Part shown: one piece after another, positions 1-64,000 of the stretch
How positions within the stretch are numbered: position 1 is the first letter of the stretch
How the letters are laid out: every line of letters begins with the position of its first letter
DNA from: Pythium myriotylum
Taxonomy: Eukaryota > Oomycota > Peronosporomycetes > Pythiales > Pythiaceae
DNA length: 64,000 nt
Reading direction: 5' to 3'
Assembly (NCBI GenBank): GCA_023091665.1
Contig: JALJCQ010000030.1
Coordinates: forward strand, 3,040,501 to 3,104,500
Translations under genes and position numbers: made by a program
The notes under the pieces: model-generated
Told to the model about the DNA's origin: nothing
What the model saw: only the letters and a program-made list of their open reading frames with translations
Databases searched by the model: none

Positions 1-199
1 AGCGCGAAGGAGCGAATTTTTCGAGCCTTTTGGGGCTCCTGTCCTGTCCGGGCGGCTTCTCAGCTGAGTCCTACGTACGTGCACCTTGGCTCCCTGCGAC
101 GGTGCGCCCGGTATGTTCACCGTGCGACTGTGTTGGACACTCGCTCGCTCGGAAGCGACTTAAGGACCGAGAGAGAGAAAAGGTCGTTCTCACCATCTC

Positions 200-217
200 G
201 CTCATTCCTTCTTTTCC
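200..217 (+). promoter_or_regulatory. initiator-like core promoter of TMEM198-like gene 1
   Basis: GCTCATTCCTTCTTTTCC lies 56 bp before the ATG at 273. It fits the oomycete initiator pattern GCTCATTYYNCAWTTT except at the CA positions. It also supports starting the gene at 273 rather than at the upstream in-frame codon near position 30, because the transcript would begin here. Confidence 0.5.
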
Positions 218-272
218 CTTGCGCCTCCCAACGCATTCCTTCCTCACTTGCTCTCTCTTCCTTCGCATCACA

Positions 273-1154
273 ATGGCGACAACCTCTCGCAGCCTCACGC
301 TCCTGCTCGCACTCGCGTTGCTGCTGCACTCGGCGGCCGCGCTGGCCAGCGACTCGGCGCTCTCGGTGCTCAACTCGACCGACGACATCAAGATCGGCGG
401 CAGTGTGCTCGCGATCGCCGCCATCGTGGTCGGCGTCTTCATGTGCATCACCGGCTACCGTCTCTTCCGCATCGCCATCTTCGTCTGCGGCTTCATCCTC
501 GGCGGTATCGGCGTCGCCAGCCTCATCGAGTGGGCCTTTAAGAACGAGAGCTGGCTCAACACGGCCTCGTGGATCGGCTTCTTCGCTGGCGGCCTGCTCG
601 TGGGCATGATCGCCATGTCGCTCTACAGCCTCAGCATCTTCGTGGCCGGCGCCTCGGGCGGTGTGCTGCTCGCGTTCGCCATCCACACGACGGTCGCCTA
701 CAAGATCTCGCAGAGCGACCCGAACGTCGTGCTCGTCATCCTCGCGGTCGCGCTCGGCCTCATCTGCGGTGTGCTTGCCATCAAGCTCGAGAAGCCCGTG
801 CTCATCATCGCCACCAGCTTCGTCGGTGCCATCGCGGTCGCCTGGGGCGTTGGCTACTTCGCCGGCGAGTTCCCGAACGGCGCCGACCTCAAGCACTACG
901 CGTCCAACATCAACGGCGACACGATCATCTCGATCCCGAGCGCCTGGTGGGGCTACCTCGCCGGGATTCTCGTGCTCTTCGTGTTCGGCATGTACGTGCA
1001 GTTCCACAAGACGGGCCGTGGCCAGAAGTACCACCAGCACAAGGGCATCGCTCGCTCGCAGCAGGCCGTGCCGCCGCAGTACGTCGAGGCCCAGACGCCG
1101 CCCGGCAACGTCAACGGCAACCCCCGCTACGGCAACCCTATCTCCCACGTGTAA
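273..1154 (+). CDS. TMEM198/TM7SF3-like (DUF4203) seven-helix membrane protein 1
   Basis: This 293-residue protein begins with a signal peptide (about residues 1-26, ending ALA-S) and then shows seven hydrophobic segments rich in Gly and Ala. The first pair contains CITGYRLFR and FVCGFILGG, the pattern of the DUF4203 family (TM7SF3/TMEM198 N-terminal domain), in which a Gly-Tyr-Arg turn joins the first two helices. The C-terminal 45 residues are polar (Lys, Gln, His, Pro, Asn) and probably cytosolic. The ATG at 273 was chosen because it begins the signal peptide and follows an initiator-like element; the open frame upstream is low-complexity. The next gene is a tandem paralogue. Known animal relatives act in membrane trafficking or Wnt signalling, but no specific role can be inferred here. 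Confidence 0.8.
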   Translation: MATTSRSLTLLLALALLLHSAAALASDSALSVLNSTDDIKIGGSVLAIAAIVVGVFMCITGYRLFRIAIFVCGFILGGIGVASLIEWAFKNESWLNTASWIGFFAGGLLVGMIAMSLYSLSIFVAGASGGVLLAFAIHTTVAYKISQSDPNVVLVILAVALGLICGVLAIKLEKPVLIIATSFVGAIAVAWGVGYFAGEFPNGADLKHYASNINGDTIISIPSAWWGYLAGILVLFVFGMYVQFHKTGRGQKYHQHKGIARSQQAVPPQYVEAQTPPGNVNGNPRYGNPISHV

Positions 1155-1831
1155 GACAGATAGATTTGACTGCTTTTTGGCCTCCAAGAAGCGTGGCACT
1201 GTACCAAAGGCTCGACGACCACATGACAAATACAATCCACAGGATCTCTACAAAAAAAAATCCATCGTCGCCTGTTGTGCATACCGGCTTCTCTGCTTGC
1301 AGAGCGCTCCAAATGTCCCACCCCACGACTCTCCTTGGAATGACCCGCCTTGACGGATCGATCCAGTGCGGCTACCATTGCATAGAACTCGACGGTCTCA
1401 CTCAGGACAAACTACTACTATTAAATACTGCTACTACTACTACTACTGCTGCTACGACTTCTCAGTGAAGATCGCGATCGCGAATGGAGCGAGGCGCTCG
1501 GTCGCCGGAGGATGGCACTCAACTGTCGTAGGTGAGTCGGGGATCCGGAGCATTGGCACCCACGCCAACTGCCGTCCGTCTTTTCCCTTCCTTGCGTACA
1601 CTCCAATCCAAGTCGCCAGCTGGACCGACCACCATCCCACCTTGCGAGGAGATCACAAGACCATCACTCTGTCTCCTCATTGTGTGCATTCATTGGTCAA
1701 AATGAGGGCCCACCCAGCCGATTATCCAATCGGATCTCTCGGATCTGTGTTTCCTCGGTCTCAGCTGGGGTTCTATTCGTAGCTCCTCGCTCCAAGTCAG
1801 TTGACTGCGCCGCACTCTCCGTTCTTCCGCC
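1155..1831. other. intergenic region with a trinucleotide microsatellite
   Basis: This gap between the two DUF4203 genes holds a poly-A run near 1251-1260 and an ACT/GCT trinucleotide tract at 1411-1455. The short open frames have no recognisable protein features. I see no further gene. Confidence 0.6.
1411..1455. repeat. (ACT)n/(GCT)n microsatellite
   Basis: An imperfect trinucleotide tract, interrupted by TTAAAT near 1421-1426. It lies in the gap between the two DUF4203 genes. Confidence 0.8.
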
Positions 1832-2668
1832 ATGGCGCCGCGTGCCTCCCCTCTCTCGAGCCTCTCGCTGCTGCTCGTGGTCGCGCTGCTCGCGCGCTCG
1901 GCCAGCGCCGCGGCCAGCGAGTCGGCGCTCGCGATCCTCAAGTCCACCGACGACGTCAAGGTCGGGCCCTCGATCCTCGCCATCGGCGCCGTCGTCGCCG
2001 GCGGCCTCATGTGCGTCGCCGGCTACCGCTTCTTCCGCATCACGATCTTTGTCTGCGGCTTCATTGTCGGCGGCATTGCGATCGCCAGCGCCGTCGAGTG
2101 GATCCTCAAGAACCAGAGCTACCTCGAGACGGCGTCCTGGATCGGCTTCTTCATCGGCGGCATCGTCGTCGGCAGCATCGCCATGTCGCTCTACTCGACC
2201 AGTATCTTCATCGCCGGCGCGGCGGGCGGTGTCATGCTCGCGTTCACGATCCACACGACAGTCGCCTACAAGCTGAACCAGAACAACCCGGACGTCGTGC
2301 TAGTCGTGCTCGCGATCTTGCTCGGCATCCTCGGCGGCGTGCTCGCGATCAAGATCGAAAAGCCTGTGCTCGTGGCCGCGACGAGCTTCGTGGGTGCGAT
2401 CGCGGTCGCCTGGGGCGTCGGCTACTTCGCCGGCGACTTCCCTAACGCTGCTGACCTCAAGCACTACTCGACCAAAGACCTGAACGGCGACACGATCATC
2501 TCCGTACCGCATGCGTGGTGGGGCTACCTTGTTGGCATCGTGGTTATGTTTGTGTTGGGCGTGTACATTCAGCTCCACAAGACCGGGCGTGACGGCGACT
2601 ACCACAAGTCGAGCCGCTCCAACAACGTGCCTGCGCGCACCAACGCCAACGGGGTCTCGCACGTCTGA
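1832..2668 (+). CDS. TMEM198/TM7SF3-like (DUF4203) seven-helix membrane protein 2
   Basis: This 278-residue protein is a close paralogue of the gene at 273-1154. The match runs from the mature N-terminus (SALxxLxSTDDxK) to the shared C-terminal ending SHV. It has a signal peptide (residues 1-26) and seven predicted helices; the family turn reads CVAGYRFFR. Its C-terminal tail is shorter and lacks the Gln/Pro-rich stretch of copy 1. The tandem same-strand arrangement with strong similarity points to local duplication. The gap between the genes is not similar, so promoters may have diverged. Start is the first ATG, directly at the signal peptide. Function is unknown beyond membership of the family. 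Confidence 0.8.
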   Translation: MAPRASPLSSLSLLLVVALLARSASAAASESALAILKSTDDVKVGPSILAIGAVVAGGLMCVAGYRFFRITIFVCGFIVGGIAIASAVEWILKNQSYLETASWIGFFIGGIVVGSIAMSLYSTSIFIAGAAGGVMLAFTIHTTVAYKLNQNNPDVVLVVLAILLGILGGVLAIKIEKPVLVAATSFVGAIAVAWGVGYFAGDFPNAADLKHYSTKDLNGDTIISVPHAWWGYLVGIVVMFVLGVYIQLHKTGRDGDYHKSSRSNNVPARTNANGVSHV

Positions 2669-3499
2669 GCCTGTGGTGCCTGTTGTTGTTGATCAGTCTT
2701 CAGCGTAGTCAGAATGCTCTCAGTACATCAAACTTTCACTTCTATGTGGGCGTGTACGGATCTATTCATTCCTGCCGGTAATATCTCACCGATCTTTGAC
2801 CTCTCCTTGAAGTAATCATCAACATGGACAAGCGGCAGGCCTCACAAAGCCGTGCTTCCTTCCAAGCTGATATCGAACGAGACGGGACGTCACTTCTACA
2901 AAGAGATAAGAAGACCTGAGATCAATGATGTACTTATCCATAGCATCGTCAAGCAACTGGATTCCTTTGACGTTTATAGCGGGGCAAAAAATGTGCCAAC
3001 GCTTTGACGAGCGCATAATCCCTGGACGTCACGTGATCGTGTCGATTCGGTCGTCTCTCGGACCGAATTCAAGAGTTGAATAAGCTGGAGGGTGTATCGT
3101 TGGCGAAAGAGGCGAAGAGTACCGCTCCTGAAGGAGTCGATTTGAGGCTTGTAGCCTGAGTGATTCTAGATAAATATTGGGCAGAATGGGATGCGATCCT
3201 CGGTGGTGTGACTTGCAGCTTGTCGATATGACCTCCACCGTACGTCTCACTCACGTCGATGTGAGTTATAACAGCCACTATGCTTTGGGGAGAACCGCTG
3301 TAAATGGAACTCGAATCGCGGCTCGTTCATTGGCTTGACATTGGCTCAAAGAACCAATCTTTGCGGTACTCGACTGGTCATCAATACGCGCCGATCAGTC
3401 TTTAACGGCGCTAGTATCGCAATCACACTCAAGACTGCATAGCTGCATTTAATAGTTGGGTATGCTTCGTTGAAAACGCTACGACTCGTAGAACTTCGC
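2669..3499. other. intergenic region, nothing recognised
   Basis: This gap lies between the plus-strand DUF4203 gene and the minus-strand HTP1, so the two genes converge on it. It contains only short open frames without domain signals, and no RNA gene was seen. Confidence 0.6.
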
Positions 3500-4252
3500 T
3501 TACGCAGCGTTCGCGATCGCCTGGATCTTGGCCGACGTCGCACCCAGCCTCGCCTGCGTCACCGGCGTCGGAGACTTCTTGAAACCGATCGGGAACATCT
3601 CGTACTTGAGGAAAGACGTCAACGTGTACTTGTCCACCGTCTCCCTCGTGCCGTTGCCGAAGCCGTTGAGAATCAGTGACGACTCACCAAAGGCCAGGAA
3701 CGTCTCACGCGCACCGAACGTGCAGTTTGGGTTGTTGGCCTTACACGCAGCGAGACGCTCCTTGCGGAGCTGGCCGAACGTCTGGACAGAGTACTGGCCG
3801 TTGCCATCGGCGCGCGCCAGCACGTCGTCAACAAGGGTGTCGTCAACGTGGGCAGGGTCCGCGCCGAAGTAGATGTCCGTGTGTGCAAGCGAGGCGTCGT
3901 GCTCGATGAGTCCATGAGTGCCGAGCAGGTTGAGGTCAAACGAGGCCGGAAGCACGCTCACGAGGAATGAGGCGAGTGCAAGATCGAGGTTGAACTTGTC
4001 CATGACCACGTCACGCAGCTGCGTGTTGGTGATGTTCTTGCCGTCACGCGGAAGGTATCCGTGGTTGGCGAGGGTGTTGAGCGCAGGGCACGGCGTGCGG
4101 CGGAACCAGGCGTCCTTGTTGGCCGGGTCACCCGACGTGAGGAACGATGGTGGCTTGAAGTAGAGACCTTCACCGAAGGTCTCGGCGACGGCTTCAGCGG
4201 AGGCGGCGAAGGCGACGGCCGTGGTGGCGAGGAGGGCAGTGAAGGAGACCAT
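3500..4252 (-). CDS. short secreted heme-thiolate peroxidase (HTP1)
   Basis: This 250-residue protein belongs to the chloroperoxidase/unspecific peroxygenase superfamily (PF01328). These secreted heme enzymes have a Cys thiolate ligand and use H2O2 to halogenate, oxidise or insert oxygen into organic molecules. The signal peptide covers about residues 1-18. The Cys ligand is Cys55 in RRTPCPALNTLANHG, the EHD motif is at 117-119, and the putative acid-base Glu is Glu190 in LAFGE. The 73-residue spacing from EHD to Glu suits short-type peroxygenases such as the MroUPO class. C170 and C177 flank KANNPN and may form a disulfide; N-glycosylation sequons occur at NIT and NCT. The ATG at 4252 begins the MVS signal peptide and lies 29 bp from an initiator. 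The closest paralogue is HTP2, on the other side of the EF-hand gene. Confidence 0.9.
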   Translation of the reverse strand: MVSFTALLATTAVAFAASAEAVAETFGEGLYFKPPSFLTSGDPANKDAWFRRTPCPALNTLANHGYLPRDGKNITNTQLRDVVMDKFNLDLALASFLVSVLPASFDLNLLGTHGLIEHDASLAHTDIYFGADPAHVDDTLVDDVLARADGNGQYSVQTFGQLRKERLAACKANNPNCTFGARETFLAFGESSLILNGFGNGTRETVDKYTLTSFLKYEMFPIGFKKSPTPVTQARLGATSAKIQAIANAA

Positions 4253-4280
4253 TGTTGGTAGTGACTTGAGGGGAGCTTGG

Positions 4281-4297
4281 CAAGTTGGGGAATGAGA
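4281..4297 (-). promoter_or_regulatory. initiator element of HTP1
   Basis: On the minus strand this reads TCTCATTCCCCAACTTG, ending 29 bp before the ATG. Confidence 0.6.
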
Positions 4298-5132
4298 CTC
4301 AGGTCTCCTCAACTGGGGCTATCGCTCGGATCGACCTCTTGCCGTTCCAGGAGGGACCTCAGCTGCGAGCGTTGCAGTCACTGACGGACGCTTGTTGCAA
4401 ACCGAGATGGGCAGCGTGTTGCCGCCGTGTCGACGTGTCTACGTAGTCTCCGCGAGTCCCGTAGTCTCAGTTGGCGCGATGCTTCCCGCCTTCGCAATCT
4501 CCGCGACGTGCAATCCTCCGCCCTCGAGGCCACCGGGAAGAGTCCAGCGTGGTGCTGCGACAGCGAGACGTGAGGAAGGTTCACGCGAGTGGAACGACGC
4601 GACGGGGCTTCCCGCACGACCATCTGGAGGTGGCTCCATCTCTCTCGCGTCGGTGCAAAAGCCGTCAACCTGATTCTTGACGAGCCTCCCGAGCGGCCCG
4701 GCTATGCGAGAGTGTCAGGTTCGCGCGGCCTGTCCATGTGCGAAGCGTCACGGGTCAAGCACCCTCGGAATCGTTGAGCTCACGTGCCTCTATGGCATTT
4801 CCCGCTTCTTCTTGCCGCGGTCTCGGTCTCCAGCAGCCAGGCGAAACGCTCCATGCCTGCCTCAGCACGTCGACCCCGTGAGAGTGAGCCTGCCGCGAGC
4901 TGCTCACCATGAGCAGCCTCCGAGGGTCAAGGCGAGAATAGTAATACAGTGTACCTAGTCGATCATGATTGCCTTCTGGGTGGACCTAGGAACTCGGCGA
5001 TGCCATTCTTAGCGCCCTCTCTGACCAGTTAAGCTCGTGCTAGAAGTGACTGGAGCGGCGTCACGCAACGTGCGTTGAAAGTCGACCAGGCTTGGCAGTG
5101 ATTCGCATCGGCATGCCGTAAGTGAGACCGTG
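4298..5132. other. intergenic region between HTP1 and the EF-hand gene
   Basis: Divergent promoter region for HTP1 (minus) and the EF-hand gene (plus). A sequence ATGCC|GTAAGT near 5113-5123 looks like a strong splice donor just before the EF-hand start. It could mean an unrecognised 5' exon, but no matching acceptor was identified. Nothing else was recognised. Confidence 0.45.
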
Positions 5133-7751
5133 ATGCCGCGAGCCTTAGAAGCCAAAGTCGCCCCCATGCCGTCGGCAGCGCTAACGACACGTGGTTCGCG
5201 ACGACGTACGATCTTCGCCAAGATCCGCGCCTCTACGATTTCGCTGCAGCGACTCAATCCGTTTAACCACCGCCGCAAGCGCCGACGCTCGGCCACGACG
5301 GATCAAATCTTGTCGATGCAGCACGCTTCGGCGCTGTCGGCGACTTCGCTGCGGTCCCAAGGGCGTCAACACGAGGCACGCGCCGTTCAGACGCTGCAGA
5401 GCGTGCAGCGGTTTGTCGATGTGAATCGCACGAGTTCGATGGCTCAGCGCACAATGGCTGAGTACCTCGTGGCGCTCTCCAACTTTTTCTTTGCGTGCGA
5501 CTACGATGAGGACGGCGTGCTGAACAAGCGCGAGTTCCAGATTCTCATGGAGATCCTCACGGAGCAAAAGGTCGCCAAGAGCAAGCCCAAGCGCAAGCGT
5601 AGACGCACGGGCCAGGAGTCTCGCGGACTACCAGCTGCTGTGATGCTCGAAGGCTCGAGCGGCGAAGAGGACGACGAGCCGGCCACGACCACGCTGGACC
5701 AGTTGATTGAGAACTATGGCCACCAACTCTACAACGACGGCGTCGAGTTACCATCACCAGCATTCATTAGCCGCTGCCAGCGGCTTAAAGTTGGGTTCAA
5801 GCGGTGCGACACGAACGGTGACAATGTCATCAGTGTGCTGGAACTCGAGATTGCGTTGCAGAAGCTCGACCTCGTGCTCTCCGACGGGGATCTCAAGCAG
5901 CTCGTCCACACGCTGGACGCCAACGCTGACGGCGCGATCGAGTGGAGCGAAATGGTGCGGGCCGCTTGGACGAACACGCACCTCGGGCCGACAAGAAATC
6001 GCAACTCGGTGCTTCTTCTGGACGCGTTGGCCGATGTACCCGCGCCCGCGATAAGCCAACTGCGAGGCTCAAGTAAGAGCCACGGATCCACTCTGACACT
6101 CCAGCAAACCGATTTCGCGCGAGATGTCCCGGGCTCGCCGCGGCGTGGTCGTCAGAACAACACCTACAGTCGCCCCAGCCGACTCACGCTCATTGCACTC
6201 AAGATGCATCTCATCCTACCGCAGGAAGCACTTGACAAGCGGAGAAGCGTCGGAGAAACTGGTGACCAGTCCAAGCAGCGGCTTCCGGGCAAGTTTCGCA
6301 TGGAGCATCTTGGCGTTCGCTTCCTCACGCGGATCTCGATGCATCAAGTGAGCACGATGAAACGTGCAAACCAGGCAACACGTACAGCCACGTCGGCCGT
6401 AGTTCCTGGTCCGATGAGTGTGAGCGAGGCCAAGCCTACAGCCCAGCGAGCGAGCTCCCGCCGGCGCTCGAGCACGCCCGTGGCTCGAACCAAAGTCTCC
6501 CGGTCGATGCGACGTCGGGTCATACGTATTGAGTGGATCGCAGTCGCGCTCGCAGCGCTCATCGGCGTGGCCAGTGGGCTCCTCTCGATGCGAATCGAGT
6601 CGCTTGTTCCGCGCCTGGAAACTCAGGACGAGTTCACGGGCGACGCGATGTATTACTTGTACCTCGTGGCTATCAACATCGGCGTCTCGCTCCTCGAGGT
6701 GAACCTAATGTATCTCGCGGCCGTGATCTGCGCCTTTCGGATGACTGTGGCGACACGACTCTCGCTCTACCCAGTAGATGCCGAACGCGAATTTCTCACA
6801 CGGGCGATCGCACGCGCAGCGCTGCAGGTCGGCCATCGCAAAGACCGGCTCTTTGGCATGGATCCAATGAAGGGATCTCCTCGCCTCGTGGTCTGGCTGT
6901 CGTTTCTCGTGATTAAATCCAAACGGTACGTGCTCAAGTTCCTCCTCAAGCTCCTCATCCGCCGCGTGCTGTGGCGTGCAGCTGCCAAGACCGCGCTCAG
7001 CGTGCTTGTTCTACCTATCAATGCCGTGCTCAATGGGTGGACATTGCACTCGGTCATGCGCCACTGTCGGGTGACGATCATCGGCCCACCGTGCATTACA
7101 GCACTACTCGAGGAGTTTTTCGATCGTGAGGAGCCAAAACTGCTGCCATACCAGCGCGTAGACTACCCCCGCGTTCTGGGTTGCGTCATGACGAGTAAGC
7201 GGTGCGTGCATCCGAACCTCGAGATCATCGTCCACCAAGTGCGAAGTACGTGGGTCAATCGGACCAAGTGGCCCATTGGCGACGGCTGCTCGTGTTTGCT
7301 TTGCCCCAGCGAGCCGTGTGAGCTTCACGAGCTTGACGACGTCGATCGTTTCCTGGCCAGTCTTCTGCTGGATGCGTCACGGCTAAGCCCGTCGGCAGCT
7401 GTCGTGCCTTCGATTGGGGAGCTACTCTTCGTGGACCACCAGAGGAACATGTTCTTCTTCCTCGTCCTTGGCTTGGTTATCGATGGATCGCTCGGACTCA
7501 GCGATCGACGACTCTATGTGCGAGCCTGTCGAGCTGCACAGATGCAACAGAACTGGCCGGCGCTCAAGATCCTGAAACGCGGTTTCATGAACGGTTGTGG
7601 CCTCCCACTGGACGGCATCTTCGACGTCATCCACGCGATTCCTCCTGAATCAACGGAGCTGGCTTCCATCGAGGCAGCCGACGACAAGGTGCCGTGGAGA
7701 GACTGGCTACTCTATATCTGCGAACGCCTGGCGAGCCTCCTCTCCATTTGA
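5133..7751 (+). CDS. EF-hand calcium-binding multi-pass membrane protein
   Basis: This protein of about 872 residues has a basic N-terminus (NHRRKRRRS) and three EF-hand-type calcium loops: CDYDEDGVLNKREF near residue 125, CDTNGDNVISVLELE near 230 and LDANADGAIEWSEM near 262. The last two form a canonical pair with Asp at loop position 1 and Glu at position 12. The second half has at least four hydrophobic segments, near residues 467-488, 506-536, 620-643 and 772-790. The last part is Cys- and Trp-rich (GDGCSCLLCPSEPC). I do not recognise a named family; a calcium-regulated membrane protein is an inference. It sits alone between the paralogues HTP1 and HTP2, on the opposite strand. The first ATG was used; an ATG at 5166 is also possible. 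Confidence 0.75.
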   Translation: MPRALEAKVAPMPSAALTTRGSRRRTIFAKIRASTISLQRLNPFNHRRKRRRSATTDQILSMQHASALSATSLRSQGRQHEARAVQTLQSVQRFVDVNRTSSMAQRTMAEYLVALSNFFFACDYDEDGVLNKREFQILMEILTEQKVAKSKPKRKRRRTGQESRGLPAAVMLEGSSGEEDDEPATTTLDQLIENYGHQLYNDGVELPSPAFISRCQRLKVGFKRCDTNGDNVISVLELEIALQKLDLVLSDGDLKQLVHTLDANADGAIEWSEMVRAAWTNTHLGPTRNRNSVLLLDALADVPAPAISQLRGSSKSHGSTLTLQQTDFARDVPGSPRRGRQNNTYSRPSRLTLIALKMHLILPQEALDKRRSVGETGDQSKQRLPGKFRMEHLGVRFLTRISMHQVSTMKRANQATRTATSAVVPGPMSVSEAKPTAQRASSRRRSSTPVARTKVSRSMRRRVIRIEWIAVALAALIGVASGLLSMRIESLVPRLETQDEFTGDAMYYLYLVAINIGVSLLEVNLMYLAAVICAFRMTVATRLSLYPVDAEREFLTRAIARAALQVGHRKDRLFGMDPMKGSPRLVVWLSFLVIKSKRYVLKFLLKLLIRRVLWRAAAKTALSVLVLPINAVLNGWTLHSVMRHCRVTIIGPPCITALLEEFFDREEPKLLPYQRVDYPRVLGCVMTSKRCVHPNLEIIVHQVRSTWVNRTKWPIGDGCSCLLCPSEPCELHELDDVDRFLASLLLDASRLSPSAAVVPSIGELLFVDHQRNMFFFLVLGLVIDGSLGLSDRRLYVRACRAAQMQQNWPALKILKRGFMNGCGLPLDGIFDVIHAIPPESTELASIEAADDKVPWRDWLLYICERLASLLSI

Positions 7752-7891
7752 TTGCCTTCGGCTGTTCGTTATGATTAGTACGAAGTACTTCTCGAAACAC
7801 TGCCTATCGAGAACGGCTCTCCTCCTCAGGTGTAAGGGGGCACAAGTGGAATTCAATCGAGACTATATGAAGTTGGTGTTACTAGTCCACT

Positions 7892-8644
7892 CTAAGCGGC
7901 GTTGGCAACCGCCTGGATCTTGGCCGACGTCGCACCCAGCTTCGCCTGCGTCACCGGCGTCGGAGACTTCTTGAAACCGATCGGGAACATCTCGTACTCC
8001 AGGAAAGACGTCAGCGTGTACTTGTCCACCGTCTCGCTCGTGCCGTTACCGAAGCCGTTGAGGATCAGCGATGACTCGCCGAACGCCAAGAACACCTGCG
8101 TCGCGCCGAACGTCACGTTCGGGTTGTTGGCCTTGGACGCCGCCAGACGCTCTTTGCGGAGCTGGCCGAACGTCTGCACCGAGAACTGGCCGTTGCTGTC
8201 GGCGCGCTTAAGCACGTCCTTGAGAAGAGCGTCGTCGATCTTCGACGTGTCCTTCTCAAAGTACACGTCCGCGTGCACGAGCGACGCGTCGTGCTCCACG
8301 AGGTTGTGCGTGCCAAGGAAGTTAAGGTCGAAGGTAGCCGGGAACACGCTCACGAGAAGCGAAGCAAGTGGCAGGTCCAGGTTGTACTTGTCCATGACCA
8401 CGTCACGCAGCTGCGTGTTGGTGATGTTCTTGCCGTCACGCGGAAGGTATCCGTGGTTGGCGAGGGTGTTGATGGCTGGGCACGGCGAGCGACGGAACCA
8501 GGCATCCTTGTTGGCCGGGTCACCCGACGTGAGGAACGACGGCGGCTTGAAGTAGAGACCTTCACCGAAGGTCTCGGCGACGGCTTCAGCGGAGGCGGCG
8601 AAGGTGACGGCGGTGGTGGCGAGGAGGGCAGTGAAGGAGACCAT
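7892..8644 (-). CDS. short secreted heme-thiolate peroxidase (HTP2), mosaic of HTP1 and HTP5 types
   Basis: A 250-residue HTP with signal peptide 1-18, ligand Cys55 (PCP), EHD at 117-119 and Glu190 (FGE). The first ~85 residues and the C-terminal ~50 are almost identical to HTP1. The centre, from EHDASLVHADVYF through NPNVTFGATQVF, matches HTP5-HTP7 instead. As in those, the Cys pair of HTP1 (C-x6-C) is replaced by Ser and Val. This patchwork suggests interlocus gene conversion. HTP1 and HTP2 also share about 45 bp upstream of the ATG, through the initiator, and then diverge. Start at the MVS signal peptide. Confidence 0.9.
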   Translation of the reverse strand: MVSFTALLATTAVTFAASAEAVAETFGEGLYFKPPSFLTSGDPANKDAWFRRSPCPAINTLANHGYLPRDGKNITNTQLRDVVMDKYNLDLPLASLLVSVFPATFDLNFLGTHNLVEHDASLVHADVYFEKDTSKIDDALLKDVLKRADSNGQFSVQTFGQLRKERLAASKANNPNVTFGATQVFLAFGESSLILNGFGNGTSETVDKYTLTSFLEYEMFPIGFKKSPTPVTQAKLGATSAKIQAVANAA

Positions 8645-8672
8645 TGTTGGTAGTGACTTGAGGGGAACTTGG

Positions 8673-8689
8673 TAAGTTGGGGAATGAGA
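8673..8689 (-). promoter_or_regulatory. initiator element of HTP2
   Basis: On the minus strand this reads TCTCATTCCCCAACTTA. It sits at the same distance from the ATG as in HTP1. Confidence 0.55.
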
Positions 8690-8766
8690 CTTGCGGACGG
8701 CGTGTCAATGGAGACGACGAGGAGCCATGGCTGTTACAGCTCGCTTGGAAACCGTCTACGTAGCCA

Positions 8767-8780
8767 TGGACCGCCGAAAG
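8767..8780 (-). promoter_or_regulatory. candidate shared cis-element upstream of HTP2
   Basis: In the sense direction of HTP2 this reads CTTTCGGCGGTCCA. Near-identical words precede HTP3, HTP4 and HTP5 in the same orientation relative to the gene, and HTP14 in the opposite one. No binding factor can be named. Confidence 0.4.
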
Positions 8781-9714
8781 GATCCGCCAGCTGGGTCGCA
8801 GCATTCTTCGCTGCTGATGGTGTAAGTGCACCAGAATACACGACGCCTTCGTAATCGGTAGCTCAAGTTGAACACCGGCCTTTCTCTGCTTGCGCGAGAC
8901 TGTCCACGCGCGGATTGCTGCCAAGCGCTCCGGGTATTCCTGCAGTGCCGAATCCCACAATGACAGCCTCGTGTATGTAATGAAGAATGTGTGACCAGTG
9001 CAGCACTGGTGATGGGGAGAGTTGCCAGCTTCCGTGGGAGGCATCAAGGCTGGGGATGCACAGACCTTTGATTCGTATTGTTTATGAACGAATGCTGACC
9101 ATCAGGATCTCAATCAGCCGCCGATGATTCTCCCGGCAGGAGTGCGTGGTTGATTGTGGTGGCCTTCGATTCTTATGTAGCATGGAGTTGCTGGGCGCCT
9201 TCCTTTCTTTGTCGCGAGGGATTGGGAGCCTGTGCCCGGACGAGTCGCATTGACCGGGTACAGTTGCCTGTCTCGCACCACATCACGACCTCGCACTGCA
9301 CGACAACACAAACCAGACCCCCCGAACCGAGTCGAGAGTGCAGACAGAGAAACCAGGGCTGGCGGTCAGCTTCTTCCGCGATTGCGTTCACCTTGGGTGC
9401 GCATTTGTCACACGTGACAGGCTGGCAGCCTACCGCATGCTGTCAGCTCTTGGCTGCGACTCGCAGCAGCCACTTGCCCCCAGAAAAACCCATACAGACG
9501 GCACTGATGTCCATTTCACGTGGGAATCGTGTGGTCCATAACAGGGGTGTCGAGTGGACCGACGCACCGAACGGGAAGATCGGTCCGGATGCTCAAGAGG
9601 TGTAATCGTGAAACATAATCTCGCCCTCACGATTGCAAACCGCGCGACTTGATGGGCGACGTTGGAAAGAATCGAAGGGCCCGCTGAACACTTCTGGAAC
9701 TGACTACCTCAGCG

Positions 9715-9728
9715 TTTTCGGCGGTCCA
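9715..9728 (+). promoter_or_regulatory. candidate shared cis-element upstream of HTP3
   Basis: TTTTCGGCGGTCCA, 256 bp before the ATG of HTP3. Same orientation relative to the gene as in HTP2, HTP4 and HTP5. Confidence 0.4.
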
Positions 9729-9919
9729 GGAGCCACTAATACAGCACATTTTCTATGCGACGGGGGTGTTGACTGCCTTTCTCGGAAGCCGAGTAGTAGA
9801 CATGACATTTGAGCAGATCGTGCTGGGCGTCAACAATTCTGTCGCCGATAGTGGCACCTTCAACGACAGAGCTCAGGATCTTGGAGCCTAGGTGACTTCA
9901 ACTCCACATCTTTGGCCAA

Positions 9920-9936
9920 TCTCATTCTGCAACTTG
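9920..9936 (+). promoter_or_regulatory. initiator element of HTP3
   Basis: TCTCATTCTGCAACTTG, 48 bp before the ATG at 9985. Confidence 0.6.
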
Positions 9937-9984
9937 CCAAGTTCCGTTAAGTTCACCTCCAACCAACTCCTTTTTCCTCCAACC

Positions 9985-10746
9985 ATGGTCTCCATTGCCA
10001 CCTTCCTCGCCACCGCAACCGCCGCCATTTTTGCCTCGGCCTCGGCTGATAGCTCCGTCGTCCCCAACATCGCGCAGGGTGTCTACTTCCGCCCGCCGGC
10101 CTCGCTCACGTCGGGTGACCCGACCAACACGGCCGCTCCGTTCCGCCGCACGCCTTGTCCAGCGGTCAATGCGCTTGCTAACCACGGATACCTTCCGCGC
10201 GACGGCAAGAACATCACCAACACGCAGCTGCGTGACGTGGTCATGGACAAGTACAACCTGGACCTTGGTTTGGCGACGCTGCTAGTCAGTGTGTTCCCGG
10301 CGTCGTTTGACCTCAACTACATCAGCACCCATAACCTCGTTGAGCACGATGCGGCACTCGTGCATGCTGACTACTACTTCGAGAAGGACCGATCCAAGAT
10401 CGACCCGACTCTGCTGAGCGACGTGCTCAAGCGTGCCGACAGCAAGGGCCAGTTCTCGGTGCAGACGTTCGGTCAGATCCGCAAGGAGCGCCTCGCAGCA
10501 TGCAAGGCCAACAACCCGACGTGCACTTTCGGTGCGACGCAGGTGTTCTTGGCGTTCGGTGAGTCGTCGCTGATCCTCAACGGCTTCGGCAACGGCACGA
10601 GCGAGACGGTAGACTTGGCGACGCTGACTTCATTCCTGAAGGATGAGAAGATTCCTTCGTGGTTCACCAAGTCTCCCACGCAGGTGACGCAGGCGAAGCT
10701 GGGTGCGACGTCGGCCAAGATCCAGGCGGTCGCGAACGCCGCGTAG
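9985..10746 (+). CDS. short secreted heme-thiolate peroxidase (HTP3)
   Basis: A 253-residue HTP. The signal peptide ends near residue 21 (SASA-D). The heme ligand is Cys58 in RRTPCPAVNALANHG, EHD is at 120-122 (followed by AALVHAD) and the acid-base Glu is Glu193. The Cys pair C-x6-C is present (CKANNPTC). Its C-terminal part (ETVDLATLTSFLKDEKIPSWF) differs from the HTP1/HTP5 type and is shared only with HTP4. The gene converges with HTP4 over a 600 bp gap. Its upstream region resembles that of HTP5, although the coding region of HTP5 is of a different subtype. Start at the MVS signal peptide, in good context (AACCATGG). Confidence 0.9.
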   Translation: MVSIATFLATATAAIFASASADSSVVPNIAQGVYFRPPASLTSGDPTNTAAPFRRTPCPAVNALANHGYLPRDGKNITNTQLRDVVMDKYNLDLGLATLLVSVFPASFDLNYISTHNLVEHDAALVHADYYFEKDRSKIDPTLLSDVLKRADSKGQFSVQTFGQIRKERLAACKANNPTCTFGATQVFLAFGESSLILNGFGNGTSETVDLATLTSFLKDEKIPSWFTKSPTQVTQAKLGATSAKIQAVANAA

Positions 10747-11348
10747 AGGGTTCAAGTCTCAGAACTTGTAGACTCAATATTACTACCGAGAATACACGAC
10801 GGATGTTAATTCTGACTGTGGTTGATCTGCATTGAGATGCGCGGTGGTGTTCTGTCGTTTGTCGGTTCCTAAGAAATTCTTCATGGTTTCGAAATCAATT
10901 GTGGCTTGCTGGCCGATTTTTGACATTTTTGTGTCAGGTTCGTTTTGTTTATGTGCAATGGGTTACACTGAACTTCAATAAGGTCATAGCCAGTGCAATT
11001 TTCGACGAGAGAATGCACCCACTAGATTGAACGAGTCTTGAGATGCCTCTGATGAATGATGCCTCTGAGTCGCCCATCGCGTGCGAAGATCGAGCTCCGA
11101 CACTTGCGTGCGTGTGATATCCGGGTTATCCATAGCTTCTAGTGAGTCCAGTCCTGTCGTCCATGAGGCCTCTCACGTCCACTTGGACGAGAGAACCCGT
11201 CGTTGGATCAGGGGATGACGAGGATAACCAACACGCCGACTACATCTCTATTCGCGTAATCAGCGGCGGCAAGAGTACGACGCACTATATGTCATGATCG
11301 TGTATTCTGGGGGAGTAATATCGTGCCTACTGTGTAACTCAAAACTCT
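10747..11348. other. convergent intergenic region HTP3/HTP4
   Basis: Between the 3' ends of HTP3 and HTP4. No open frame or RNA feature recognised. The sequence is relatively AT-rich near 10747-11000, as expected for 3' untranslated regions. Confidence 0.6.
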
Positions 11349-12146
11349 CTATGCGGCGTTCGCGATCGCCTGGATCTTGGCCGACGTCGCACCCAGCTTC
11401 GCCTGCGTCACCTGCGTAGGAGACTTGGTGAACCACGAAGGAATCTTCTCCTCCTTCAGGAACGAAGTCAGCGTCGCCAAGTCCACCGTCTCGGTCGTGC
11501 CATTGCCGAAGCCGTTCAGGATCAGCGACGACTCGCCGAACGCCAAGAACACCTGCGTCGCGCCGAACGTCACGTTCGGGTTGTTGGCCTTGGACGCCGC
11601 CAGGCGCTCCTTGCGGATCTGGCCGAACGTCTGCACCGAGAACTGACCGTTGCTGTCGGCGCGCTTGAGCACGTCCTTGAGAAGAGCGTCGTCGATCTTC
11701 GACGTGTCCTTCTCAAAGTACACGTCCGCGTGCACGAGCGACGCGTCGTGCTCCACGAGGTTGTGCGTGCCCAGCAAGTTGAGGTCGAACGGCGTCGCCG
11801 GGAACACGCTCACCAGCAGCGTGGCCAACGCCAGATCCAGGTTGTACTTATCCATGACCACGTCACGCAGCTGCGTCGTGGTGATGTTCTTGCCGTCACG
11901 AGGGAGGTATCCGTGGTTGGCAAGAGCGTTGAGCGCGGGACAAGGGGTGCGGCGGAACGGGGCGTCCGTGTTGGTAGGGTCGCCCGACGTGAGCGAGGCC
12001 GGTGGGCGGAAGTAGAGACCCTGAGCCATGGACTCGGTCGTGGCCACGAGACCTTGGGCAATATCGGCGGCAACCGTGTTGTCGGCCGAGGCCGAGGCGA
12101 AGATGGCAGCGGTGGTTGCGGCAAGGAAGGCAGCGACGGAAACCAT
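11349..12146 (-). CDS. short secreted heme-thiolate peroxidase (HTP4), mosaic
   Basis: A 265-residue HTP with signal peptide about 1-21, Cys69 ligand (RRTPCPALNALANHG), EHD at 132-134 and Glu205. The N-terminal part (FRPPASLTSGDPTNTDAPF) and the C-terminal part (DLATLTSFLKEEKIPSWF) match HTP3. The centre, including the extra residue in FPATPFDLN and the Cys-less KANNPNVTFG, matches HTP5-HTP7. This is a second gene-conversion mosaic. Between signal peptide and domain it carries the longer linker (QGLVATTESMAQG) also seen in HTP5-HTP7. The start is the MVS ATG; the frame extends further upstream but passes through the initiator. Confidence 0.9.
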   Translation of the reverse strand: MVSVAAFLAATTAAIFASASADNTVAADIAQGLVATTESMAQGLYFRPPASLTSGDPTNTDAPFRRTPCPALNALANHGYLPRDGKNITTTQLRDVVMDKYNLDLALATLLVSVFPATPFDLNLLGTHNLVEHDASLVHADVYFEKDTSKIDDALLKDVLKRADSNGQFSVQTFGQIRKERLAASKANNPNVTFGATQVFLAFGESSLILNGFGNGTTETVDLATLTSFLKEEKIPSWFTKSPTQVTQAKLGATSAKIQAIANAA

Positions 12147-12192
12147 GGTTGGAGGAAGGAGTTGGTTGGAAGTGAACTTGAGCGGGGCTTGG

Positions 12193-12209
12193 CAAGTTTC
12201 GGAATGAGA
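12193..12209 (-). promoter_or_regulatory. initiator element of HTP4
   Basis: On the minus strand this reads TCTCATTCCGAAACTTG, 46 bp before the ATG. Confidence 0.6.
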
Positions 12210-12428
12210 CTGAGGCTGGCGAGAGCTTGGTGGCTTCTCTTTGGCTGTCGCCGTTGTGTCGCACAAAATCTCCACAACTCATCATGTGGCATTACGCACG
12301 AAGTGTGCTACTACTGGTAATACAAACTAGTTTACAGTATCCTGTACCAGTTTGAGGCGTTATGTTCGGTCCGAATCTACGAGCGCCGTTCCCCCCTAAC
12401 ACTGTCCGTTCACCTCGAAGCATCGGCA

Positions 12429-12442
12429 TGGACCGCCAAAAG
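12429..12442 (-). promoter_or_regulatory. candidate shared cis-element upstream of HTP4
   Basis: In the sense direction of HTP4 this reads CTTTTGGCGGTCCA, 282 bp before the ATG. Confidence 0.4.
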
Positions 12443-13638
12443 CGGGAAGATCGGCCAGATGGATTCGCGCACTCTTCTCGGTGGGCGACGCTCGGTCCGA
12501 CCCACGAGTCGCTGGGTGCTGTGGACTTTGCTCAATAATTGCGAGTCATGGCCACATTCCGTCCCCCCTTGAGAAGTCTAACGGTAATCAAACCACGGAG
12601 CAGCCACACAGTGATCCTAACCACCGGCCTGCGAGGTGTTGAGATGATTCTCTGGGGCAGATTCGCCTAAGTTACACTGTGTCTACCACGGTAAGCCACC
12701 CTAAAGTACGAGCCAACCGCGGGCACCGTTCTCTAGTTCTTTTCATCGTGTTGACCTTAGATGATGAGCGGCGATCGTAAGCGAGGATGAGAGGCGGCCT
12801 CGTCGCATGGAATGATCCAGACCCAACGACGGGTTCTTCGCTCTTGTGGGCGCGAGCTGGGACCGTGACGACGACGACGGCGCTGGGCTCACTGGAACCC
12901 ATGGATAACCCTCGGGAACACGCACACGCAGTCGCTGGAACCAGACCTCCTCACACGATCGACGAGCCCGTGACACCCTCTCCTGCCAGCTGCATCTCGA
13001 GCATTCCATTCGAATCTTGGGCGAGCTTTCTCTTGTTCAAAGCATTGTGATCTGCACTGGCTATGTACCTGTTGACGAAACCTATTGCACATAACCAGGT
13101 CTCACTAAGACACAAAAATGCGACCACTAGACACCAGGACACAGAGGCAGAGTGTCTTGGTGTCTGAATGTCTCAATTGTGATTCTGACACGTCACAATT
13201 TGCGACGCACAAAATTGCGAATTACAACCTTCTCCGAATGAACGAGCTGGGAGCTTCCCAGCAGAAACCCAGAGCTGCACAGCGTTCACAACACCACGCG
13301 CAACTCCGAAACCCTCATCGCCATCCATGAAGCGCAGTTTACAAGTCTGCATTCTCCCGAGGCAGAAGACAGAGGAGCCTTCTAGTATCTAGTGGAATCG
13401 AAGCCCCCTCCCCCACTTCCTCAACCAGAACGTTGAGTGACAACGACGCAGTCTGGAGCAGCCAGGGACTTATGGGTCGGACCAAGGAATACTAGAAGCC
13501 ATCTGGTATATCTGTCTGCTTTCGGGGGTCTATTTGTACTGTATGGATGAGGGTGGACAGTCGCGCGGGAAAGGGCGATTGTGGCCGGGAGATCCGGAGA
13601 GTCGCCAAGTGGAGGGACAACAAACAGTTCCCGCCGCA

Positions 13639-13652
13639 TTTTTGGCGGTCCA
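13639..13652 (+). promoter_or_regulatory. candidate shared cis-element upstream of HTP5
   Basis: TTTTTGGCGGTCCA, about 300 bp before the ATG. It is part of a longer block of similarity with the HTP3 upstream region. Confidence 0.4.
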
Positions 13653-13857
13653 GACCAGGAGCCATCGACACATCCCCAGTGCGACGGGACTGTCGACTCG
13701 ACAGACCGCCTTTCGCAGACACCACGACGTAGACATGACCGATTAGCAGTTCGCACCCTAGAGTCAACAAACCTGTCGCCAATAGTGGAACCTTCAACAA
13801 CTGAGCACAGGATGTAACTCGAGGTTCAGACAATCGCTACCCCACACCTTTCGTCAG

Positions 13858-13874
13858 TCTCATTCCACAACTTG
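13858..13874 (+). promoter_or_regulatory. initiator element of HTP5
   Basis: TCTCATTCCACAACTTG. Identity with HTP6 and HTP7 starts at this element, while the sequence before it is of HTP3 type. Confidence 0.6.
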
Positions 13875-13951
13875 CTTAGCCCCGCTCAAGTTCACACCCA
13901 CCCACCCAACCAACCAACCACCCAACCGCCACTTCCTCTCTCCTACCAACC

Positions 13952-14761
13952 ATGGTCTCCATCACCGCCCTCTTCACCACCGCCACTGCCGCCATCTTCG
14001 CCTCCGCTTCCGCCTCGGCCGCGGCCCAGAACGCCGTCGCCAGCGACATCGCGCATGGCCTGGTCGCGACGGCCGAGGCCATGACGCAAGGTCTCTACTT
14101 CAAGCCGCCGGCCTCGCTCACGTCGGGCGACCCGGCCAACAAGGACGCCTGGTTCCGTCGCTCGCCGTGCCCGGCCATCAACACCCTCGCCAACCACGGA
14201 TACCTCCCTCGTGACGGCAAGAACATCACCACGACGCAGCTGCGTGACGTGGTCATGGACAAGTACAACCTGGATCTGGCGTTGGCCACGCTGCTGGTGA
14301 GCGTGTTCCCGGCGACGCCGTTCGACCTCAACTTGCTGGGCACGCACAACCTCGTGGAGCACGACGCGTCGCTCGTGCACGCGGACGTGTACTTTGAGAA
14401 GGACACGTCGAAGATCGACGACGCTCTTCTCAAGGACGTGCTCAAGCGCGCCGACAGCAACGGTCAGTTCTCGGTGCAGACGTTCGGTCAGCTCCGCAAG
14501 GAGCGCCTGGCGGCGTCCAAGGCCAACAACCCGAACGTGACGTTCGGCGCGACGCAGGTGTTCTTGGCGTTCGGCGAGTCGTCGCTGATCCTGAACGGCT
14601 TCGGCAACGGCACGACCGAGACGGTGGACAAGTACACGCTGACGTCTTTCCTGGAGTACGAGATGTTCCCGATCGGTTTCAAGAAGTCTCCGACGCAGGT
14701 GACGCAGGCGAAGCTGGGTGCGACGTCGGCCAAGCTCCAGGCGATCGCGAACGCGGCGTAG
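13952..14761 (+). CDS. short secreted heme-thiolate peroxidase (HTP5), protein identical to HTP7
   Basis: A 269-residue HTP. Signal peptide about 1-22; a linker (VASDIAHGLVATAEAM) precedes the domain. The heme ligand is Cys73 in RRSPCPAINTLANHG, EHD is at 136-138 and the acid-base Glu is Glu209. The potential disulfide pair is absent (SKANNPNV), while the sequons NIT and NVT remain. The translation shows no difference from HTP7 and only two from HTP6, near residues 23-26. The 5' leader is a C/A-rich run of CCAACCAACC repeats. Transcription converges with HTP6, so read-through RNA could form a long duplex. Confidence 0.92.
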   Translation: MVSITALFTTATAAIFASASASAAAQNAVASDIAHGLVATAEAMTQGLYFKPPASLTSGDPANKDAWFRRSPCPAINTLANHGYLPRDGKNITTTQLRDVVMDKYNLDLALATLLVSVFPATPFDLNLLGTHNLVEHDASLVHADVYFEKDTSKIDDALLKDVLKRADSNGQFSVQTFGQLRKERLAASKANNPNVTFGATQVFLAFGESSLILNGFGNGTTETVDKYTLTSFLEYEMFPIGFKKSPTQVTQAKLGATSAKLQAIANAA

Positions 14762-15027
14762 GCATGAGCATAGGCATAGACGTAGGCGTAGACGTAGGCC
14801 TGCTATATTTCTTATACTATTTGAGATTGGATTTATTTTTTTCGTACGGTAGATCTGTTGAACTGTTTGCTGGTGAAGTAGTCTGCAGAAGTTGTCTCGA
14901 CCATGCGGAAGGAGCCATGGATTTGCGGCTGGTGCGGTGGCGGGTCGTGGCGCGTCCGTCTCGCCGATGTTTTGCGGTGGTCCGTTTCCGGTGTTCTGTT
15001 TGCACCCTTCGTGATGTGGGAGCTTTC

Positions 15028-15056
15028 CATGGGTCACGGCGAACCCAGTCGATGGC
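15028..15056 (+). repeat. short inverted repeat, left arm
   Basis: CATGGGTCACGGCGAACCC followed by AGTCGATGGC. It pairs with 15171-15199 with one mismatch over 29 bp, separated by 114 bp. Confidence 0.75.
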
Positions 15057-15170
15057 ATCTACTGAAGTTACTCACTCACGAACGGTGAAGTCCAGCCGAC
15101 AGGTGACGCTGGTGTTGATGACTACATACGACGAGGCCATCGACATTCGCACCCTAACCAGCCAGGCCAG

Positions 15171-15199
15171 GCCATCGACCGGGTTCGCCGTGACCCATG
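15171..15199 (-). repeat. short inverted repeat, right arm
   Basis: Reverse complement of 15028-15056 apart from one base. Its outer end coincides with the boundary of the large HTP6/HTP7 inverted repeat, at GATATCGAGCTT. Confidence 0.75.
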
Positions 15200-15560
15200 A
15201 TATCGAGCTTGACGAAAGAATCCAGATATGGGAACTTCTTCCCTCAAAGGGAAAGAGGAAGTGGATTCTATCCACCGAAGAGACCCTCCGCTCTAAGGGA
15301 TGGCGAAGGATGATGCGTCCCGGCGTTCTTGTTGACTAAACCATTCGCTTCGTCGATGTTGATCGAGAATTGATGGTGCGAGCAGTATCTGGAAGAGGAA
15401 GCACTGATCCTCAGGGTATCATAAAGATAAGCGTTGTAGACAACGTCACCAGCAAACAGTTCAACAGATCTACCGTACGAAAAAAATAAATCCAATCTCA
15501 AATAGTATAAGAAATATAGCAGGCCTACGTCTACGCCTACGTCTATGCCTATGCTCATGC

Positions 15561-16370
15561 CTACGCCGCGTTCGCGATCGCCTGGAGCTTGGCCGACGTC
15601 GCACCCAGCTTCGCCTGCGTCACCTGCGTCGGAGACTTCTTGAAACCGATCGGGAACATCTCGTACTCCAGGAAAGACGTCAGCGTGTACTTGTCCACCG
15701 TCTCGGTCGTGCCGTTGCCGAAGCCGTTCAGGATCAGCGACGACTCGCCGAACGCCAAGAACACCTGCGTCGCGCCGAACGTCACGTTCGGGTTGTTGGC
15801 CTTGGACGCCGCCAGGCGCTCCTTGCGGAGCTGACCGAACGTCTGCACCGAGAACTGACCGTTGCTGTCGGCGCGCTTGAGCACGTCCTTGAGAAGAGCG
15901 TCGTCGATCTTCGACGTGTCCTTCTCAAAGTACACGTCCGCGTGCACGAGCGACGCGTCGTGCTCCACGAGGTTGTGCGTGCCCAGCAAGTTGAGGTCGA
16001 ACGGCGTCGCCGGGAACACGCTCACCAGCAGCGTGGCCAACGCCAGATCCAGGTTGTACTTGTCCATGACCACGTCACGCAGCTGCGTCGTGGTGATGTT
16101 CTTGCCGTCACGAGGGAGGTATCCGTGGTTGGCGAGGGTGTTGATGGCCGGGCACGGCGAGCGACGGAACCAGGCGTCCTTGTTGGCCGGGTCGCCCGAC
16201 GTGAGCGAGGCCGGCGGCTTGAAGTAGAGACCTTGCGTCATGGCCTCGGCCGTCGCGACCAGGCCATGCGCGATGTCGCTGGCGACGGCGTTCTCGGCCG
16301 CGGTCGAGGCGGAGGCGGAGGCGAAGATGGCGGCAGTGGCGGTGGTGAAGAGGGCGGTGATGGAGACCAT
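15561..16370 (-). CDS. short secreted heme-thiolate peroxidase (HTP6)
   Basis: A 269-residue HTP that differs from HTP5/HTP7 only in the segment after the signal peptide (ASTAAEN instead of ASAAAQN). The PCP ligand Cys73, EHD at 136-138 and Glu209 are intact. It lies tail-to-tail with HTP5 and head-to-head with HTP7, in the left arm of a large inverted repeat. Near-identity over both coding sequence and flanks implies recent duplication or continuing gene conversion. The start is the MVS ATG, with a C/A-rich leader and an initiator 78 bp upstream. Confidence 0.92.
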   Translation of the reverse strand: MVSITALFTTATAAIFASASASTAAENAVASDIAHGLVATAEAMTQGLYFKPPASLTSGDPANKDAWFRRSPCPAINTLANHGYLPRDGKNITTTQLRDVVMDKYNLDLALATLLVSVFPATPFDLNLLGTHNLVEHDASLVHADVYFEKDTSKIDDALLKDVLKRADSNGQFSVQTFGQLRKERLAASKANNPNVTFGATQVFLAFGESSLILNGFGNGTTETVDKYTLTSFLEYEMFPIGFKKSPTQVTQAKLGATSAKLQAIANAA

Positions 16371-16447
16371 GGTTGGTAGGAGAGAGGAAGTGGTGGTTGG
16401 GTGGTTGGTTGGTTGGGTGGGTGGGTGTGAACTTGAGCGGGGCTAAG

Positions 16448-16464
16448 CAAGTTGTGGAATGAGA
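16448..16464 (-). promoter_or_regulatory. initiator element of HTP6
   Basis: On the minus strand this reads TCTCATTCCACAACTTG. A 9-10 bp tandem repeat (CTCAGTCTCT-type) directly precedes it, as in HTP7 but not HTP5. Confidence 0.6.
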
Positions 16465-16945
16465 CTGAGAGACTGAGAGACTGAGGTCGTGACTCGACTC
16501 GACCGGGTCAGATTGGACAGGCCAGGACTTGACCCCGGACGGAACCTACGGGACCCACTCGACAGGACTGGAGTAGACCCGTTCGTACAACTCGACCTCC
16601 TGTAGTCGTGTCGCGCCGCCGGCTATGTTGCCTTCCTTTCGATTTCCTCCGGTGTTGGTGGCGTTCCGTGGGTTCAGATGGCTTTGCATCCCAGTGCACT
16701 GTCTGTCATTCTCCCGCTCTATGGAACAGGATGGACTACACAGTACGAATAGTCTGCGCTCACGGGTTCCGCTTGCAAGACTGTCCACATGCGTGAACAA
16801 ATACACATCGACAACTGTCGGTTCGTGGCCACTGGAAGCAAGCGTGCAAACCTGTCAGATGGATTCCAGCACTTTTCTCGTACCCAGCGCTAGGTCGGAC
16901 CCACGGAAATTGGTCGCTGCTGCAGTGTTTGTTGTTGGCAGTCTC

Positions 16946-17529
16946 CATGATTCACGTCGTGCGTTTCTTCCCACACGAGATTGACAGCACACAGATTGGC
17001 AAGGATTCCCGATCGCTCTGTCGGTAATACCGACTCGGTATGTTAGACCAGAGGCACAGAAACGAGTTGCACTGTTCGAATTTGACTGCAGACAGGTCCA
17101 CTCTCATCTTCCTCTCACCGATGGTTTCGTCACCCCAGCCCTGCGAGACCGGTCGCACGACTCCCCGGCAGATGCACCTGGCCTGGAGTGGTTGGTTCTC
17201 GACACGGACGGTCAGTACTGGCTTCACAAGCAGTCAGATCGAGCTCCACCACTATCTGTACGGTCTACACGAATCCGAATGCGGCTGCGGATGGCCTCGT
17301 CGCGTAGATTTGTCGTCATCACTACTATCCGTGCTAATCGTGGTCTGGACTCGAGCTCTGCAATCACTTGAATCGCTTGCCCTCGTCAGTCTGGCGTGGC
17401 ACGTATTCATATTCCGAAGAGATCGGTAACACACGACTACTCTCTGGCAGAGACTGCCGGTGTGCTATCGTAGTGTGCTACATGTATCGATCTCATGTGA
17501 CACGACATGCGCATGCGACTAGCGTGAAG
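16946..17529. other. spacer of the HTP6/HTP7 inverted repeat
   Basis: About 580 bp of unique sequence between the two repeat arms. It has one open frame of 129 codons on the plus strand (17040-17429), of odd composition and without known features. I do not call a gene here. Confidence 0.5.
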
Positions 17530-17932
17530 AGACTACGAACAACGAACACTGCAGCCAGCGAGTCGTGGGGTGGGTCCAACCTTGCGCTGGGTGCGAGAAA
17601 AGTGCTGGAATCCATCTGACAGGGTTGTACGCTTCCGGTGTCCACGAGCCGCCAGTACGAGTGTGTTTATTTCTGTTTCTGCGTGTGGATAGTCGTGCGA
17701 GCGGGGCCGGTGAGTACGGACTGGATGGACACCGTACCGTACATACTGTTCCGCGGAAGCGGGAATAGACAGACAAACAGACAGCGCCTTGGGATACGAA
17801 GCCATCGAAACCCACGGAGAGCCACGAGTCTCAAAGGGAATCGAAACTAACGTCCCGTCCGGGGTTAAGTCCTGGCCTGTCCAATCTGACCCGGTCGAGT
17901 CGAGCCACGACCTCAGTCTCTCAGTCTCTCAG

Positions 17933-17949
17933 TCTCATTCCACAACTTG
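17933..17949 (+). promoter_or_regulatory. initiator element of HTP7
   Basis: TCTCATTCCACAACTTG, 77 bp before the ATG, preceded by CTCAGTCTCTCAGTCTCTCA. Confidence 0.6.
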
Positions 17950-18026
17950 CTTAGCCCCGCTCAAGTTCACACCCACCCACCCAACCAACCAACCACCCAA
18001 CCGCCACTTCCTCTCTCCTACCAACC

Positions 18027-18836
18027 ATGGTCTCCATCACCGCCCTCTTCACCACCGCCACTGCCGCCATCTTCGCCTCCGCTTCCGCCTCGGCCGCGGC
18101 CCAGAACGCCGTCGCCAGCGACATCGCGCATGGCCTGGTCGCGACGGCCGAGGCCATGACGCAAGGTCTCTACTTCAAGCCGCCGGCCTCGCTCACGTCG
18201 GGCGACCCGGCCAACAAGGACGCCTGGTTCCGTCGCTCGCCGTGCCCGGCCATCAACACCCTCGCCAACCACGGATACCTCCCTCGTGACGGCAAGAACA
18301 TCACCACGACGCAGCTGCGTGACGTGGTCATGGACAAGTACAACCTGGATCTGGCGTTGGCCACGCTGCTGGTGAGCGTGTTCCCGGCGACGCCGTTCGA
18401 CCTCAACTTGCTGGGCACGCACAACCTCGTGGAGCACGACGCGTCGCTCGTGCACGCGGACGTGTACTTTGAGAAGGACACGTCGAAGATCGACGACGCT
18501 CTTCTCAAGGACGTGCTCAAGCGCGCCGACAGCAACGGTCAGTTCTCGGTGCAGACGTTCGGTCAGCTCCGCAAGGAGCGCCTGGCGGCGTCCAAGGCCA
18601 ACAACCCGAACGTGACGTTCGGCGCGACGCAGGTGTTCTTGGCGTTCGGCGAGTCGTCGCTGATCCTGAACGGCTTCGGCAACGGCACGACCGAGACGGT
18701 GGACAAGTACACGCTGACGTCTTTCCTGGAGTACGAGATGTTCCCGATCGGTTTCAAGAAGTCTCCGACGCAGGTGACGCAGGCGAAGCTGGGTGCGACG
18801 TCGGCCAAGCTCCAGGCGATCGCGAACGCGGCGTAG
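18027..18836 (+). CDS. short secreted heme-thiolate peroxidase (HTP7), protein identical to HTP5
   Basis: A 269-residue HTP whose translation equals that of HTP5: signal peptide 1-22, linker, Cys73 (PCP), EHD 136-138, Glu209, no C-x6-C pair. It is divergent from HTP6 across a 1.65 kb promoter interval that is itself palindromic. Unlike HTP5, its distal promoter is of the HTP4/HTP6 type, so HTP5 and HTP7 would make the same protein under different control. Start at the MVS ATG. Confidence 0.92.
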   Translation: MVSITALFTTATAAIFASASASAAAQNAVASDIAHGLVATAEAMTQGLYFKPPASLTSGDPANKDAWFRRSPCPAINTLANHGYLPRDGKNITTTQLRDVVMDKYNLDLALATLLVSVFPATPFDLNLLGTHNLVEHDASLVHADVYFEKDTSKIDDALLKDVLKRADSNGQFSVQTFGQLRKERLAASKANNPNVTFGATQVFLAFGESSLILNGFGNGTTETVDKYTLTSFLEYEMFPIGFKKSPTQVTQAKLGATSAKLQAIANAA

Positions 18837-19186
18837 GCATGAGCATAGGCATAGACGTAGGCGTAGACGTAGGCCTGCTATATTTCTTATACTATTTGAG
18901 ATTGGATTTATTTTTTTCGTACGGTAGATCTGTTGAACTGTTTGCTGGTGACGTTGTCTACAACGCTTATCTTTATGATACCCTGAGGATCAGTGCTTCC
19001 TCTTCCAGATACTGCTCGCACCATCAATTCTTGATCAACATCGACGAAGCGAATGGTTTAGTCAACAAGAACGCCGGGACGCATCATCCTTCGCCATCCC
19101 TTAGAGCGGAGGGTCTCTTCGGTGGATAGAATCCACTTCCTCTTTCCCTTTGAGGGAAGAAGTTCCCATATCTGGATTCTCTCGTA

Positions 19187-19280
19187 AAGCTCGATATCCA
19201 GCTGAGAGGGTGATCCCACTAACTCTTGTGGGTGGTTTCGGTTTGAATGGCTTTTCCAATGGTCTCCATATCATCCTTTC
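19187..19280 (+). repeat. dispersed ~95 bp repeat, copy 1
   Basis: Shares GATATCCAGCTGA-like, GATCCCAC and GGTTTGAATGGC blocks, in the same order and spacing, with 20364-20455. Confidence 0.65.
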
Positions 19281-20363
19281 TGACATACCCAGGTACCCGG
19301 TGATCTGGAGGAGCCAAGATGTGCAGGCGGACAGTGCATTGCTTCCGAAGCATTCCTTACAGTTGAGTTCACGTGGATGGTCCCGAAAGCCGCTTGCTGA
19401 ACCTCCGGAATACACTCCCACCAGTTGTTGATCCTCGGGTGCGAACGGAACGTGCTAGATGAAGATGGGCTACATATACACTGTAAGCGGCGCAGCAGAT
19501 GGTTTCACGTGGCATTTACTCGATAGATTGGTAACGAAACTACAGTACGATAACGACACTCAAATGGAACCGGGGCATCAGGGATGGCATCTTCTCCGCC
19601 ATCAACCGGTCATCCTCTAGATGAGATAAGGCTAATGAACATTCCTACAAGGAACTGTTCTGATGGATTCGAATATTACTTTGAGCGCAAGATGCTGTTC
19701 TCTTGTTCTCCGCAGAGGACTGGCGTTGATACCCATACCGGTAGACTGTGCCAAGTGCGCCAGCCTTCTGTTTCGTCAACCTCTTCATAGCCGGTGCTAC
19801 AAGCTACGTAAGCGAAGCCACTTACATGTCTGTGGATTCGAATGGAACACACCGAGAAGTCACCAGATGCAGCGGGCAAATTGTGGCGCCACCGGCTCGT
19901 CGATCGTGTGTGGTGGCCTGTTCCTGGCATCTGCGCGCTCGCTTTGTGAGACTTTCCAAGGTTTACGGTCCGTCATGATCCTGGCGGTCGCAGTCGCCAC
20001 ATCGATATATTTTTATTGGTACAGCCATGATGCTGAACGTGGAAATAATTCTATGGTATGCCTTACCCTTCGAAGATAGCTTCGTCAAAGTGGCTTACGG
20101 ATTCATGATTGAAGATATGAAATATGCCGTGATCGTTGTAGGGTTATGGCAGGGCTCATCGAGACTTGTGTGTGTCTTGCAGTCGGAGTATCAACAACCT
20201 TTTCTAAAGGAAGCTGGTGAGACGACCATTCATACGGACAAAAGTCTGCAAATTTAGCGATCGTTCATTGCTGGGCTAAGGATGGTTGTGTCGACAGGAC
20301 CACTCAGACACAACGCTTTCGCTGACCATTGAATTGCTGGGAGCGAATAACCACACTATCCAC

Positions 20364-20455
20364 GAGCTCTATATCCAGCTGACAGGACGATCCCACAAGA
20401 TCGTTTGGGTGGTTTTGGTTTGAATGGCCTTTCGACGGACTCAGTCTCATGCTTC
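20364..20455 (+). repeat. dispersed ~95 bp repeat, copy 2
   Basis: Same-strand partner of 19187-19280, with scattered substitutions. GGTGGTTTTGGTTTGAATGG is the best-conserved part. No coding capacity is evident. Confidence 0.65.
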
Positions 20456-21414
20456 CGAATTTACTGGTTGTCACAGAAAAGCTAGGAAAATGTCTCATTG
20501 TCTGCATTGCCCGCACTCGCATCGTCCAAATGCAGACAACGATCCATTCGCCCAAATTACCTAAACAAGGTCAAGTTGGATAATTTTTGTTTGCAAAACC
20601 CCTGGTACGCATCTACACCCCGCTTGCACTGTAGATGATCTCGAGCTGCTAATCAGAGACAGAACATATGGCGTGGCAGATAGCTCCAAGAGAAGTTACT
20701 CGATGGGGCGGCAACTTCACGCCGGAACTCGGCATCAATTCAGAGGTGTTTCCCTTCTCTCCAACACAATCCTCTGAGTCTCAATCCATACTCACGGTAA
20801 CGATCATCGACACACGAACTTCTTGACGAATCAAATACAAATTTGCTTGAAGAAGACGAATTGTTGCGGATGTAGATGTGGTACATGAATGACTGTGAGA
20901 GCGGCAACAGTTCGTTGCCACTCGGAAACGGTTCAAGTGGATCTAGAATTTAGATCCAGCACTAACACGCGGCTTTGAGCGAAGGATACAGTTAATGCTT
21001 GCATAGTCGTGAAATAACAACGACCGCTTTTTTGGATGAGTTTACCAAGGTCGTTCCAACGATCTCATCAGCAATATCCTCCATCTGCAAGAAAACGCAA
21101 CCATGCTATTATACCCCCACTACAGCTGGTAGAAATATCTGGGTATCGCTACAGAAAGTTCAAAGTCACCACCCGTTCCCTCGGTTTCTTCTGCCGTTGA
21201 GCGGTCCAGCAGTAGCTGGTTCATTGCAATGGCTCGAATTTGGTCCCGAATTATGGTTTCAATTTGAAAGATCCAGATCTGTTGAAGTTTGAAGGTGGAA
21301 TTGCGACTCGTGGGTAAGAGCGATTCGTAGTATCAATCCACAACGTCTGGCGGTGAAACACAGTCAACATCAACACGGTCTATGAGAGTGCACCCCGAGA
21401 AGCCTTCATCTCAA

Positions 21415-21431
21415 GTTCATTCTGCAATTTG
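21415..21431 (+). promoter_or_regulatory. initiator element of HTP8
   Basis: GTTCATTCTGCAATTTG, 72 bp before the ATG. It is close to the oomycete consensus core CATTYYNCAWTTT. Confidence 0.6.
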
Positions 21432-21503
21432 CTCAGCGACACTCAGCCGCCACCACAACCACCAGCCCCTCTCACCCTTCCATTCCCTCCGACCACGATC
21501 ACT

Positions 21504-22274
21504 ATGGTCTCCGTTATTGCGCTCCTAGCCTCTGCGACCCTCGCATTCGTTGGTTCTGCAGACGCCCAGTCGGTCGTTGCCCCTGTTGCCATCAAAGTGC
21601 CGACCACCACCGGCCTCTACTTCCGCCCACCAGCCAACCTCACGTCGGGTGATCCAACCAACAAGGATGCCAGTTTCCGTCGCTCGCCGTGCCCGGCTAT
21701 CAACACCCTCGCCAACCACGGATACCTCCCACGTGACGGCAAGAATATCACCAACTCGCAGCTCCGTGACGTGGTCATGGACAAGTACAACCTGGATCTG
21801 GCGTTGGCGTCGCTACTGGTGGGCGTCTTCCCAGCGACATTTGACCTCAATTATCTTGGCACGCACAACCTCGTGGAGCACGACGCGTCCCTCGTCCGTG
21901 CTGATGTCCAGTTCGAAAAGGACACGTCGAAGATCGACGACGCGCTGCTTCAAGACGTGCTCAAGCGTGCTGACAGCAAAGGCCAGTTCACGGTTGAGAC
22001 GCTTGGCCAGCTGCGCAAGGAGCGTCTAACCACATGCAAAGCAAAGAACCCGGCGTGCACTTTCGGGAAGCAGCAGGTGACCCTGGCATTCGGCGAGACG
22101 TCCTTTATCCTTAACGGCTTCGGCAACGGCGAGACGGTGGATAAAGCGACACTGAGTTCGTTCTTGAAGGACGAGAGGTTCCCTGCAGGCTATAAGAAGC
22201 CGGCAACGCAATTGACGCAGGCGAGACTTGGTGCGACGTCCGTCAAGGTGCAAGCCGTTGCGAATGCTGCGTAA
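21504..22274 (+). CDS. short secreted heme-thiolate peroxidase (HTP8)
   Basis: A 256-residue HTP with signal peptide about 1-21 (ADA-Q), Cys63 ligand (RRSPCPAINTLANHG), EHD at 125-127 (then ASLVRAD) and Glu198 in LAFGET. The Cys pair is present (CKAKNPAC). Two residues are missing after NGFGNG compared with HTP1. It belongs to the HTP1-HTP7 subgroup but is more diverged, so it is probably an older duplicate that escaped homogenisation. The ATG at 21504 begins the signal peptide; the in-frame upstream extension is Pro-rich leader. Confidence 0.9.
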   Translation: MVSVIALLASATLAFVGSADAQSVVAPVAIKVPTTTGLYFRPPANLTSGDPTNKDASFRRSPCPAINTLANHGYLPRDGKNITNSQLRDVVMDKYNLDLALASLLVGVFPATFDLNYLGTHNLVEHDASLVRADVQFEKDTSKIDDALLQDVLKRADSKGQFTVETLGQLRKERLTTCKAKNPACTFGKQQVTLAFGETSFILNGFGNGETVDKATLSSFLKDERFPAGYKKPATQLTQARLGATSVKVQAVANAA

Positions 22275-22429
22275 ATCTCTGCCAGAACTGAGCAGTTCGG
22301 CTTTGTTGTGTCTGACTCTAGTGAACCACATAAACAAAAATGATGTGTTGAACTCGGTAAATTTTGAATCTCGATAATACTTAGCGAACACGGTGTGAGC
22401 TTGACTCACCGTTCGATGAATAGCCGGCG

Positions 22430-22666
22430 CTAACAACCGGCAGAGCAGTACTGGTGGTTGCGGTTGCACTCGGTTCGACAGACCGTGAAGAACTGCCTGT
22501 CGGTCGTGAGCTCCTCCTTGCAGCCACTCTTGCACTCACCCAGCGTCAAATCGCAGTTGACCTTGCACGTTTCGGTGGATTCGCTAACCACGCTGATCCT
22601 ACTGGCTGCCGACTGCGACACGAGCGCACCAATTGCGAGAGCGACAAGCGAGAGCGAGCGGACCAT
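22430..22666 (-). CDS. small secreted protein with two C-x3-C-x6-C-x3-C modules
   Basis: This 78-residue protein has a clear signal peptide (residues 1-22, LVALAIGALVSQSAA) and a mature part of about 56 residues with eight cysteines. They form two identical modules, C-x3-C-x6-C-x3-C, separated by 13 residues. The C-x3-C pairs recall the alpha-hairpinin fold (two helices bridged by two disulfides), so two tandem hairpins are plausible. I do not recognise a named family. The ATG at 22666 was chosen because it starts the signal peptide; the open frame upstream is non-coding in character. It converges with HTP8 and is the only non-HTP small gene within the array. An effector or antimicrobial-like role is only a guess. 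Confidence 0.65.
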   Translation of the reverse strand: MVRSLSLVALAIGALVSQSAASRISVVSESTETCKVNCDLTLGECKSGCKEELTTDRQFFTVCRTECNRNHQYCSAGC

Positions 22667-23168
22667 TACGGAGCTCGGGTGCCTGTCCAGAACGAAAGAG
22701 AAACGACGTGCTGTTAGCCCACGATGGCTTCGGCGATGCGTGGGCGGCTGTGGCTCCGTTGGGACACCAGAGGGTGCGCCACGGGACGACAAGAGCGTAC
22801 CGGAGACCTTGTCGGGCGAGATTCGAAATGACCAGAACGAGAGAGCCTTCTAATTAGAAGTTTGGCGTGGACCACCTCCATGGAGAAAATGGGTTTTAGC
22901 CAATCGTCGCTATCGACCGTGAGATTGTCAAGGAGTCAGAAGTGAAGCCATCAGCTTCTCCACCGGAACCAGGGGCACAGTCAACATGGCAAACGATGTT
23001 CAACAGTGCAAAAAACAATTCCAAAGGCACATCGCATCGAGACAAGCACTCGATCAAAGGTCATTTCCGATATCGATCGCGAGCCATTTCGTCCCAGAAC
23101 ATGATTATCTATTATTTCCTTATAAGCGAAGCGAAGTGAAGTAATGTGGAGTACAGCAACACCCGCGC
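22667..23168. other. intergenic region upstream of the cysteine-rich gene and downstream of HTP9
   Basis: No gene recognised. 23080-23150 is AT-rich and contains AGCGAAGCGAAGTGAAG near the presumed 3' end of HTP9. Confidence 0.5.
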
Positions 23169-23903
23169 TTACTGGAAAGGAGCCAGCGCCTGGATCTTGG
23201 CCATCGTAGCGAGCAGCTCCGGCAGGTTCACCTGCGACGACGGCTTGACGTAGTTGGCCGGGATGCGCTCATCCACGAAGAACGACGTCGCAAACTCGAC
23301 CGAGACCGACTCGTCGTTGGCACCACCGAGACCATGAAGCAAGAGACCCGCCTCACCGAACGCGAGGAAACGCTGCTTGGGACCGAAGTCGCAGCCCGTC
23401 GGCTTGGCCTTGCAGCGGTCCATGCGGTCCTTGCGAGCCTGCGCCAGCTCGAGCACGCCCAGCTTGCCGTCCTTGGCACGGCCCACGAGGTCCGTCCAGA
23501 GCTCGTTGTCGAGCGCCGACGGGTCCTTCTTGTAGTACGAGTCGGCGTGGGCGAGCGAGGCGTCGTGCTCGATGAGGTTGTGCTGGCCGAGGTCGGCGAG
23601 TGAGACGACCTCCGGGATGTTGTTGACGAGAAGAGCGATGACGTCCGGGCCGATGTTGTAGGCGGACTTGAGCGCCTGGGAGAACATGTCGCGCGTGATG
23701 GCCTTGCCGTCGCGCGGGAGGATGCCGTGGTTGGCGAGGGCGTTGAGCGCCGGGCAGGGCGAGCGCGTGTAGGCAGCCGTGGTGCCTGGGACGCCGGAGA
23801 CGTCGGCGCCTGTGGGGCGGAAGTACTCTCCGGTGGCGAGGCCCTGGGCGGCGCCGGTGAAGGCGACGGTGGCGACAGCGAGCGTGGTGAAGACCGAGAC
23901 CAT
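23169..23903 (-). CDS. short secreted heme-thiolate peroxidase (HTP9)
   Basis: A 244-residue HTP of a distinct subgroup. Signal peptide about 1-20; Cys50 ligand (TRSPCPALNALANHG); EHD at 112-114; Glu184 in LAFGEAGLLL. The Cys pair is C-x6-C (CKAKPTGC). The DGK after NHGILPR is conserved, but the NIT sequon is replaced by AIT. It forms an inverted pair with HTP10; the proteins differ at only two positions (T/P near residue 24 and A/L near the end). The MVS ATG at 23903 was chosen over the long upstream extension, which passes through the (GT)n leader and promoter. Confidence 0.9.
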   Translation of the reverse strand: MVSVFTTLAVATVAFTGAAQGLATGEYFRPTGADVSGVPGTTAAYTRSPCPALNALANHGILPRDGKAITRDMFSQALKSAYNIGPDVIALLVNNIPEVVSLADLGQHNLIEHDASLAHADSYYKKDPSALDNELWTDLVGRAKDGKLGVLELAQARKDRMDRCKAKPTGCDFGPKQRFLAFGEAGLLLHGLGGANDESVSVEFATSFFVDERIPANYVKPSSQVNLPELLATMAKIQALAPFQ

Positions 23904-23916
23904 GGTGTTTGATGGG

Positions 23917-23939
23917 GTGTGTGTGTGTGTGTGTGTGTG
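23917..23939. repeat. (GT)n microsatellite in the HTP9 leader
   Basis: An uninterrupted GT run of about 23 bp (CA on the coding strand) between initiator and ATG. The corresponding stretch of HTP10 is interrupted (CCCACACCCACACCC). Confidence 0.85.
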
Positions 23940-23974
23940 GAGCTGGTGAGGTTGTAGACTTGTGCGTCGGAGTG

Positions 23975-23993
23975 CAAAAGTTGGAATGAGAGC
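23975..23993 (-). promoter_or_regulatory. initiator element of HTP9
   Basis: On the minus strand this reads GCTCTCATTCCAACTTTTG, 71 bp before the ATG. Confidence 0.6.
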
Positions 23994-24015
23994 TTCAGCG
24001 CCGCTTCCGGTGGTC

Positions 24016-25651
24016 TCAATAGCGTCGTGAGATGGAGTCAACAACAATTCACTCGTGGCACCAGGGAATACCTGGTGTGAATCACTGACCCTGTGACCAG
24101 GACACCCACCTTCCACGAATCCATCTGTAGCGTCTTCGTTGTCGGCCATTCCATCAGAGTGTACGAACGACTGGATTTGGCTGCGGGCAGGGGGATCAAA
24201 AGTCGTGGCTGCAAGTCCCGTTTCCTTCCCGTCCACTTAAAAGAAGTGTCGATCGACGACGCGCCTCAGCATCGGACCTTCTCGTCGAAGACGAGTCGTC
24301 TTACACAACTGGTGACAACATAGCCGGTGTGTAACGGGGCCTGGTCTCAGTTGTGGTTGTTTAGGTTTACTGGTTTGTGCCGGTAACGTCCGGATTATCT
24401 GGTAGTTCGGCTCTTCCGCATCATCCACCATGGAGTTGGAGTCCATCGAACCATTGGATTTAAGCTTGCATTGAAGCAGACAGTGCCAGGTATTCGGTCC
24501 AAGGATGGCACCGGGCTGCCACTTTGGCGCCTTTCGGTGGGTGACTCTTCATCCGTGTCATCAAGAGTTGTGCACCTGAAACCAAAGGCACAAAAGTGCA
24601 AGTTTTCAGGTTTTAGCAGGTTCTACACCGAGCCTCTCCAGCTATTAGGATTCACCCTTGTTGAACTCAATAGACTTCATTTGCATCATCATCATGAAGT
24701 TTTCAGGTTGTCCAAAGCCAGTAACTCTGGAGCGCTCGGAGTTAGACTAAAAACTCGAGTAAGTCTTGCAATGCTGCTGAATTCTCGGCGTATATTCCAT
24801 GTAGCATTAGTTTGGGAAAACTTTGAAGAGACAGCGCCCTCCAGCTTCGGGGCCATCGTCCCCCAATCGTCCAATTTGGTGTAGACGGTTGCATGTCACA
24901 GCCAACGCCTTCACTGGATATGTAGGCGGCGATTACGGCAAGAAAGCCGCAACCGTGATCATCGTCTCGTTCGAGTGGCTTGTTGTACTTTTGCTATCGC
25001 GCCCTTCCATTGCATGGCTCTGAGTTTCCATGCAAACCAAATCACGTGCAGCCCAGCGCCAAAGGATTAGTATGATGCAGCATGTGACAGGTACACAGTA
25101 ATAGTGCATGAGATTTGTAGTCCAAAGACATAGCGGTATGCCACACAGAACTCCAGTTTCTGGTCATCGACCGAGTTGCAGTGTCCAGTTCCAGGATGCA
25201 CGAGGGCACACTCGACAACGTCAACACGGAGCGATTACATCACTAAAGTCACGTCTTCCCGACGAAACTCCTTCGCACCGGCTTTGCATGTCCTCGGGAA
25301 TAACACAAGTGAACAGAGTCGTGCCGCGATGTACATAAATGCGCCGCCTGGCGCCCTCCGGGTCATACATGCTGTGGTGCTAACGCCGCAAGTAATGCCG
25401 CAGCACAAGGCTGTGGTTCTCGCTCCTGCGAGGCAACTGGACTTCCAGCCACAAGTAATACCCGGGCTCAAGAAAGAACCGCCTCAGGTTCCTTCACCGT
25501 CCGGTGCGACAACGGGAAGGTCTCGGGAATTTGGCGTTGGTTCACCACGCAAAAATCGTGACTGCCAGACCTCGTTGAGGCAGACATCACCTACGCGACT
25601 TTCCCACGACGGCTATCAGGTCCACAATCGGTCCGCCCACGGCTTGCACGT
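24016..25651. other. spacer between HTP9 and HTP10
   Basis: About 1.6 kb between divergent paralogues, outside the repeat arms. Open frames of up to 137 codons (24471-24884) show no recognised features. No RNA gene was seen. Confidence 0.5.
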
Positions 25652-25673
25652 GACCACCGGAAGCGGCGCTGAA

Positions 25674-25692
25674 GCTCTCATTCCAACTTTTG
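25674..25692 (+). promoter_or_regulatory. initiator element of HTP10
   Basis: GCTCTCATTCCAACTTTTG, identical to that of HTP9. Confidence 0.6.
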
Positions 25693-25761
25693 CACTCCGA
25701 CGCACAAGTCTACAACCTCACCAGCTCCACACCCACCCACACCCACACCCCATCAAACACC

Positions 25762-26496
25762 ATGGTCTCGGTCTTCACCACGCTCGCTGTCGCCACCGTC
25801 GCCTTCACCGGCGCCGCCCAGGGCCTCGCCCCCGGAGAGTACTTCCGCCCCACAGGCGCCGACGTCTCCGGCGTCCCAGGCACCACGGCTGCCTACACGC
25901 GCTCGCCCTGCCCGGCGCTCAACGCCCTCGCCAACCACGGCATCCTCCCGCGCGACGGCAAGGCCATCACGCGCGACATGTTCTCCCAGGCGCTCAAGTC
26001 CGCCTACAACATCGGCCCGGACGTCATCGCTCTTCTCGTCAACAACATCCCGGAGGTCGTCTCACTCGCCGACCTCGGCCAGCACAACCTCATCGAGCAC
26101 GACGCCTCGCTCGCCCACGCCGACTCGTACTACAAGAAGGACCCGTCGGCGCTCGACAACGAGCTCTGGACGGACCTCGTGGGCCGTGCCAAGGACGGCA
26201 AGCTGGGCGTGCTCGAGCTGGCGCAGGCTCGCAAGGACCGCATGGACCGCTGCAAGGCCAAGCCGACGGGCTGCGACTTCGGTCCCAAGCAGCGTTTCCT
26301 CGCGTTCGGTGAGGCGGGTCTCTTGCTTCATGGTCTCGGTGGTGCCAACGACGAGTCGGTCTCGGTCGAGTTTGCGACGTCGTTCTTCGTGGATGAGCGC
26401 ATCCCGGCCAACTACGTCAAGCCGTCGTCGCAGGTGAACCTGCCGGAGCTGCTCGCTACGATGGCCAAGATCCAATTGCTGGCCCCATTCCAGTAG
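25762..26496 (+). CDS. short secreted heme-thiolate peroxidase (HTP10)
   Basis: A 244-residue HTP almost identical to HTP9: signal peptide 1-20, Cys50, EHD 112-114, Glu184, Cys pair present. It reads away from HTP9 across a 1.86 kb interval. The two coding sequences show very few differences even at silent sites, so the pair arose recently or is being homogenised. The mature N-terminus reads LAPGEYFRPTG, where HTP9 has LATGEYFRPTG. Start at the MVS ATG in CACCATGG context. Confidence 0.9.
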   Translation: MVSVFTTLAVATVAFTGAAQGLAPGEYFRPTGADVSGVPGTTAAYTRSPCPALNALANHGILPRDGKAITRDMFSQALKSAYNIGPDVIALLVNNIPEVVSLADLGQHNLIEHDASLAHADSYYKKDPSALDNELWTDLVGRAKDGKLGVLELAQARKDRMDRCKAKPTGCDFGPKQRFLAFGEAGLLLHGLGGANDESVSVEFATSFFVDERIPANYVKPSSQVNLPELLATMAKIQLLAPFQ

Positions 26497-27350
26497 GCGA
26501 GCCAACCTTGACTATTCTGAAATGCAATTATTCTTGAACTCGCCCAGCATGACTCATGCCGACGGAGTGTTGTAGCCTAATGGAGCATTCGCCGAGCGTG
26601 ATCGTTAGCGCCTGAATGCAAATCCGATGATCCACTCGGATCAAGTCGCAAACTCCCCGTCATCACACCCCAACGCTTCTTGAGATGTGGTGACAATGGA
26701 GGCTGCATTAAATGCTGCACCCCACAAAATTTGTGGGGTGCAGCAGACGGTCTCACGTCTTGTCAGATAGTCGGTTCTCATGTCCACAGGACCTTCGATA
26801 GGTGAAGTCACATGGCGAGCTCGATCCTGTTTCGAGAACATCACCAAGCGGAAAAAACTGCCACTTGTGATACTTTGTCAAAGTGGGTCGAGTGTCACAT
26901 ATCGTTGTCTCGCCACTTGCCGGACCTCTATAATCGCATGTTGCACGGTCACGCAGCCAATCGCTCGTTTGTTCATTGGGTTAATCAGACTCTGGAAAAA
27001 GATATGCACCGCCGATTAATAATGTAGCCACTACAGGATCGAAGGAATCACACCCCTGTGGCCATGATTGTCGGGGAGTTAACGGCGTAATGATGAGTCC
27101 GCACAACACTAGCGCTGCCGCCGAAGGTCCATTTTCAATGGAGTTATTGTCCCATTGTTGCGACGAGACCCCCGGGTACTCATCGATGTGGGTGACTGCG
27201 TTGTTGATGAAACGATGGGTGCTTCGTAGAAAGGATCTGTTTACTGCAAGAGACTGAGGCCCCGACAGCATTGATGGATTCGGTGGTCCAGGGACCGCCC
27301 GTATCTTTGCGCAGCGCCCAGTGCTCTCTCAGGAGCGAACGGGAACTCGA
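26497..27350. other. intergenic region HTP10-HTP11
   Basis: Contains a small hairpin near 26718-26745 (TGCTGCACCCCACAAAATTT with its inverse directly after) and a variant of the shared cis-element (TTCGGTGGTCCA, 27279-27290) about 120 bp upstream of HTP11. No gene recognised. Confidence 0.5.
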
Positions 27351-27368
27351 GTCTCACTTTCAAACTTG
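27351..27368 (+). promoter_or_regulatory. initiator element of HTP11
   Basis: GTCTCACTTTCAAACTTG, a variant with CACTT for CATTC, 43 bp before the ATG. Confidence 0.5.
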
Positions 27369-27411
27369 CCAGCTCCCTCTCAAGTTCTTCACCTCTCCCC
27401 CAACCTTCGCA

Positions 27412-28170
27412 ATGGTCTCATTCGCTTCGATCTTCGCTGCCTGCGTCGCTGCGGCTGCCACGAGCGTCTCCGCTGATTTCCTGTCGGACCTCCCCGTCGG
27501 CGTGTACTTCCGTCCGGAAGGACCCATTGTCTCAGCCGCGCCCAACACGACCGCTCCTTTCAGACGCGCGCCATGCCCGTTCCTCAATTCGCTCGCAAAT
27601 CACGGTTACCTGCCGCGCGATGGCAAGAATGTCTCGAGGAGCACGCTTCGTGACGTCATCGTATCGAAGATGAACCTCGATCCGGCGTTTGTTAACATTA
27701 TGCTTGGCCCGATTCCGACCGAAATCTTCGACATGAACGTGTTGGGCACCCACGGACTCGCCGAGCATGACGCGTCGCTGGTGCGCGCGGATTCTTACTT
27801 CGGATTTGATCCAGTGCGCATTGACCCGCTGCTTGTGGCGGACGTGCTCACGCGCGGTGATGGCCAGACTTACTCTATTAAGGAATTGGGCGAGCTTCGA
27901 CGCGACCGCCTGGCAAACTGTCTCGCGACAAACCCCCAGTGCTCCTTCACCCAGCGCGACGCCACGATTTCTTTTGGCGAAGCGGCCATGATCGCAGACG
28001 TTTTGAGTGGCAACAAGAACTCGACCATTTCAAAGGCCCACCTCAAGTCTTTCCTGGTGGAGGAGCGTTTCCCGGCTGACTTCGTCAAGTCCCCAACGGT
28101 TGTGACCGCCGCGCAGATCACCGCGACATCAACCAAGATCGTCGAGGCGGCCTCGACGCCAAAGGCATAA
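27412..28170 (+). CDS. short secreted heme-thiolate peroxidase (HTP11)
   Basis: A 252-residue, more diverged HTP. Signal peptide about 1-21; Cys55 ligand in RRAPCPFLNSLANHG (Phe after PCP is unusual here); EHD at 118-120; Glu190 in ISFGEAAM. The Cys pair is kept (CLATNPQC). The NIT sequon becomes NVS. The loop after the Glu (DVLSGNKNSTISKAHLKSF) differs from all others, as does the C-terminus (ASTPKA). The changes near the distal pocket may alter substrate choice. It opens a run of five plus-strand genes, HTP11-HTP15. Start at the MVS ATG. Confidence 0.9.
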   Translation: MVSFASIFAACVAAAATSVSADFLSDLPVGVYFRPEGPIVSAAPNTTAPFRRAPCPFLNSLANHGYLPRDGKNVSRSTLRDVIVSKMNLDPAFVNIMLGPIPTEIFDMNVLGTHGLAEHDASLVRADSYFGFDPVRIDPLLVADVLTRGDGQTYSIKELGELRRDRLANCLATNPQCSFTQRDATISFGEAAMIADVLSGNKNSTISKAHLKSFLVEERFPADFVKSPTVVTAAQITATSTKIVEAASTPKA

Positions 28171-29372
28171 GCCACAGGACAGCTTCGTGAAGATCAGATT
28201 TTCGATCGCATGGGTATGTCGAAAAAATTGTACTCGTGGAGGTCAATTGATGATACCGATGGATTTGAAGTCTCTTGAGCACCATATCACAAAATGCAAT
28301 GTAGTCAATCAAACGATGGCTCTTCCTCCAAGCCTGACAATCCTCGTCCTCGCACTTCGGTCGGTTAACATAATGTTCAGTGGAGTGGCTAGAAAACACC
28401 TCTAGGATGTCCGGTTTTTCATGGAGGTAATCGTCTCGGATCGCCTTGCAGAGATTATCAATATCACTGACACACTCAGATGACAATGATGCTGTCTGGA
28501 TGCCTGGGTACGCACAACGAGTTGCTGATTCCACTGAGTCGCTGGAACCACACCTTTCGCACCATCTTTCTAGTCACAATGCAGTTGTTCTGAATTCTGG
28601 GTTGCTGTCGGTGCCTCTGCACATTGCTGCAGCACGCGGTCGTCGCTAACCTGCTTGAATTACTGCCTCTTACTGTGAGTGTGGCCACAAGAAAGGCAAC
28701 CTCGAGTGAGGATTGATTCACGAATGTTCCTGAGCCTCGGAAATCGTCCGCTATAGAACACATGGATCAACTGGCTGTTCCAGCTTGTCACAGAAACCTT
28801 GATCGCATGAAAATCGAGAAGGCCAGAGTCTCAATCTCAGTATTGGGGAATACCGTTGTCTAAGTTAGAGAATGGGGCAAGCCCTCTCAACTGCTCCCAT
28901 ACGACAAACACGACTGAGACGAAACGTGAGCCGCGTCTCACCGAGCTTGAAACTAGTACACGATCAGCAGAATCGATAAATCCCTGATGTCTGAGGATAG
29001 GCGAGGAATCACGTGGAGCGACAAGGATCTGTAGGATTGAATGGTGTGGTTGCTGCAGAAGTAAATCAAGTGATTCCACCACATCAATGGCATCCATTAC
29101 GGCTTGCCCACAATCGGTCAGATTTGTCACTGTATGGATCCTTCTCAATGGCCGAGAGTGAACAATCGCCTGCATGATCGTATACTACTGCTAGGAGTCG
29201 ATCCCTCGCGAAATTTTGGTTAGTCGACAATGCGAAGTGCGTTAACTTCAATGATCTTCGAAGACTCCGACATCAACCGATCCAAGAGCGTTCCCCACCT
29301 TTTGGACCACTGGAATACCAACCGATCCTTTCAACACACTACGACGAGTTCGCGCTTTCTCGATCGCTTTGG
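28171..29372. other. intergenic region HTP11-HTP12
   Basis: About 1.2 kb with no intact gene. A short ankyrin-like stretch lies at 28607-28675 (separate entry). The open frames at 28118-28534 and 28837-29175 (minus) have no recognised domains. Confidence 0.5.
28607..28675 (+). pseudogene. possible ankyrin-repeat relic
   Basis: Reading the plus strand gives VPLHIAAARG, then, after skipping one base, VANLLELLPL. Together these match one ankyrin repeat (PLHxAAxxGHxxVVxxLL). A stop follows at once in the first frame and no neighbouring repeat is visible. It may be the remnant of a gene like the ankyrin protein at 35094-35765, or a chance match. Confidence 0.3.
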
Positions 29373-29390
29373 TTCTCATTCCGACATTTA
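29373..29390 (+). promoter_or_regulatory. initiator element of HTP12
   Basis: TTCTCATTCCGACATTTA, a very good match to the oomycete consensus, 36 bp before the ATG. Confidence 0.65.
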
Positions 29391-29426
29391 CCAAGCTCCA
29401 AGAAAGCCTCCCTCGCTCAACTCACC

Positions 29427-30173
29427 ATGGTCTCCGTCTCCTCGATCGCTCTGGCCGTGACCTCCGTCATCGCGATTTCAAGCTCGATTGTTACGGCTGA
29501 CAACTTGCCAGTGGGCAAGTACTATCGTCCGACAGGCTCCATCGTCTCGGGTGTGCCGGGCACGACCGCACAGTACCGCCGTAGCCCATGCCCCGCGCTC
29601 AACACCCTCGCAAACCACGGCTATTTGCCTCGCAACGGACAGGGAGTGACCCGTGCAGACCTCAATACCGCCTTCATGACCATATTCAACGCGGACAACG
29701 CAGTCGCCACCTCATTCACGAAGAACCTGCCCGACGTCTTCAACTTGGACGTCCTCGGCAAGCACAATTTCATTGAACACGACGCTTCGCTTGTCCACGC
29801 TGACTCGTACCTCCGCGGCGACCCCGCGAACGCTGATCCACGCCTACTGCAGGACTTTCTCAGCCGTGCGTCAGCCTCCAAGCCATTCACGGTTCAGACG
29901 ATCGGCCAAGTACGCCGCGAGCGCCTCGCCGAGTGCAAGAGAATCAACCCCAACTGCACGTTCGGCGCGCAGCAGTCGTTCCTGGCGTTCAACGAAGCTG
30001 CGTCGGTTCTCAAGCTCTTCGGCGACGGTGCAACTGACACGGCGTCGCTTTCCAATGTCCGCTCCTTCCTTGTAGAGGAAAAGTTCCCCGTGGGCTTCAA
30101 GAAGCCGCAGCTACTCACGCCCGAAGGCCTAGCGAAGACGGCCGCCCTGGTCCAAGCCGCTGCGACCGCCTAA
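29427..30173 (+). CDS. short secreted heme-thiolate peroxidase (HTP12)
   Basis: A 248-residue HTP of the HTP12/13/15 subgroup, recognised by YYRPTGSIVSG near the mature N-terminus. Signal peptide about 1-24; Cys55 ligand (RRSPCPALNTLANHG); EHD at 117-119; Glu190, here in LAFNEA rather than FGE. The Cys pair is kept (CKRINPNC). DGKNIT of other members is replaced by NGQGVT, so that sequon is lost. The segment LKLFGDGATDT after the Glu is shared with HTP13-HTP15. Start at the ATG (CACCATGG) 36 bp after the initiator. Confidence 0.9.
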   Translation: MVSVSSIALAVTSVIAISSSIVTADNLPVGKYYRPTGSIVSGVPGTTAQYRRSPCPALNTLANHGYLPRNGQGVTRADLNTAFMTIFNADNAVATSFTKNLPDVFNLDVLGKHNFIEHDASLVHADSYLRGDPANADPRLLQDFLSRASASKPFTVQTIGQVRRERLAECKRINPNCTFGAQQSFLAFNEAASVLKLFGDGATDTASLSNVRSFLVEEKFPVGFKKPQLLTPEGLAKTAALVQAAATA

Positions 30174-31122
30174 TAGAACGTGAGTCGACGCGGAGACCGT
30201 CGTCGGGAAGAAACCCAAATAAGGGAAATCACGCAAACAGAATGGCCTCGCAATCGATTCCTCAGGAACTCTCGCTCGAAGTGTCGTCGGCGCCGCGCAT
30301 TCGCTCTGCAGCATAATCAATCGTACACGTAGAAAACACAATCACTTGCTTTATCGCATTCTCTATAGGCACTACAGTTAGTAGCCGTGCGATTCGGCAG
30401 ATGAGCCGCGTCAGGTCCCGGGCGATCTTCAAGCCAGAGAGAAGGTTTGCTGCGAGGTCTCAGCAATGGCTTCAACGGCGCCTCAGCGGCTAGAGAGCCT
30501 CGGATCTCAGATTTGCAGCAGAGCGGCCACTTTCGACCATGGGATCTGGACCCTCGGAAAGCTTCCCGAGCGAAGGCTTCCCGTGGTTCAGTTTCTGTCA
30601 CAACGTGCCGCCTTTAGCTTCAAAGAAACTGCCGCGTCAAGAGGTCCTCATGACGTGACGAGCCACGCCCTCTGGCGCGACCACATGGCTCGGCGCCCCG
30701 CCATCTTCGCCCTTTCTTGTTCGTATCAGTCACCTCGGTTTCCCGCAGCCCACTCGCCCCAGCATGCAGTAGAGCAACACGAGCGTTGGATATCGGAGAC
30801 CGTGATCACGCCTCGGTCTCGGCTTCTTTTCCGAGATATGGGACTGTGAGCTCGTGATGGCTGCTGATCGACCTCACTTGACGATTATTCCATCACGGCG
30901 GTTTTCGTCACGGCGGCTTCGAAGGTGTCCTTGCAGGCGCGCACCCAGCAGCAGCGCTACAAATCTCGCCACGATGACGCTCGCGACAGCACTGATTCGC
31001 GCGAGTGCCTGTCGCACAGATGATGACAGTGAAGACAAGCGTATCCTCGAGGCCTCAACACTCGGCCCTCTCGCTCTCCCCAACTGGACCGCAGGAAACG
31101 CTCCCGACCAGCGCCGAGTACT
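30174..31122. other. intergenic region HTP12-HTP13
   Basis: An open frame of 127 codons at 30466-30849 (plus) has no recognised features and overlaps others in opposite frames. Nothing else was identified. Confidence 0.5.
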
Positions 31123-31140
31123 GCCTCATTCCAGCATTTG
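31123..31140 (+). promoter_or_regulatory. initiator element of HTP13
   Basis: GCCTCATTCCAGCATTTG, 54 bp before the ATG. Confidence 0.6.
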
Positions 31141-31194
31141 CCTGCTCCACGCCAAGCCGCGTTCTCTCCAAGCCCCTCCAGCCCCAAACCCACA

Positions 31195-31950
31195 ATGGTC
31201 TCCTTCACCACCATCGCCACTGCCGTCGCCGCGGTCTTCGCCGTCTCGAGTGCTCCTGTTGCCACGGCCGACGACTCATTGCTCCCTGTCGGCACGTACT
31301 ACCGCCCCAAGGGCTCGATCGTCTCGGGTGTGACCGGCGCGACCACGCCATACCGCCGCAGCCCGTGCCCGGCCATCAACACGCTCGCAAACCACGGCTA
31401 CTTGCCGCGCAACGGCCAGAACATCACGAGTGCGGGCCTCAAGGATGCCATTATGACCCACTTCAACGTCGACGACGGACTCGCAACTTTCTTGACGAGC
31501 TTCGTGCCTGCGACCTTTGACTTGGACTTGCTCGGCAAGCACGGCTTCATCGAGCACGACGCCTCGCTCGTGCACGCGGACGCCTACTTCGGTGGCGACC
31601 CGGCGTTCGCCGACGGCGCTCTGCTTGAGGACTTTTTCAGCCGCGCCTCGCGCTCGGAGCCGTACACGATCCAGACACTGGGCGAAGTGCGTCGCGACCG
31701 CCTGAACGAGTGCAAGCAGATCAACCCCAACTGCACGTTCGACTCGCAGGGCGCGTTCCTGGCATTCGGCGAGGCCTCGCTCCTCCTCAAGCTCTTCGGT
31801 GACGGCGTGACCGACACGGCGCCGCTCTACAACGTCCGATCGTTCCTTGCTGAGGAGAAGTTCCCAACCGGCTACCAGAAGCCGGCGCTGCTCTCACAGG
31901 CGGCTCTCCTCAACACCTCGGCTCTCATCCAGGCTGTCGCGAACGCCTAG
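31195..31950 (+). CDS. short secreted heme-thiolate peroxidase (HTP13)
   Basis: A 251-residue HTP close to HTP12. Signal peptide about 1-25 (VATA-D); Cys58 ligand (RRSPCPAINTLANHG); EHD at 120-122; Glu193 in LAFGEASLLL. The Cys pair is present (CKQINPNC) with an NCT sequon, and NIT is kept in NGQNIT. It ends QAVANA, like the HTP1 group. The frame extends 57 bp upstream of the chosen ATG, but that part begins with a non-ATG codon inside the initiator region. Confidence 0.9.
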   Translation: MVSFTTIATAVAAVFAVSSAPVATADDSLLPVGTYYRPKGSIVSGVTGATTPYRRSPCPAINTLANHGYLPRNGQNITSAGLKDAIMTHFNVDDGLATFLTSFVPATFDLDLLGKHGFIEHDASLVHADAYFGGDPAFADGALLEDFFSRASRSEPYTIQTLGEVRRDRLNECKQINPNCTFDSQGAFLAFGEASLLLKLFGDGVTDTAPLYNVRSFLAEEKFPTGYQKPALLSQAALLNTSALIQAVANA

Positions 31951-32679
31951 ATTCGGTAGGGTTGTCCATTTCAGTCGTGTGTGGAAACTCAGCGATGAGA
32001 CCACGTAAGAATCGTCCAATATAAACAGTGCCGTTCCACCCTGCTTCTTCCACTCGTTCGTCTATCCCTTGGTCTCGATCGTCCCTATAGGTCTCTCATG
32101 AAGTCGGCAGTCTCTCTACCAATGCATATACATACTTTGCAGGGTCTCAACGAGGATACACTATCCCCACTCCCGAATAGCAGCACAACAAGCACGCATC
32201 ACGCATCGTTCCACGCTGTCTGGTCTGCGCCGACGCGATTTCCCACGGCGGCGGCGGTCGTGTCGTCGCTCTTCGTCCTGTCGCCTGCACGCGAAGGAGC
32301 TGTTCACGACGAAAATATCAGCCAGCAGTTGTCCCGCGCCATTTGTTACTGATGGGTCCTGCCTCTCAAAAGAGTGTCGGCGATCAAGCCATCGCGTGGG
32401 AGCCCTCTCGGCCTCCGTCAACATGGGCCGTTTACGAGATTCACACTCGGCTGTGACTCACGCGTCGTCTCTCGATGTGTGGACCGCCGAAAACGCCAAT
32501 CGCGTCTCCTTTGGCCAGCAGCCTCAAGATCCGCATGCACGTCACGCGCCGCCACCCGGTCTCGCGGCGGGCAGATGCTTGCCCGAATGCCACGAGGCGG
32601 TCCGCCTAGCGGGTCTCCCCGGGCGCAACGTGGTCACTGTCGGTCGACTTCGTTCGCTATGTGAGACCGTGAGACCAAG
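31951..32679. other. intergenic region HTP13-HTP14
   Basis: No gene recognised. It contains the shared cis-element in inverse orientation at 32480-32493. Confidence 0.5.
32480..32493 (+). promoter_or_regulatory. candidate shared cis-element upstream of HTP14
   Basis: TGGACCGCCGAAAA, 238 bp before the ATG. It is inverted relative to the gene when compared with HTP2-HTP5. Confidence 0.35.
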
Positions 32680-32696
32680 TCTCATTCTCCAACTTG
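32680..32696 (+). promoter_or_regulatory. initiator element of HTP14
   Basis: TCTCATTCTCCAACTTG, 34 bp before the ATG. Confidence 0.6.
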
Positions 32697-32730
32697 CCTC
32701 GCAAACCTCAAGTCTCCACGCACCAACACA

Positions 32731-33468
32731 ATGGTCTCGTTCTACGCCGCTTTCGCCACGACGTTGGTCGCGCTGCTCTCCGTCTCGGACGCGCTCTCAG
32801 TCGGCACGTACTTTCGCCCGTCGGCCTATGTCACGTCGGGCGTGCCAAGCAACACCAAGGCTCTCTACCGCCGCACACCGTGCCCCGCCATCAACACGCT
32901 GGCTAACCACGGATACCTCCCACGCGACGGCAAGAACATCACGAACGCCCAGCTGCGCGACGCCATCATGACTCAGTTCAATCTCGAGTTGGCCCTCGCC
33001 GATCGCCTCGTGAGCGTACTTCCGGCCTCGTTTGATCTCAACCTGCTGGGCACTCACGGCCTCATCGAGCACGACGCCTCGTTGGCCCACGCCGACTCGT
33101 ACTTGGGCGGTGATCCGTCGCAGGTGAGCCAGCCGCTTCTCAAGGACTTGCTCAGTCGCGCCAGCAAAACAAAGCCGTTCGATGTGGCCATCATGGGCAA
33201 GCTGCGCAAGGATCGTCTGGCCGCGACCGTCGCTAGTAACGCCAACTACACGTTCGGCTCCACCCAAGTGACGCTTGCGTTCGGCGAGGCCTCGCTCACG
33301 CTGCTGCGCTTCGGCGACATCGCGACCGAGACAGCGTCGCTCGCACGCGTCCAGTCGTTCTTCGAGCTTGAAAAGTTCCCCGCAGACTGGAAGACGCCAG
33401 CCACGGTGCTCACGGCCGCCCAGCTCCAGGCCACGTCCGTCAAGATCGTCACTGCCGCCAGCGCTTAA
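32731..33468 (+). CDS. short secreted heme-thiolate peroxidase (HTP14)
   Basis: A 245-residue HTP with signal peptide about 1-21, Cys51 ligand (RRTPCPAINTLANHG), EHD at 113-115 and Glu186 in LAFGEASLTL. Both members of the Cys pair are absent (TVASNANYTF), independently of HTP2/4-7, because the replacing residues differ (Thr and Tyr). The front part resembles HTP1 (VLPASFDLNLLGTHGLIEHDAS), whereas the stretch after the Glu (LRFGDIATET) resembles HTP12/13. It ends AASA. Start at the ATG 34 bp after the initiator. Confidence 0.9.
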   Translation: MVSFYAAFATTLVALLSVSDALSVGTYFRPSAYVTSGVPSNTKALYRRTPCPAINTLANHGYLPRDGKNITNAQLRDAIMTQFNLELALADRLVSVLPASFDLNLLGTHGLIEHDASLAHADSYLGGDPSQVSQPLLKDLLSRASKTKPFDVAIMGKLRKDRLAATVASNANYTFGSTQVTLAFGEASLTLLRFGDIATETASLARVQSFFELEKFPADWKTPATVLTAAQLQATSVKIVTAASA

Positions 33469-34181
33469 GCAAGCAGGATATCCCTCGAGATCGTAATCTA
33501 CAAAATGCAAATATGAACGTCTCACTCACAGTGCTTTGCGTAACGATTCACGAGGTCCGAGTTCTTCGATCTCAGACGTTTGGATGACTCGAACGCTGTT
33601 GCGAAATGTCCTTCAGAGTTCCGGAACGTCTACGTGTGACAAGCACAATTTTTGCGTCGCTCCCCATCGTTGATGGGCGCGACGAAAGAAACATCGCGCC
33701 GCTTGGAACGTATGTTGTCGATTAGCTCACAAGTGGGTCTTGTGGCTGCAGCCGCGAGCCGCGAGATCCGGATATCTGAAGTATCAATTTTTCAACGGCT
33801 TGCAGCAGCGAGTCGGCCAGCGTGAATGGAAATCGCCGGTGCAATGAGGTGTCACCTCACCGCATGGACTTGAAACATGAGAGGCTCTGAGTTAAAACTT
33901 CAACACTCGCGAACCGTCGGAATCCTGAGATCGCAGAACAGGTAGTCCGTCCATATTAAATCCAAGAGAAAACGAAGCGCCCACCAAGTCAAACGTAGAC
34001 AGGCGTTGCGGTGATGGATTCCAATGAAACTTACCCATTGCCGAGAAAGACTTCATCCTCGACGCGAAGCTCCACCAGTCGCCATGACTGTCCATGCGCA
34101 CCCCAATCTTCCCTCAGCTTTGACATGTCTCGTGAGCTGTGAACGTCCGTGGCAACCTTTGACGCCAAGCGATCAACTCGT
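33469..34181. other. intergenic region HTP14-HTP15
   Basis: No gene, RNA or repeat recognised. Short AT-rich patches occur near 33500 and 33780. Confidence 0.55.
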
Positions 34182-34197
34182 GTCATTCCGGCATTTG
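34182..34197 (+). promoter_or_regulatory. initiator element of HTP15
   Basis: GTCATTCCGGCATTTG, 38 bp before the ATG. Confidence 0.6.
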
Positions 34198-34235
34198 CCT
34201 TCCACCGACCAAGCCTCCAAATCGACTCGTTAAAC

Positions 34236-34991
34236 ATGGTCTCTTTTGCGTCGCTCTGCTCAGCACTAGCCATTGCCACTGCTGTCTCATCGACCACAGC
34301 TCAGGACGTGTCATCGCTTGCGATCGGTGCCTACTTTCGTCCAACGGGTTCGATCGTGTCGGGAAGACCGGGCGCGACCACGCCGTACCGCCGTAGCCCG
34401 TGTCCGGGTGTCAACACGCTGGCCAATCACGGTTACCTGCCGCGCGATGGCAGAAATGTCTCCAAGCTCGTGCTCCGCAATGCTGTAATGACCCACTACA
34501 ACCTGGACGAAGCTCTCGCGAACTTCTCTGTGAGTCTCGCACCCGACACCTTCGATCTCGATCTCCTTGGCACGCACGGCATCTTCGACCACGACGCATC
34601 CCTCGTCCATCCGGACGCGTACTTCGGCAGAGATCCGGCCTTCCAGGACCCGCGCCTGCTTGCCGACTTTCTCAGCCGCGCCTCCGAGACGCAGCCGTAC
34701 ACGACCCAGATCATGGGCGAGATCCGTCGCGACCGACTTGCCGAATGTATGAAGTTGAACCCGAACTGCACGTTCAGCGGCCAGGCCCCACTGCTCGCGT
34801 TTGGCGAGGCCACGTTCGTCATTAAGGTCTTTGGCGATGGCGTGACGGACACAGCACCGTATGCAAGCGTTAAGTCATTCGTCGCTGACGAAAGGTTCCC
34901 CGCAGACTACAAAAAGCCAGCTCTGCTCACGATCCCCGCGCAGCTGGCCACGTTCGGGAAGATCCAGGCGGCGGCCAACTCAACTGCTTGA
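34236..34991 (+). CDS. short secreted heme-thiolate peroxidase (HTP15) with DHD instead of EHD
   Basis: A 251-residue HTP of the HTP12/13 subgroup. Signal peptide about 1-22; Cys56 ligand in RRSPCPGVNTLANHG; Glu191 in LAFGEATFVI; Cys pair present (CMKLNPNC). The EHD motif is DHD (residues 118-120, after GIF): the Glu whose backbone contacts a heme propionate/Mg site in family structures is shortened to Asp, while His and Asp remain. The enzyme may still be active, perhaps with altered metal or heme-edge geometry. It is the last of the plus-strand run and converges with the ankyrin gene only 102 bp downstream. Confidence 0.88.
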   Translation: MVSFASLCSALAIATAVSSTTAQDVSSLAIGAYFRPTGSIVSGRPGATTPYRRSPCPGVNTLANHGYLPRDGRNVSKLVLRNAVMTHYNLDEALANFSVSLAPDTFDLDLLGTHGIFDHDASLVHPDAYFGRDPAFQDPRLLADFLSRASETQPYTTQIMGEIRRDRLAECMKLNPNCTFSGQAPLLAFGEATFVIKVFGDGVTDTAPYASVKSFVADERFPADYKKPALLTIPAQLATFGKIQAAANSTA

Positions 34992-35093
34992 TAGGATCCT
35001 AGCAGTTACAGTACTCAATGCACAATAAAAACTCTATTGGCGTCTCTTCTTTCGAGAACACGAACTTGTGGAATAAGCGTTGCCAAACGCTAA

Positions 35094-35765
35094 CTATGTG
35101 GATGATGCGGCTATGCGTATGCACGCTGCTTCCGCTGTTTCGGGGCCTCGTGTGTCATCAGATTGGTCCTTGCTCGTTAGTTCCAAATCGAAGAAGCCGC
35201 TACGCTTGTCCTGAAGTAAACCATTGGATCGAAGGATCTCGAACACAGGGAGTCCACACAGGCGAGAGGCCGCTATCTCTGCCGCCGTACATCCACTCGC
35301 ATCGACGACAGTGAGATCCACCTTCTTGTTCTCGATCAACACCTCGGCGACCGCGGCGAACCCCGATCGGGCAGCCAGATGCATGGCCGTCATGCCGTCC
35401 ATTGGTTGGCCTGGCACTCGAAGCCTTGCATTCGCATTCGCTCCAAAGTCTAGCAATAGCTTGACGGCCTTCGCTTGGTTGGTCATGGCTGCAAGGTGCA
35501 GAGCTGAGACGCCATCCTCCAGCCCTTCGTCCGGGTCTGCTCCGTGGCGCAATAGCACTCGGAGGACGCTGAGCTTGGCATCCGTGCACGACTGCACGAC
35601 GTAGCCGACGTCACGCGTCTCCACTTTGACCAGGTCCGGGTACTTGGTGAAGATTTTGTCGACGAGTGTCGCGTTGCCAGCCGCGACTGCCGAGTCGAGC
35701 ACCGTCGAGTAGACTGCGAGCTCGTCTCCTGGGCGGCGAACGTCGTGGGAATGCTGGCAGCCCAT
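35094..35765 (-). CDS. ankyrin-repeat protein
   Basis: This protein of about 223 residues has at least four ankyrin repeats, roughly residues 20-190. The clearest are VSALHLAAMTNQAKAVKLLL and MTAMHLAARSGFAAVAEVLI, followed by CTAAEIAA. It has neither a signal peptide nor hydrophobic segments, so it is probably an intracellular protein-binding protein. The C-terminal ~35 residues are polar. The first ATG of the frame is at 35765. The frame stays open to a plausible splice acceptor (CATTCTAG, minus strand, near 35783-35790) preceded by a CTGAC branch-like word, so a short 5' exon may exist upstream. It lies tail-to-tail with HTP15 and downstream of the THADA-like gene on the same strand. Confidence 0.7.
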   Translation of the reverse strand: MGCQHSHDVRRPGDELAVYSTVLDSAVAAGNATLVDKIFTKYPDLVKVETRDVGYVVQSCTDAKLSVLRVLLRHGADPDEGLEDGVSALHLAAMTNQAKAVKLLLDFGANANARLRVPGQPMDGMTAMHLAARSGFAAVAEVLIENKKVDLTVVDASGCTAAEIAASRLCGLPVFEILRSNGLLQDKRSGFFDLELTSKDQSDDTRGPETAEAACIRIAASST

Positions 35766-36041
35766 GGGAAAGCCGTCGATTTCTAGAATGCACAAGGATT
35801 TGAGTCAGGTTGCATCGCCAGAGACGTAGTGACCACTCTATCAGCATCGAGGTAGCATAGAGCGTGGCGTGTTCAGTCGGTGAATATTTTGGAGGCAACT
35901 GACACCCATCCAATATCAATGTATGCAGGCCAAGAAGAGCACGTTTTGAGTGTGAAGCAAGGCTCGACCTCGAACATGTATTAGTTCTCAAGGGTAATGA
36001 AAAACCGAACCGTTCCGAGCTCACACCTGTGGCGAGATGCT

Positions 36042-39000
36042 CTAGTTGATGGCAGTCCATTGTGGTGTCAGGAAGAGGAGCTCGTGGATAGCCTTGGGCT
36101 CCTTTGCACCGGCAGAGATCTCCGCAAGAGCCTTGGTCACGAGGGGATGAGCAGCGTTGAGGAACGAGTGGGACACTGAGGCTTGGTCTTGGATGGACTT
36201 CACAACACCCGCGTACGTAACACGTTCGGCATCAGTGAGCGATGTCAACGCGGCGATGCTCACGCAGAGCAAGCTAAAGAATGTCGGGAAAACACTCGCG
36301 TAGTAAGTCATACCCCCAAGCCATTGCTCACGCGTACGACTATCGTTGAGAACAGTCAACGCATGGAGCAGCTTGTCCAATACGGCAGCCTTCAACTCCG
36401 TCGAATTCGGTTGCTCGAACACACAACCCGCAAAGAGCTGCGCAATGAGGTCGGCTTCGGCGTAAAAATTGTTTCCTTCGGCCTCAAAGATTCGAGTAGA
36501 CAGGTCGCCCCAATCCTGAGCTTTGGCACCGGTCGAGTACTCTATGAGTACACTTGGAGCGTCGACAGTCTCTAGCACCATCGACTTGATTACTTCCATG
36601 CCTTTCGATGACGTTGAAAAGGTCTTGACAAAGAAGCGAATCGCAACTGGGACCAGTGCTGTTTCAGACACGCTAGAATCGAGCGAGAAAGCGTTGTCTG
36701 CCGAAGCCAGAGCACGGTGCACTGCCTTACGAATGACGTCGCGAACGTGGCTATCATCGTCCTGGAGAAGCTTAATCGCTGCAGTCCATGCATCAAGAGC
36801 AATGTCAACTGTGCCGTTTTTCTGGCCGACATGAGCGAGAAGCAGATCGCTTCGCTCGATAGCAACTGCGGCAGAGAAGCGCAAACCCAAGGGCTGTGTC
36901 TCTGACGATCGCTCGATGACGTTGTTCTTGAGTGCGAGCAGCGCAGCTTCGCTCGTCACGCCTTCGCGGATTGCAGAAGCGAGTAGACGCAGCACCGGTC
37001 CCACGACGTCCACATTGGCCGACGATGCGAGCAAATTCAGGAACGTATCAATTGCAACAGCATTAGCCGAGAGAGGTGCCTTAGTCGCAGCAGTGGAGTC
37101 CTGGATCTCAATAAGCAGCTGAAGTAAGCGCGTCTTCACGGTTGGATGGGTCTCGATCACGAGCTGCTTGAGTAGCACTGCCTGCAAACTCGCAACAACG
37201 GCAACCTCATTGCCAAAATCGAAGTCTCCCGTGTGAATGAACTTGATCAGTTTCTTGAACGCTCGCTTGCGCACCTCGAGCACTCGGGCTTGTAGAAGTG
37301 CCTCAAGCCGGCTGATCCAGGTCTTCACAAACGGAGCGTCTTTCGACAACGGTGTCCAGTGTAGGGTCAGCAGACTGAAGAACGTACCGACCACAGCTCG
37401 GTTGCAGTTGTAATCACCCGGAGCACGACTGGATTCTGAATCTGTGGTCAGGGCATCCACTGTCTTCAAGACCGCCGTAGTCACCGTTTCAATCACCTTG
37501 TCAAGAGATAAGAGATCGGGCGTGCTTGCATGAAGCTGGAATACGGATTCGACTATTTCCCACACGACAGCTCGAATGCTAGCACATTTTACACGCACCG
37601 TCGAGAGCCATAGATGGGCCGGTAGGAAGTCAGTCACCACGAACGTGAGGATTTCGTTGATGACTTTCATTGTGCCAGTCGAGGTCTCAGCCTCCGCCAG
37701 GCACTTCGTGATAAGACTCTGCGCTTGAAGAAGCACGCCATGCACGTAGTTCGTAGTCTTTGGCTTGGGTTGATCCGCCCCTGGACTCACCGGCGAGCGG
37801 ACACCTTGCGGCAACGCCTCAGATAGTTGCTTCAAAATCGGTAGTGCCATGTCAAAACGAACAATCGAACCCAAAACCTGGGCCGCCATCTGGCGAATAG
37901 CGAGGACCGACTGAGACGCACACTTGAGAATGAGAGGGATAAAGTCTGCCAACGGTTTGCTACCACGTGCACGAAGAATTTCGTCTTCGTCTTCATCCGT
38001 TGGACGCAGCCTGCTCAGAAACATAAGGACAGGGAATAGACCTGGGGGAACAGTTCCATCCATGACGGCGGTATCTGTGAATCGTTCGAGTGCCCGGAAC
38101 AAGAACCCGTCAAGCTGTGGAAATCGTGAAAACACTTCGGCGCTGGGGATTTTGTTCTTGGACGCGCCATCAGCAATCCTCTTATCACCAAGCGCACGCT
38201 GAGTAGCCGCAGCGAAGAGCATCATGGAGGAATTACGAACAACCCATGAGCGACACTCAAAGCCGAAGATTGCGTACTCGAGCATCTGTGCAACGTAGAC
38301 GGCAACATCATCCGATAGCACAGCGTCTTGCGAGATCAGCTTGAGAATGTTCAGTGCGTGCACTCGTGAGCGCCACACCAAATGGGCCTGCTGATGCGGC
38401 GCTGCATTGAGTGACATTGCGTCTGTGTCTTGCGACGCAAGGCGCAGTAAGTTGGTTATTACGCGTGGAAGGATGATTGCGGCAGTGTTCCTAGGCTCAG
38501 CGCGCAGAATTGCAATGAAGCTGTACGCGAAACCAGAGCTTCGGCGCAAAATAAATTGTTGCTCCGACCGCTCCAAGCGATCAAGCAGTTTGTCAGCCCA
38601 GGAAGAAGGCAAGTTACCAATCGTCGTATTTTTCTCTCCATGTGCCAAGAAAGACTTGCACACGCCTTCGAATGATTCGTATGCTGTTGCCACGGCGCCC
38701 TTGTGCTTTAGTTCAAAGAGCGAGTTCAGCAGCATTTCACCACCTTGACGAGCGAGCTCAGTCGCAAAGAAGTCGGTGGCGTCATTGTTCGTTGGCAGTG
38801 GAACTCGGCGCATGATCATGTCTACGATAGCTCCACACTCACGAGCCGCCAGCCAACTACCAACGACAGCGCGCTGTTCAGTGTCTGCATCGTCACCCCC
38901 TTCAACATCGTTCTCAGTATCCTCGAGAATTAGGTGACCGCGGCAGTCGACACGGAGAGGGATAGCGGAAGTTTTCCCACCTGCGGCAGAAACCTCGCCG

Positions 39001-42000
39001 ACCACACCTTCAAAGGTGTCAGAGAGTGTCTCGTCACCAACACCGGACGTGGCATCTCCCACGACTGCGAGTGAAAGCTTCATCGACTGGTGAACAACGT
39101 TGAAAATTCGGCCAAGTGCAAACTTCCACTCGGCCCGCTTCTGCAATTGGGCGAAACTAGTGTTGTCAATAATGTATCGCAGCGACAGTAACAAGCCATG
39201 TACGAGTGGGGATTCACCGCGAGAAATGTCGGCAGTTTCTAGGCGCGAAGTGATAATATCAGTGAGCTTGAGTACGAGACGAACATGGGCATTTTCGACA
39301 GTTTCTCGTGATGGAAGTCTGGACGGCAAGTCAGCGACGCTGTGTGCAACCAACGACTGGCTACGCGTGTAGAGGAGAAGCATAAAATGAGCACCAGCAT
39401 CACTTTCACGCTGGCGCGGGCTGATGCACAGCGTCAAAGCCCACTTCCAGAGTCGTTCTAGATCGCGTTGCGTTGTGAAACCCGGCAGATTGGCAGGATA
39501 CAAGTCCAAGATGGTGTTGGCAAGGGCACGAATAACGTCCCACGAACCAATAAGCATGTTCAGCAAGCAAGTCACCATGTGCGAAGTCATCAGCAACGAG
39601 TCATCCTCAACAGAAGGTACTCCAAACACCTGAAGATGAAGCAGCAACACTTCCAGCCCAACGATGCTACGCTGCACAAGCGATCCAGGATAGACTGAAG
39701 TGATAATGAATAGCTTCATCCACTTCTGGAAGTCCTTCGCTCGCGCAACCTCGTTAGCGACATATTGCTTTTCAGCTTCCGTCGCCCGGGGATTGATGTT
39801 TTCTTTATCGTTGATGCGCAGGAACTCCTTGACGCGGAATAGCACTGTCTTGAGGCCGTTAAGTGAGTTGACACGCGTCGAAGCCGTGATCTCCTTCGCA
39901 CTAAGCACCAAGAACCGCTTGATAAGCTCGACTTCGCCAGTAGATGGAAGATTAGTCGACTTGAGTGACGCACACAGAGCTTCAAATGCAGCACCACGGG
40001 CCTCCGGTCGCGAGTTCTCAAGACCCTGCTGGATTTCGACCACAGAGAGACCGAGCAGCTTCTCTGGTGAAATCTTGCGGCGAGCGAACTTCAGTACTTC
40101 AATAATTGCCCATAACGACACGTCTTTGTTGTTCGACCCCTCTATGCGAAGCTGCTCGATTAGAACGCTAACACACGCCGGATCCTTCTTCAGCAACAAC
40201 GGCAAAGCATACATTGCAACACTTGAACGCAGCTTGATGTCTCCGGTGAGAAGGACTTCAACAACGTCAGCCATCCAGTACTGACGCAATTTCGACAACT
40301 CAACTTCATCGTTGCGTTTTCCACCTTCGCTCAACTCGTCTAGGACTTGTGTGAACAATCCAGCAGCAGCAGCAGACACATCCTTGATTCCAACCGCGTG
40401 AAGAATCGACTTCAAAAGACTGGGGTGCTCGTCAAGAAGAGTCGCAGCACCGTATTGCGTGACGAGGATCGAGAGACCTCCGTAACGAGCACGGCTGTGA
40501 TGTGGCAATTGGATAAGCTTGGTCACCGCATTGGCCTTCCAACCATTGAAGAATCCGCCCAGTACCTGGAAGGTCACGATGTGGGAAAACATCAAATGCA
40601 TAAACTGATTCACTCGCTTTGATGGATTCTCCCAGTTCAGCAACACAACGCTCGTGAGGTTAGCGATCGTCCACTGCGTAATGGGTGCGAAAGCAATCGA
40701 AGCCTCCTTCTTCTTGCTTATCACGCCAACACCGCGACGGAGAAAGGCTTCTAGGACCTGGAAGGCATACAGGCGAGTGTTGAGTGATTCATCTCCGCAA
40801 TAACCGTGAACCGTCGCGAAAACGAAATCCAAGATTGATCGTTGCTCACTGCCGCTTTCAGACTGCACAAGCTGGGTCGCAGAAAGCAAAAGTTCGTCAT
40901 CAGATAGGCTGTTGATGAAGCCGCGGAACACTGCAAGGCGTGCAAAGTCACCGAAGCCGGCATTGTCCTTCTTCAGGTGATCAAGCAACGGACCCTGACC
41001 AATCGGGGCCGGGGCGGCGACCTCATCAGCCTGGTACACGGCACTCATGAGAAACTTGATCGTGTCTGCTTGGGCGGTGTTAGCAGTTACACCACTTTTG
41101 AGTGAGCCGAACAGCATTAGTCGGAACACAAGGCAGTAAGCCAGCCCAGTTTGAGTGAGCAAATCCTTGTGGACCACTCGGGTCTTCAAGATAAGCGCGC
41201 AATGGTCCAGTAGGCGAGAAAAATCAACACACGCATCCTCAAAGGTTGACTTCGCGCCGACCAACTGCTCGTATAGCACATCCTTCAAGCTCCCCAGTAC
41301 GATAATGCACTTCAGCGCGACGCTGGCTCGCTCGGACGCCATAAGCACGGCATTTGTCGGACTCGACGCATCTGTCGCCTGGGCCGTTTCGTCCTCATCG
41401 TTGATTGAGGTCTCGACGTTGTCATCTCCGTGGATTGCCTGGTACTCGGCGATCGGTGTCACCAGCACGGCGAGCTGATCGGCGAGGAACTGAACCGAGC
41501 GTCGAAGCGTGCTGCTCGCGGATCCGTCATCGCTGTCGCGGACGAGCACTATGAGCACGTAAGGGAACTCGACGAGCGTCTGGAGATGGCTCAGGCGCTT
41601 GACCACGTGCTCGGGGTTCTGCTCCCCAGATCGTCCAGCCGCGAAGAGCGCATCCAGCGCAGCACGCAGCTCCTCGCGCGCGACAGCCTCGATCCCCCAC
41701 GCAGCCGCTCCATCCAGCGAGTCGATGGCCACGAGGTCACTCAGCACGAGCAGAAAGTTCTTGTGGAGCGGCTCGAGCCCGGCGTCGAACGCGCCGAGCA
41801 AGCGGAAGAAGAGCCGCCACGCGGCCTCCGCGAACGCCGCGAAGCCGGTCTCGGCGCCCGAGAGTCTCTTCACGCCCGCACGGACGCCCTGCAGCAGACG
41901 CAGCTGCTCGAAGCGCGAGGGCGCGTCGGCGAGCAGCGCGAACCACGCGGCGAGGTCGAGCGTGGGCGCCGCGCCGTTGCTCGGCTTCTTGGCGTCGGTT

Positions 42001-42137
42001 TCGACCACGAACGGCACGGCCGCGTTCAGCGGGAGCTGCGCGACGACGCGGCGCACGTCGGCGGCCGGTGGCGCGCCCGTGGCGTCGCCGCCGGCGAGCG
42101 ATTCCTTCACGAGTCCCTTGCGCTTGCGTCGCACCAT
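36042..42137 (-). CDS. THADA/Trm732-like HEAT-repeat protein (DUF2428)
   Basis: This large helical-repeat protein of 2031 residues is similar in size to human THADA. The family domain DUF2428 lies around residues 1050-1350. Its most telling block, VWRSRVHALNILKLISQD followed by WVVRNSSMMLF near residues 1255-1320, matches the conserved VHALNIL...WxVRNSSxxLF signature. In yeast and humans THADA/Trm732 partners an FtsJ-type methyltransferase (Trm7/FTSJ1) for 2'-O-methylation of tRNA position 32; the animal protein also affects calcium and energy balance. The flanks are HEAT-like repeats. The ATG at 42137 (MVRRKRKG) was chosen because the frame further upstream starts with a non-ATG codon. Only 170 bp separate it from the stop of the ABCG gene upstream. 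The first 641 codons recur at 49669-51593. Confidence 0.85.
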   Translation of the reverse strand: MVRRKRKGLVKESLAGGDATGAPPAADVRRVVAQLPLNAAVPFVVETDAKKPSNGAAPTLDLAAWFALLADAPSRFEQLRLLQGVRAGVKRLSGAETGFAAFAEAAWRLFFRLLGAFDAGLEPLHKNFLLVLSDLVAIDSLDGAAAWGIEAVAREELRAALDALFAAGRSGEQNPEHVVKRLSHLQTLVEFPYVLIVLVRDSDDGSASSTLRRSVQFLADQLAVLVTPIAEYQAIHGDDNVETSINDEDETAQATDASSPTNAVLMASERASVALKCIIVLGSLKDVLYEQLVGAKSTFEDACVDFSRLLDHCALILKTRVVHKDLLTQTGLAYCLVFRLMLFGSLKSGVTANTAQADTIKFLMSAVYQADEVAAPAPIGQGPLLDHLKKDNAGFGDFARLAVFRGFINSLSDDELLLSATQLVQSESGSEQRSILDFVFATVHGYCGDESLNTRLYAFQVLEAFLRRGVGVISKKKEASIAFAPITQWTIANLTSVVLLNWENPSKRVNQFMHLMFSHIVTFQVLGGFFNGWKANAVTKLIQLPHHSRARYGGLSILVTQYGAATLLDEHPSLLKSILHAVGIKDVSAAAAGLFTQVLDELSEGGKRNDEVELSKLRQYWMADVVEVLLTGDIKLRSSVAMYALPLLLKKDPACVSVLIEQLRIEGSNNKDVSLWAIIEVLKFARRKISPEKLLGLSVVEIQQGLENSRPEARGAAFEALCASLKSTNLPSTGEVELIKRFLVLSAKEITASTRVNSLNGLKTVLFRVKEFLRINDKENINPRATEAEKQYVANEVARAKDFQKWMKLFIITSVYPGSLVQRSIVGLEVLLLHLQVFGVPSVEDDSLLMTSHMVTCLLNMLIGSWDVIRALANTILDLYPANLPGFTTQRDLERLWKWALTLCISPRQRESDAGAHFMLLLYTRSQSLVAHSVADLPSRLPSRETVENAHVRLVLKLTDIITSRLETADISRGESPLVHGLLLSLRYIIDNTSFAQLQKRAEWKFALGRIFNVVHQSMKLSLAVVGDATSGVGDETLSDTFEGVVGEVSAAGGKTSAIPLRVDCRGHLILEDTENDVEGGDDADTEQRAVVGSWLAARECGAIVDMIMRRVPLPTNNDATDFFATELARQGGEMLLNSLFELKHKGAVATAYESFEGVCKSFLAHGEKNTTIGNLPSSWADKLLDRLERSEQQFILRRSSGFAYSFIAILRAEPRNTAAIILPRVITNLLRLASQDTDAMSLNAAPHQQAHLVWRSRVHALNILKLISQDAVLSDDVAVYVAQMLEYAIFGFECRSWVVRNSSMMLFAAATQRALGDKRIADGASKNKIPSAEVFSRFPQLDGFLFRALERFTDTAVMDGTVPPGLFPVLMFLSRLRPTDEDEDEILRARGSKPLADFIPLILKCASQSVLAIRQMAAQVLGSIVRFDMALPILKQLSEALPQGVRSPVSPGADQPKPKTTNYVHGVLLQAQSLITKCLAEAETSTGTMKVINEILTFVVTDFLPAHLWLSTVRVKCASIRAVVWEIVESVFQLHASTPDLLSLDKVIETVTTAVLKTVDALTTDSESSRAPGDYNCNRAVVGTFFSLLTLHWTPLSKDAPFVKTWISRLEALLQARVLEVRKRAFKKLIKFIHTGDFDFGNEVAVVASLQAVLLKQLVIETHPTVKTRLLQLLIEIQDSTAATKAPLSANAVAIDTFLNLLASSANVDVVGPVLRLLASAIREGVTSEAALLALKNNVIERSSETQPLGLRFSAAVAIERSDLLLAHVGQKNGTVDIALDAWTAAIKLLQDDDSHVRDVIRKAVHRALASADNAFSLDSSVSETALVPVAIRFFVKTFSTSSKGMEVIKSMVLETVDAPSVLIEYSTGAKAQDWGDLSTRIFEAEGNNFYAEADLIAQLFAGCVFEQPNSTELKAAVLDKLLHALTVLNDSRTREQWLGGMTYYASVFPTFFSLLCVSIAALTSLTDAERVTYAGVVKSIQDQASVSHSFLNAAHPLVTKALAEISAGAKEPKAIHELLFLTPQWTAIN

Positions 42138-42427
42138 TGCTTCCTTGGGTTTGGATGGGTGGCGCACGTCCGTACCAAAACACGGTCGTAGTGGTTCTGC
42201 ACATTGTGGAAGTGATATTTTCACAATAGAGTAGTAATAATAGTAGTAGTAGTATCAGTAGTAGTAGTAGTAGCAGAGGCAGTAATAGTAATATGAGCTT
42301 AGACTTTCTAGCGGCGGCCGGTGTGGAACTTGTAGAGGATGAACGTGAAAATGAGCTGCAGGACGATCGCGTAGCCCGCGAGCACGCCCATGTTGCGCGC
42401 CACGTCCACGTTCTCCATGCCCATGCG
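40213..42427 (-). repeat. 2.2 kb segmental duplication, copy 1
   Basis: Covers the 5' third of the THADA-like gene, its 170 bp promoter with microsatellite, and the last ~120 bp of ABCG-A. It matches 49669-51883 at a constant offset of 9456 bp, and no difference was found at the positions compared. The match begins at ATTGCAACACTTG. Confidence 0.88.
42231..42292. repeat. (TAG)n/(TAA)n microsatellite in the THADA promoter
   Basis: An imperfect trinucleotide tract between the ABCG-A stop and the THADA start. It is conserved base for base in the duplicate at 51687-51748. Confidence 0.8.
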
Positions 42428-44124
42428 CTGCAGGATCGCTGCAGCCTCTGGTGTGTTTTCGTATGCAAGCTGCTCGTACAGGAATGACTCGAACGAGTAC
42501 GTGTGGAACGCGAGGTAGTAGCCCCAGATCCAGTAGTCCGGAATTGAGTGCTTGGGCACCATGTAGCCTTCACAAAGCATAAACATGCCGTAGATGCCGG
42601 CGCCGAGCGCGATGCCGATGATGTAGTGTCGGGCAGCCGAGCCGATGACGTGCATAAGCGACTCGGCGACAACGAGCGAGAGGAAGAGGTTCAGCAAGAA
42701 CCAACCAAAGTTGTTGAGACCAGCCAGTAGTACTACCAGTAGTGAGGAGACGAGAGCGATGAAGAAGATGCCGGGAATTGCCGCGATGAAGTTGGCGATC
42801 GCGTAGCTGAAGACGTTGAGACCCGAGTTGGCACGCTCGCGGAGAAACACGGAGCGCTGCTCAATGAAGAACGGTAGCACGGCGACCGACATGAAGACCA
42901 GAAAGGCCTGCACGTAAAAGAGCAGTGGTACCATGTCGTCTTCGGTGATTCGGTCATTGGTGGACAAGTACATCGTGCCAATCATAAACGACAGCATGAT
43001 GTACATCGCCACACGGACCCAGTAGATACCTGGATTGCGGATGTTGTTGAGCGAGTTCCGGTACAGGATAACCCAGAACTGGCGCAGCGCCGATGGCTCA
43101 ACGGACTCAGCAACGCCGGCATGTCCTCCCAGTGTCGATCGGTCCTGGTCGATAGCTTGAGTAAGCTGCTTAGCAATGCTGCTCTCTGAATATTGGTGGA
43201 CAAGGTGTCCCACATCCGCGTGGCCTTCAAAGTCGTCGTTGACTAACTCGATGAAGTATTCGGCGGGGTTGGAATATTTGGGACATTCGAATCCAACAGC
43301 AGCAAAGTGAGGGATTGCTCCGGCGCGAGGACCACAGTACGCCGTCTGTCCCGAGCTCAGGATCAAGATATTCGAAAACATATCGTACACCAACGACGAC
43401 GGCTGGTGGATCGTGAAGATCACCGTCTTGTTGTTCGCGCGACTCAGCTCCGACAACAGCTTGATCACGTTGTACGTGGCCGACGAGTCCAGGCCCGACG
43501 TCGGCTCGTCCAGCAGCAAGACGGACGGGTTCGAGAGCAGCTCGATCGCGATGGAGAGCGACGGCGCTGGCCGCCCGACAAACCCTTGCGGAAGATGTCG
43601 CCGACGATCGTGTCGCGACAGCTGACCAGTCCCATCTCGGAGATGACGAGGTCGACACGGTCGTCGATCATGGCGGTCGTGACGGAGCTGGGCAGACTGA
43701 GCTTGGCGGCCATGCGCAGCGTCTCGACGACCGAGAAGGAGCCGAGCAGCGAGTCTTCTTGCGCGACGTAGCTGGCGACGGCGCGGAAGGTCTTGACGTC
43801 TCTCTTGACGCCGTTGAGCTCGATGGTGCCGGAGATGGTGCCGGTGCTGACGCGGTCGGCGAGGATGTCGAGCAGCGTGGTCTTGCCTGATCCGGAGGGT
43901 CCCATGACGGCGGTGAGTTGTCCGGGCGCGCATCGTCCGGAGACGTTTCGTAGGATGTCTTTGTGGCCTGCTCGTGTGGTGACGGCATAGCTGAGGTTGG
44001 ACCAGCTTAGTGTGCATGCCACGGAGCTCGACTCTGGAAGCGGAGTGGAGATCTCCTGGAATGCCCGGCCTTCCTCGGACTCGGTCATGGCGGATTCGTT
44101 GGATGGTAAATGACGAAGTGGCAT
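42308..44124 (-). pseudogene. half-size ABCG transporter A, frameshifted
   Basis: ABCG (WHITE-type) half-transporter with the nucleotide-binding domain first. It has Walker A GPSGSGKTT, signature LSGGQRRR, Walker B LLLDEPTSGLDS and then a six-helix ABC2 membrane domain ending KFHTGRR. Such proteins dimerise in the plasma membrane to export lipids or xenobiotics. The reading frame breaks near 43556-43560, just after LSGGQRRR: compared with the gene at 51764-53617 one base is missing. Both halves are otherwise fully open and well conserved. The same lesion occurs in gene B. Thus it is a young pseudogene, a case of unusual translation, or an error in both copies. The 5' end is uncertain (ATG at 44124 or 44088). 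It lies head-to-head with gene B. Confidence 0.8.
42380..44015 (-). repeat. ABCG-A/B inverted repeat, left arm
   Basis: Reverse complement of about 45023-46664, nearly perfect over 1.6 kb and including the shared one-base deletion. The final part of gene A outside this arm (GYAIVLQL) follows the duplicate at 51764 instead of gene B (AYAIVLEL). Confidence 0.8.
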
Positions 44125-44903
44125 GAGCCTCAATCCCAAGTCTTCCGCCGTTGGATATCATTCGAAACGAACGGAGGGATTGGCGGCTGGGTACACTTTT
44201 GGGATCTTCCAAGGTGCAGATGGCTGATAGCATAAAGCCTCTTCCGTCTTCTTGTCGAAAATGAACCCAAGCCCCCGCGAACAAGATAGGCGACAGCATT
44301 GAGAAAAATGGGGGTTTGAATTGATTAGGAGGGATGAACTGCTTCCAGTTTATCGGATACCACGACTGAAGAGTCACGACCAATGGGCAACATGCCTGAC
44401 CGGAACTTGGATCGTCTTTGAACAAAGAAGAATTTCTGTGTGAGACCATCTCACAGAATCTCGTTAAATCCCGACGGAGGCTCAGCCGTGTTTGTTGGAT
44501 GTGACTCACCTGAACCACAGGCCAGTCCGCATGGAAAGCTCGTCGTCTCTTGTCGTGAAGGTCCCACCGTCGTCCATTCAAGTGTGGGTGCACCAGAAAC
44601 TTTTCGCTGGAAATCATATTGTGCATAAACAGTCCGGACTTGGCGTCCTTTCAACTGACTGATCAGATTCCTCATCCCTCCTTCCAATTGTCGAAGAGGT
44701 TGAAGAAACAGAGACGTCGCCCATCCGATCGCAAGTGGCGTGGGTTCATTCTGGTATCGCCAACAGCGACGAATCGAGGAACCGACAGCCTCTCGACCGA
44801 ACCCAATGGCAACCGTTATACTCGTCTCTTCGACGACTTGGCATTTAGAGATTTCCAGCATTGCACGATTTCACCCTCGCCCTTCACAGCCCACACGCGA
44901 GCC
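44125..44903. other. spacer and divergent promoters of ABCG-A and ABCG-B
   Basis: Unique sequence between the head-to-head ABCG copies. Open frames are continuous with the genes but lack domain signals. AGCATTGCACGATTTCACC near 44858-44876 could be an initiator for gene B. Confidence 0.5.
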
Positions 44904-46729
44904 ATGGTGAAGGCAGCCGAGCAAGACCGTCAACAGCTCTCGTCGCCGTCGACGGAGACTTCGTACCAAGTCGCACTCGACGTCTCCAAGGCTACAATTA
45001 TGGATCAGTCCCAGACGCCATACACACTGAGCTGGTCCAACCTCAGCTACGCCGTCACCACACGAGCAGGCCACAAAGACATCCTACGAAACGTCTCCGG
45101 ACGATGCGCGCCCGGACAACTCACCGCCGTCATGGGACCCTCCGGATCAGGCAAGACCACGCTGCTCGACATCCTCGCCGACCGCGTCAGCACCGGCACC
45201 ATCTCCGGCACCATCGAGCTCAACGGCGTCAAGAGAGACGTCAAGACCTTCCGCGCCGTCGCCAGCTACGTCGCGCAAGAAGACTCGCTGCTCGGCTCCT
45301 TCTCGGTCGTCGAGACGCTGCGCATGGCCGCCAAGCTCAGTCTGCCCAGCTCCGTCACGACCGCCATGATCGACGACCGTGTCGACCTCGTCATCTCCGA
45401 GATGGGACTGGTCAGCTGTCGCGACACGATCGTCGGCGACATCTTCCGCAAGGGTTTGTCGGGCGGCCAGCGCCGTCGCTCTCCATCGCGATCGAGCTGC
45501 TCTCGAACCCGTCCGTCTTGCTGCTGGACGAGCCGACGTCGGGCCTGGACTCGTCGGCCACGTACAACGTGATCAAGCTGTTGTCGGAGCTGAGTCGCGC
45601 GAACAACAAGACGGTGATCTTCACGATCCACCAGCCGTCGTCGTTGGTGTACGATATGTTTTCGAATATCTTGATCCTGAGCTCGGGACAGACGGCGTAC
45701 TGTGGTCCTCGCGCCGGAGCAATCCCTCACTTTGCTGCTGTTGGATTCGAATGTCCCAAATATTCCAACCCCGCCGAATACTTCATCGAGTTAGTCAACG
45801 ACGACTTTGAAGGCCACGCGGATGTGGGACACCTTGTCCACCAATATTCAGAGAGCAGCATTGCTAAGCAGCTTACTCAAGCTATCGACCAGGACCGATC
45901 GACACTGGGAGGACATGCCGGCGTTGCTGAGTCCGTTGAGCCATCGGCGCTGCGCCAGTTCTGGGTTATCCTGTACCGGAACTCGCTCAACAACATCCGC
46001 AATCCAGGTATCTACTGGGTCCGTGTGGCGATGTACATCATGCTGTCGTTTATGATTGGCACGATGTACTTGTCCACCAATGACCGAATCACCGAAGACG
46101 ACATGGTACCACTGCTCTTTTACGTGCAGGCCTTTCTGGTCTTCATGTCGGTCGCCGTGCTACCGTTCTTCATTGAGCAGCGCTCCGTGTTTCTCCGCGA
46201 GCGTGCCAACTCGGGTCTCAACGTCTTCAGCTACGCGATCGCCAACTTCATCGCGGCAATTCCCGGCATCTTCTTCATCGCTCTCGTCTCCTCACTACTG
46301 GTAGTACTACTGGCTGGTCTCAACAACTTTGGTTGGTTCTTGCTGAACCTCTTCCTCTCGCTCGTTGTCGCCGAGTCGCTTATGCACGTCATCGGCTCGG
46401 CTGCCCGACACTACATCATCGGCATCGCGCTCGGCGCCGGCATCTACGGCATGTTTATGCTTTGTGAAGGCTACATGGTGCCCAAGCACTCAATTCCGGA
46501 CTACTGGATCTGGGGCTACTACCTCGCGTTCCACACGTACTCGTTCGAGTCATTCCTGTACGAGCAGCTTGCATACGAAAACACACCAGAGGCTGCAGCG
46601 ATCCTGCAGCGCATGGGCATGGAGAACGTGGACGTGGCGCGCAACATGGGCGTGCTCGCGGCTTACGCGATCGTTCTGGAGCTGATCTTCACCTTCATTC
46701 TCTACAAGTTCCACACCGGCCGGCGGTAG
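44904..46729 (+). pseudogene. half-size ABCG transporter B, same frameshift as A
   Basis: Head-to-head duplicate of ABCG-A. Walker A (GPSGSGKTT), signature and Walker B (LLLDEPTSGLDS) are followed by a complete six-helix domain ending KFHTGRR. The N-terminal ~45 residues, starting MVKAAEQDRQQ, are unique. After CAGCGCCGTCGC (ending 45479) one C is missing relative to the intact gene at 51764-53617, so the downstream frame is shifted; it then continues open to the stop at 46729. The membrane domain is identical to that of A except near the C-terminus. Nothing else in the sequence shows decay, so the lesion is recent or the copies are being homogenised. Confidence 0.8.
45023..46664 (+). repeat. 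ABCG-A/B inverted repeat, right arm
   Basis: Partner of 42380-44015; about 1.0 kb of unlike sequence separates the arms. Confidence 0.8.
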
Positions 46730-47779
46730 ACGTATGCACGGTTGCGCGACTGTTGCTCAACATTTGAGAACGTCTTCCAGTCTTGTTCTCCAGTGGGTGC
46801 GTCAGGGAGTGAGTTCAGCGACCTTCTTGACAGCGCAGTTCTGATTTGGATACATTCGTTTATAGAGGTCACGAGTTAATACAAATACGATATCGTTCGG
46901 AGAGGTACGATGATATAGGATATGTTCTTGGAGGTTCAAGTGCAATCCGCCGGTGGGTTACTGGAGGGTCGCAGAAACAGTTTAACACAGAACTTCCAGC
47001 TGCCATGCTGGTGAAATGAAGCCGACGTCGTCTCGATGAGCTGGAAATCGCTGGACTGCGATGCTGCTTCCGTGGTCCATTCGCCACGAGCGATGGGCTG
47101 AGAAGGCTCACAGTTCGGTACTCAACATGTTTCAGTCCGGTGCTGATATGTAGTCTGTCCACTGATTATGTAGACTTCCAAGCCATCATTCAAAGCACTC
47201 TATTCACTACAGTATTAGATACGCTCAGCTCTTATAACGGAAGAAGTCCGAACGACTGGGTGGTTGAGTCCATCCGGCGAGGACTCCATGTGCGGACTGT
47301 CGCTGCGACACAATACGATGGGGACGATCAGCGTCAGTGGTAGAGGGCGCAGCCGTGCCGTTCCGCACGCATCAGTGCCACGCATTGCCGAGGGTCGATC
47401 ATCGCCGCCGTGAGCAACTCCACAGATGGATCCGCGGCTGTAGCGAGGGATCTTGTTAAAAGCTGTTGGACCAGTCACCATTCTGGCGTTCCAAGTTCGA
47501 ATTCTCAGATACCGTTACCGGAGCGTTCAGAAGACCACTCTTCCGTTCGGAATGGGTACGCAACCTTCAACTCTTAGCTCTTGAACCTCAGCTGACAGCG
47601 ATCCTCGCGATCTCCGGCCTGCTGACGCCCGGCGATGATGCTGACCCTTTGTCGCTGATAAGGAAAGCATGAGGATTTCCGGCCCGGGGCATTGGGACGC
47701 CACTCCATCCCCGCACCACTCAGTCCCAGTTCTCTATTTGCTCTCAACCACTCAAGCAACTGCCCTCGCCGACTTCTTC
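46730..47779. other. intergenic region ABCG-B to HTP16
   Basis: No gene recognised. An initiator-like word (CAGTTCTCTATTTGCTC, near 47726-47742) lies about 40 bp before HTP16 and is weaker than those of the short HTPs. Confidence 0.5.
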
Positions 47780-49399
47780 ATGGTCTCCTTCTCTCGTGCT
47801 CTGCTCGCTATCGGGGCTCTCGCTCCTGGAGCCATCGTGGCTGACCCCCATTGCTCAACTCCGGACAACCTCGCAGTCGGCGAGTATTATCGCCCGACGG
47901 GAGATGGAGTCACCGGGGTCTTCAACACCACGCGGCCGGTCTACCGCCGTTCGCCGTGCCCAGCGATCAACACGCTCGCAAACCATGGATACCTGCCGCG
48001 CGACGGTCTCAACATCTCCAGGAGCATGTTTGTGGCGGCCATCGTGACCCACTTCAACCTCGATCGCGCGCTCACGACCTTCATCGCGTCGCTAGTGCCC
48101 TCCGACATCTTCTCGCTCGATCAGCTGAGTAACCACAACCACGGCGAGCACGACATGTCCATGGTACACCCAGATCTCTTCTTTGGCAAGGACCCGGCGT
48201 GGGTAGATCCCGCGATGGTGGACGACATGTTTGCTCGCGTCGGCGCCTCCAATACCATGGACACGATTTACTTTGCCAAGCTGAAGAAGCAACGCATGGA
48301 TGCTTGTTATGCCCATAACCCGACGTGCTCAGTCGGGCCCCCGATGCTCGAAAACATTTCGCTGAGCCAGCCAGGCCTCCTCATGCGCGGTATGGGCGGC
48401 CGCAACGAGGAGTGGGTTTCTGTCGAGAATGCTTGGTCGTTCCTCGTGGACGAGAAGTTCCCGCCGGGTTTCGCGAAAGCATCCCGAGCGATCACCGACC
48501 ACGACCTGGAAGTCTCACGAGACCAAATCCGGCGGCTATACGTTTCCGCAGGCGACTGGCTCGTCCACGGATTTGCCGGTTCCAGTGAGCAGATCTTCAG
48601 CAACGCAGACGTGTCGCTTTGCCTCACTGTCAAGGACAAGTCCCTGGACGCTCGTGCCCCGCTCCATCTTACCAAGTGCGAGGCCGAAAAGGCGAACCAG
48701 CGGTTCCATCTCGACGACGATCAAAGATTCATCGTGGAACACTCGAAAATGTGCGTAGCGGTCTCAGACACCCTCGCGCGAGGGCCTGCGCAAATTATCC
48801 AGGCGCCTTGTGGTAACACGACGAGCTTCAAGTGGGTCTACGACGCTTCAGGTCGGCTTAAATCGCTTCAGGAGCCCACCAAGTGCCTCGCCCCGCGTGG
48901 GAAAGCAGGTGACGAGGGCCTCATGCTCACTGACTGCTCGCAACTGCAAACTCAGTCGTTCTTCACCCAGTACAAGCCATTCAACGCCACCGTGAGCCGA
49001 ATCATGAGCACAACCACACAATCACTTTGCCTGGGAGTCAAAAGTGCGTCCACCGGTGAGCTTGCTGATATCGAGGCTGCTGCGTGTAGTACGTCTGCGC
49101 CGGAGCAGAAGCTGACATTAAACTCCAATGAGCAGTTGGTGTTCCAGCACAGCGGAAAGTGTGTTGCCGCAGATGCCGCGGGGACCCAGATCGTTCAGAC
49201 CACTTGCAGCCAGAATGACTCGCAGCGCTGGTTCTACGATTCACTCGGGCGACTGCGGTCGCGAGGAGCTCCTCAAAAGTGCATCGCATTAACATCCACT
49301 TCTGTCGGAAGTGGGATCCAACTTGCTCCGTGCAGCGACTCGCCAACGCAGAACTGGTTCGCAGTTGACATGGTCGGCGGCGCAGGAACTCCTGCATAA
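47780..49399 (+). CDS. heme-thiolate peroxidase fused to ricin-type beta-trefoil lectin domains (HTP16)
   Basis: A 539-residue secreted protein. Signal peptide about 1-21; HTP domain about 30-260 with Cys60 ligand (RRSPCPAINTLANHG) and EHD (then MSMVHPD). At the position of the acid-base Glu the sequence is LSQPGLLMRGMGG, so Glu is replaced by Gln. About residues 270-535 form two consecutive ricin-type beta-trefoil modules. They are recognised by repeated WxYDxxGRL (KWVYDASGRL, RWFYDSLGRL) with paired Cys (SLCLGV, GKCVAA, KCIAL), as in carbohydrate-binding CBM13/Ricin_B_lectin domains. A lectin-tethered, possibly non-peroxygenase heme protein is inferred. It is the one-unit counterpart of HTP17 and sits between ABCG-B and an ABCG remnant. 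Start at the MVS signal peptide. Confidence 0.85.
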   Translation: MVSFSRALLAIGALAPGAIVADPHCSTPDNLAVGEYYRPTGDGVTGVFNTTRPVYRRSPCPAINTLANHGYLPRDGLNISRSMFVAAIVTHFNLDRALTTFIASLVPSDIFSLDQLSNHNHGEHDMSMVHPDLFFGKDPAWVDPAMVDDMFARVGASNTMDTIYFAKLKKQRMDACYAHNPTCSVGPPMLENISLSQPGLLMRGMGGRNEEWVSVENAWSFLVDEKFPPGFAKASRAITDHDLEVSRDQIRRLYVSAGDWLVHGFAGSSEQIFSNADVSLCLTVKDKSLDARAPLHLTKCEAEKANQRFHLDDDQRFIVEHSKMCVAVSDTLARGPAQIIQAPCGNTTSFKWVYDASGRLKSLQEPTKCLAPRGKAGDEGLMLTDCSQLQTQSFFTQYKPFNATVSRIMSTTTQSLCLGVKSASTGELADIEAAACSTSAPEQKLTLNSNEQLVFQHSGKCVAADAAGTQIVQTTCSQNDSQRWFYDSLGRLRSRGAPQKCIALTSTSVGSGIQLAPCSDSPTQNWFAVDMVGGAGTPA

Positions 49400-49473
49400 G
49401 CTGCTCTAGTAGAAGAGATGATACAACGAATCTGTCTTCCAAGACAATAATCATTGCGGATTTCTTGCGGAAA

Positions 49474-49668
49474 CTACCTTCTTCCTGTGTGGAATTTGTA
49501 CAGGATGAACGTGAATATCAGTTCCAACACGATCGCGTAAGCCACGAGTACGCCCATGTTGCGTTCCACGTCCACGTTCTCCATGCCCAGGCGCTGGAGA
49601 ATGGCGGTAGCTTCGGGTGAGTCTTCTACGACGAAGTGCTTGTATACGAACGACTCGAACGAGTACGT
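49474..49668 (-). pseudogene. C-terminal remnant of a fourth ABCG half-transporter
   Basis: Reading the minus strand gives 64 codons and a stop that match the last helix and tail of the ABCG genes: TYSFESFVYK, then GMENVDVERNMGVL, ending FILYKFHTGRR. It differs from genes A, B and C at several residues (VEDSPEATAILQRL), so it comes from a distinct paralogue. It is cut exactly where the THADA fragment begins (49669), so its 5' portion was lost in the rearrangement. Confidence 0.8.
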
Positions 49669-51593
49669 ATTGCAACACTTGAACGCAGCTTGATGTCTCC
49701 GGTGAGAAGGACTTCAACAACGTCAGCCATCCAGTACTGACGCAATTTCGACAACTCAACTTCATCGTTGCGTTTTCCACCTTCGCTCAACTCGTCTAGG
49801 ACTTGTGTGAACAATCCAGCAGCAGCAGCAGACACATCCTTGATTCCAACCGCGTGAAGAATCGACTTCAAAAGACTGGGGTGCTCGTCAAGAAGAGTCG
49901 CAGCACCGTATTGCGTGACGAGGATCGAGAGACCTCCGTAACGAGCACGGCTGTGATGTGGCAATTGGATAAGCTTGGTCACCGCATTGGCCTTCCAACC
50001 ATTGAAGAATCCGCCCAGTACCTGGAAGGTCACGATGTGGGAAAACATCAAATGCATAAACTGATTCACTCGCTTTGATGGATTCTCCCAGTTCAGCAAC
50101 ACAACGCTCGTGAGGTTAGCGATCGTCCACTGCGTAATGGGTGCGAAAGCAATCGAAGCCTCCTTCTTCTTGCTTATCACGCCAACACCGCGACGGAGAA
50201 AGGCTTCTAGGACCTGGAAGGCATACAGGCGAGTGTTGAGTGATTCATCTCCGCAATAACCGTGAACCGTCGCGAAAACGAAATCCAAGATTGATCGTTG
50301 CTCACTGCCGCTTTCAGACTGCACAAGCTGGGTCGCAGAAAGCAAAAGTTCGTCATCAGATAGGCTGTTGATGAAGCCGCGGAACACTGCAAGGCGTGCA
50401 AAGTCACCGAAGCCGGCATTGTCCTTCTTCAGGTGATCAAGCAACGGACCCTGACCAATCGGGGCCGGGGCGGCGACCTCATCAGCCTGGTACACGGCAC
50501 TCATGAGAAACTTGATCGTGTCTGCTTGGGCGGTGTTAGCAGTTACACCACTTTTGAGTGAGCCGAACAGCATTAGTCGGAACACAAGGCAGTAAGCCAG
50601 CCCAGTTTGAGTGAGCAAATCCTTGTGGACCACTCGGGTCTTCAAGATAAGCGCGCAATGGTCCAGTAGGCGAGAAAAATCAACACACGCATCCTCAAAG
50701 GTTGACTTCGCGCCGACCAACTGCTCGTATAGCACATCCTTCAAGCTCCCCAGTACGATAATGCACTTCAGCGCGACGCTGGCTCGCTCGGACGCCATAA
50801 GCACGGCATTTGTCGGACTCGACGCATCTGTCGCCTGGGCCGTTTCGTCCTCATCGTTGATTGAGGTCTCGACGTTGTCATCTCCGTGGATTGCCTGGTA
50901 CTCGGCGATCGGTGTCACCAGCACGGCGAGCTGATCGGCGAGGAACTGAACCGAGCGTCGAAGCGTGCTGCTCGCGGATCCGTCATCGCTGTCGCGGACG
51001 AGCACTATGAGCACGTAAGGGAACTCGACGAGCGTCTGGAGATGGCTCAGGCGCTTGACCACGTGCTCGGGGTTCTGCTCCCCAGATCGTCCAGCCGCGA
51101 AGAGCGCATCCAGCGCAGCACGCAGCTCCTCGCGCGCGACAGCCTCGATCCCCCACGCAGCCGCTCCATCCAGCGAGTCGATGGCCACGAGGTCACTCAG
51201 CACGAGCAGAAAGTTCTTGTGGAGCGGCTCGAGCCCGGCGTCGAACGCGCCGAGCAAGCGGAAGAAGAGCCGCCACGCGGCCTCCGCGAACGCCGCGAAG
51301 CCGGTCTCGGCGCCCGAGAGTCTCTTCACGCCCGCACGGACGCCCTGCAGCAGACGCAGCTGCTCGAAGCGCGAGGGCGCGTCGGCGAGCAGCGCGAACC
51401 ACGCGGCGAGGTCGAGCGTGGGCGCCGCGCCGTTGCTCGGCTTCTTGGCGTCGGTTTCGACCACGAACGGCACGGCCGCGTTCAGCGGGAGCTGCGCGAC
51501 GACGCGGCGCACGTCGGCGGCCGGTGGCGCGCCCGTGGCGTCGCCGCCGGCGAGCGATTCCTTCACGAGTCCCTTGCGCTTGCGTCGCACCAT
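49626..51593 (-). pseudogene. truncated duplicate of the THADA/Trm732-like gene
   Basis: The frame encodes 655 residues. The first 641 equal the N-terminus of the gene at 36042-42137; about 14 out-of-frame residues follow, read through the ABCG remnant, and then a stop. DUF2428 and everything after it is missing, so tRNA-modification partner function is unlikely. The 170 bp promoter with the microsatellite was copied too, so the fragment could be transcribed. The ATG at 51593 corresponds to the parental start. It may be neutral debris, or could yield an N-terminal HEAT fragment that interferes with the full protein. Confidence 0.85.
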
Positions 51594-51883
51594 TGCTTCC
51601 TTGGGTTTGGATGGGTGGCGCACGTCCGTACCAAAACACGGTCGTAGTGGTTCTGCACATTGTGGAAGTGATATTTTCACAATAGAGTAGTAATAATAGT
51701 AGTAGTAGTATCAGTAGTAGTAGTAGTAGCAGAGGCAGTAATAGTAATATGAGCTTAGACTTTCTAGCGGCGGCCGGTGTGGAACTTGTAGAGGATGAAC
51801 GTGAAAATGAGCTGCAGGACGATCGCGTAGCCCGCGAGCACGCCCATGTTGCGCGCCACGTCCACGTTCTCCATGCCCATGCG
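49669..51883 (-). repeat. 2.2 kb segmental duplication, copy 2
   Basis: Copy of 40213-42427 (see there). The junction at 49668/49669 joins it to the ABCG remnant; at the other end it grades into ABCG-C, whose coding sequence diverges from ABCG-A from 51884 onwards. Confidence 0.88.
51687..51748. repeat. duplicate (TAG)n/(TAA)n microsatellite
   Basis: Same tract as 42231-42292, with no length change. Confidence 0.8.
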
Positions 51884-53617
51884 TTGCAGGATCTCAGCCG
51901 CACGAGGCGTGTCCTCGTACGCGAGCTGCTTGTACAGGAACGACTCGAACGAGTACGTGTGGAACGCGAGGTAGTACGCCCAAATCCAGTAGTCCGGAAT
52001 TGATGCACGTGGAACCATGAAACCCTCGCAGAGCATGAACATGCCGAAGATACCCGCACCGAGAGCGATCCCAATGATGTAGTGGGGCGCGGCGGCACCG
52101 ATGACGTGCATAAGCGACTCGGCGACAACGAGCGAGAGGAAGAGGTTCAGCAAGAACCAACCAAAGTTGTTGAGACCAGCCAGTAGTACCACCAGCAGCG
52201 AGGAGAGTAGCGCAATGAGAAAAATACCAGGAATCGCGGCGATGAAGTTGGCGATCGCGTAGCTGAAGACGTTGAGACGCGAGTTGACGCGTTCGCGGAG
52301 AAATACCGCCCGCTGCTCGATGAAGAACGGTAGCACGGCGACCGACATGAAGACCAGAAAGGCCTGCACGTAAAAGAGCAGCGGCACCATGTCTTCATCG
52401 CTGATGCGGTCGTTTGTGGAAAGGTACATCGTGCCGACCATGAACGAAAGCATGATGTACATGAACACACGGACCCAGTAGATACCTGGATTGCGAATGT
52501 TGTTGAGAGAGTTTCGGTAGAGGATGACCCAGAACTGGCGGAGCGCTGAAGGTACCGGGTTTGCAGCCATCTCTTCTCGGGATCCGACAGATGCATCCCG
52601 ATCTTCTTCGATAAGCAGGCTCAGCTGTTTGGCCGCAGAGCTGTGCACGTAAGCATCGACTAGACCTGGCACGTCGGCGTGTCCTTCAAAGTCGTCATTG
52701 ACAAGATCGATGAAATACTCGGCGGGGTTCGAGTACATTGGACACGCAAAGCCCACGCTAGCAAAATGCGAGATCGCGAGATCTCGCGGACCACAGTACG
52801 CCGTCTGCCCCGAACTCAGGATCAAGATATTCGAAAACATATCGTACACCAACGACGACGGCTGGTGGATCGTGAAGATCACCGTCTTGTTGTTCGCGCG
52901 ACTCAGCTCCGACAACAGCTTGATCACGTTGTAAGTGGCCGACGAGTCCAGGACCGACGTCGGCTCGTCCAGCAGCAAGACGGACGGGTTCGAGAGCAGC
53001 TCGATCGCGATGGAGAGGCGACGGCGCTGGCCGCCCGACAAACCCTTGCGGAAGATGTCGCCGACGATCGTGTCGCGACAGCTGACCAGTCCCATCTCGG
53101 AGATGACGAGGTCGACACGGTCGTCGATCATGGCGGTCGTGACGGAGCTGGGCAGACTGAGCTTGGCGGCCATGCGCAGCGTCTCGACGACCGAGAAGGA
53201 GCCGAGCAGCGAGTCTTCTTGCGCGACGTAGCTGGCGACGGCGCGGAAGGTCTTGACGTCTCTCTTGACGCCGTTGAGCTCGATGGTGCCGGAGATGGTG
53301 CCGGTGCTGACGCGGTCGGCGAGGATGTCGAGCAGCGTGGTCTTGCCTGATCCGGAGGGTCCCATGACGGCGGTGAGTTGTCCGGGCGCGCATCGTCCGG
53401 AGACGTTTCGTAGGATGTCTTTGTGGCCGGCTCGTGTGGTGACTGCGTAGCTGAGGTTGGACCAGCTGAGCGAGCACGGCGTGGTCGACGGCGGGCGCTC
53501 GACGTCGAGCACGGCGACCGCGGGCCGCGTGAGCTCGTCGACGTCGGCCGCGTACTGGAACGTGCTGTCGGTCGAGGGCGACGACATGATGTACATGCTC
53601 GAGGGCTTGCGCTGCAT
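51764..53617 (-). CDS. half-size ABCG transporter C, intact
   Basis: A 617-residue ABCG half-transporter. Nucleotide-binding domain about residues 50-300: Walker A GPSGSGKTT, signature LSGGQRRRLSIAIELL, Walker B LLLDEPTS, with the following D-loop SVLD where A and B have SGLD. A connector and six-helix ABC2 domain follow (about 340-615), with the usual long extracellular loop before the last helix and the end KFHTGRR. The probable role is plasma-membrane export of lipids or toxic compounds as a dimer. The binding domain is almost identical to genes A and B, the connector (DLAISHFASVGF to REEMAANPVP) is strongly diverged, and the 3' end again equals A: a conversion mosaic. The ATG at 53617 is the first in frame; upstream codons are non-ATG. 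Confidence 0.88.
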   Translation of the reverse strand: MQRKPSSMYIMSSPSTDSTFQYAADVDELTRPAVAVLDVERPPSTTPCSLSWSNLSYAVTTRAGHKDILRNVSGRCAPGQLTAVMGPSGSGKTTLLDILADRVSTGTISGTIELNGVKRDVKTFRAVASYVAQEDSLLGSFSVVETLRMAAKLSLPSSVTTAMIDDRVDLVISEMGLVSCRDTIVGDIFRKGLSGGQRRRLSIAIELLSNPSVLLLDEPTSVLDSSATYNVIKLLSELSRANNKTVIFTIHQPSSLVYDMFSNILILSSGQTAYCGPRDLAISHFASVGFACPMYSNPAEYFIDLVNDDFEGHADVPGLVDAYVHSSAAKQLSLLIEEDRDASVGSREEMAANPVPSALRQFWVILYRNSLNNIRNPGIYWVRVFMYIMLSFMVGTMYLSTNDRISDEDMVPLLFYVQAFLVFMSVAVLPFFIEQRAVFLRERVNSRLNVFSYAIANFIAAIPGIFLIALLSSLLVVLLAGLNNFGWFLLNLFLSLVVAESLMHVIGAAAPHYIIGIALGAGIFGMFMLCEGFMVPRASIPDYWIWAYYLAFHTYSFESFLYKQLAYEDTPRAAEILQRMGMENVDVARNMGVLAGYAIVLQLIFTFILYKFHTGRR

Positions 53618-54154
53618 GGCGGCGAGCGAATCGGCGAGTGGCGAGAGGTTCCGCTGGTGGAGCAATTGGGCGGGGTGGGATGGGTACAGCAATGGAGGAG
53701 TGGAGATTGTGCGACTTGATGCCAGGCGAGGCGACGTCGTTTACGGAAGGGAGGTAACGTCAAACTAGGAGGAATGACCTGGTGGTCGGTATCGAGTGCG
53801 CCTGACCTGCTCGTCGCCTGGCTTTGTTCGGCGACCAGGTGTCAGGCACATGCCAAACCACGCTCATTATTGAGTTTATGTAATTTGATTACCTTTGTTA
53901 AATGATATAGTATATAACACCTTATACTCTCTCGAGGCTTCGATAAGCAATATAGTCTTGTAAATGCATACAACACACTACTTTTACTCGACAGGGGAGA
54001 TCTTTTGTGAAATTTTTCGAGTGCAACCCACCCATATGTGGCCCTGGATTCTCATGAAATGCAATGGGAAGGACGCGAGATATCTCAGGCGGACACAAGT
54101 GAGCGTCATTTCGTCAATTGCGTCCGTGCCATAATACTATAAGTGTACACAAGT
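53618..54154. other. intergenic region with an AT-rich block
   Basis: 53860-53980 is markedly AT-rich (TTATGTAATTTGATTACC, then ATGATATAGTATATAACACC) compared with the surroundings. No gene recognised. It lies upstream of ABCG-C and downstream of HTP17. Confidence 0.55.
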
Positions 54155-57100
54155 CTAAACTCCCAAAAACACATGCAGCACGAGCACGAGCAGCACGACA
54201 AACCCCATTGACGCGGCTTTGGCGGCCGACTCAGTGGGGCCGCCGCCTCCGATCGACGGGCTCTCGGAGCGAATCGTCAACTTGACGACTATCCATCGCT
54301 GGGCGTCGCTCGTCGAGCAAACGTCGAGCTTCACAGCTGCGCCCGCAGCCTTGTCGGCCGTTAGGCACAATCCCATCGCCGATGTCGGGTGCAGGCGACC
54401 CACCGAGTCGTAGGTCCACTGCTGTGTGGCTGCATCGGCAAGACAGTCAGTCTCTGACACGCTTGAGGTTTGGGCGTTTGTTGGACCTTTTGTTATGGCT
54501 GCGCATTTGTTTGAACCCTGAGCGATGAGGTGCTGCGAGTCATCCGATGAGAAGAGCTGCCTGGAGTTGGTCTCGCTGCATTGCTCGAGACTCAAAGTCG
54601 CGGAGTCGGTGACCCTGAGACAATGAGTGAGTTGGCCCTGCAGTTCCTTCGATTCGTCTGCGTCGGCCACGCTCACGAGCTGTTTGTTGTTGAGAGCGAG
54701 CCCGGAGAAGGAGGCAAAAAAGAGCTGCTCACTGCGATCATCGCACTTGTCTATGCCGCCACTGGCGCCCAGGGCGACGCCAAGACAGAACTTAAGGGCG
54801 TGTTGCGGGTGGAGGCGCCCGGAAGCGTCGTATGTCCATTTTTGGTGAGGCCAATTTGTGCAGTCGACGTGACCTAAAGTCGCATCACTACCGAGTTTCC
54901 CGTCGATCACGTCGAGACAACTTCCAGACGCTTCGACGATAAGTCGTTGCTGATCGTCGTATGTGAAAAGTTGAGACAATTTGGACGCATCGCACGTTTC
55001 TAGGGTGAGCGCTCCGTCCGCGAGGTTCAAGCACGAAACGCTGTCGTTCGTCAGAGCAAAGATCGGTTCTTTCTTTGGATGGAACGGCTTGCTTAGCCAC
55101 CACTCGCTTGTGCCACCAGGACCGCTGGTACTAGTAGATCCGGTTTCTACCATCGCCTGGACCTTGGTAGTGCTCACATGAACGTCGTTTGTCGTCACAG
55201 ACTGGGAAGGCTTGACATAGCCATCAGGAATTCGTTCCTCCACAAGTAATTGGCGTACAACATCCACATCCAACCCCTCCTGATTTCCGTCACTCATAAC
55301 ACGAAGCAGAAGCGCCGTCTTCAGATACTTCGATGACCTTGCGCTGGTGGTCATCGTTGGCGTCCCATATTCGCGTGCGTATGCATCTAGTCGTCGCCGA
55401 ATTGCAGCTGAGAAGTAAACAAGATCGAGCTTCATATCGCTACCGGTATAAGCAAACAAATCACTCACGAAGTCCGGGTCGATTGCAGCGGGATCGGGGC
55501 TGAAGAATGCATCACTATGGAGAAGTGATCCCTTGAAGTCGAACACAGTCGGGTCGCTGAACTGATCAAGATTCACGAAATCAGATGAGACGTTCATCAT
55601 CAATTGGTCTGCAAGTGATTCCTCGATATTGTAAGTCGCAATGACGGCACCTATGAGGTCAAAGCGGGAGACATTCCGCCCATCTCGACTGATAATGCCA
55701 TGATTTGCGAGAGCATTGAGTGCTGGACAGGGGGAGCGACTGTAGGTCGCCGAATTACCAGTGCGACCCGAAGATTCCTCTCGATTTGGCCGGTAGTATG
55801 TGTTCTGCGGGCGTTTGTTCGGGTCGTTGGCATCAGAGGCAAACCAGCGCTGAACGCCACGATCACTGCAATCAGCAACAAACAGCGAAGCAGCAGAGCT
55901 ATTGTTACTGAGCTCAAGACAAAGCTGCTTTCGACTGAGATGGAGACGGCCGAGCGAATCATACTGCCACGCTTGGTTGGGACTGTCCTTACAGGCTGAC
56001 TGGATAACCAGATTTGTGGCCGTTGCCGTGAGACAGAGGCTACTGTGTTGGAAAATCAATCGGTCCTTGTTATCAAGGGTAAGCTGCTGCTCAATTGAGA
56101 GCGGCTCGCAGGACTCAGCGATTACCGATGCTCCCTCACGGGCAGATCCACCTTCAATGCTCACGCACAGGTCGGAGAACTCGATGCTGTTGAGATGGCT
56201 CGCGTTCGGTTTGAATCCGTCATAAATCGAGTAAAACTGCTGGTCACGAGATGCGTCGCATTCTGTCAGCTTCATCGCTGGATCCTCAGCACTTGCAAAC
56301 ATACACAAATTAGCAGCATGAGCTGGCCGGAGGCGTCCAGACGAATCGTACGTCCAGATCTGGTTACTTGCTTCATCAGAACAGTCTTGTTGAGCAATCG
56401 GAGTTCCCGGTCGAGTTCCATAGTCAACAGCACCCAAGCAGAGCCCACTTTTCTCGACCACGATCCGTTGGTAGTCGTCCATAAGCAACCGCTGATTGTC
56501 CGCGTTTTCGCTGCAGCTTGTCACCATCAAAGATGCGTTCGCATCTGTCAAGCCTTGTTGTACGGCAAGACACAGGGTGTGATTCCCACCCTCGCTAATC
56601 ACTTGAGTGCCCTTGTTACTTCTCAGAAAACCATCAACAAGCCATTCACCAGATGACTTCAGAAGAGAGTAGATCTGTACACGCGTATCCTGGATGTTGG
56701 CTTGAGTAATTGGTGTTGGAGATTTCTGAAAGTCCTCCGGAAATCTCTCGTCTACCAAGAACGAACGCGCAGTATCCAAGTGAACGAGATTTTGGTTCTG
56801 CCCACCCATCCCACGCATGAGTAACCCAAGGCGACCAATCGCCACGCTCATGAGGTACTCGTTACTGAAGTCACATTGCGGGTTGCGCGACTGACAAATT
56901 GCGAGTCGGCGCGCCTGGGTGCGAGCGAAGAACAGCACATCCATTGTACCAGATGAACCTACGTGGCGCAAAAGTTCTGCGATAAGAGTGGGGTCGGTCA
57001 CTGCCGGGTCCTGGCCAAAGAATGCATCTGCATGAACAAGTGACATGTCATGCTCAGCAGCGTTGTGGACGCTAAGGTCGTCCAGGTCAAAAACTTCCTT

Positions 57101-58930
57101 CTTAGCTAGCTCGACAAGCACTTGAGCGTAAGTCGGGTCGATGTTGAAGTAGTCTACCACGGCTTTCTTCACCTGAGCGGCAGTCAGGTTTCGTCCACTT
57201 CTAGGCAAATATCCATGATTTGCGAGTGTATTGAGCGCTGGGCATGGAGAACGACTAAACGAGGCAGATGTCCCGGGTTTCCCAGACGATTCAAAGACGT
57301 TCGGGCGATAATATTGGTCAGCAGGTCGAATGTCGGCGTTCTTCGTATCAGTGATGAACCATTTTTGAGCGAGACCGTCAGCACAATCAGCGAGCGATAC
57401 TTTGACAGTGGAATTTCCTTTACTTGAGAGGAGTAGGCACTGAGAAGTATTTGTACTTGGGTGAAGTCGACTCAGCGAGTCGTAAAACCACTGCGAAGAG
57501 GTAGTGCTACACGGTTTTTGAACCACAAATCCGCTGTCAACGTCCATGCACTGTGTCTGGTCGTACGAGAAAACCAGCCGTTTAGACTCGTCGAGAGTCA
57601 GCTCTTGGCCCTCGTCGAGCGAGTCGCAAGCGTCAACGACGACAGGGCTCAAATCCAGAGCAGAGCTTGTAGCGGCACTAGTCTCTAGTCCAAGGCAGCT
57701 TTGGGGGGCATCGATGCTGGCAATACGGCTCACGCTTGGTTGAAAGTTAGCGTAGAACGAATAAAAGCGCTGCTGAGAACGTGCCGAACAGGAGGCTGTC
57801 ACGATCTTGCTCGGTGGCGCCGAAGATGGATCGATGTCGATACACAGATCTGGTGCATGCACTGGTCGTAGTCGTCCAGACGCGTCGTATCGCCACTGGT
57901 GCGTTAGTTTCAGCTCATCTGAACACACGGCTTCGACTATTTGCGCTCCCGTGGTGTTGCTCTCTGCTTCCACTTGAACACACCCTCCGTTTGCAATCGT
58001 AAATCGTTGGTTCGCGTCAAGAAGAAACTTCTGTGAGCTTAACCTCGCATCGCATTTCACTAGTACAAGTGTTTTGTTCTCACTCTGGAGGCACAGGGAC
58101 GGATACGCGTCGCTGATGAGCTGTTGATTTGTTGTACCGATCCCATCGCCGAGCCACTCGCCAGATGCCTTCAATAACGCAAACAATCGCACGCGAGTAG
58201 CTTGAATATCGTCCTGAGAAATCGGTTTGGTTGATTTTTTCCACGATGGTGATAGCTTTTCTTCTATGAGCAGCATTTTTGTGGCCTCAACGCCAACGGC
58301 CTCTTCATTTTTGCCACCCATGACGCGCATCAAGAGTCCCTGACGACCAAGCGTGACGCTCAGTAGGAACTCGTTGCTGAACTCGCACTGTGGATTTTTG
58401 TTCATGCAGTCGCGAAGTCGTCGCTGCTGGGTGCGCGCAAAAAACCACGGGTCTAGAACGCCAGACGCGCCAACGTGGCCAAACAGATCGGCGATCAAGT
58501 CGGGGTCTGCAACGCCGGGGTCTTCGCCAAAGAATGCGTCCTTGTGGACGAGCGACATGTCGTGTTCCACCATGTTGTGAACGCTGAGCTCGTCCAGGTT
58601 GAACACGGGCTTCTTGGCCAGCGCGACCAGAGTGTCGGCATACCGGTTGTCGACGTTGAAATGCTCCATCACCGCGTCTTTCAGCGCCTGGGCAGTGATG
58701 GCTTTCCCGTCGCGAGAGATGAAGCCGTGGTTGGCGAGAGCATTGATCGCTGGGCACGGCGAGCGGCTGTACGGCGCCATCGTGCCGACACGGCCGGAGC
58801 CTTGCGGCGGCAGCGGGCGGAAATACTCGCCATCTTTCAGCGCGACGGCGAGCGTCGCAGCAGCGAGAAGACACCAAAGAGAGAACGCTCGCTGAAGCGG
58901 GCGCGAGAGCCTTCGGACCCCAGACGCCAT
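54155..58930 (-). CDS. three-unit heme-thiolate peroxidase/ricin-type lectin protein with GPI-like tail (HTP17)
   Basis: A single open frame of 1591 residues. A signal peptide (about 1-30) precedes three HTP-lectin units: HTP domains near 31-245, 530-745 and 1040-1260, each followed by about 270 residues of beta-trefoil repeats (WRYDASGRL, WFYDSLSRL, WTYDSSGRL, WQYDSLGRL and others). All three HTP domains keep the heme-ligand PCP (Cys59, about 562 and 1065). The acid-base Glu is Arg in the first two (TLGRQGLLM, AIGRLGLLM) and Lys in the third. EHD is present in units 1 and 2 but lost in unit 3 (VFDFKGSLLHSD). The C-terminus has a Gly/Ser linker, SAAKAAS and 15 hydrophobic residues (FVVLLVLVLHVFLGV), typical of a GPI signal. 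Surface-anchored glycan binding with altered heme chemistry is inferred. The ATG at 58930 begins the signal peptide. Confidence 0.85.
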   Translation of the reverse strand: MASGVRRLSRPLQRAFSLWCLLAAATLAVALKDGEYFRPLPPQGSGRVGTMAPYSRSPCPAINALANHGFISRDGKAITAQALKDAVMEHFNVDNRYADTLVALAKKPVFNLDELSVHNMVEHDMSLVHKDAFFGEDPGVADPDLIADLFGHVGASGVLDPWFFARTQQRRLRDCMNKNPQCEFSNEFLLSVTLGRQGLLMRVMGGKNEEAVGVEATKMLLIEEKLSPSWKKSTKPISQDDIQATRVRLFALLKASGEWLGDGIGTTNQQLISDAYPSLCLQSENKTLVLVKCDARLSSQKFLLDANQRFTIANGGCVQVEAESNTTGAQIVEAVCSDELKLTHQWRYDASGRLRPVHAPDLCIDIDPSSAPPSKIVTASCSARSQQRFYSFYANFQPSVSRIASIDAPQSCLGLETSAATSSALDLSPVVVDACDSLDEGQELTLDESKRLVFSYDQTQCMDVDSGFVVQKPCSTTSSQWFYDSLSRLHPSTNTSQCLLLSSKGNSTVKVSLADCADGLAQKWFITDTKNADIRPADQYYRPNVFESSGKPGTSASFSRSPCPALNTLANHGYLPRSGRNLTAAQVKKAVVDYFNIDPTYAQVLVELAKKEVFDLDDLSVHNAAEHDMSLVHADAFFGQDPAVTDPTLIAELLRHVGSSGTMDVLFFARTQARRLAICQSRNPQCDFSNEYLMSVAIGRLGLLMRGMGGQNQNLVHLDTARSFLVDERFPEDFQKSPTPITQANIQDTRVQIYSLLKSSGEWLVDGFLRSNKGTQVISEGGNHTLCLAVQQGLTDANASLMVTSCSENADNQRLLMDDYQRIVVEKSGLCLGAVDYGTRPGTPIAQQDCSDEASNQIWTYDSSGRLRPAHAANLCMFASAEDPAMKLTECDASRDQQFYSIYDGFKPNASHLNSIEFSDLCVSIEGGSAREGASVIAESCEPLSIEQQLTLDNKDRLIFQHSSLCLTATATNLVIQSACKDSPNQAWQYDSLGRLHLSRKQLCLELSNNSSAASLFVADCSDRGVQRWFASDANDPNKRPQNTYYRPNREESSGRTGNSATYSRSPCPALNALANHGIISRDGRNVSRFDLIGAVIATYNIEESLADQLMMNVSSDFVNLDQFSDPTVFDFKGSLLHSDAFFSPDPAAIDPDFVSDLFAYTGSDMKLDLVYFSAAIRRRLDAYAREYGTPTMTTSARSSKYLKTALLLRVMSDGNQEGLDVDVVRQLLVEERIPDGYVKPSQSVTTNDVHVSTTKVQAMVETGSTSTSGPGGTSEWWLSKPFHPKKEPIFALTNDSVSCLNLADGALTLETCDASKLSQLFTYDDQQRLIVEASGSCLDVIDGKLGSDATLGHVDCTNWPHQKWTYDASGRLHPQHALKFCLGVALGASGGIDKCDDRSEQLFFASFSGLALNNKQLVSVADADESKELQGQLTHCLRVTDSATLSLEQCSETNSRQLFSSDDSQHLIAQGSNKCAAITKGPTNAQTSSVSETDCLADAATQQWTYDSVGRLHPTSAMGLCLTADKAAGAAVKLDVCSTSDAQRWIVVKLTIRSESPSIGGGGPTESAAKAASMGFVVLLVLVLHVFLGV

Positions 58931-59542
58931 TCCAAGTGGAGGAGGCTCGCGACGAAGAGCGCTGGCTCTGGCTTTCGACGGGAGGGCACTGGCGACGCCG
59001 CTCGCGCTCGACGAAGGAGAAGAGTGCGGCCTCCCTCACGGCGCGATGCCGCCGTTGGTTCGATCGAGCTCTGGGTGTGTGTGTGTGTGTGTGTGCGTGT
59101 GACTTTCCTCCCGATGGTGGTCAAACGGTGGACGGGTCCAATGTTCGCCAACGAGTCAAGACAAAACGGTGCAACTTCCCTCTCATAAATAATCAAAGGG
59201 AGATGTGCGGATCCTCCTTTGTGACCAGTTCCGCTTTGTTTGCCTCCAATAATGAATGATATGCTGGGTTAGGGTATTCCTCATCATCTCATCAATCAGC
59301 ACTCACGCTTCTAATTTCGTAAGCGCCAAATTGAAGTGGGCTGCTGCTGGCTCCTGGGCATTCTTGCCGAGCTCGTGGAGCTGGTCGGGATTATTATAGA
59401 CGCGTTTTCGCCACTCACATCAATGGATTACTTTCGATCTAATGCACCTACGTCTCCTGTACTGTACACCAACCGGGGAACTGCCCTAATAAATTTCAAC
59501 TGTCTTCCGAAGCAGCCTTCATTGCCCTTCGCGCCACTTGCT
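58931..59542. other. upstream region of HTP17 with (GT)n tract
   Basis: Holds a GT microsatellite at 59075-59095, about 150 bp upstream of the HTP17 ATG. The rest has no recognised feature. The 3' end of the next minus-strand gene is at 59543. Confidence 0.55.
59075..59095. repeat. (GT)n microsatellite
   Basis: About 21 bp of uninterrupted GT in the HTP17 upstream region. A similar tract occurs in the HTP9 leader. Confidence 0.8.
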
Positions 59543-61030
59543 TCATTCTTCATCGGGAAACTTGGCTGTCCGCTGCTCGAGAGAAGTTTGCGAGACACTT
59601 CCGGCGCCTTCGCTGATCCAGAAGAGCCGGTGCTTCTCCAGCAGTCGCCGCTCTAGCTCCTCGTCGTCGACATGCTCGTCGGCCTGGGCGTGCTCGTCGC
59701 GAGTCGCACTGATGCGTCCAGAGACACTGGAAGATCTTGACGAGTAGTGAGGGCTGGGACAAAAGCGAGGAATATTGTGGTGGTCCACTACTGGCACAGC
59801 GAGTCGAGGAGCGTTTGCTGCAGCTTGGCTAGCTTGCAGTAAGGCGCTCTGCGTTAGCCGCGGGGGGCTCGGCTCGCGAGATCCAATGGCGCTGATCGGC
59901 GACCCGTGGGCGACGCCTGCGTGGCCATGAGGGATACCCGCTGGGCAGTGGTGGTGCTGGCAATACAGTTCATCGTCAGTGTGCACTGGAACGCGAGGCT
60001 GTGTGGCTGCTGGGTACAAATAGCTCGTGCAACTGGTCGCGTACATCTCGGACGGCGAATTGCCAGCATGGTGAATGTCGTTGCTACTATACCGCGCGAA
60101 CGACAGTGCAGATGAGTGCGCCTGGGGTCTTGATCCTCTTCGTCCCTCTCGACCGAGATACTTGGTTCGTTCTTTCAGCAGGTGCATTTCCTTCAGCAGT
60201 TCGCACATATCCGATCGCAATTCGTCCATTTCGTCACGGAGGCGCTTGTTCTCAGCTCCTTGAGCATGACGATACTGCGTCATTTGTCGCGAAAGGAGAT
60301 TCTCAAGACTGCGACGGGACACCGCGTTCTCTTGCAGAAGATCCTGTTCCATTTTCGACATCTGCAGACGCACATGGTCCAGCTGATTCGAGAACCGCTC
60401 CATACGCTGGAAGAACTCGTTCTCGACCGACGCCCGGCGCGGCTCCATCTCCGTGAGCTCGTCTTTGCAGATCGCGAGTTCATCCCGAAGTTGATGGATC
60501 TCTTCCGCTGTCACCGAGTCAATATTCAACGTCGTGCGCTGGGTTGACGTGCTCCCGAGCGCATCCACTTTCGCGAGCATCGCGTCGATCTGGCGATTGT
60601 AGTCCTGTCGGAACGACTGCAGCTCGTGCGCGGTGAGGCTGCCAGCGCGCTGCAGCTGGTCGAGTTTCGCGAGCACATCGGACACGCGCTGCTTCGTGTC
60701 CTGGATCACAGCGAGGTCTTTGCGCGAGCACTCCTCGTACTTGGCCTGCAGCGCCTGCATCTCGCGCTCGACGCGCTCGAGCGAGCCGAGGCTCTCGGCC
60801 ACGCGCTCGACGGCCTCGTGGCGCGTCGCCATCTCGCTCTTGAGCGACGCGACCTCGTCGTTGAGCTGCTCGTTCTGCTGCGCCAGCGTCGCGAGCGCGG
60901 CGTGGACGTCGACGCTCGCGCACAGCCGCTTGTCGCGCGTCTCGCCAGTCGCGTCCGGCTCCTCCAGCGGCCGCTTGCGCGCGTGCTTGGGCGGCGGCGA
61001 GCTCATGGCGCCGTTGGTCGTCGTCGCCAT
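59543..61030 (-). CDS. coiled-coil protein with putative nuclear localisation signal
   Basis: This 495-residue protein is unlike the HTP genes and not recognised as a named family. Near the N-terminus PPPKHARKRPLEE looks like a nuclear localisation signal. Residues of about 40-300 are rich in Glu, Gln, Lys and Leu with heptad spacing (LAQQNEQLNDEVASLKSEM, ENKRLRDEMDELRSDMCELL), indicating a long, partly broken coiled coil. The remaining ~190 residues are Ser/Pro/His-rich and probably disordered, with a short charged helix near the end (DDEELERRLLEKHRLFW). The first ATG is at 61030; the frame upstream uses non-ATG codons. It is divergent from the next gene, with 284 bp between the starts, suggesting a shared promoter. 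A structural or nuclear scaffold role is only a guess. Confidence 0.7.
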   Translation of the reverse strand: MATTTNGAMSSPPPKHARKRPLEEPDATGETRDKRLCASVDVHAALATLAQQNEQLNDEVASLKSEMATRHEAVERVAESLGSLERVEREMQALQAKYEECSRKDLAVIQDTKQRVSDVLAKLDQLQRAGSLTAHELQSFRQDYNRQIDAMLAKVDALGSTSTQRTTLNIDSVTAEEIHQLRDELAICKDELTEMEPRRASVENEFFQRMERFSNQLDHVRLQMSKMEQDLLQENAVSRRSLENLLSRQMTQYRHAQGAENKRLRDEMDELRSDMCELLKEMHLLKERTKYLGREGRRGSRPQAHSSALSFARYSSNDIHHAGNSPSEMYATSCTSYLYPAATQPRVPVHTDDELYCQHHHCPAGIPHGHAGVAHGSPISAIGSREPSPPRLTQSALLQASQAAANAPRLAVPVVDHHNIPRFCPSPHYSSRSSSVSGRISATRDEHAQADEHVDDEELERRLLEKHRLFWISEGAGSVSQTSLEQRTAKFPDEE

Positions 61031-61314
61031 GTTTCTCGCTCCTGTCACGCTGTATCGTTTCCAGGAGTGTTGGGCGACACGGGCAGTACTCTACCGAGAA
61101 GAAACCGGTAGTGCTGGTCGGGGATCGGTGTACAGTAGTGTGGACCACCGTATTTTTTGGACGAATTGTACCCATGTTGGGCGAATTCTTTGAAGCTGCA
61201 TAGACGAATAGTAACAAATTGACAAGATGTATGTATTATGACAGGTTGATCCCGCCGTCTCTGTGGATCACAAAGAGCTCTCCAGCGTCAACGGCGCCTT
61301 GCTCGAGAGGAACG
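61031..61314. promoter_or_regulatory. putative bidirectional promoter
   Basis: 284 bp between two divergent ATGs. No clear initiator of the HTP type was found, so these genes may use a different core promoter. Confidence 0.4.
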
Positions 61315-64000
61315 ATGGGCACCGTGCGCTACACGTCGACGACGCCCGCGCCGGCGCCGCCGTCCTCCGGCAAGAAGGCCAAGCGCAAGGCCGGCGCGGC
61401 GCCCAAGGCGCGCGCGACCGCCGTACGCGCATTCAACCCGCACGCGGTCGACCCGGACGACCTCAGTGTCGCCCACGCTCTTGCGCAGGATATGCTCGAC
61501 GAAAAGCTCGCGTCGCGCGACAAGTGGCAAGTGTGCACGCAGCGTAGTACGTAAACGCCGCATTGCATTCACCCACGGCTAGTGAGGAAGGTGTTGACGA
61601 TGGGCTCTGATGACAGATCTATCGGCGATCCGCGCGGAGTGCATGGCCGGTAAGACTGACATCTCTCAAGATTCGTGGTTGGTAGAATCGTTGATGACGG
61701 CTTTGTGTCGTCGTTTTAGTGCGGCGAGAGCTCACGCAAGTGGAGGAGTCGATCGATTCGGTGCAGATGCAGGTTGAGGATGGCCTTGCGGGGTATGCGA
61801 GTCGCCGCGAAGAGATCGATCGATTTGTTGCCGAGCAGCGCGAGAAGATGAAGAGGTTTTGGGAAAAGATGGAAGCGAGTGAGAAGCGCGCCCATGACCA
61901 CAAGGAAACAACACAGCGGCAGTTGATCAAGATGAACAAGCGCCTCGAATCGCATGTCGAAAAGCAACACCAAAAACTAGAGGCTGCAATTGACGAAGAC
62001 ACTTTGCTGACTCAGCTTGCAGGACTCCAGGAGCGCTTCGAAGCTGAGATTGGTGGAACAAAGAACGATTTGGCGAAGCTGTTTGATGAGAAGTTAAGGA
62101 ATGTCTCCGACATGATGAGTCGTAAGGTGGCAGCACTGGAAGAACAGTTGCGACGTCAAGAGCGAGACGAACGAAACAAAGATAACCGTCCTCATCCAAA
62201 CTCCCTCCAGCTGCAAGAAGACATGCAGAAGATGATGCATCGGGTCTCTGAACTTGAGCGCGAGAGTGACCGTCTGCGTGCGGACAACCAACAGCTCATA
62301 GCAATGCTTGATTCAACGCGAAAACAGTCAGAGGGGTTTGACGATCGGATCAGGCAAATGTCGCATGACATTGACAGGCAAGCCCACACTCTGCGATCAC
62401 TTCCACCTCCTCACATGCTTCATCACAATTCACCGCCGCTACCATCGCATCCGCCGCCGCCGCTACCCCCTCCGGTGAATCTCGGTCCACTCGAGCAGAA
62501 GCTGCATTTCTTAATGAAGGACTTTCAGTTGATGGCGGAAGACTTTTCACGTTGGAAGAGCCACGCTGAAGCCCAACATCACTCGTTGCGGCAAGAAGTG
62601 GTGGTACGAGTGGATGACGTTCGAAAGGCCATTTTCATTGCTCTCAACGATGACTCACGGAACCATGCTTTCGAGAACCGCCGATGTAAGGACGCTTTGT
62701 TCGAGTTGAGAGGAGATTTGACCGACTTGCGAAAGAACGTCGGGTTCGTGCACCACGAACTGAAGCAAGAGCTCGCAGAGTTGTCGCGGCACGGCCCGCC
62801 AATACGCCATTTGCGCACCCCTGAGTCAGAGAGATCTTTCCGACGATATGAACGTGACCTTACACCGCCACGTAGCCAGTCCATGTTCAGAACATTGGAT
62901 ATGGAGGAAACGTACTATGGTGCTGGTTCTAGGCGCGGCCAAGAACGAACTCGTAGTCGAAGCCGCAGTCGGAGCCGGAGTCGGAGCCCGCCCAACTACT
63001 TTGGACCAAGCCGCAGCAGGAGTCGCAGCCCGCGTGGTGGGCGAAGACCCCCGCCAGCGTCAACTGAGATGCTGTATCGTCCACTGAATCGCGAGCCTAG
63101 TTTCGGCTCTCTTCAGCCTGGTCGGGGGCATCCAGCCAATCCCTCGAGTACGCCACCTTCGACCCCACCAAGGCGTCCATTCCCACGGATGACCCGCCGC
63201 CCCGCAAGATCTCACGAGGTTATTGTGATTGAAGATGGGGAAGAAGAAGGCGAGCAAACAGAATGCATACAGGATGACATTCGGCCTCAAGATGCACCTC
63301 ACATGGCTCCCCCAGACCGCGTTTTGGATGAGGCCGAGGATCAAACGAGCGCTGAGTCCGATGAACTAGCAGAAGAGTCGACACCTGCTGCAGCTGTGAC
63401 TACAAGTGCCGAAATCGACGCCAAACTTGCTGATCTGCGAGTAGGGGCGACGCTTATGCTATGTTATTGCGGGGTGCCGACGATCGACATGATTTGGAAT
63501 CGTTTTCTTCGTTCGCTACCTGAAAGTGATTGTGTTGATGCTGCAGAGTTGTTGCGTTTCAATACACGATACCCAGCACTAGCAGCTTTACCGTCTCTCC
63601 TCGTACAGTTCGTGGCCAAGGCAGCGCTATTCAGAATTGGAGGCCCGGCTGAGTCGACTGACGAGACTGATGGTGACACCAACTCTTCTTTGGAGCTGTG
63701 TGAAACTGACTTAGTGATCGATGAGTTCGCGGCGATGCTATGTACGGTTCGCAACAAGTGGAACAAAAGTGTTTTTGAGTTTTTGTCGGAAGAAATGAAA
63801 CGACTCCCGCAAGAGGACCAGACGGAGTCGGCGGTGACACTACGTTATCCCCCGGTTGCATCAAAAGAATCGATGACCAGCGTCGACGTTTTGGAGAAGT
63901 ATGATAAGTGGGCACAGGAACAATCGAAGATGCTTGCACGCTTAGTTCGGTATCTCAAGAAGCAGACGAGGAATGAATTGGACGAGACGTGGCAAGTGAT
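61315..64000 (+). CDS. coiled-coil protein with RS-rich tract, three exons, 3' end outside the window
   Basis: Exons 61315-61546, 61617-61649 and 61720 to beyond 64000 join in frame and stay open to the edge, giving at least 848 residues. The N-terminus is basic and Pro/Ala-rich (GKKAKRKAGAAPKARA). Residues of about 90-310 form a long coiled coil (VEESIDSVQMQVEDGL, VSELERESDRLRADNQQL). A Pro/His segment follows (PPPLPPP near 335), then an RS tract (RTRSRSRSRSRSRS and SRSRSRSPRGGRR, about 498-531), an acidic stretch and a more globular end. RS tracts occur in splicing and nuclear-speckle proteins, but no RRM was seen, so the role is open. The splice junctions were chosen because only they restore one frame. 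Confidence 0.72.
61547..61616 (+). other. intron 1 of the RS/coiled-coil gene
   Basis: 70 bp, GTACGT donor and GATGACAG acceptor, phase 1. The unspliced frame stops at 61552-61554. Confidence 0.7.
61650..61719 (+). other. intron 2 of the RS/coiled-coil gene
   Basis: 70 bp, GTAAGA donor and CGTTTTAG acceptor, phase 1. It is flanked by a 33-bp exon encoding part of LSAIRAECMA. Confidence 0.75.

Follow-up and report, generated by a model that had tools for sequence, protein, structure and literature searches.

The window, by which we mean the whole 64,000-nt stretch of Pythium myriotylum DNA that was analysed, contains at 54155-58930 on the (-) strand a single ATG-started frame of 1591 codons that encodes three successive units, each composed of an HTP (heme-thiolate peroxidase) domain followed by lectin-type beta-trefoils. 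Each of the five remaining frames carries 38-72 stops across the same interval. Two ABC2-type transporter frames (44861-46729 and 51764-53692) flank a second, one-unit gene of the same type. The features referred to below are as follows (window coordinates, strand, description and type of evidence).

54155..58930, (-): three-unit HTP-lectin gene, one frame, 1591 aa (frame, profile matches and P. oligandrum relative)
58838..58930, (-): signal-peptide-like N-terminus, residues 1-31 (hydrophobicity)
58145..58825, (-): HTP domain 1, with Cys59 as ligand, EHD at 122-124 and Arg196 at the distal Glu position (alignment, fold model)
57347..58135, (-): tandem beta-trefoils of unit 1, residues 266-528, with approximate boundaries (Pfam, cysteine pairs, model)
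56633..57319, (-): HTP domain 2, with Cys563, EHD at 626-628 and Arg700 at the distal Glu position (alignment)
55832..56617, (-): tandem beta-trefoils of unit 2, residues 772-1033, with approximate boundaries (Pfam, cysteine pairs)
55145..55807, (-): HTP domain 3, with Cys1068 present, EHD replaced by D1131 F1132 K1133 and Lys1204 at the distal Glu position (alignment, fold model)
54284..55105, (-): tandem beta-trefoils of unit 3, residues 1276-1549, with approximate boundaries (Pfam, cysteine pairs, model)
54158..54253, (-): C-terminal GPI-like tail, residues 1560-1591 (hydrophobicity)
47669..49399, (+): one-unit HTP-lectin paralogue, 576 aa, without a hydrophobic C-terminal tail and with Gln at the distal Glu position (profile, alignment)
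59543..61048, (-): coiled-coil neighbour upstream of the three-unit gene (its relative is joined to P0002 in a public gene model, 33% over 227 aa)

Pfam profile searches recovered the order of HTP domain and then trefoils three times along the 1591-aa protein. PF01328 matched in three stretches (E 3.1e-124; 413 bits for the whole protein against a cut-off of 26.9) and PF00652 in nine (E 1.2e-73, 245.7 bits), and PF14200 also matched (E 6.7e-24). A sequence search of the PDB led from the HTP part to unspecific peroxygenases (UPOs) and from the remainder to lectins, agglutinin B chains and CBM13-bearing xylanases. We assigned the HTP domains to the PF01328 superfamily on the profile score above the curated cut-off, the PCP cysteine (Cys59, Cys563 and Cys1068) and the fold, and the remaining regions to the R-type or CBM13 lectins on the PF00652 match and the beta-trefoil fold. 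These results bear out the original prediction of one open frame in which an HTP fold is fused to ricin-type modules in threefold repetition, including its expectation that lectin profiles (PF00652, PF14200) would match the regions between the HTP domains. Structure models, calculated for units 1 and 3 only, agree with it as well, resembling short UPOs in the HTP part and R-type lectins in the trefoils; both models are heme-free, and the pocket residues discussed below are placed by alignment. The ricin-type character of the lectin parts was upheld and can be refined: six cysteine pairs per unit and two successive trefoil blocks in each of the two models show that every lectin region consists not of one but of two beta-trefoils in tandem.

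The three-unit protein has a hydrophobic N-terminus and a hydrophobic C-terminal tail, no stretch between them is as hydrophobic, and neither unit 2 nor unit 3 carries a separate hydrophobic leader. By eye, the tails of the P. oligandrum proteins P0001 and P0002 resemble its GPI-like tail. Judged by hydrophobicity, the protein is probably displayed at the cell surface with a GPI anchor, as had been proposed for its location. We infer one mRNA for the whole frame; within 400 bases upstream of the gene we found no match to the oomycete Inr and FPR promoter motifs.

A full-length relative, P. oligandrum P0001 (Poli38472_011551, 1568 aa), consists of three units, is 53% identical over 98% of the length and has conserved unit junctions. 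Because the three-unit order recurs in P0001, the frame is not an assembly accident, and we discarded this explanation, as well as that of a chance frame, on the single ATG frame, the full-length relative and the pairing of units by species in the HTP tree. The next P. oligandrum locus tag, P0002 (Poli38472_011552, 1375 aa), has two units, which the public model joins to a coiled-coil protein matching the upstream neighbour in P. myriotylum (33% over 227 aa). An internal signal-like stretch seen by eye points to an error of the gene model at this join, and such an apparent false join, as a sign that gene models at the locus are fallible, is what speaks for the view that the frame is not one protein, whether through faulty assembly or through separate transcripts for each unit. 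We regard that view as very improbable given the order shared with P0001, the conserved junctions, the species-wise pairing and the lack of leaders on units 2 and 3.

Protein searches, each of which scored approximately 8000 candidates within a set length range, returned three and two proteins and no further HTP-lectin; P0006 and P0007 were weak matches (24-28%). Among the 32 HTP domains listed for the genome, the lectin profile matched the frames of four, all in the two window genes (six-frame, intron-blind search). The architecture had been put forward as one not known from described peroxygenases. Our searches of the openly licensed PMC literature listed no paper on an HTP-lectin fusion; in the public databases the architecture is already present as the uncharacterised P. 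oligandrum records P0001 and P0002, which give no function.

In an HTP tree of 45 rows (43 different), the nine HTP-lectin domains formed one clade (support 100/99), and units 1, 2 and 3 paired by position across P. myriotylum and P. oligandrum (100/99, 100/99 and 100/96, respectively). Because the fused domains form a single clade and their units pair in this way, a single origin of the fusion, followed by multiplication inside the gene, is probable, and the tripling, as dated by the tree, is older than the split between the two species. Another clade (100/97) united the C-terminal units of all three multi-unit proteins (the window protein, P0001 and P0002), and a duplication giving units 1 and 2 after P0002 unit 1 had branched off received weak support (85/23). 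In the two Phytophthora proteins with two HTP domains, P0004 and P0005, which come from two species, the first domains grouped together (95/65), as did the second (100/98). A tree of the lectin parts only again contained the unit-3 pair (100/98) and the unit-2 pair (98/95), with no resolved placement of the unit-1 pair and the single unit. Identity between the two species was 71-74% for HTP 1-2, 53% for HTP 3 and 35-50% for the trefoils.

For the UPOs whose structural models it treats, PMC9137552 describes Cys and Glu as invariable, the Glu having His as its partner in short UPOs but Arg in long ones, and a Mg site formed by Glu85, Ser89 and the carbonyl of His86. All UPOs described there retain the Glu, whereas in the HTP-lectins it is the Glu itself that is replaced. 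We compared this position across the genome and found it kept in 24 of 27 distinct stand-alone HTP rows (an identical copy counted once), the exceptions being two at L040 (Gln) and one at L046 (Ser). In the nine HTP-lectin units compared, the Glu is absent throughout. Its place is taken by Arg in the first two units of both the window protein and P0001, and by Lys in the C-terminal unit of each of the window protein, P0001 and P0002; P0002 unit 1 has Trp there, and the one-unit paralogue Gln. The alignment is free of gaps at the site, with LGEAALLMRSLGGQ-N in L042 against LGRQGLLMRVMGGK-N in unit 1. Because the distal Glu is replaced by Arg196, Arg700 and Lys1204, we did not class the protein as a short UPO. 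Beyond P. myriotylum, the Glu is present in both domains of P0003 and replaced by Gln in all four domains of the Phytophthora proteins.

The EHD motif is intact in 26/27 stand-alone rows, the remaining one reading DHD, and EHD-x-S is present in all six non-C-terminal HTP-lectin units, including units 1-2 of the window protein with their distal His. It is altered in every C-terminal unit (D-F-K in the window protein, V-Y-D in P0001, R-H-D in P0002). Unit 3 of the window protein lacks EHD-x-S in consequence of D-F-K and keeps the Ser; the His is gone from unit 3 of both three-unit proteins and retained in the C-terminal unit of P0002. The PCP cysteine is found in all nine units.

Our favoured reading, which we hold with somewhat less than even confidence, is that of a surface-anchored protein in which units 1-2 would bind heme and react with peroxide through an altered His-Arg pocket, unit 3 would be a pseudo-enzyme and the trefoils would be mostly stalk. 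The gene would give rise to one secreted, probably GPI-anchored surface protein, with a single mRNA, processing and anchoring as predicted steps. Each unit presents a short-UPO-type helical domain on a disulfide-locked beta-trefoil pair, as the profiles and, for units 1 and 3, the models show. Units 1-2 keep the cysteine ligand, the distal His and the EHD-x-S positions, which in MroUPO secure Mg and heme, with Arg where UPOs have the peroxide-activating Glu; they may bind heme and handle H2O2 by the His-Arg pair, in peroxidase-like or scavenging chemistry at the cell surface and not as an efficient peroxygenase. Unit 3, with the cysteine but neither His nor Glu, would have no catalytic role and would bind heme or serve as a structural unit. 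The main role of the trefoils would be that of stalk and spacer, and classical sugar sites would be few at most. Several points stand against this reading. Loss of the Glu could mean plain loss of function; it is not specific to HTP-lectins, as the Glu is also missing from 3/27 stand-alone rows and from the 4/4 Phytophthora domains; P0002 unit 1 has Trp and the one-unit paralogue Gln in place of the Arg; the C-terminal unit of P0002 retains a His, which limits the loss of that residue to unit 3 of the two three-unit proteins; and the lectin pair at L044 is equally short of C-x-D.

The main alternative is a pseudo-enzyme adhesin or scaffold, in which the HTP domains would carry out no peroxide chemistry and would serve as structural, perhaps heme-holding, parts of a surface protein. 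The absence of the Glu from 9/9 units, where any of four residues (Arg, Lys, Trp or Gln) stands in for it, the altered EHD stretch in 3/3 C-terminal units and the lower conservation of HTP 3 across species (53%, against 71-74% for HTP 1-2) fit this alternative, but the PCP cysteine in 9/9 units, EHD-x-S in 6/6 non-C-terminal units, and the status of HTP 1-2 as the best-conserved parts of the protein, with identical Arg in both species, do not. We consider it unlikely overall, though a serious contender. A bolder proposal, which strikes us as distinctly improbable, is that the pocket has been rebuilt: the EHD His and the conserved Arg would make a cysteine-thiolate surface peroxidase with a distal pair absent from the compared UPOs, and the Lys-bearing, His-free unit 3 may be a six-coordinate heme sensor or sink.

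In the C-x-D motif, whose Cys is the first one of a subdomain, the aspartate is a sugar-site residue of R-type lectins, which often employ only some of their subdomains for sugar. We found it in 3/18 subdomains of the window protein and in 3/18 of P0001, two of them in common, and in 0/6 of the one-unit paralogue. The trefoil cysteines are conserved, and most units retain the Q-x-W motifs in subdomains 2, 5 and 6. As a control, 14 other lectin frames of the genome had the aspartate in 110/163 subdomains (p 4e-5 against 3/18), which became 44/97 (p 0.03) without the two giant arrays on C25 and 32/66 (p 0.02) when near-identical copies were additionally counted once. These control subdomains were counted by a text pattern, which yields 17 instead of 18 in the window protein, and the frames were lectin-profile matches in 18 genome regions, which omitted some lectin sites of the genome, for example C25:382212, C13:833905, C13:876021 and C12:3290322. 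The lectin pair at L044 was equally poor in C-x-D (1/8 each). We set aside many working sugar sites as the main reading on the comparison of 3/18 with the genome controls.

The original prediction was of a multivalent glycan-binding heme protein; on this reading it would be a glycan-targeted UPO-like heme enzyme whose trefoils steer a peroxygenase to cell-wall or host glycans in the manner of carbohydrate-binding modules. The PF00652 matches, the trefoil folds and the retained Q-x-W motifs are in keeping with it, as is the statement in PMC7720654 that CBM13 is among the families expanded or unique in mycoparasitic Pythium. The scarcity of C-x-D, 3/18 as opposed to 110/163 (or 32/66) in other lectin frames and 0/6 in the paralogue, tells against multivalent glycan binding, and the peroxygenase role became doubtful with the Glu absent from 9/9 units and the EHD His also absent from unit 3. 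Non-classical sugar sites may be present in the trefoils. Taken as a whole, we find the glycan-targeted enzyme doubtful.

The genome holds further genes of both kinds. Two giant ricin-type lectin frames, L047:1239-6347 and L048 (G000:C25; 1703 and 3458 aa), have the C-x-D aspartate in 21/21 and 45/45 counted subdomains, respectively, of the part covered. Large lectin frames at L049, L050 and L044 occur in near-identical pairs, those at L049 and L050 oppositely oriented, and the lectin frame L051:68-2548 also matches a GH17 glucanase. At L043-L044 (G000:C17), four HTP frames adjoin two lectin frames without fusion, forming a second HTP-lectin neighbourhood. The window itself accounts for 19 of the 32 listed HTP domains, with 15 stand-alone frames bearing signal-like N-termini clustered at 3503-34988. 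At 13854-19198, three HTP copies in alternating orientation, two identical and one near-identical, are enclosed by inverted repeats (1034 and 1347 nt, 99% complementary), an arrangement that we attribute to recent duplication. Two GH46 chitosanase frames are located at G000:C17:3255304-3261372; among the oomycetes screened in PMC7720654, GH46 is given as detected in mycoparasitic Pythium only. Searches of the genome for AA9 and GH71 gave no match, nor did any control genome match. The two GH46 frames notwithstanding, we considered a mycoparasite label unsupported.

The UPO literature, in the portions of PMC8772875, PMC9137552 and PMC7082571 drawn on here, treats these proteins as stand-alone fungal biocatalysts. 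In PMC8772875, the legend of a tree assigns UPO genes of oomycetes to a single clade, I.2, that also includes fungi; PMC7082571 reports that a dozen oomycetes carry UPO-type sequences, which were probably acquired by horizontal transfer. The present proteins make up a small oomycete family in which the UPO fold is fused to lectin pairs, multiplied in one gene and probably surface-anchored, and in which a residue said never to vary among UPOs with structural models has been exchanged. They offer a natural test of the residues needed for heme-thiolate peroxide chemistry, and the three-unit protein is a candidate for an oxidase at the cell surface in Pythium-like oomycetes, P. oligandrum among them.

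The window protein shares with the short UPOs MroUPO, CviUPO, HspUPO and artUPO the PF01328 fold, the PCP cysteine and, in units 1-2, EHD-x-S. It differs from them in the exchange of Glu for Arg (units 1-2) or Lys (unit 3), the loss of EHD from unit 3, the fused trefoil pairs, the threefold repetition and the GPI-like tail. P0001 has the same three units with Arg, Arg and Lys at the distal Glu positions; P0002 likewise has Lys in its C-terminal unit but differs in its two units, the coiled-coil join of its model and Trp in unit 1. The Phytophthora proteins P0004 and P0005 also carry more than one HTP domain (two) in one public protein, yet only PF01328 is listed for them, they have no lectin, and their EHD is intact with the distal Glu exchanged for Gln. 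The trefoils match R-type (CBM13) lectins, among them plant agglutinins with their two-trefoil B chains, in their tandem pairing, paired cysteines and Q-x-W motifs, but have the C-x-D aspartate in only 3/18 subdomains and are attached to HTP domains. Classical plant and fungal heme peroxidases possess a distal His-Arg pair, which the rebuilt pocket proposed for units 1-2 would resemble, though with a cysteine-thiolate ligand.
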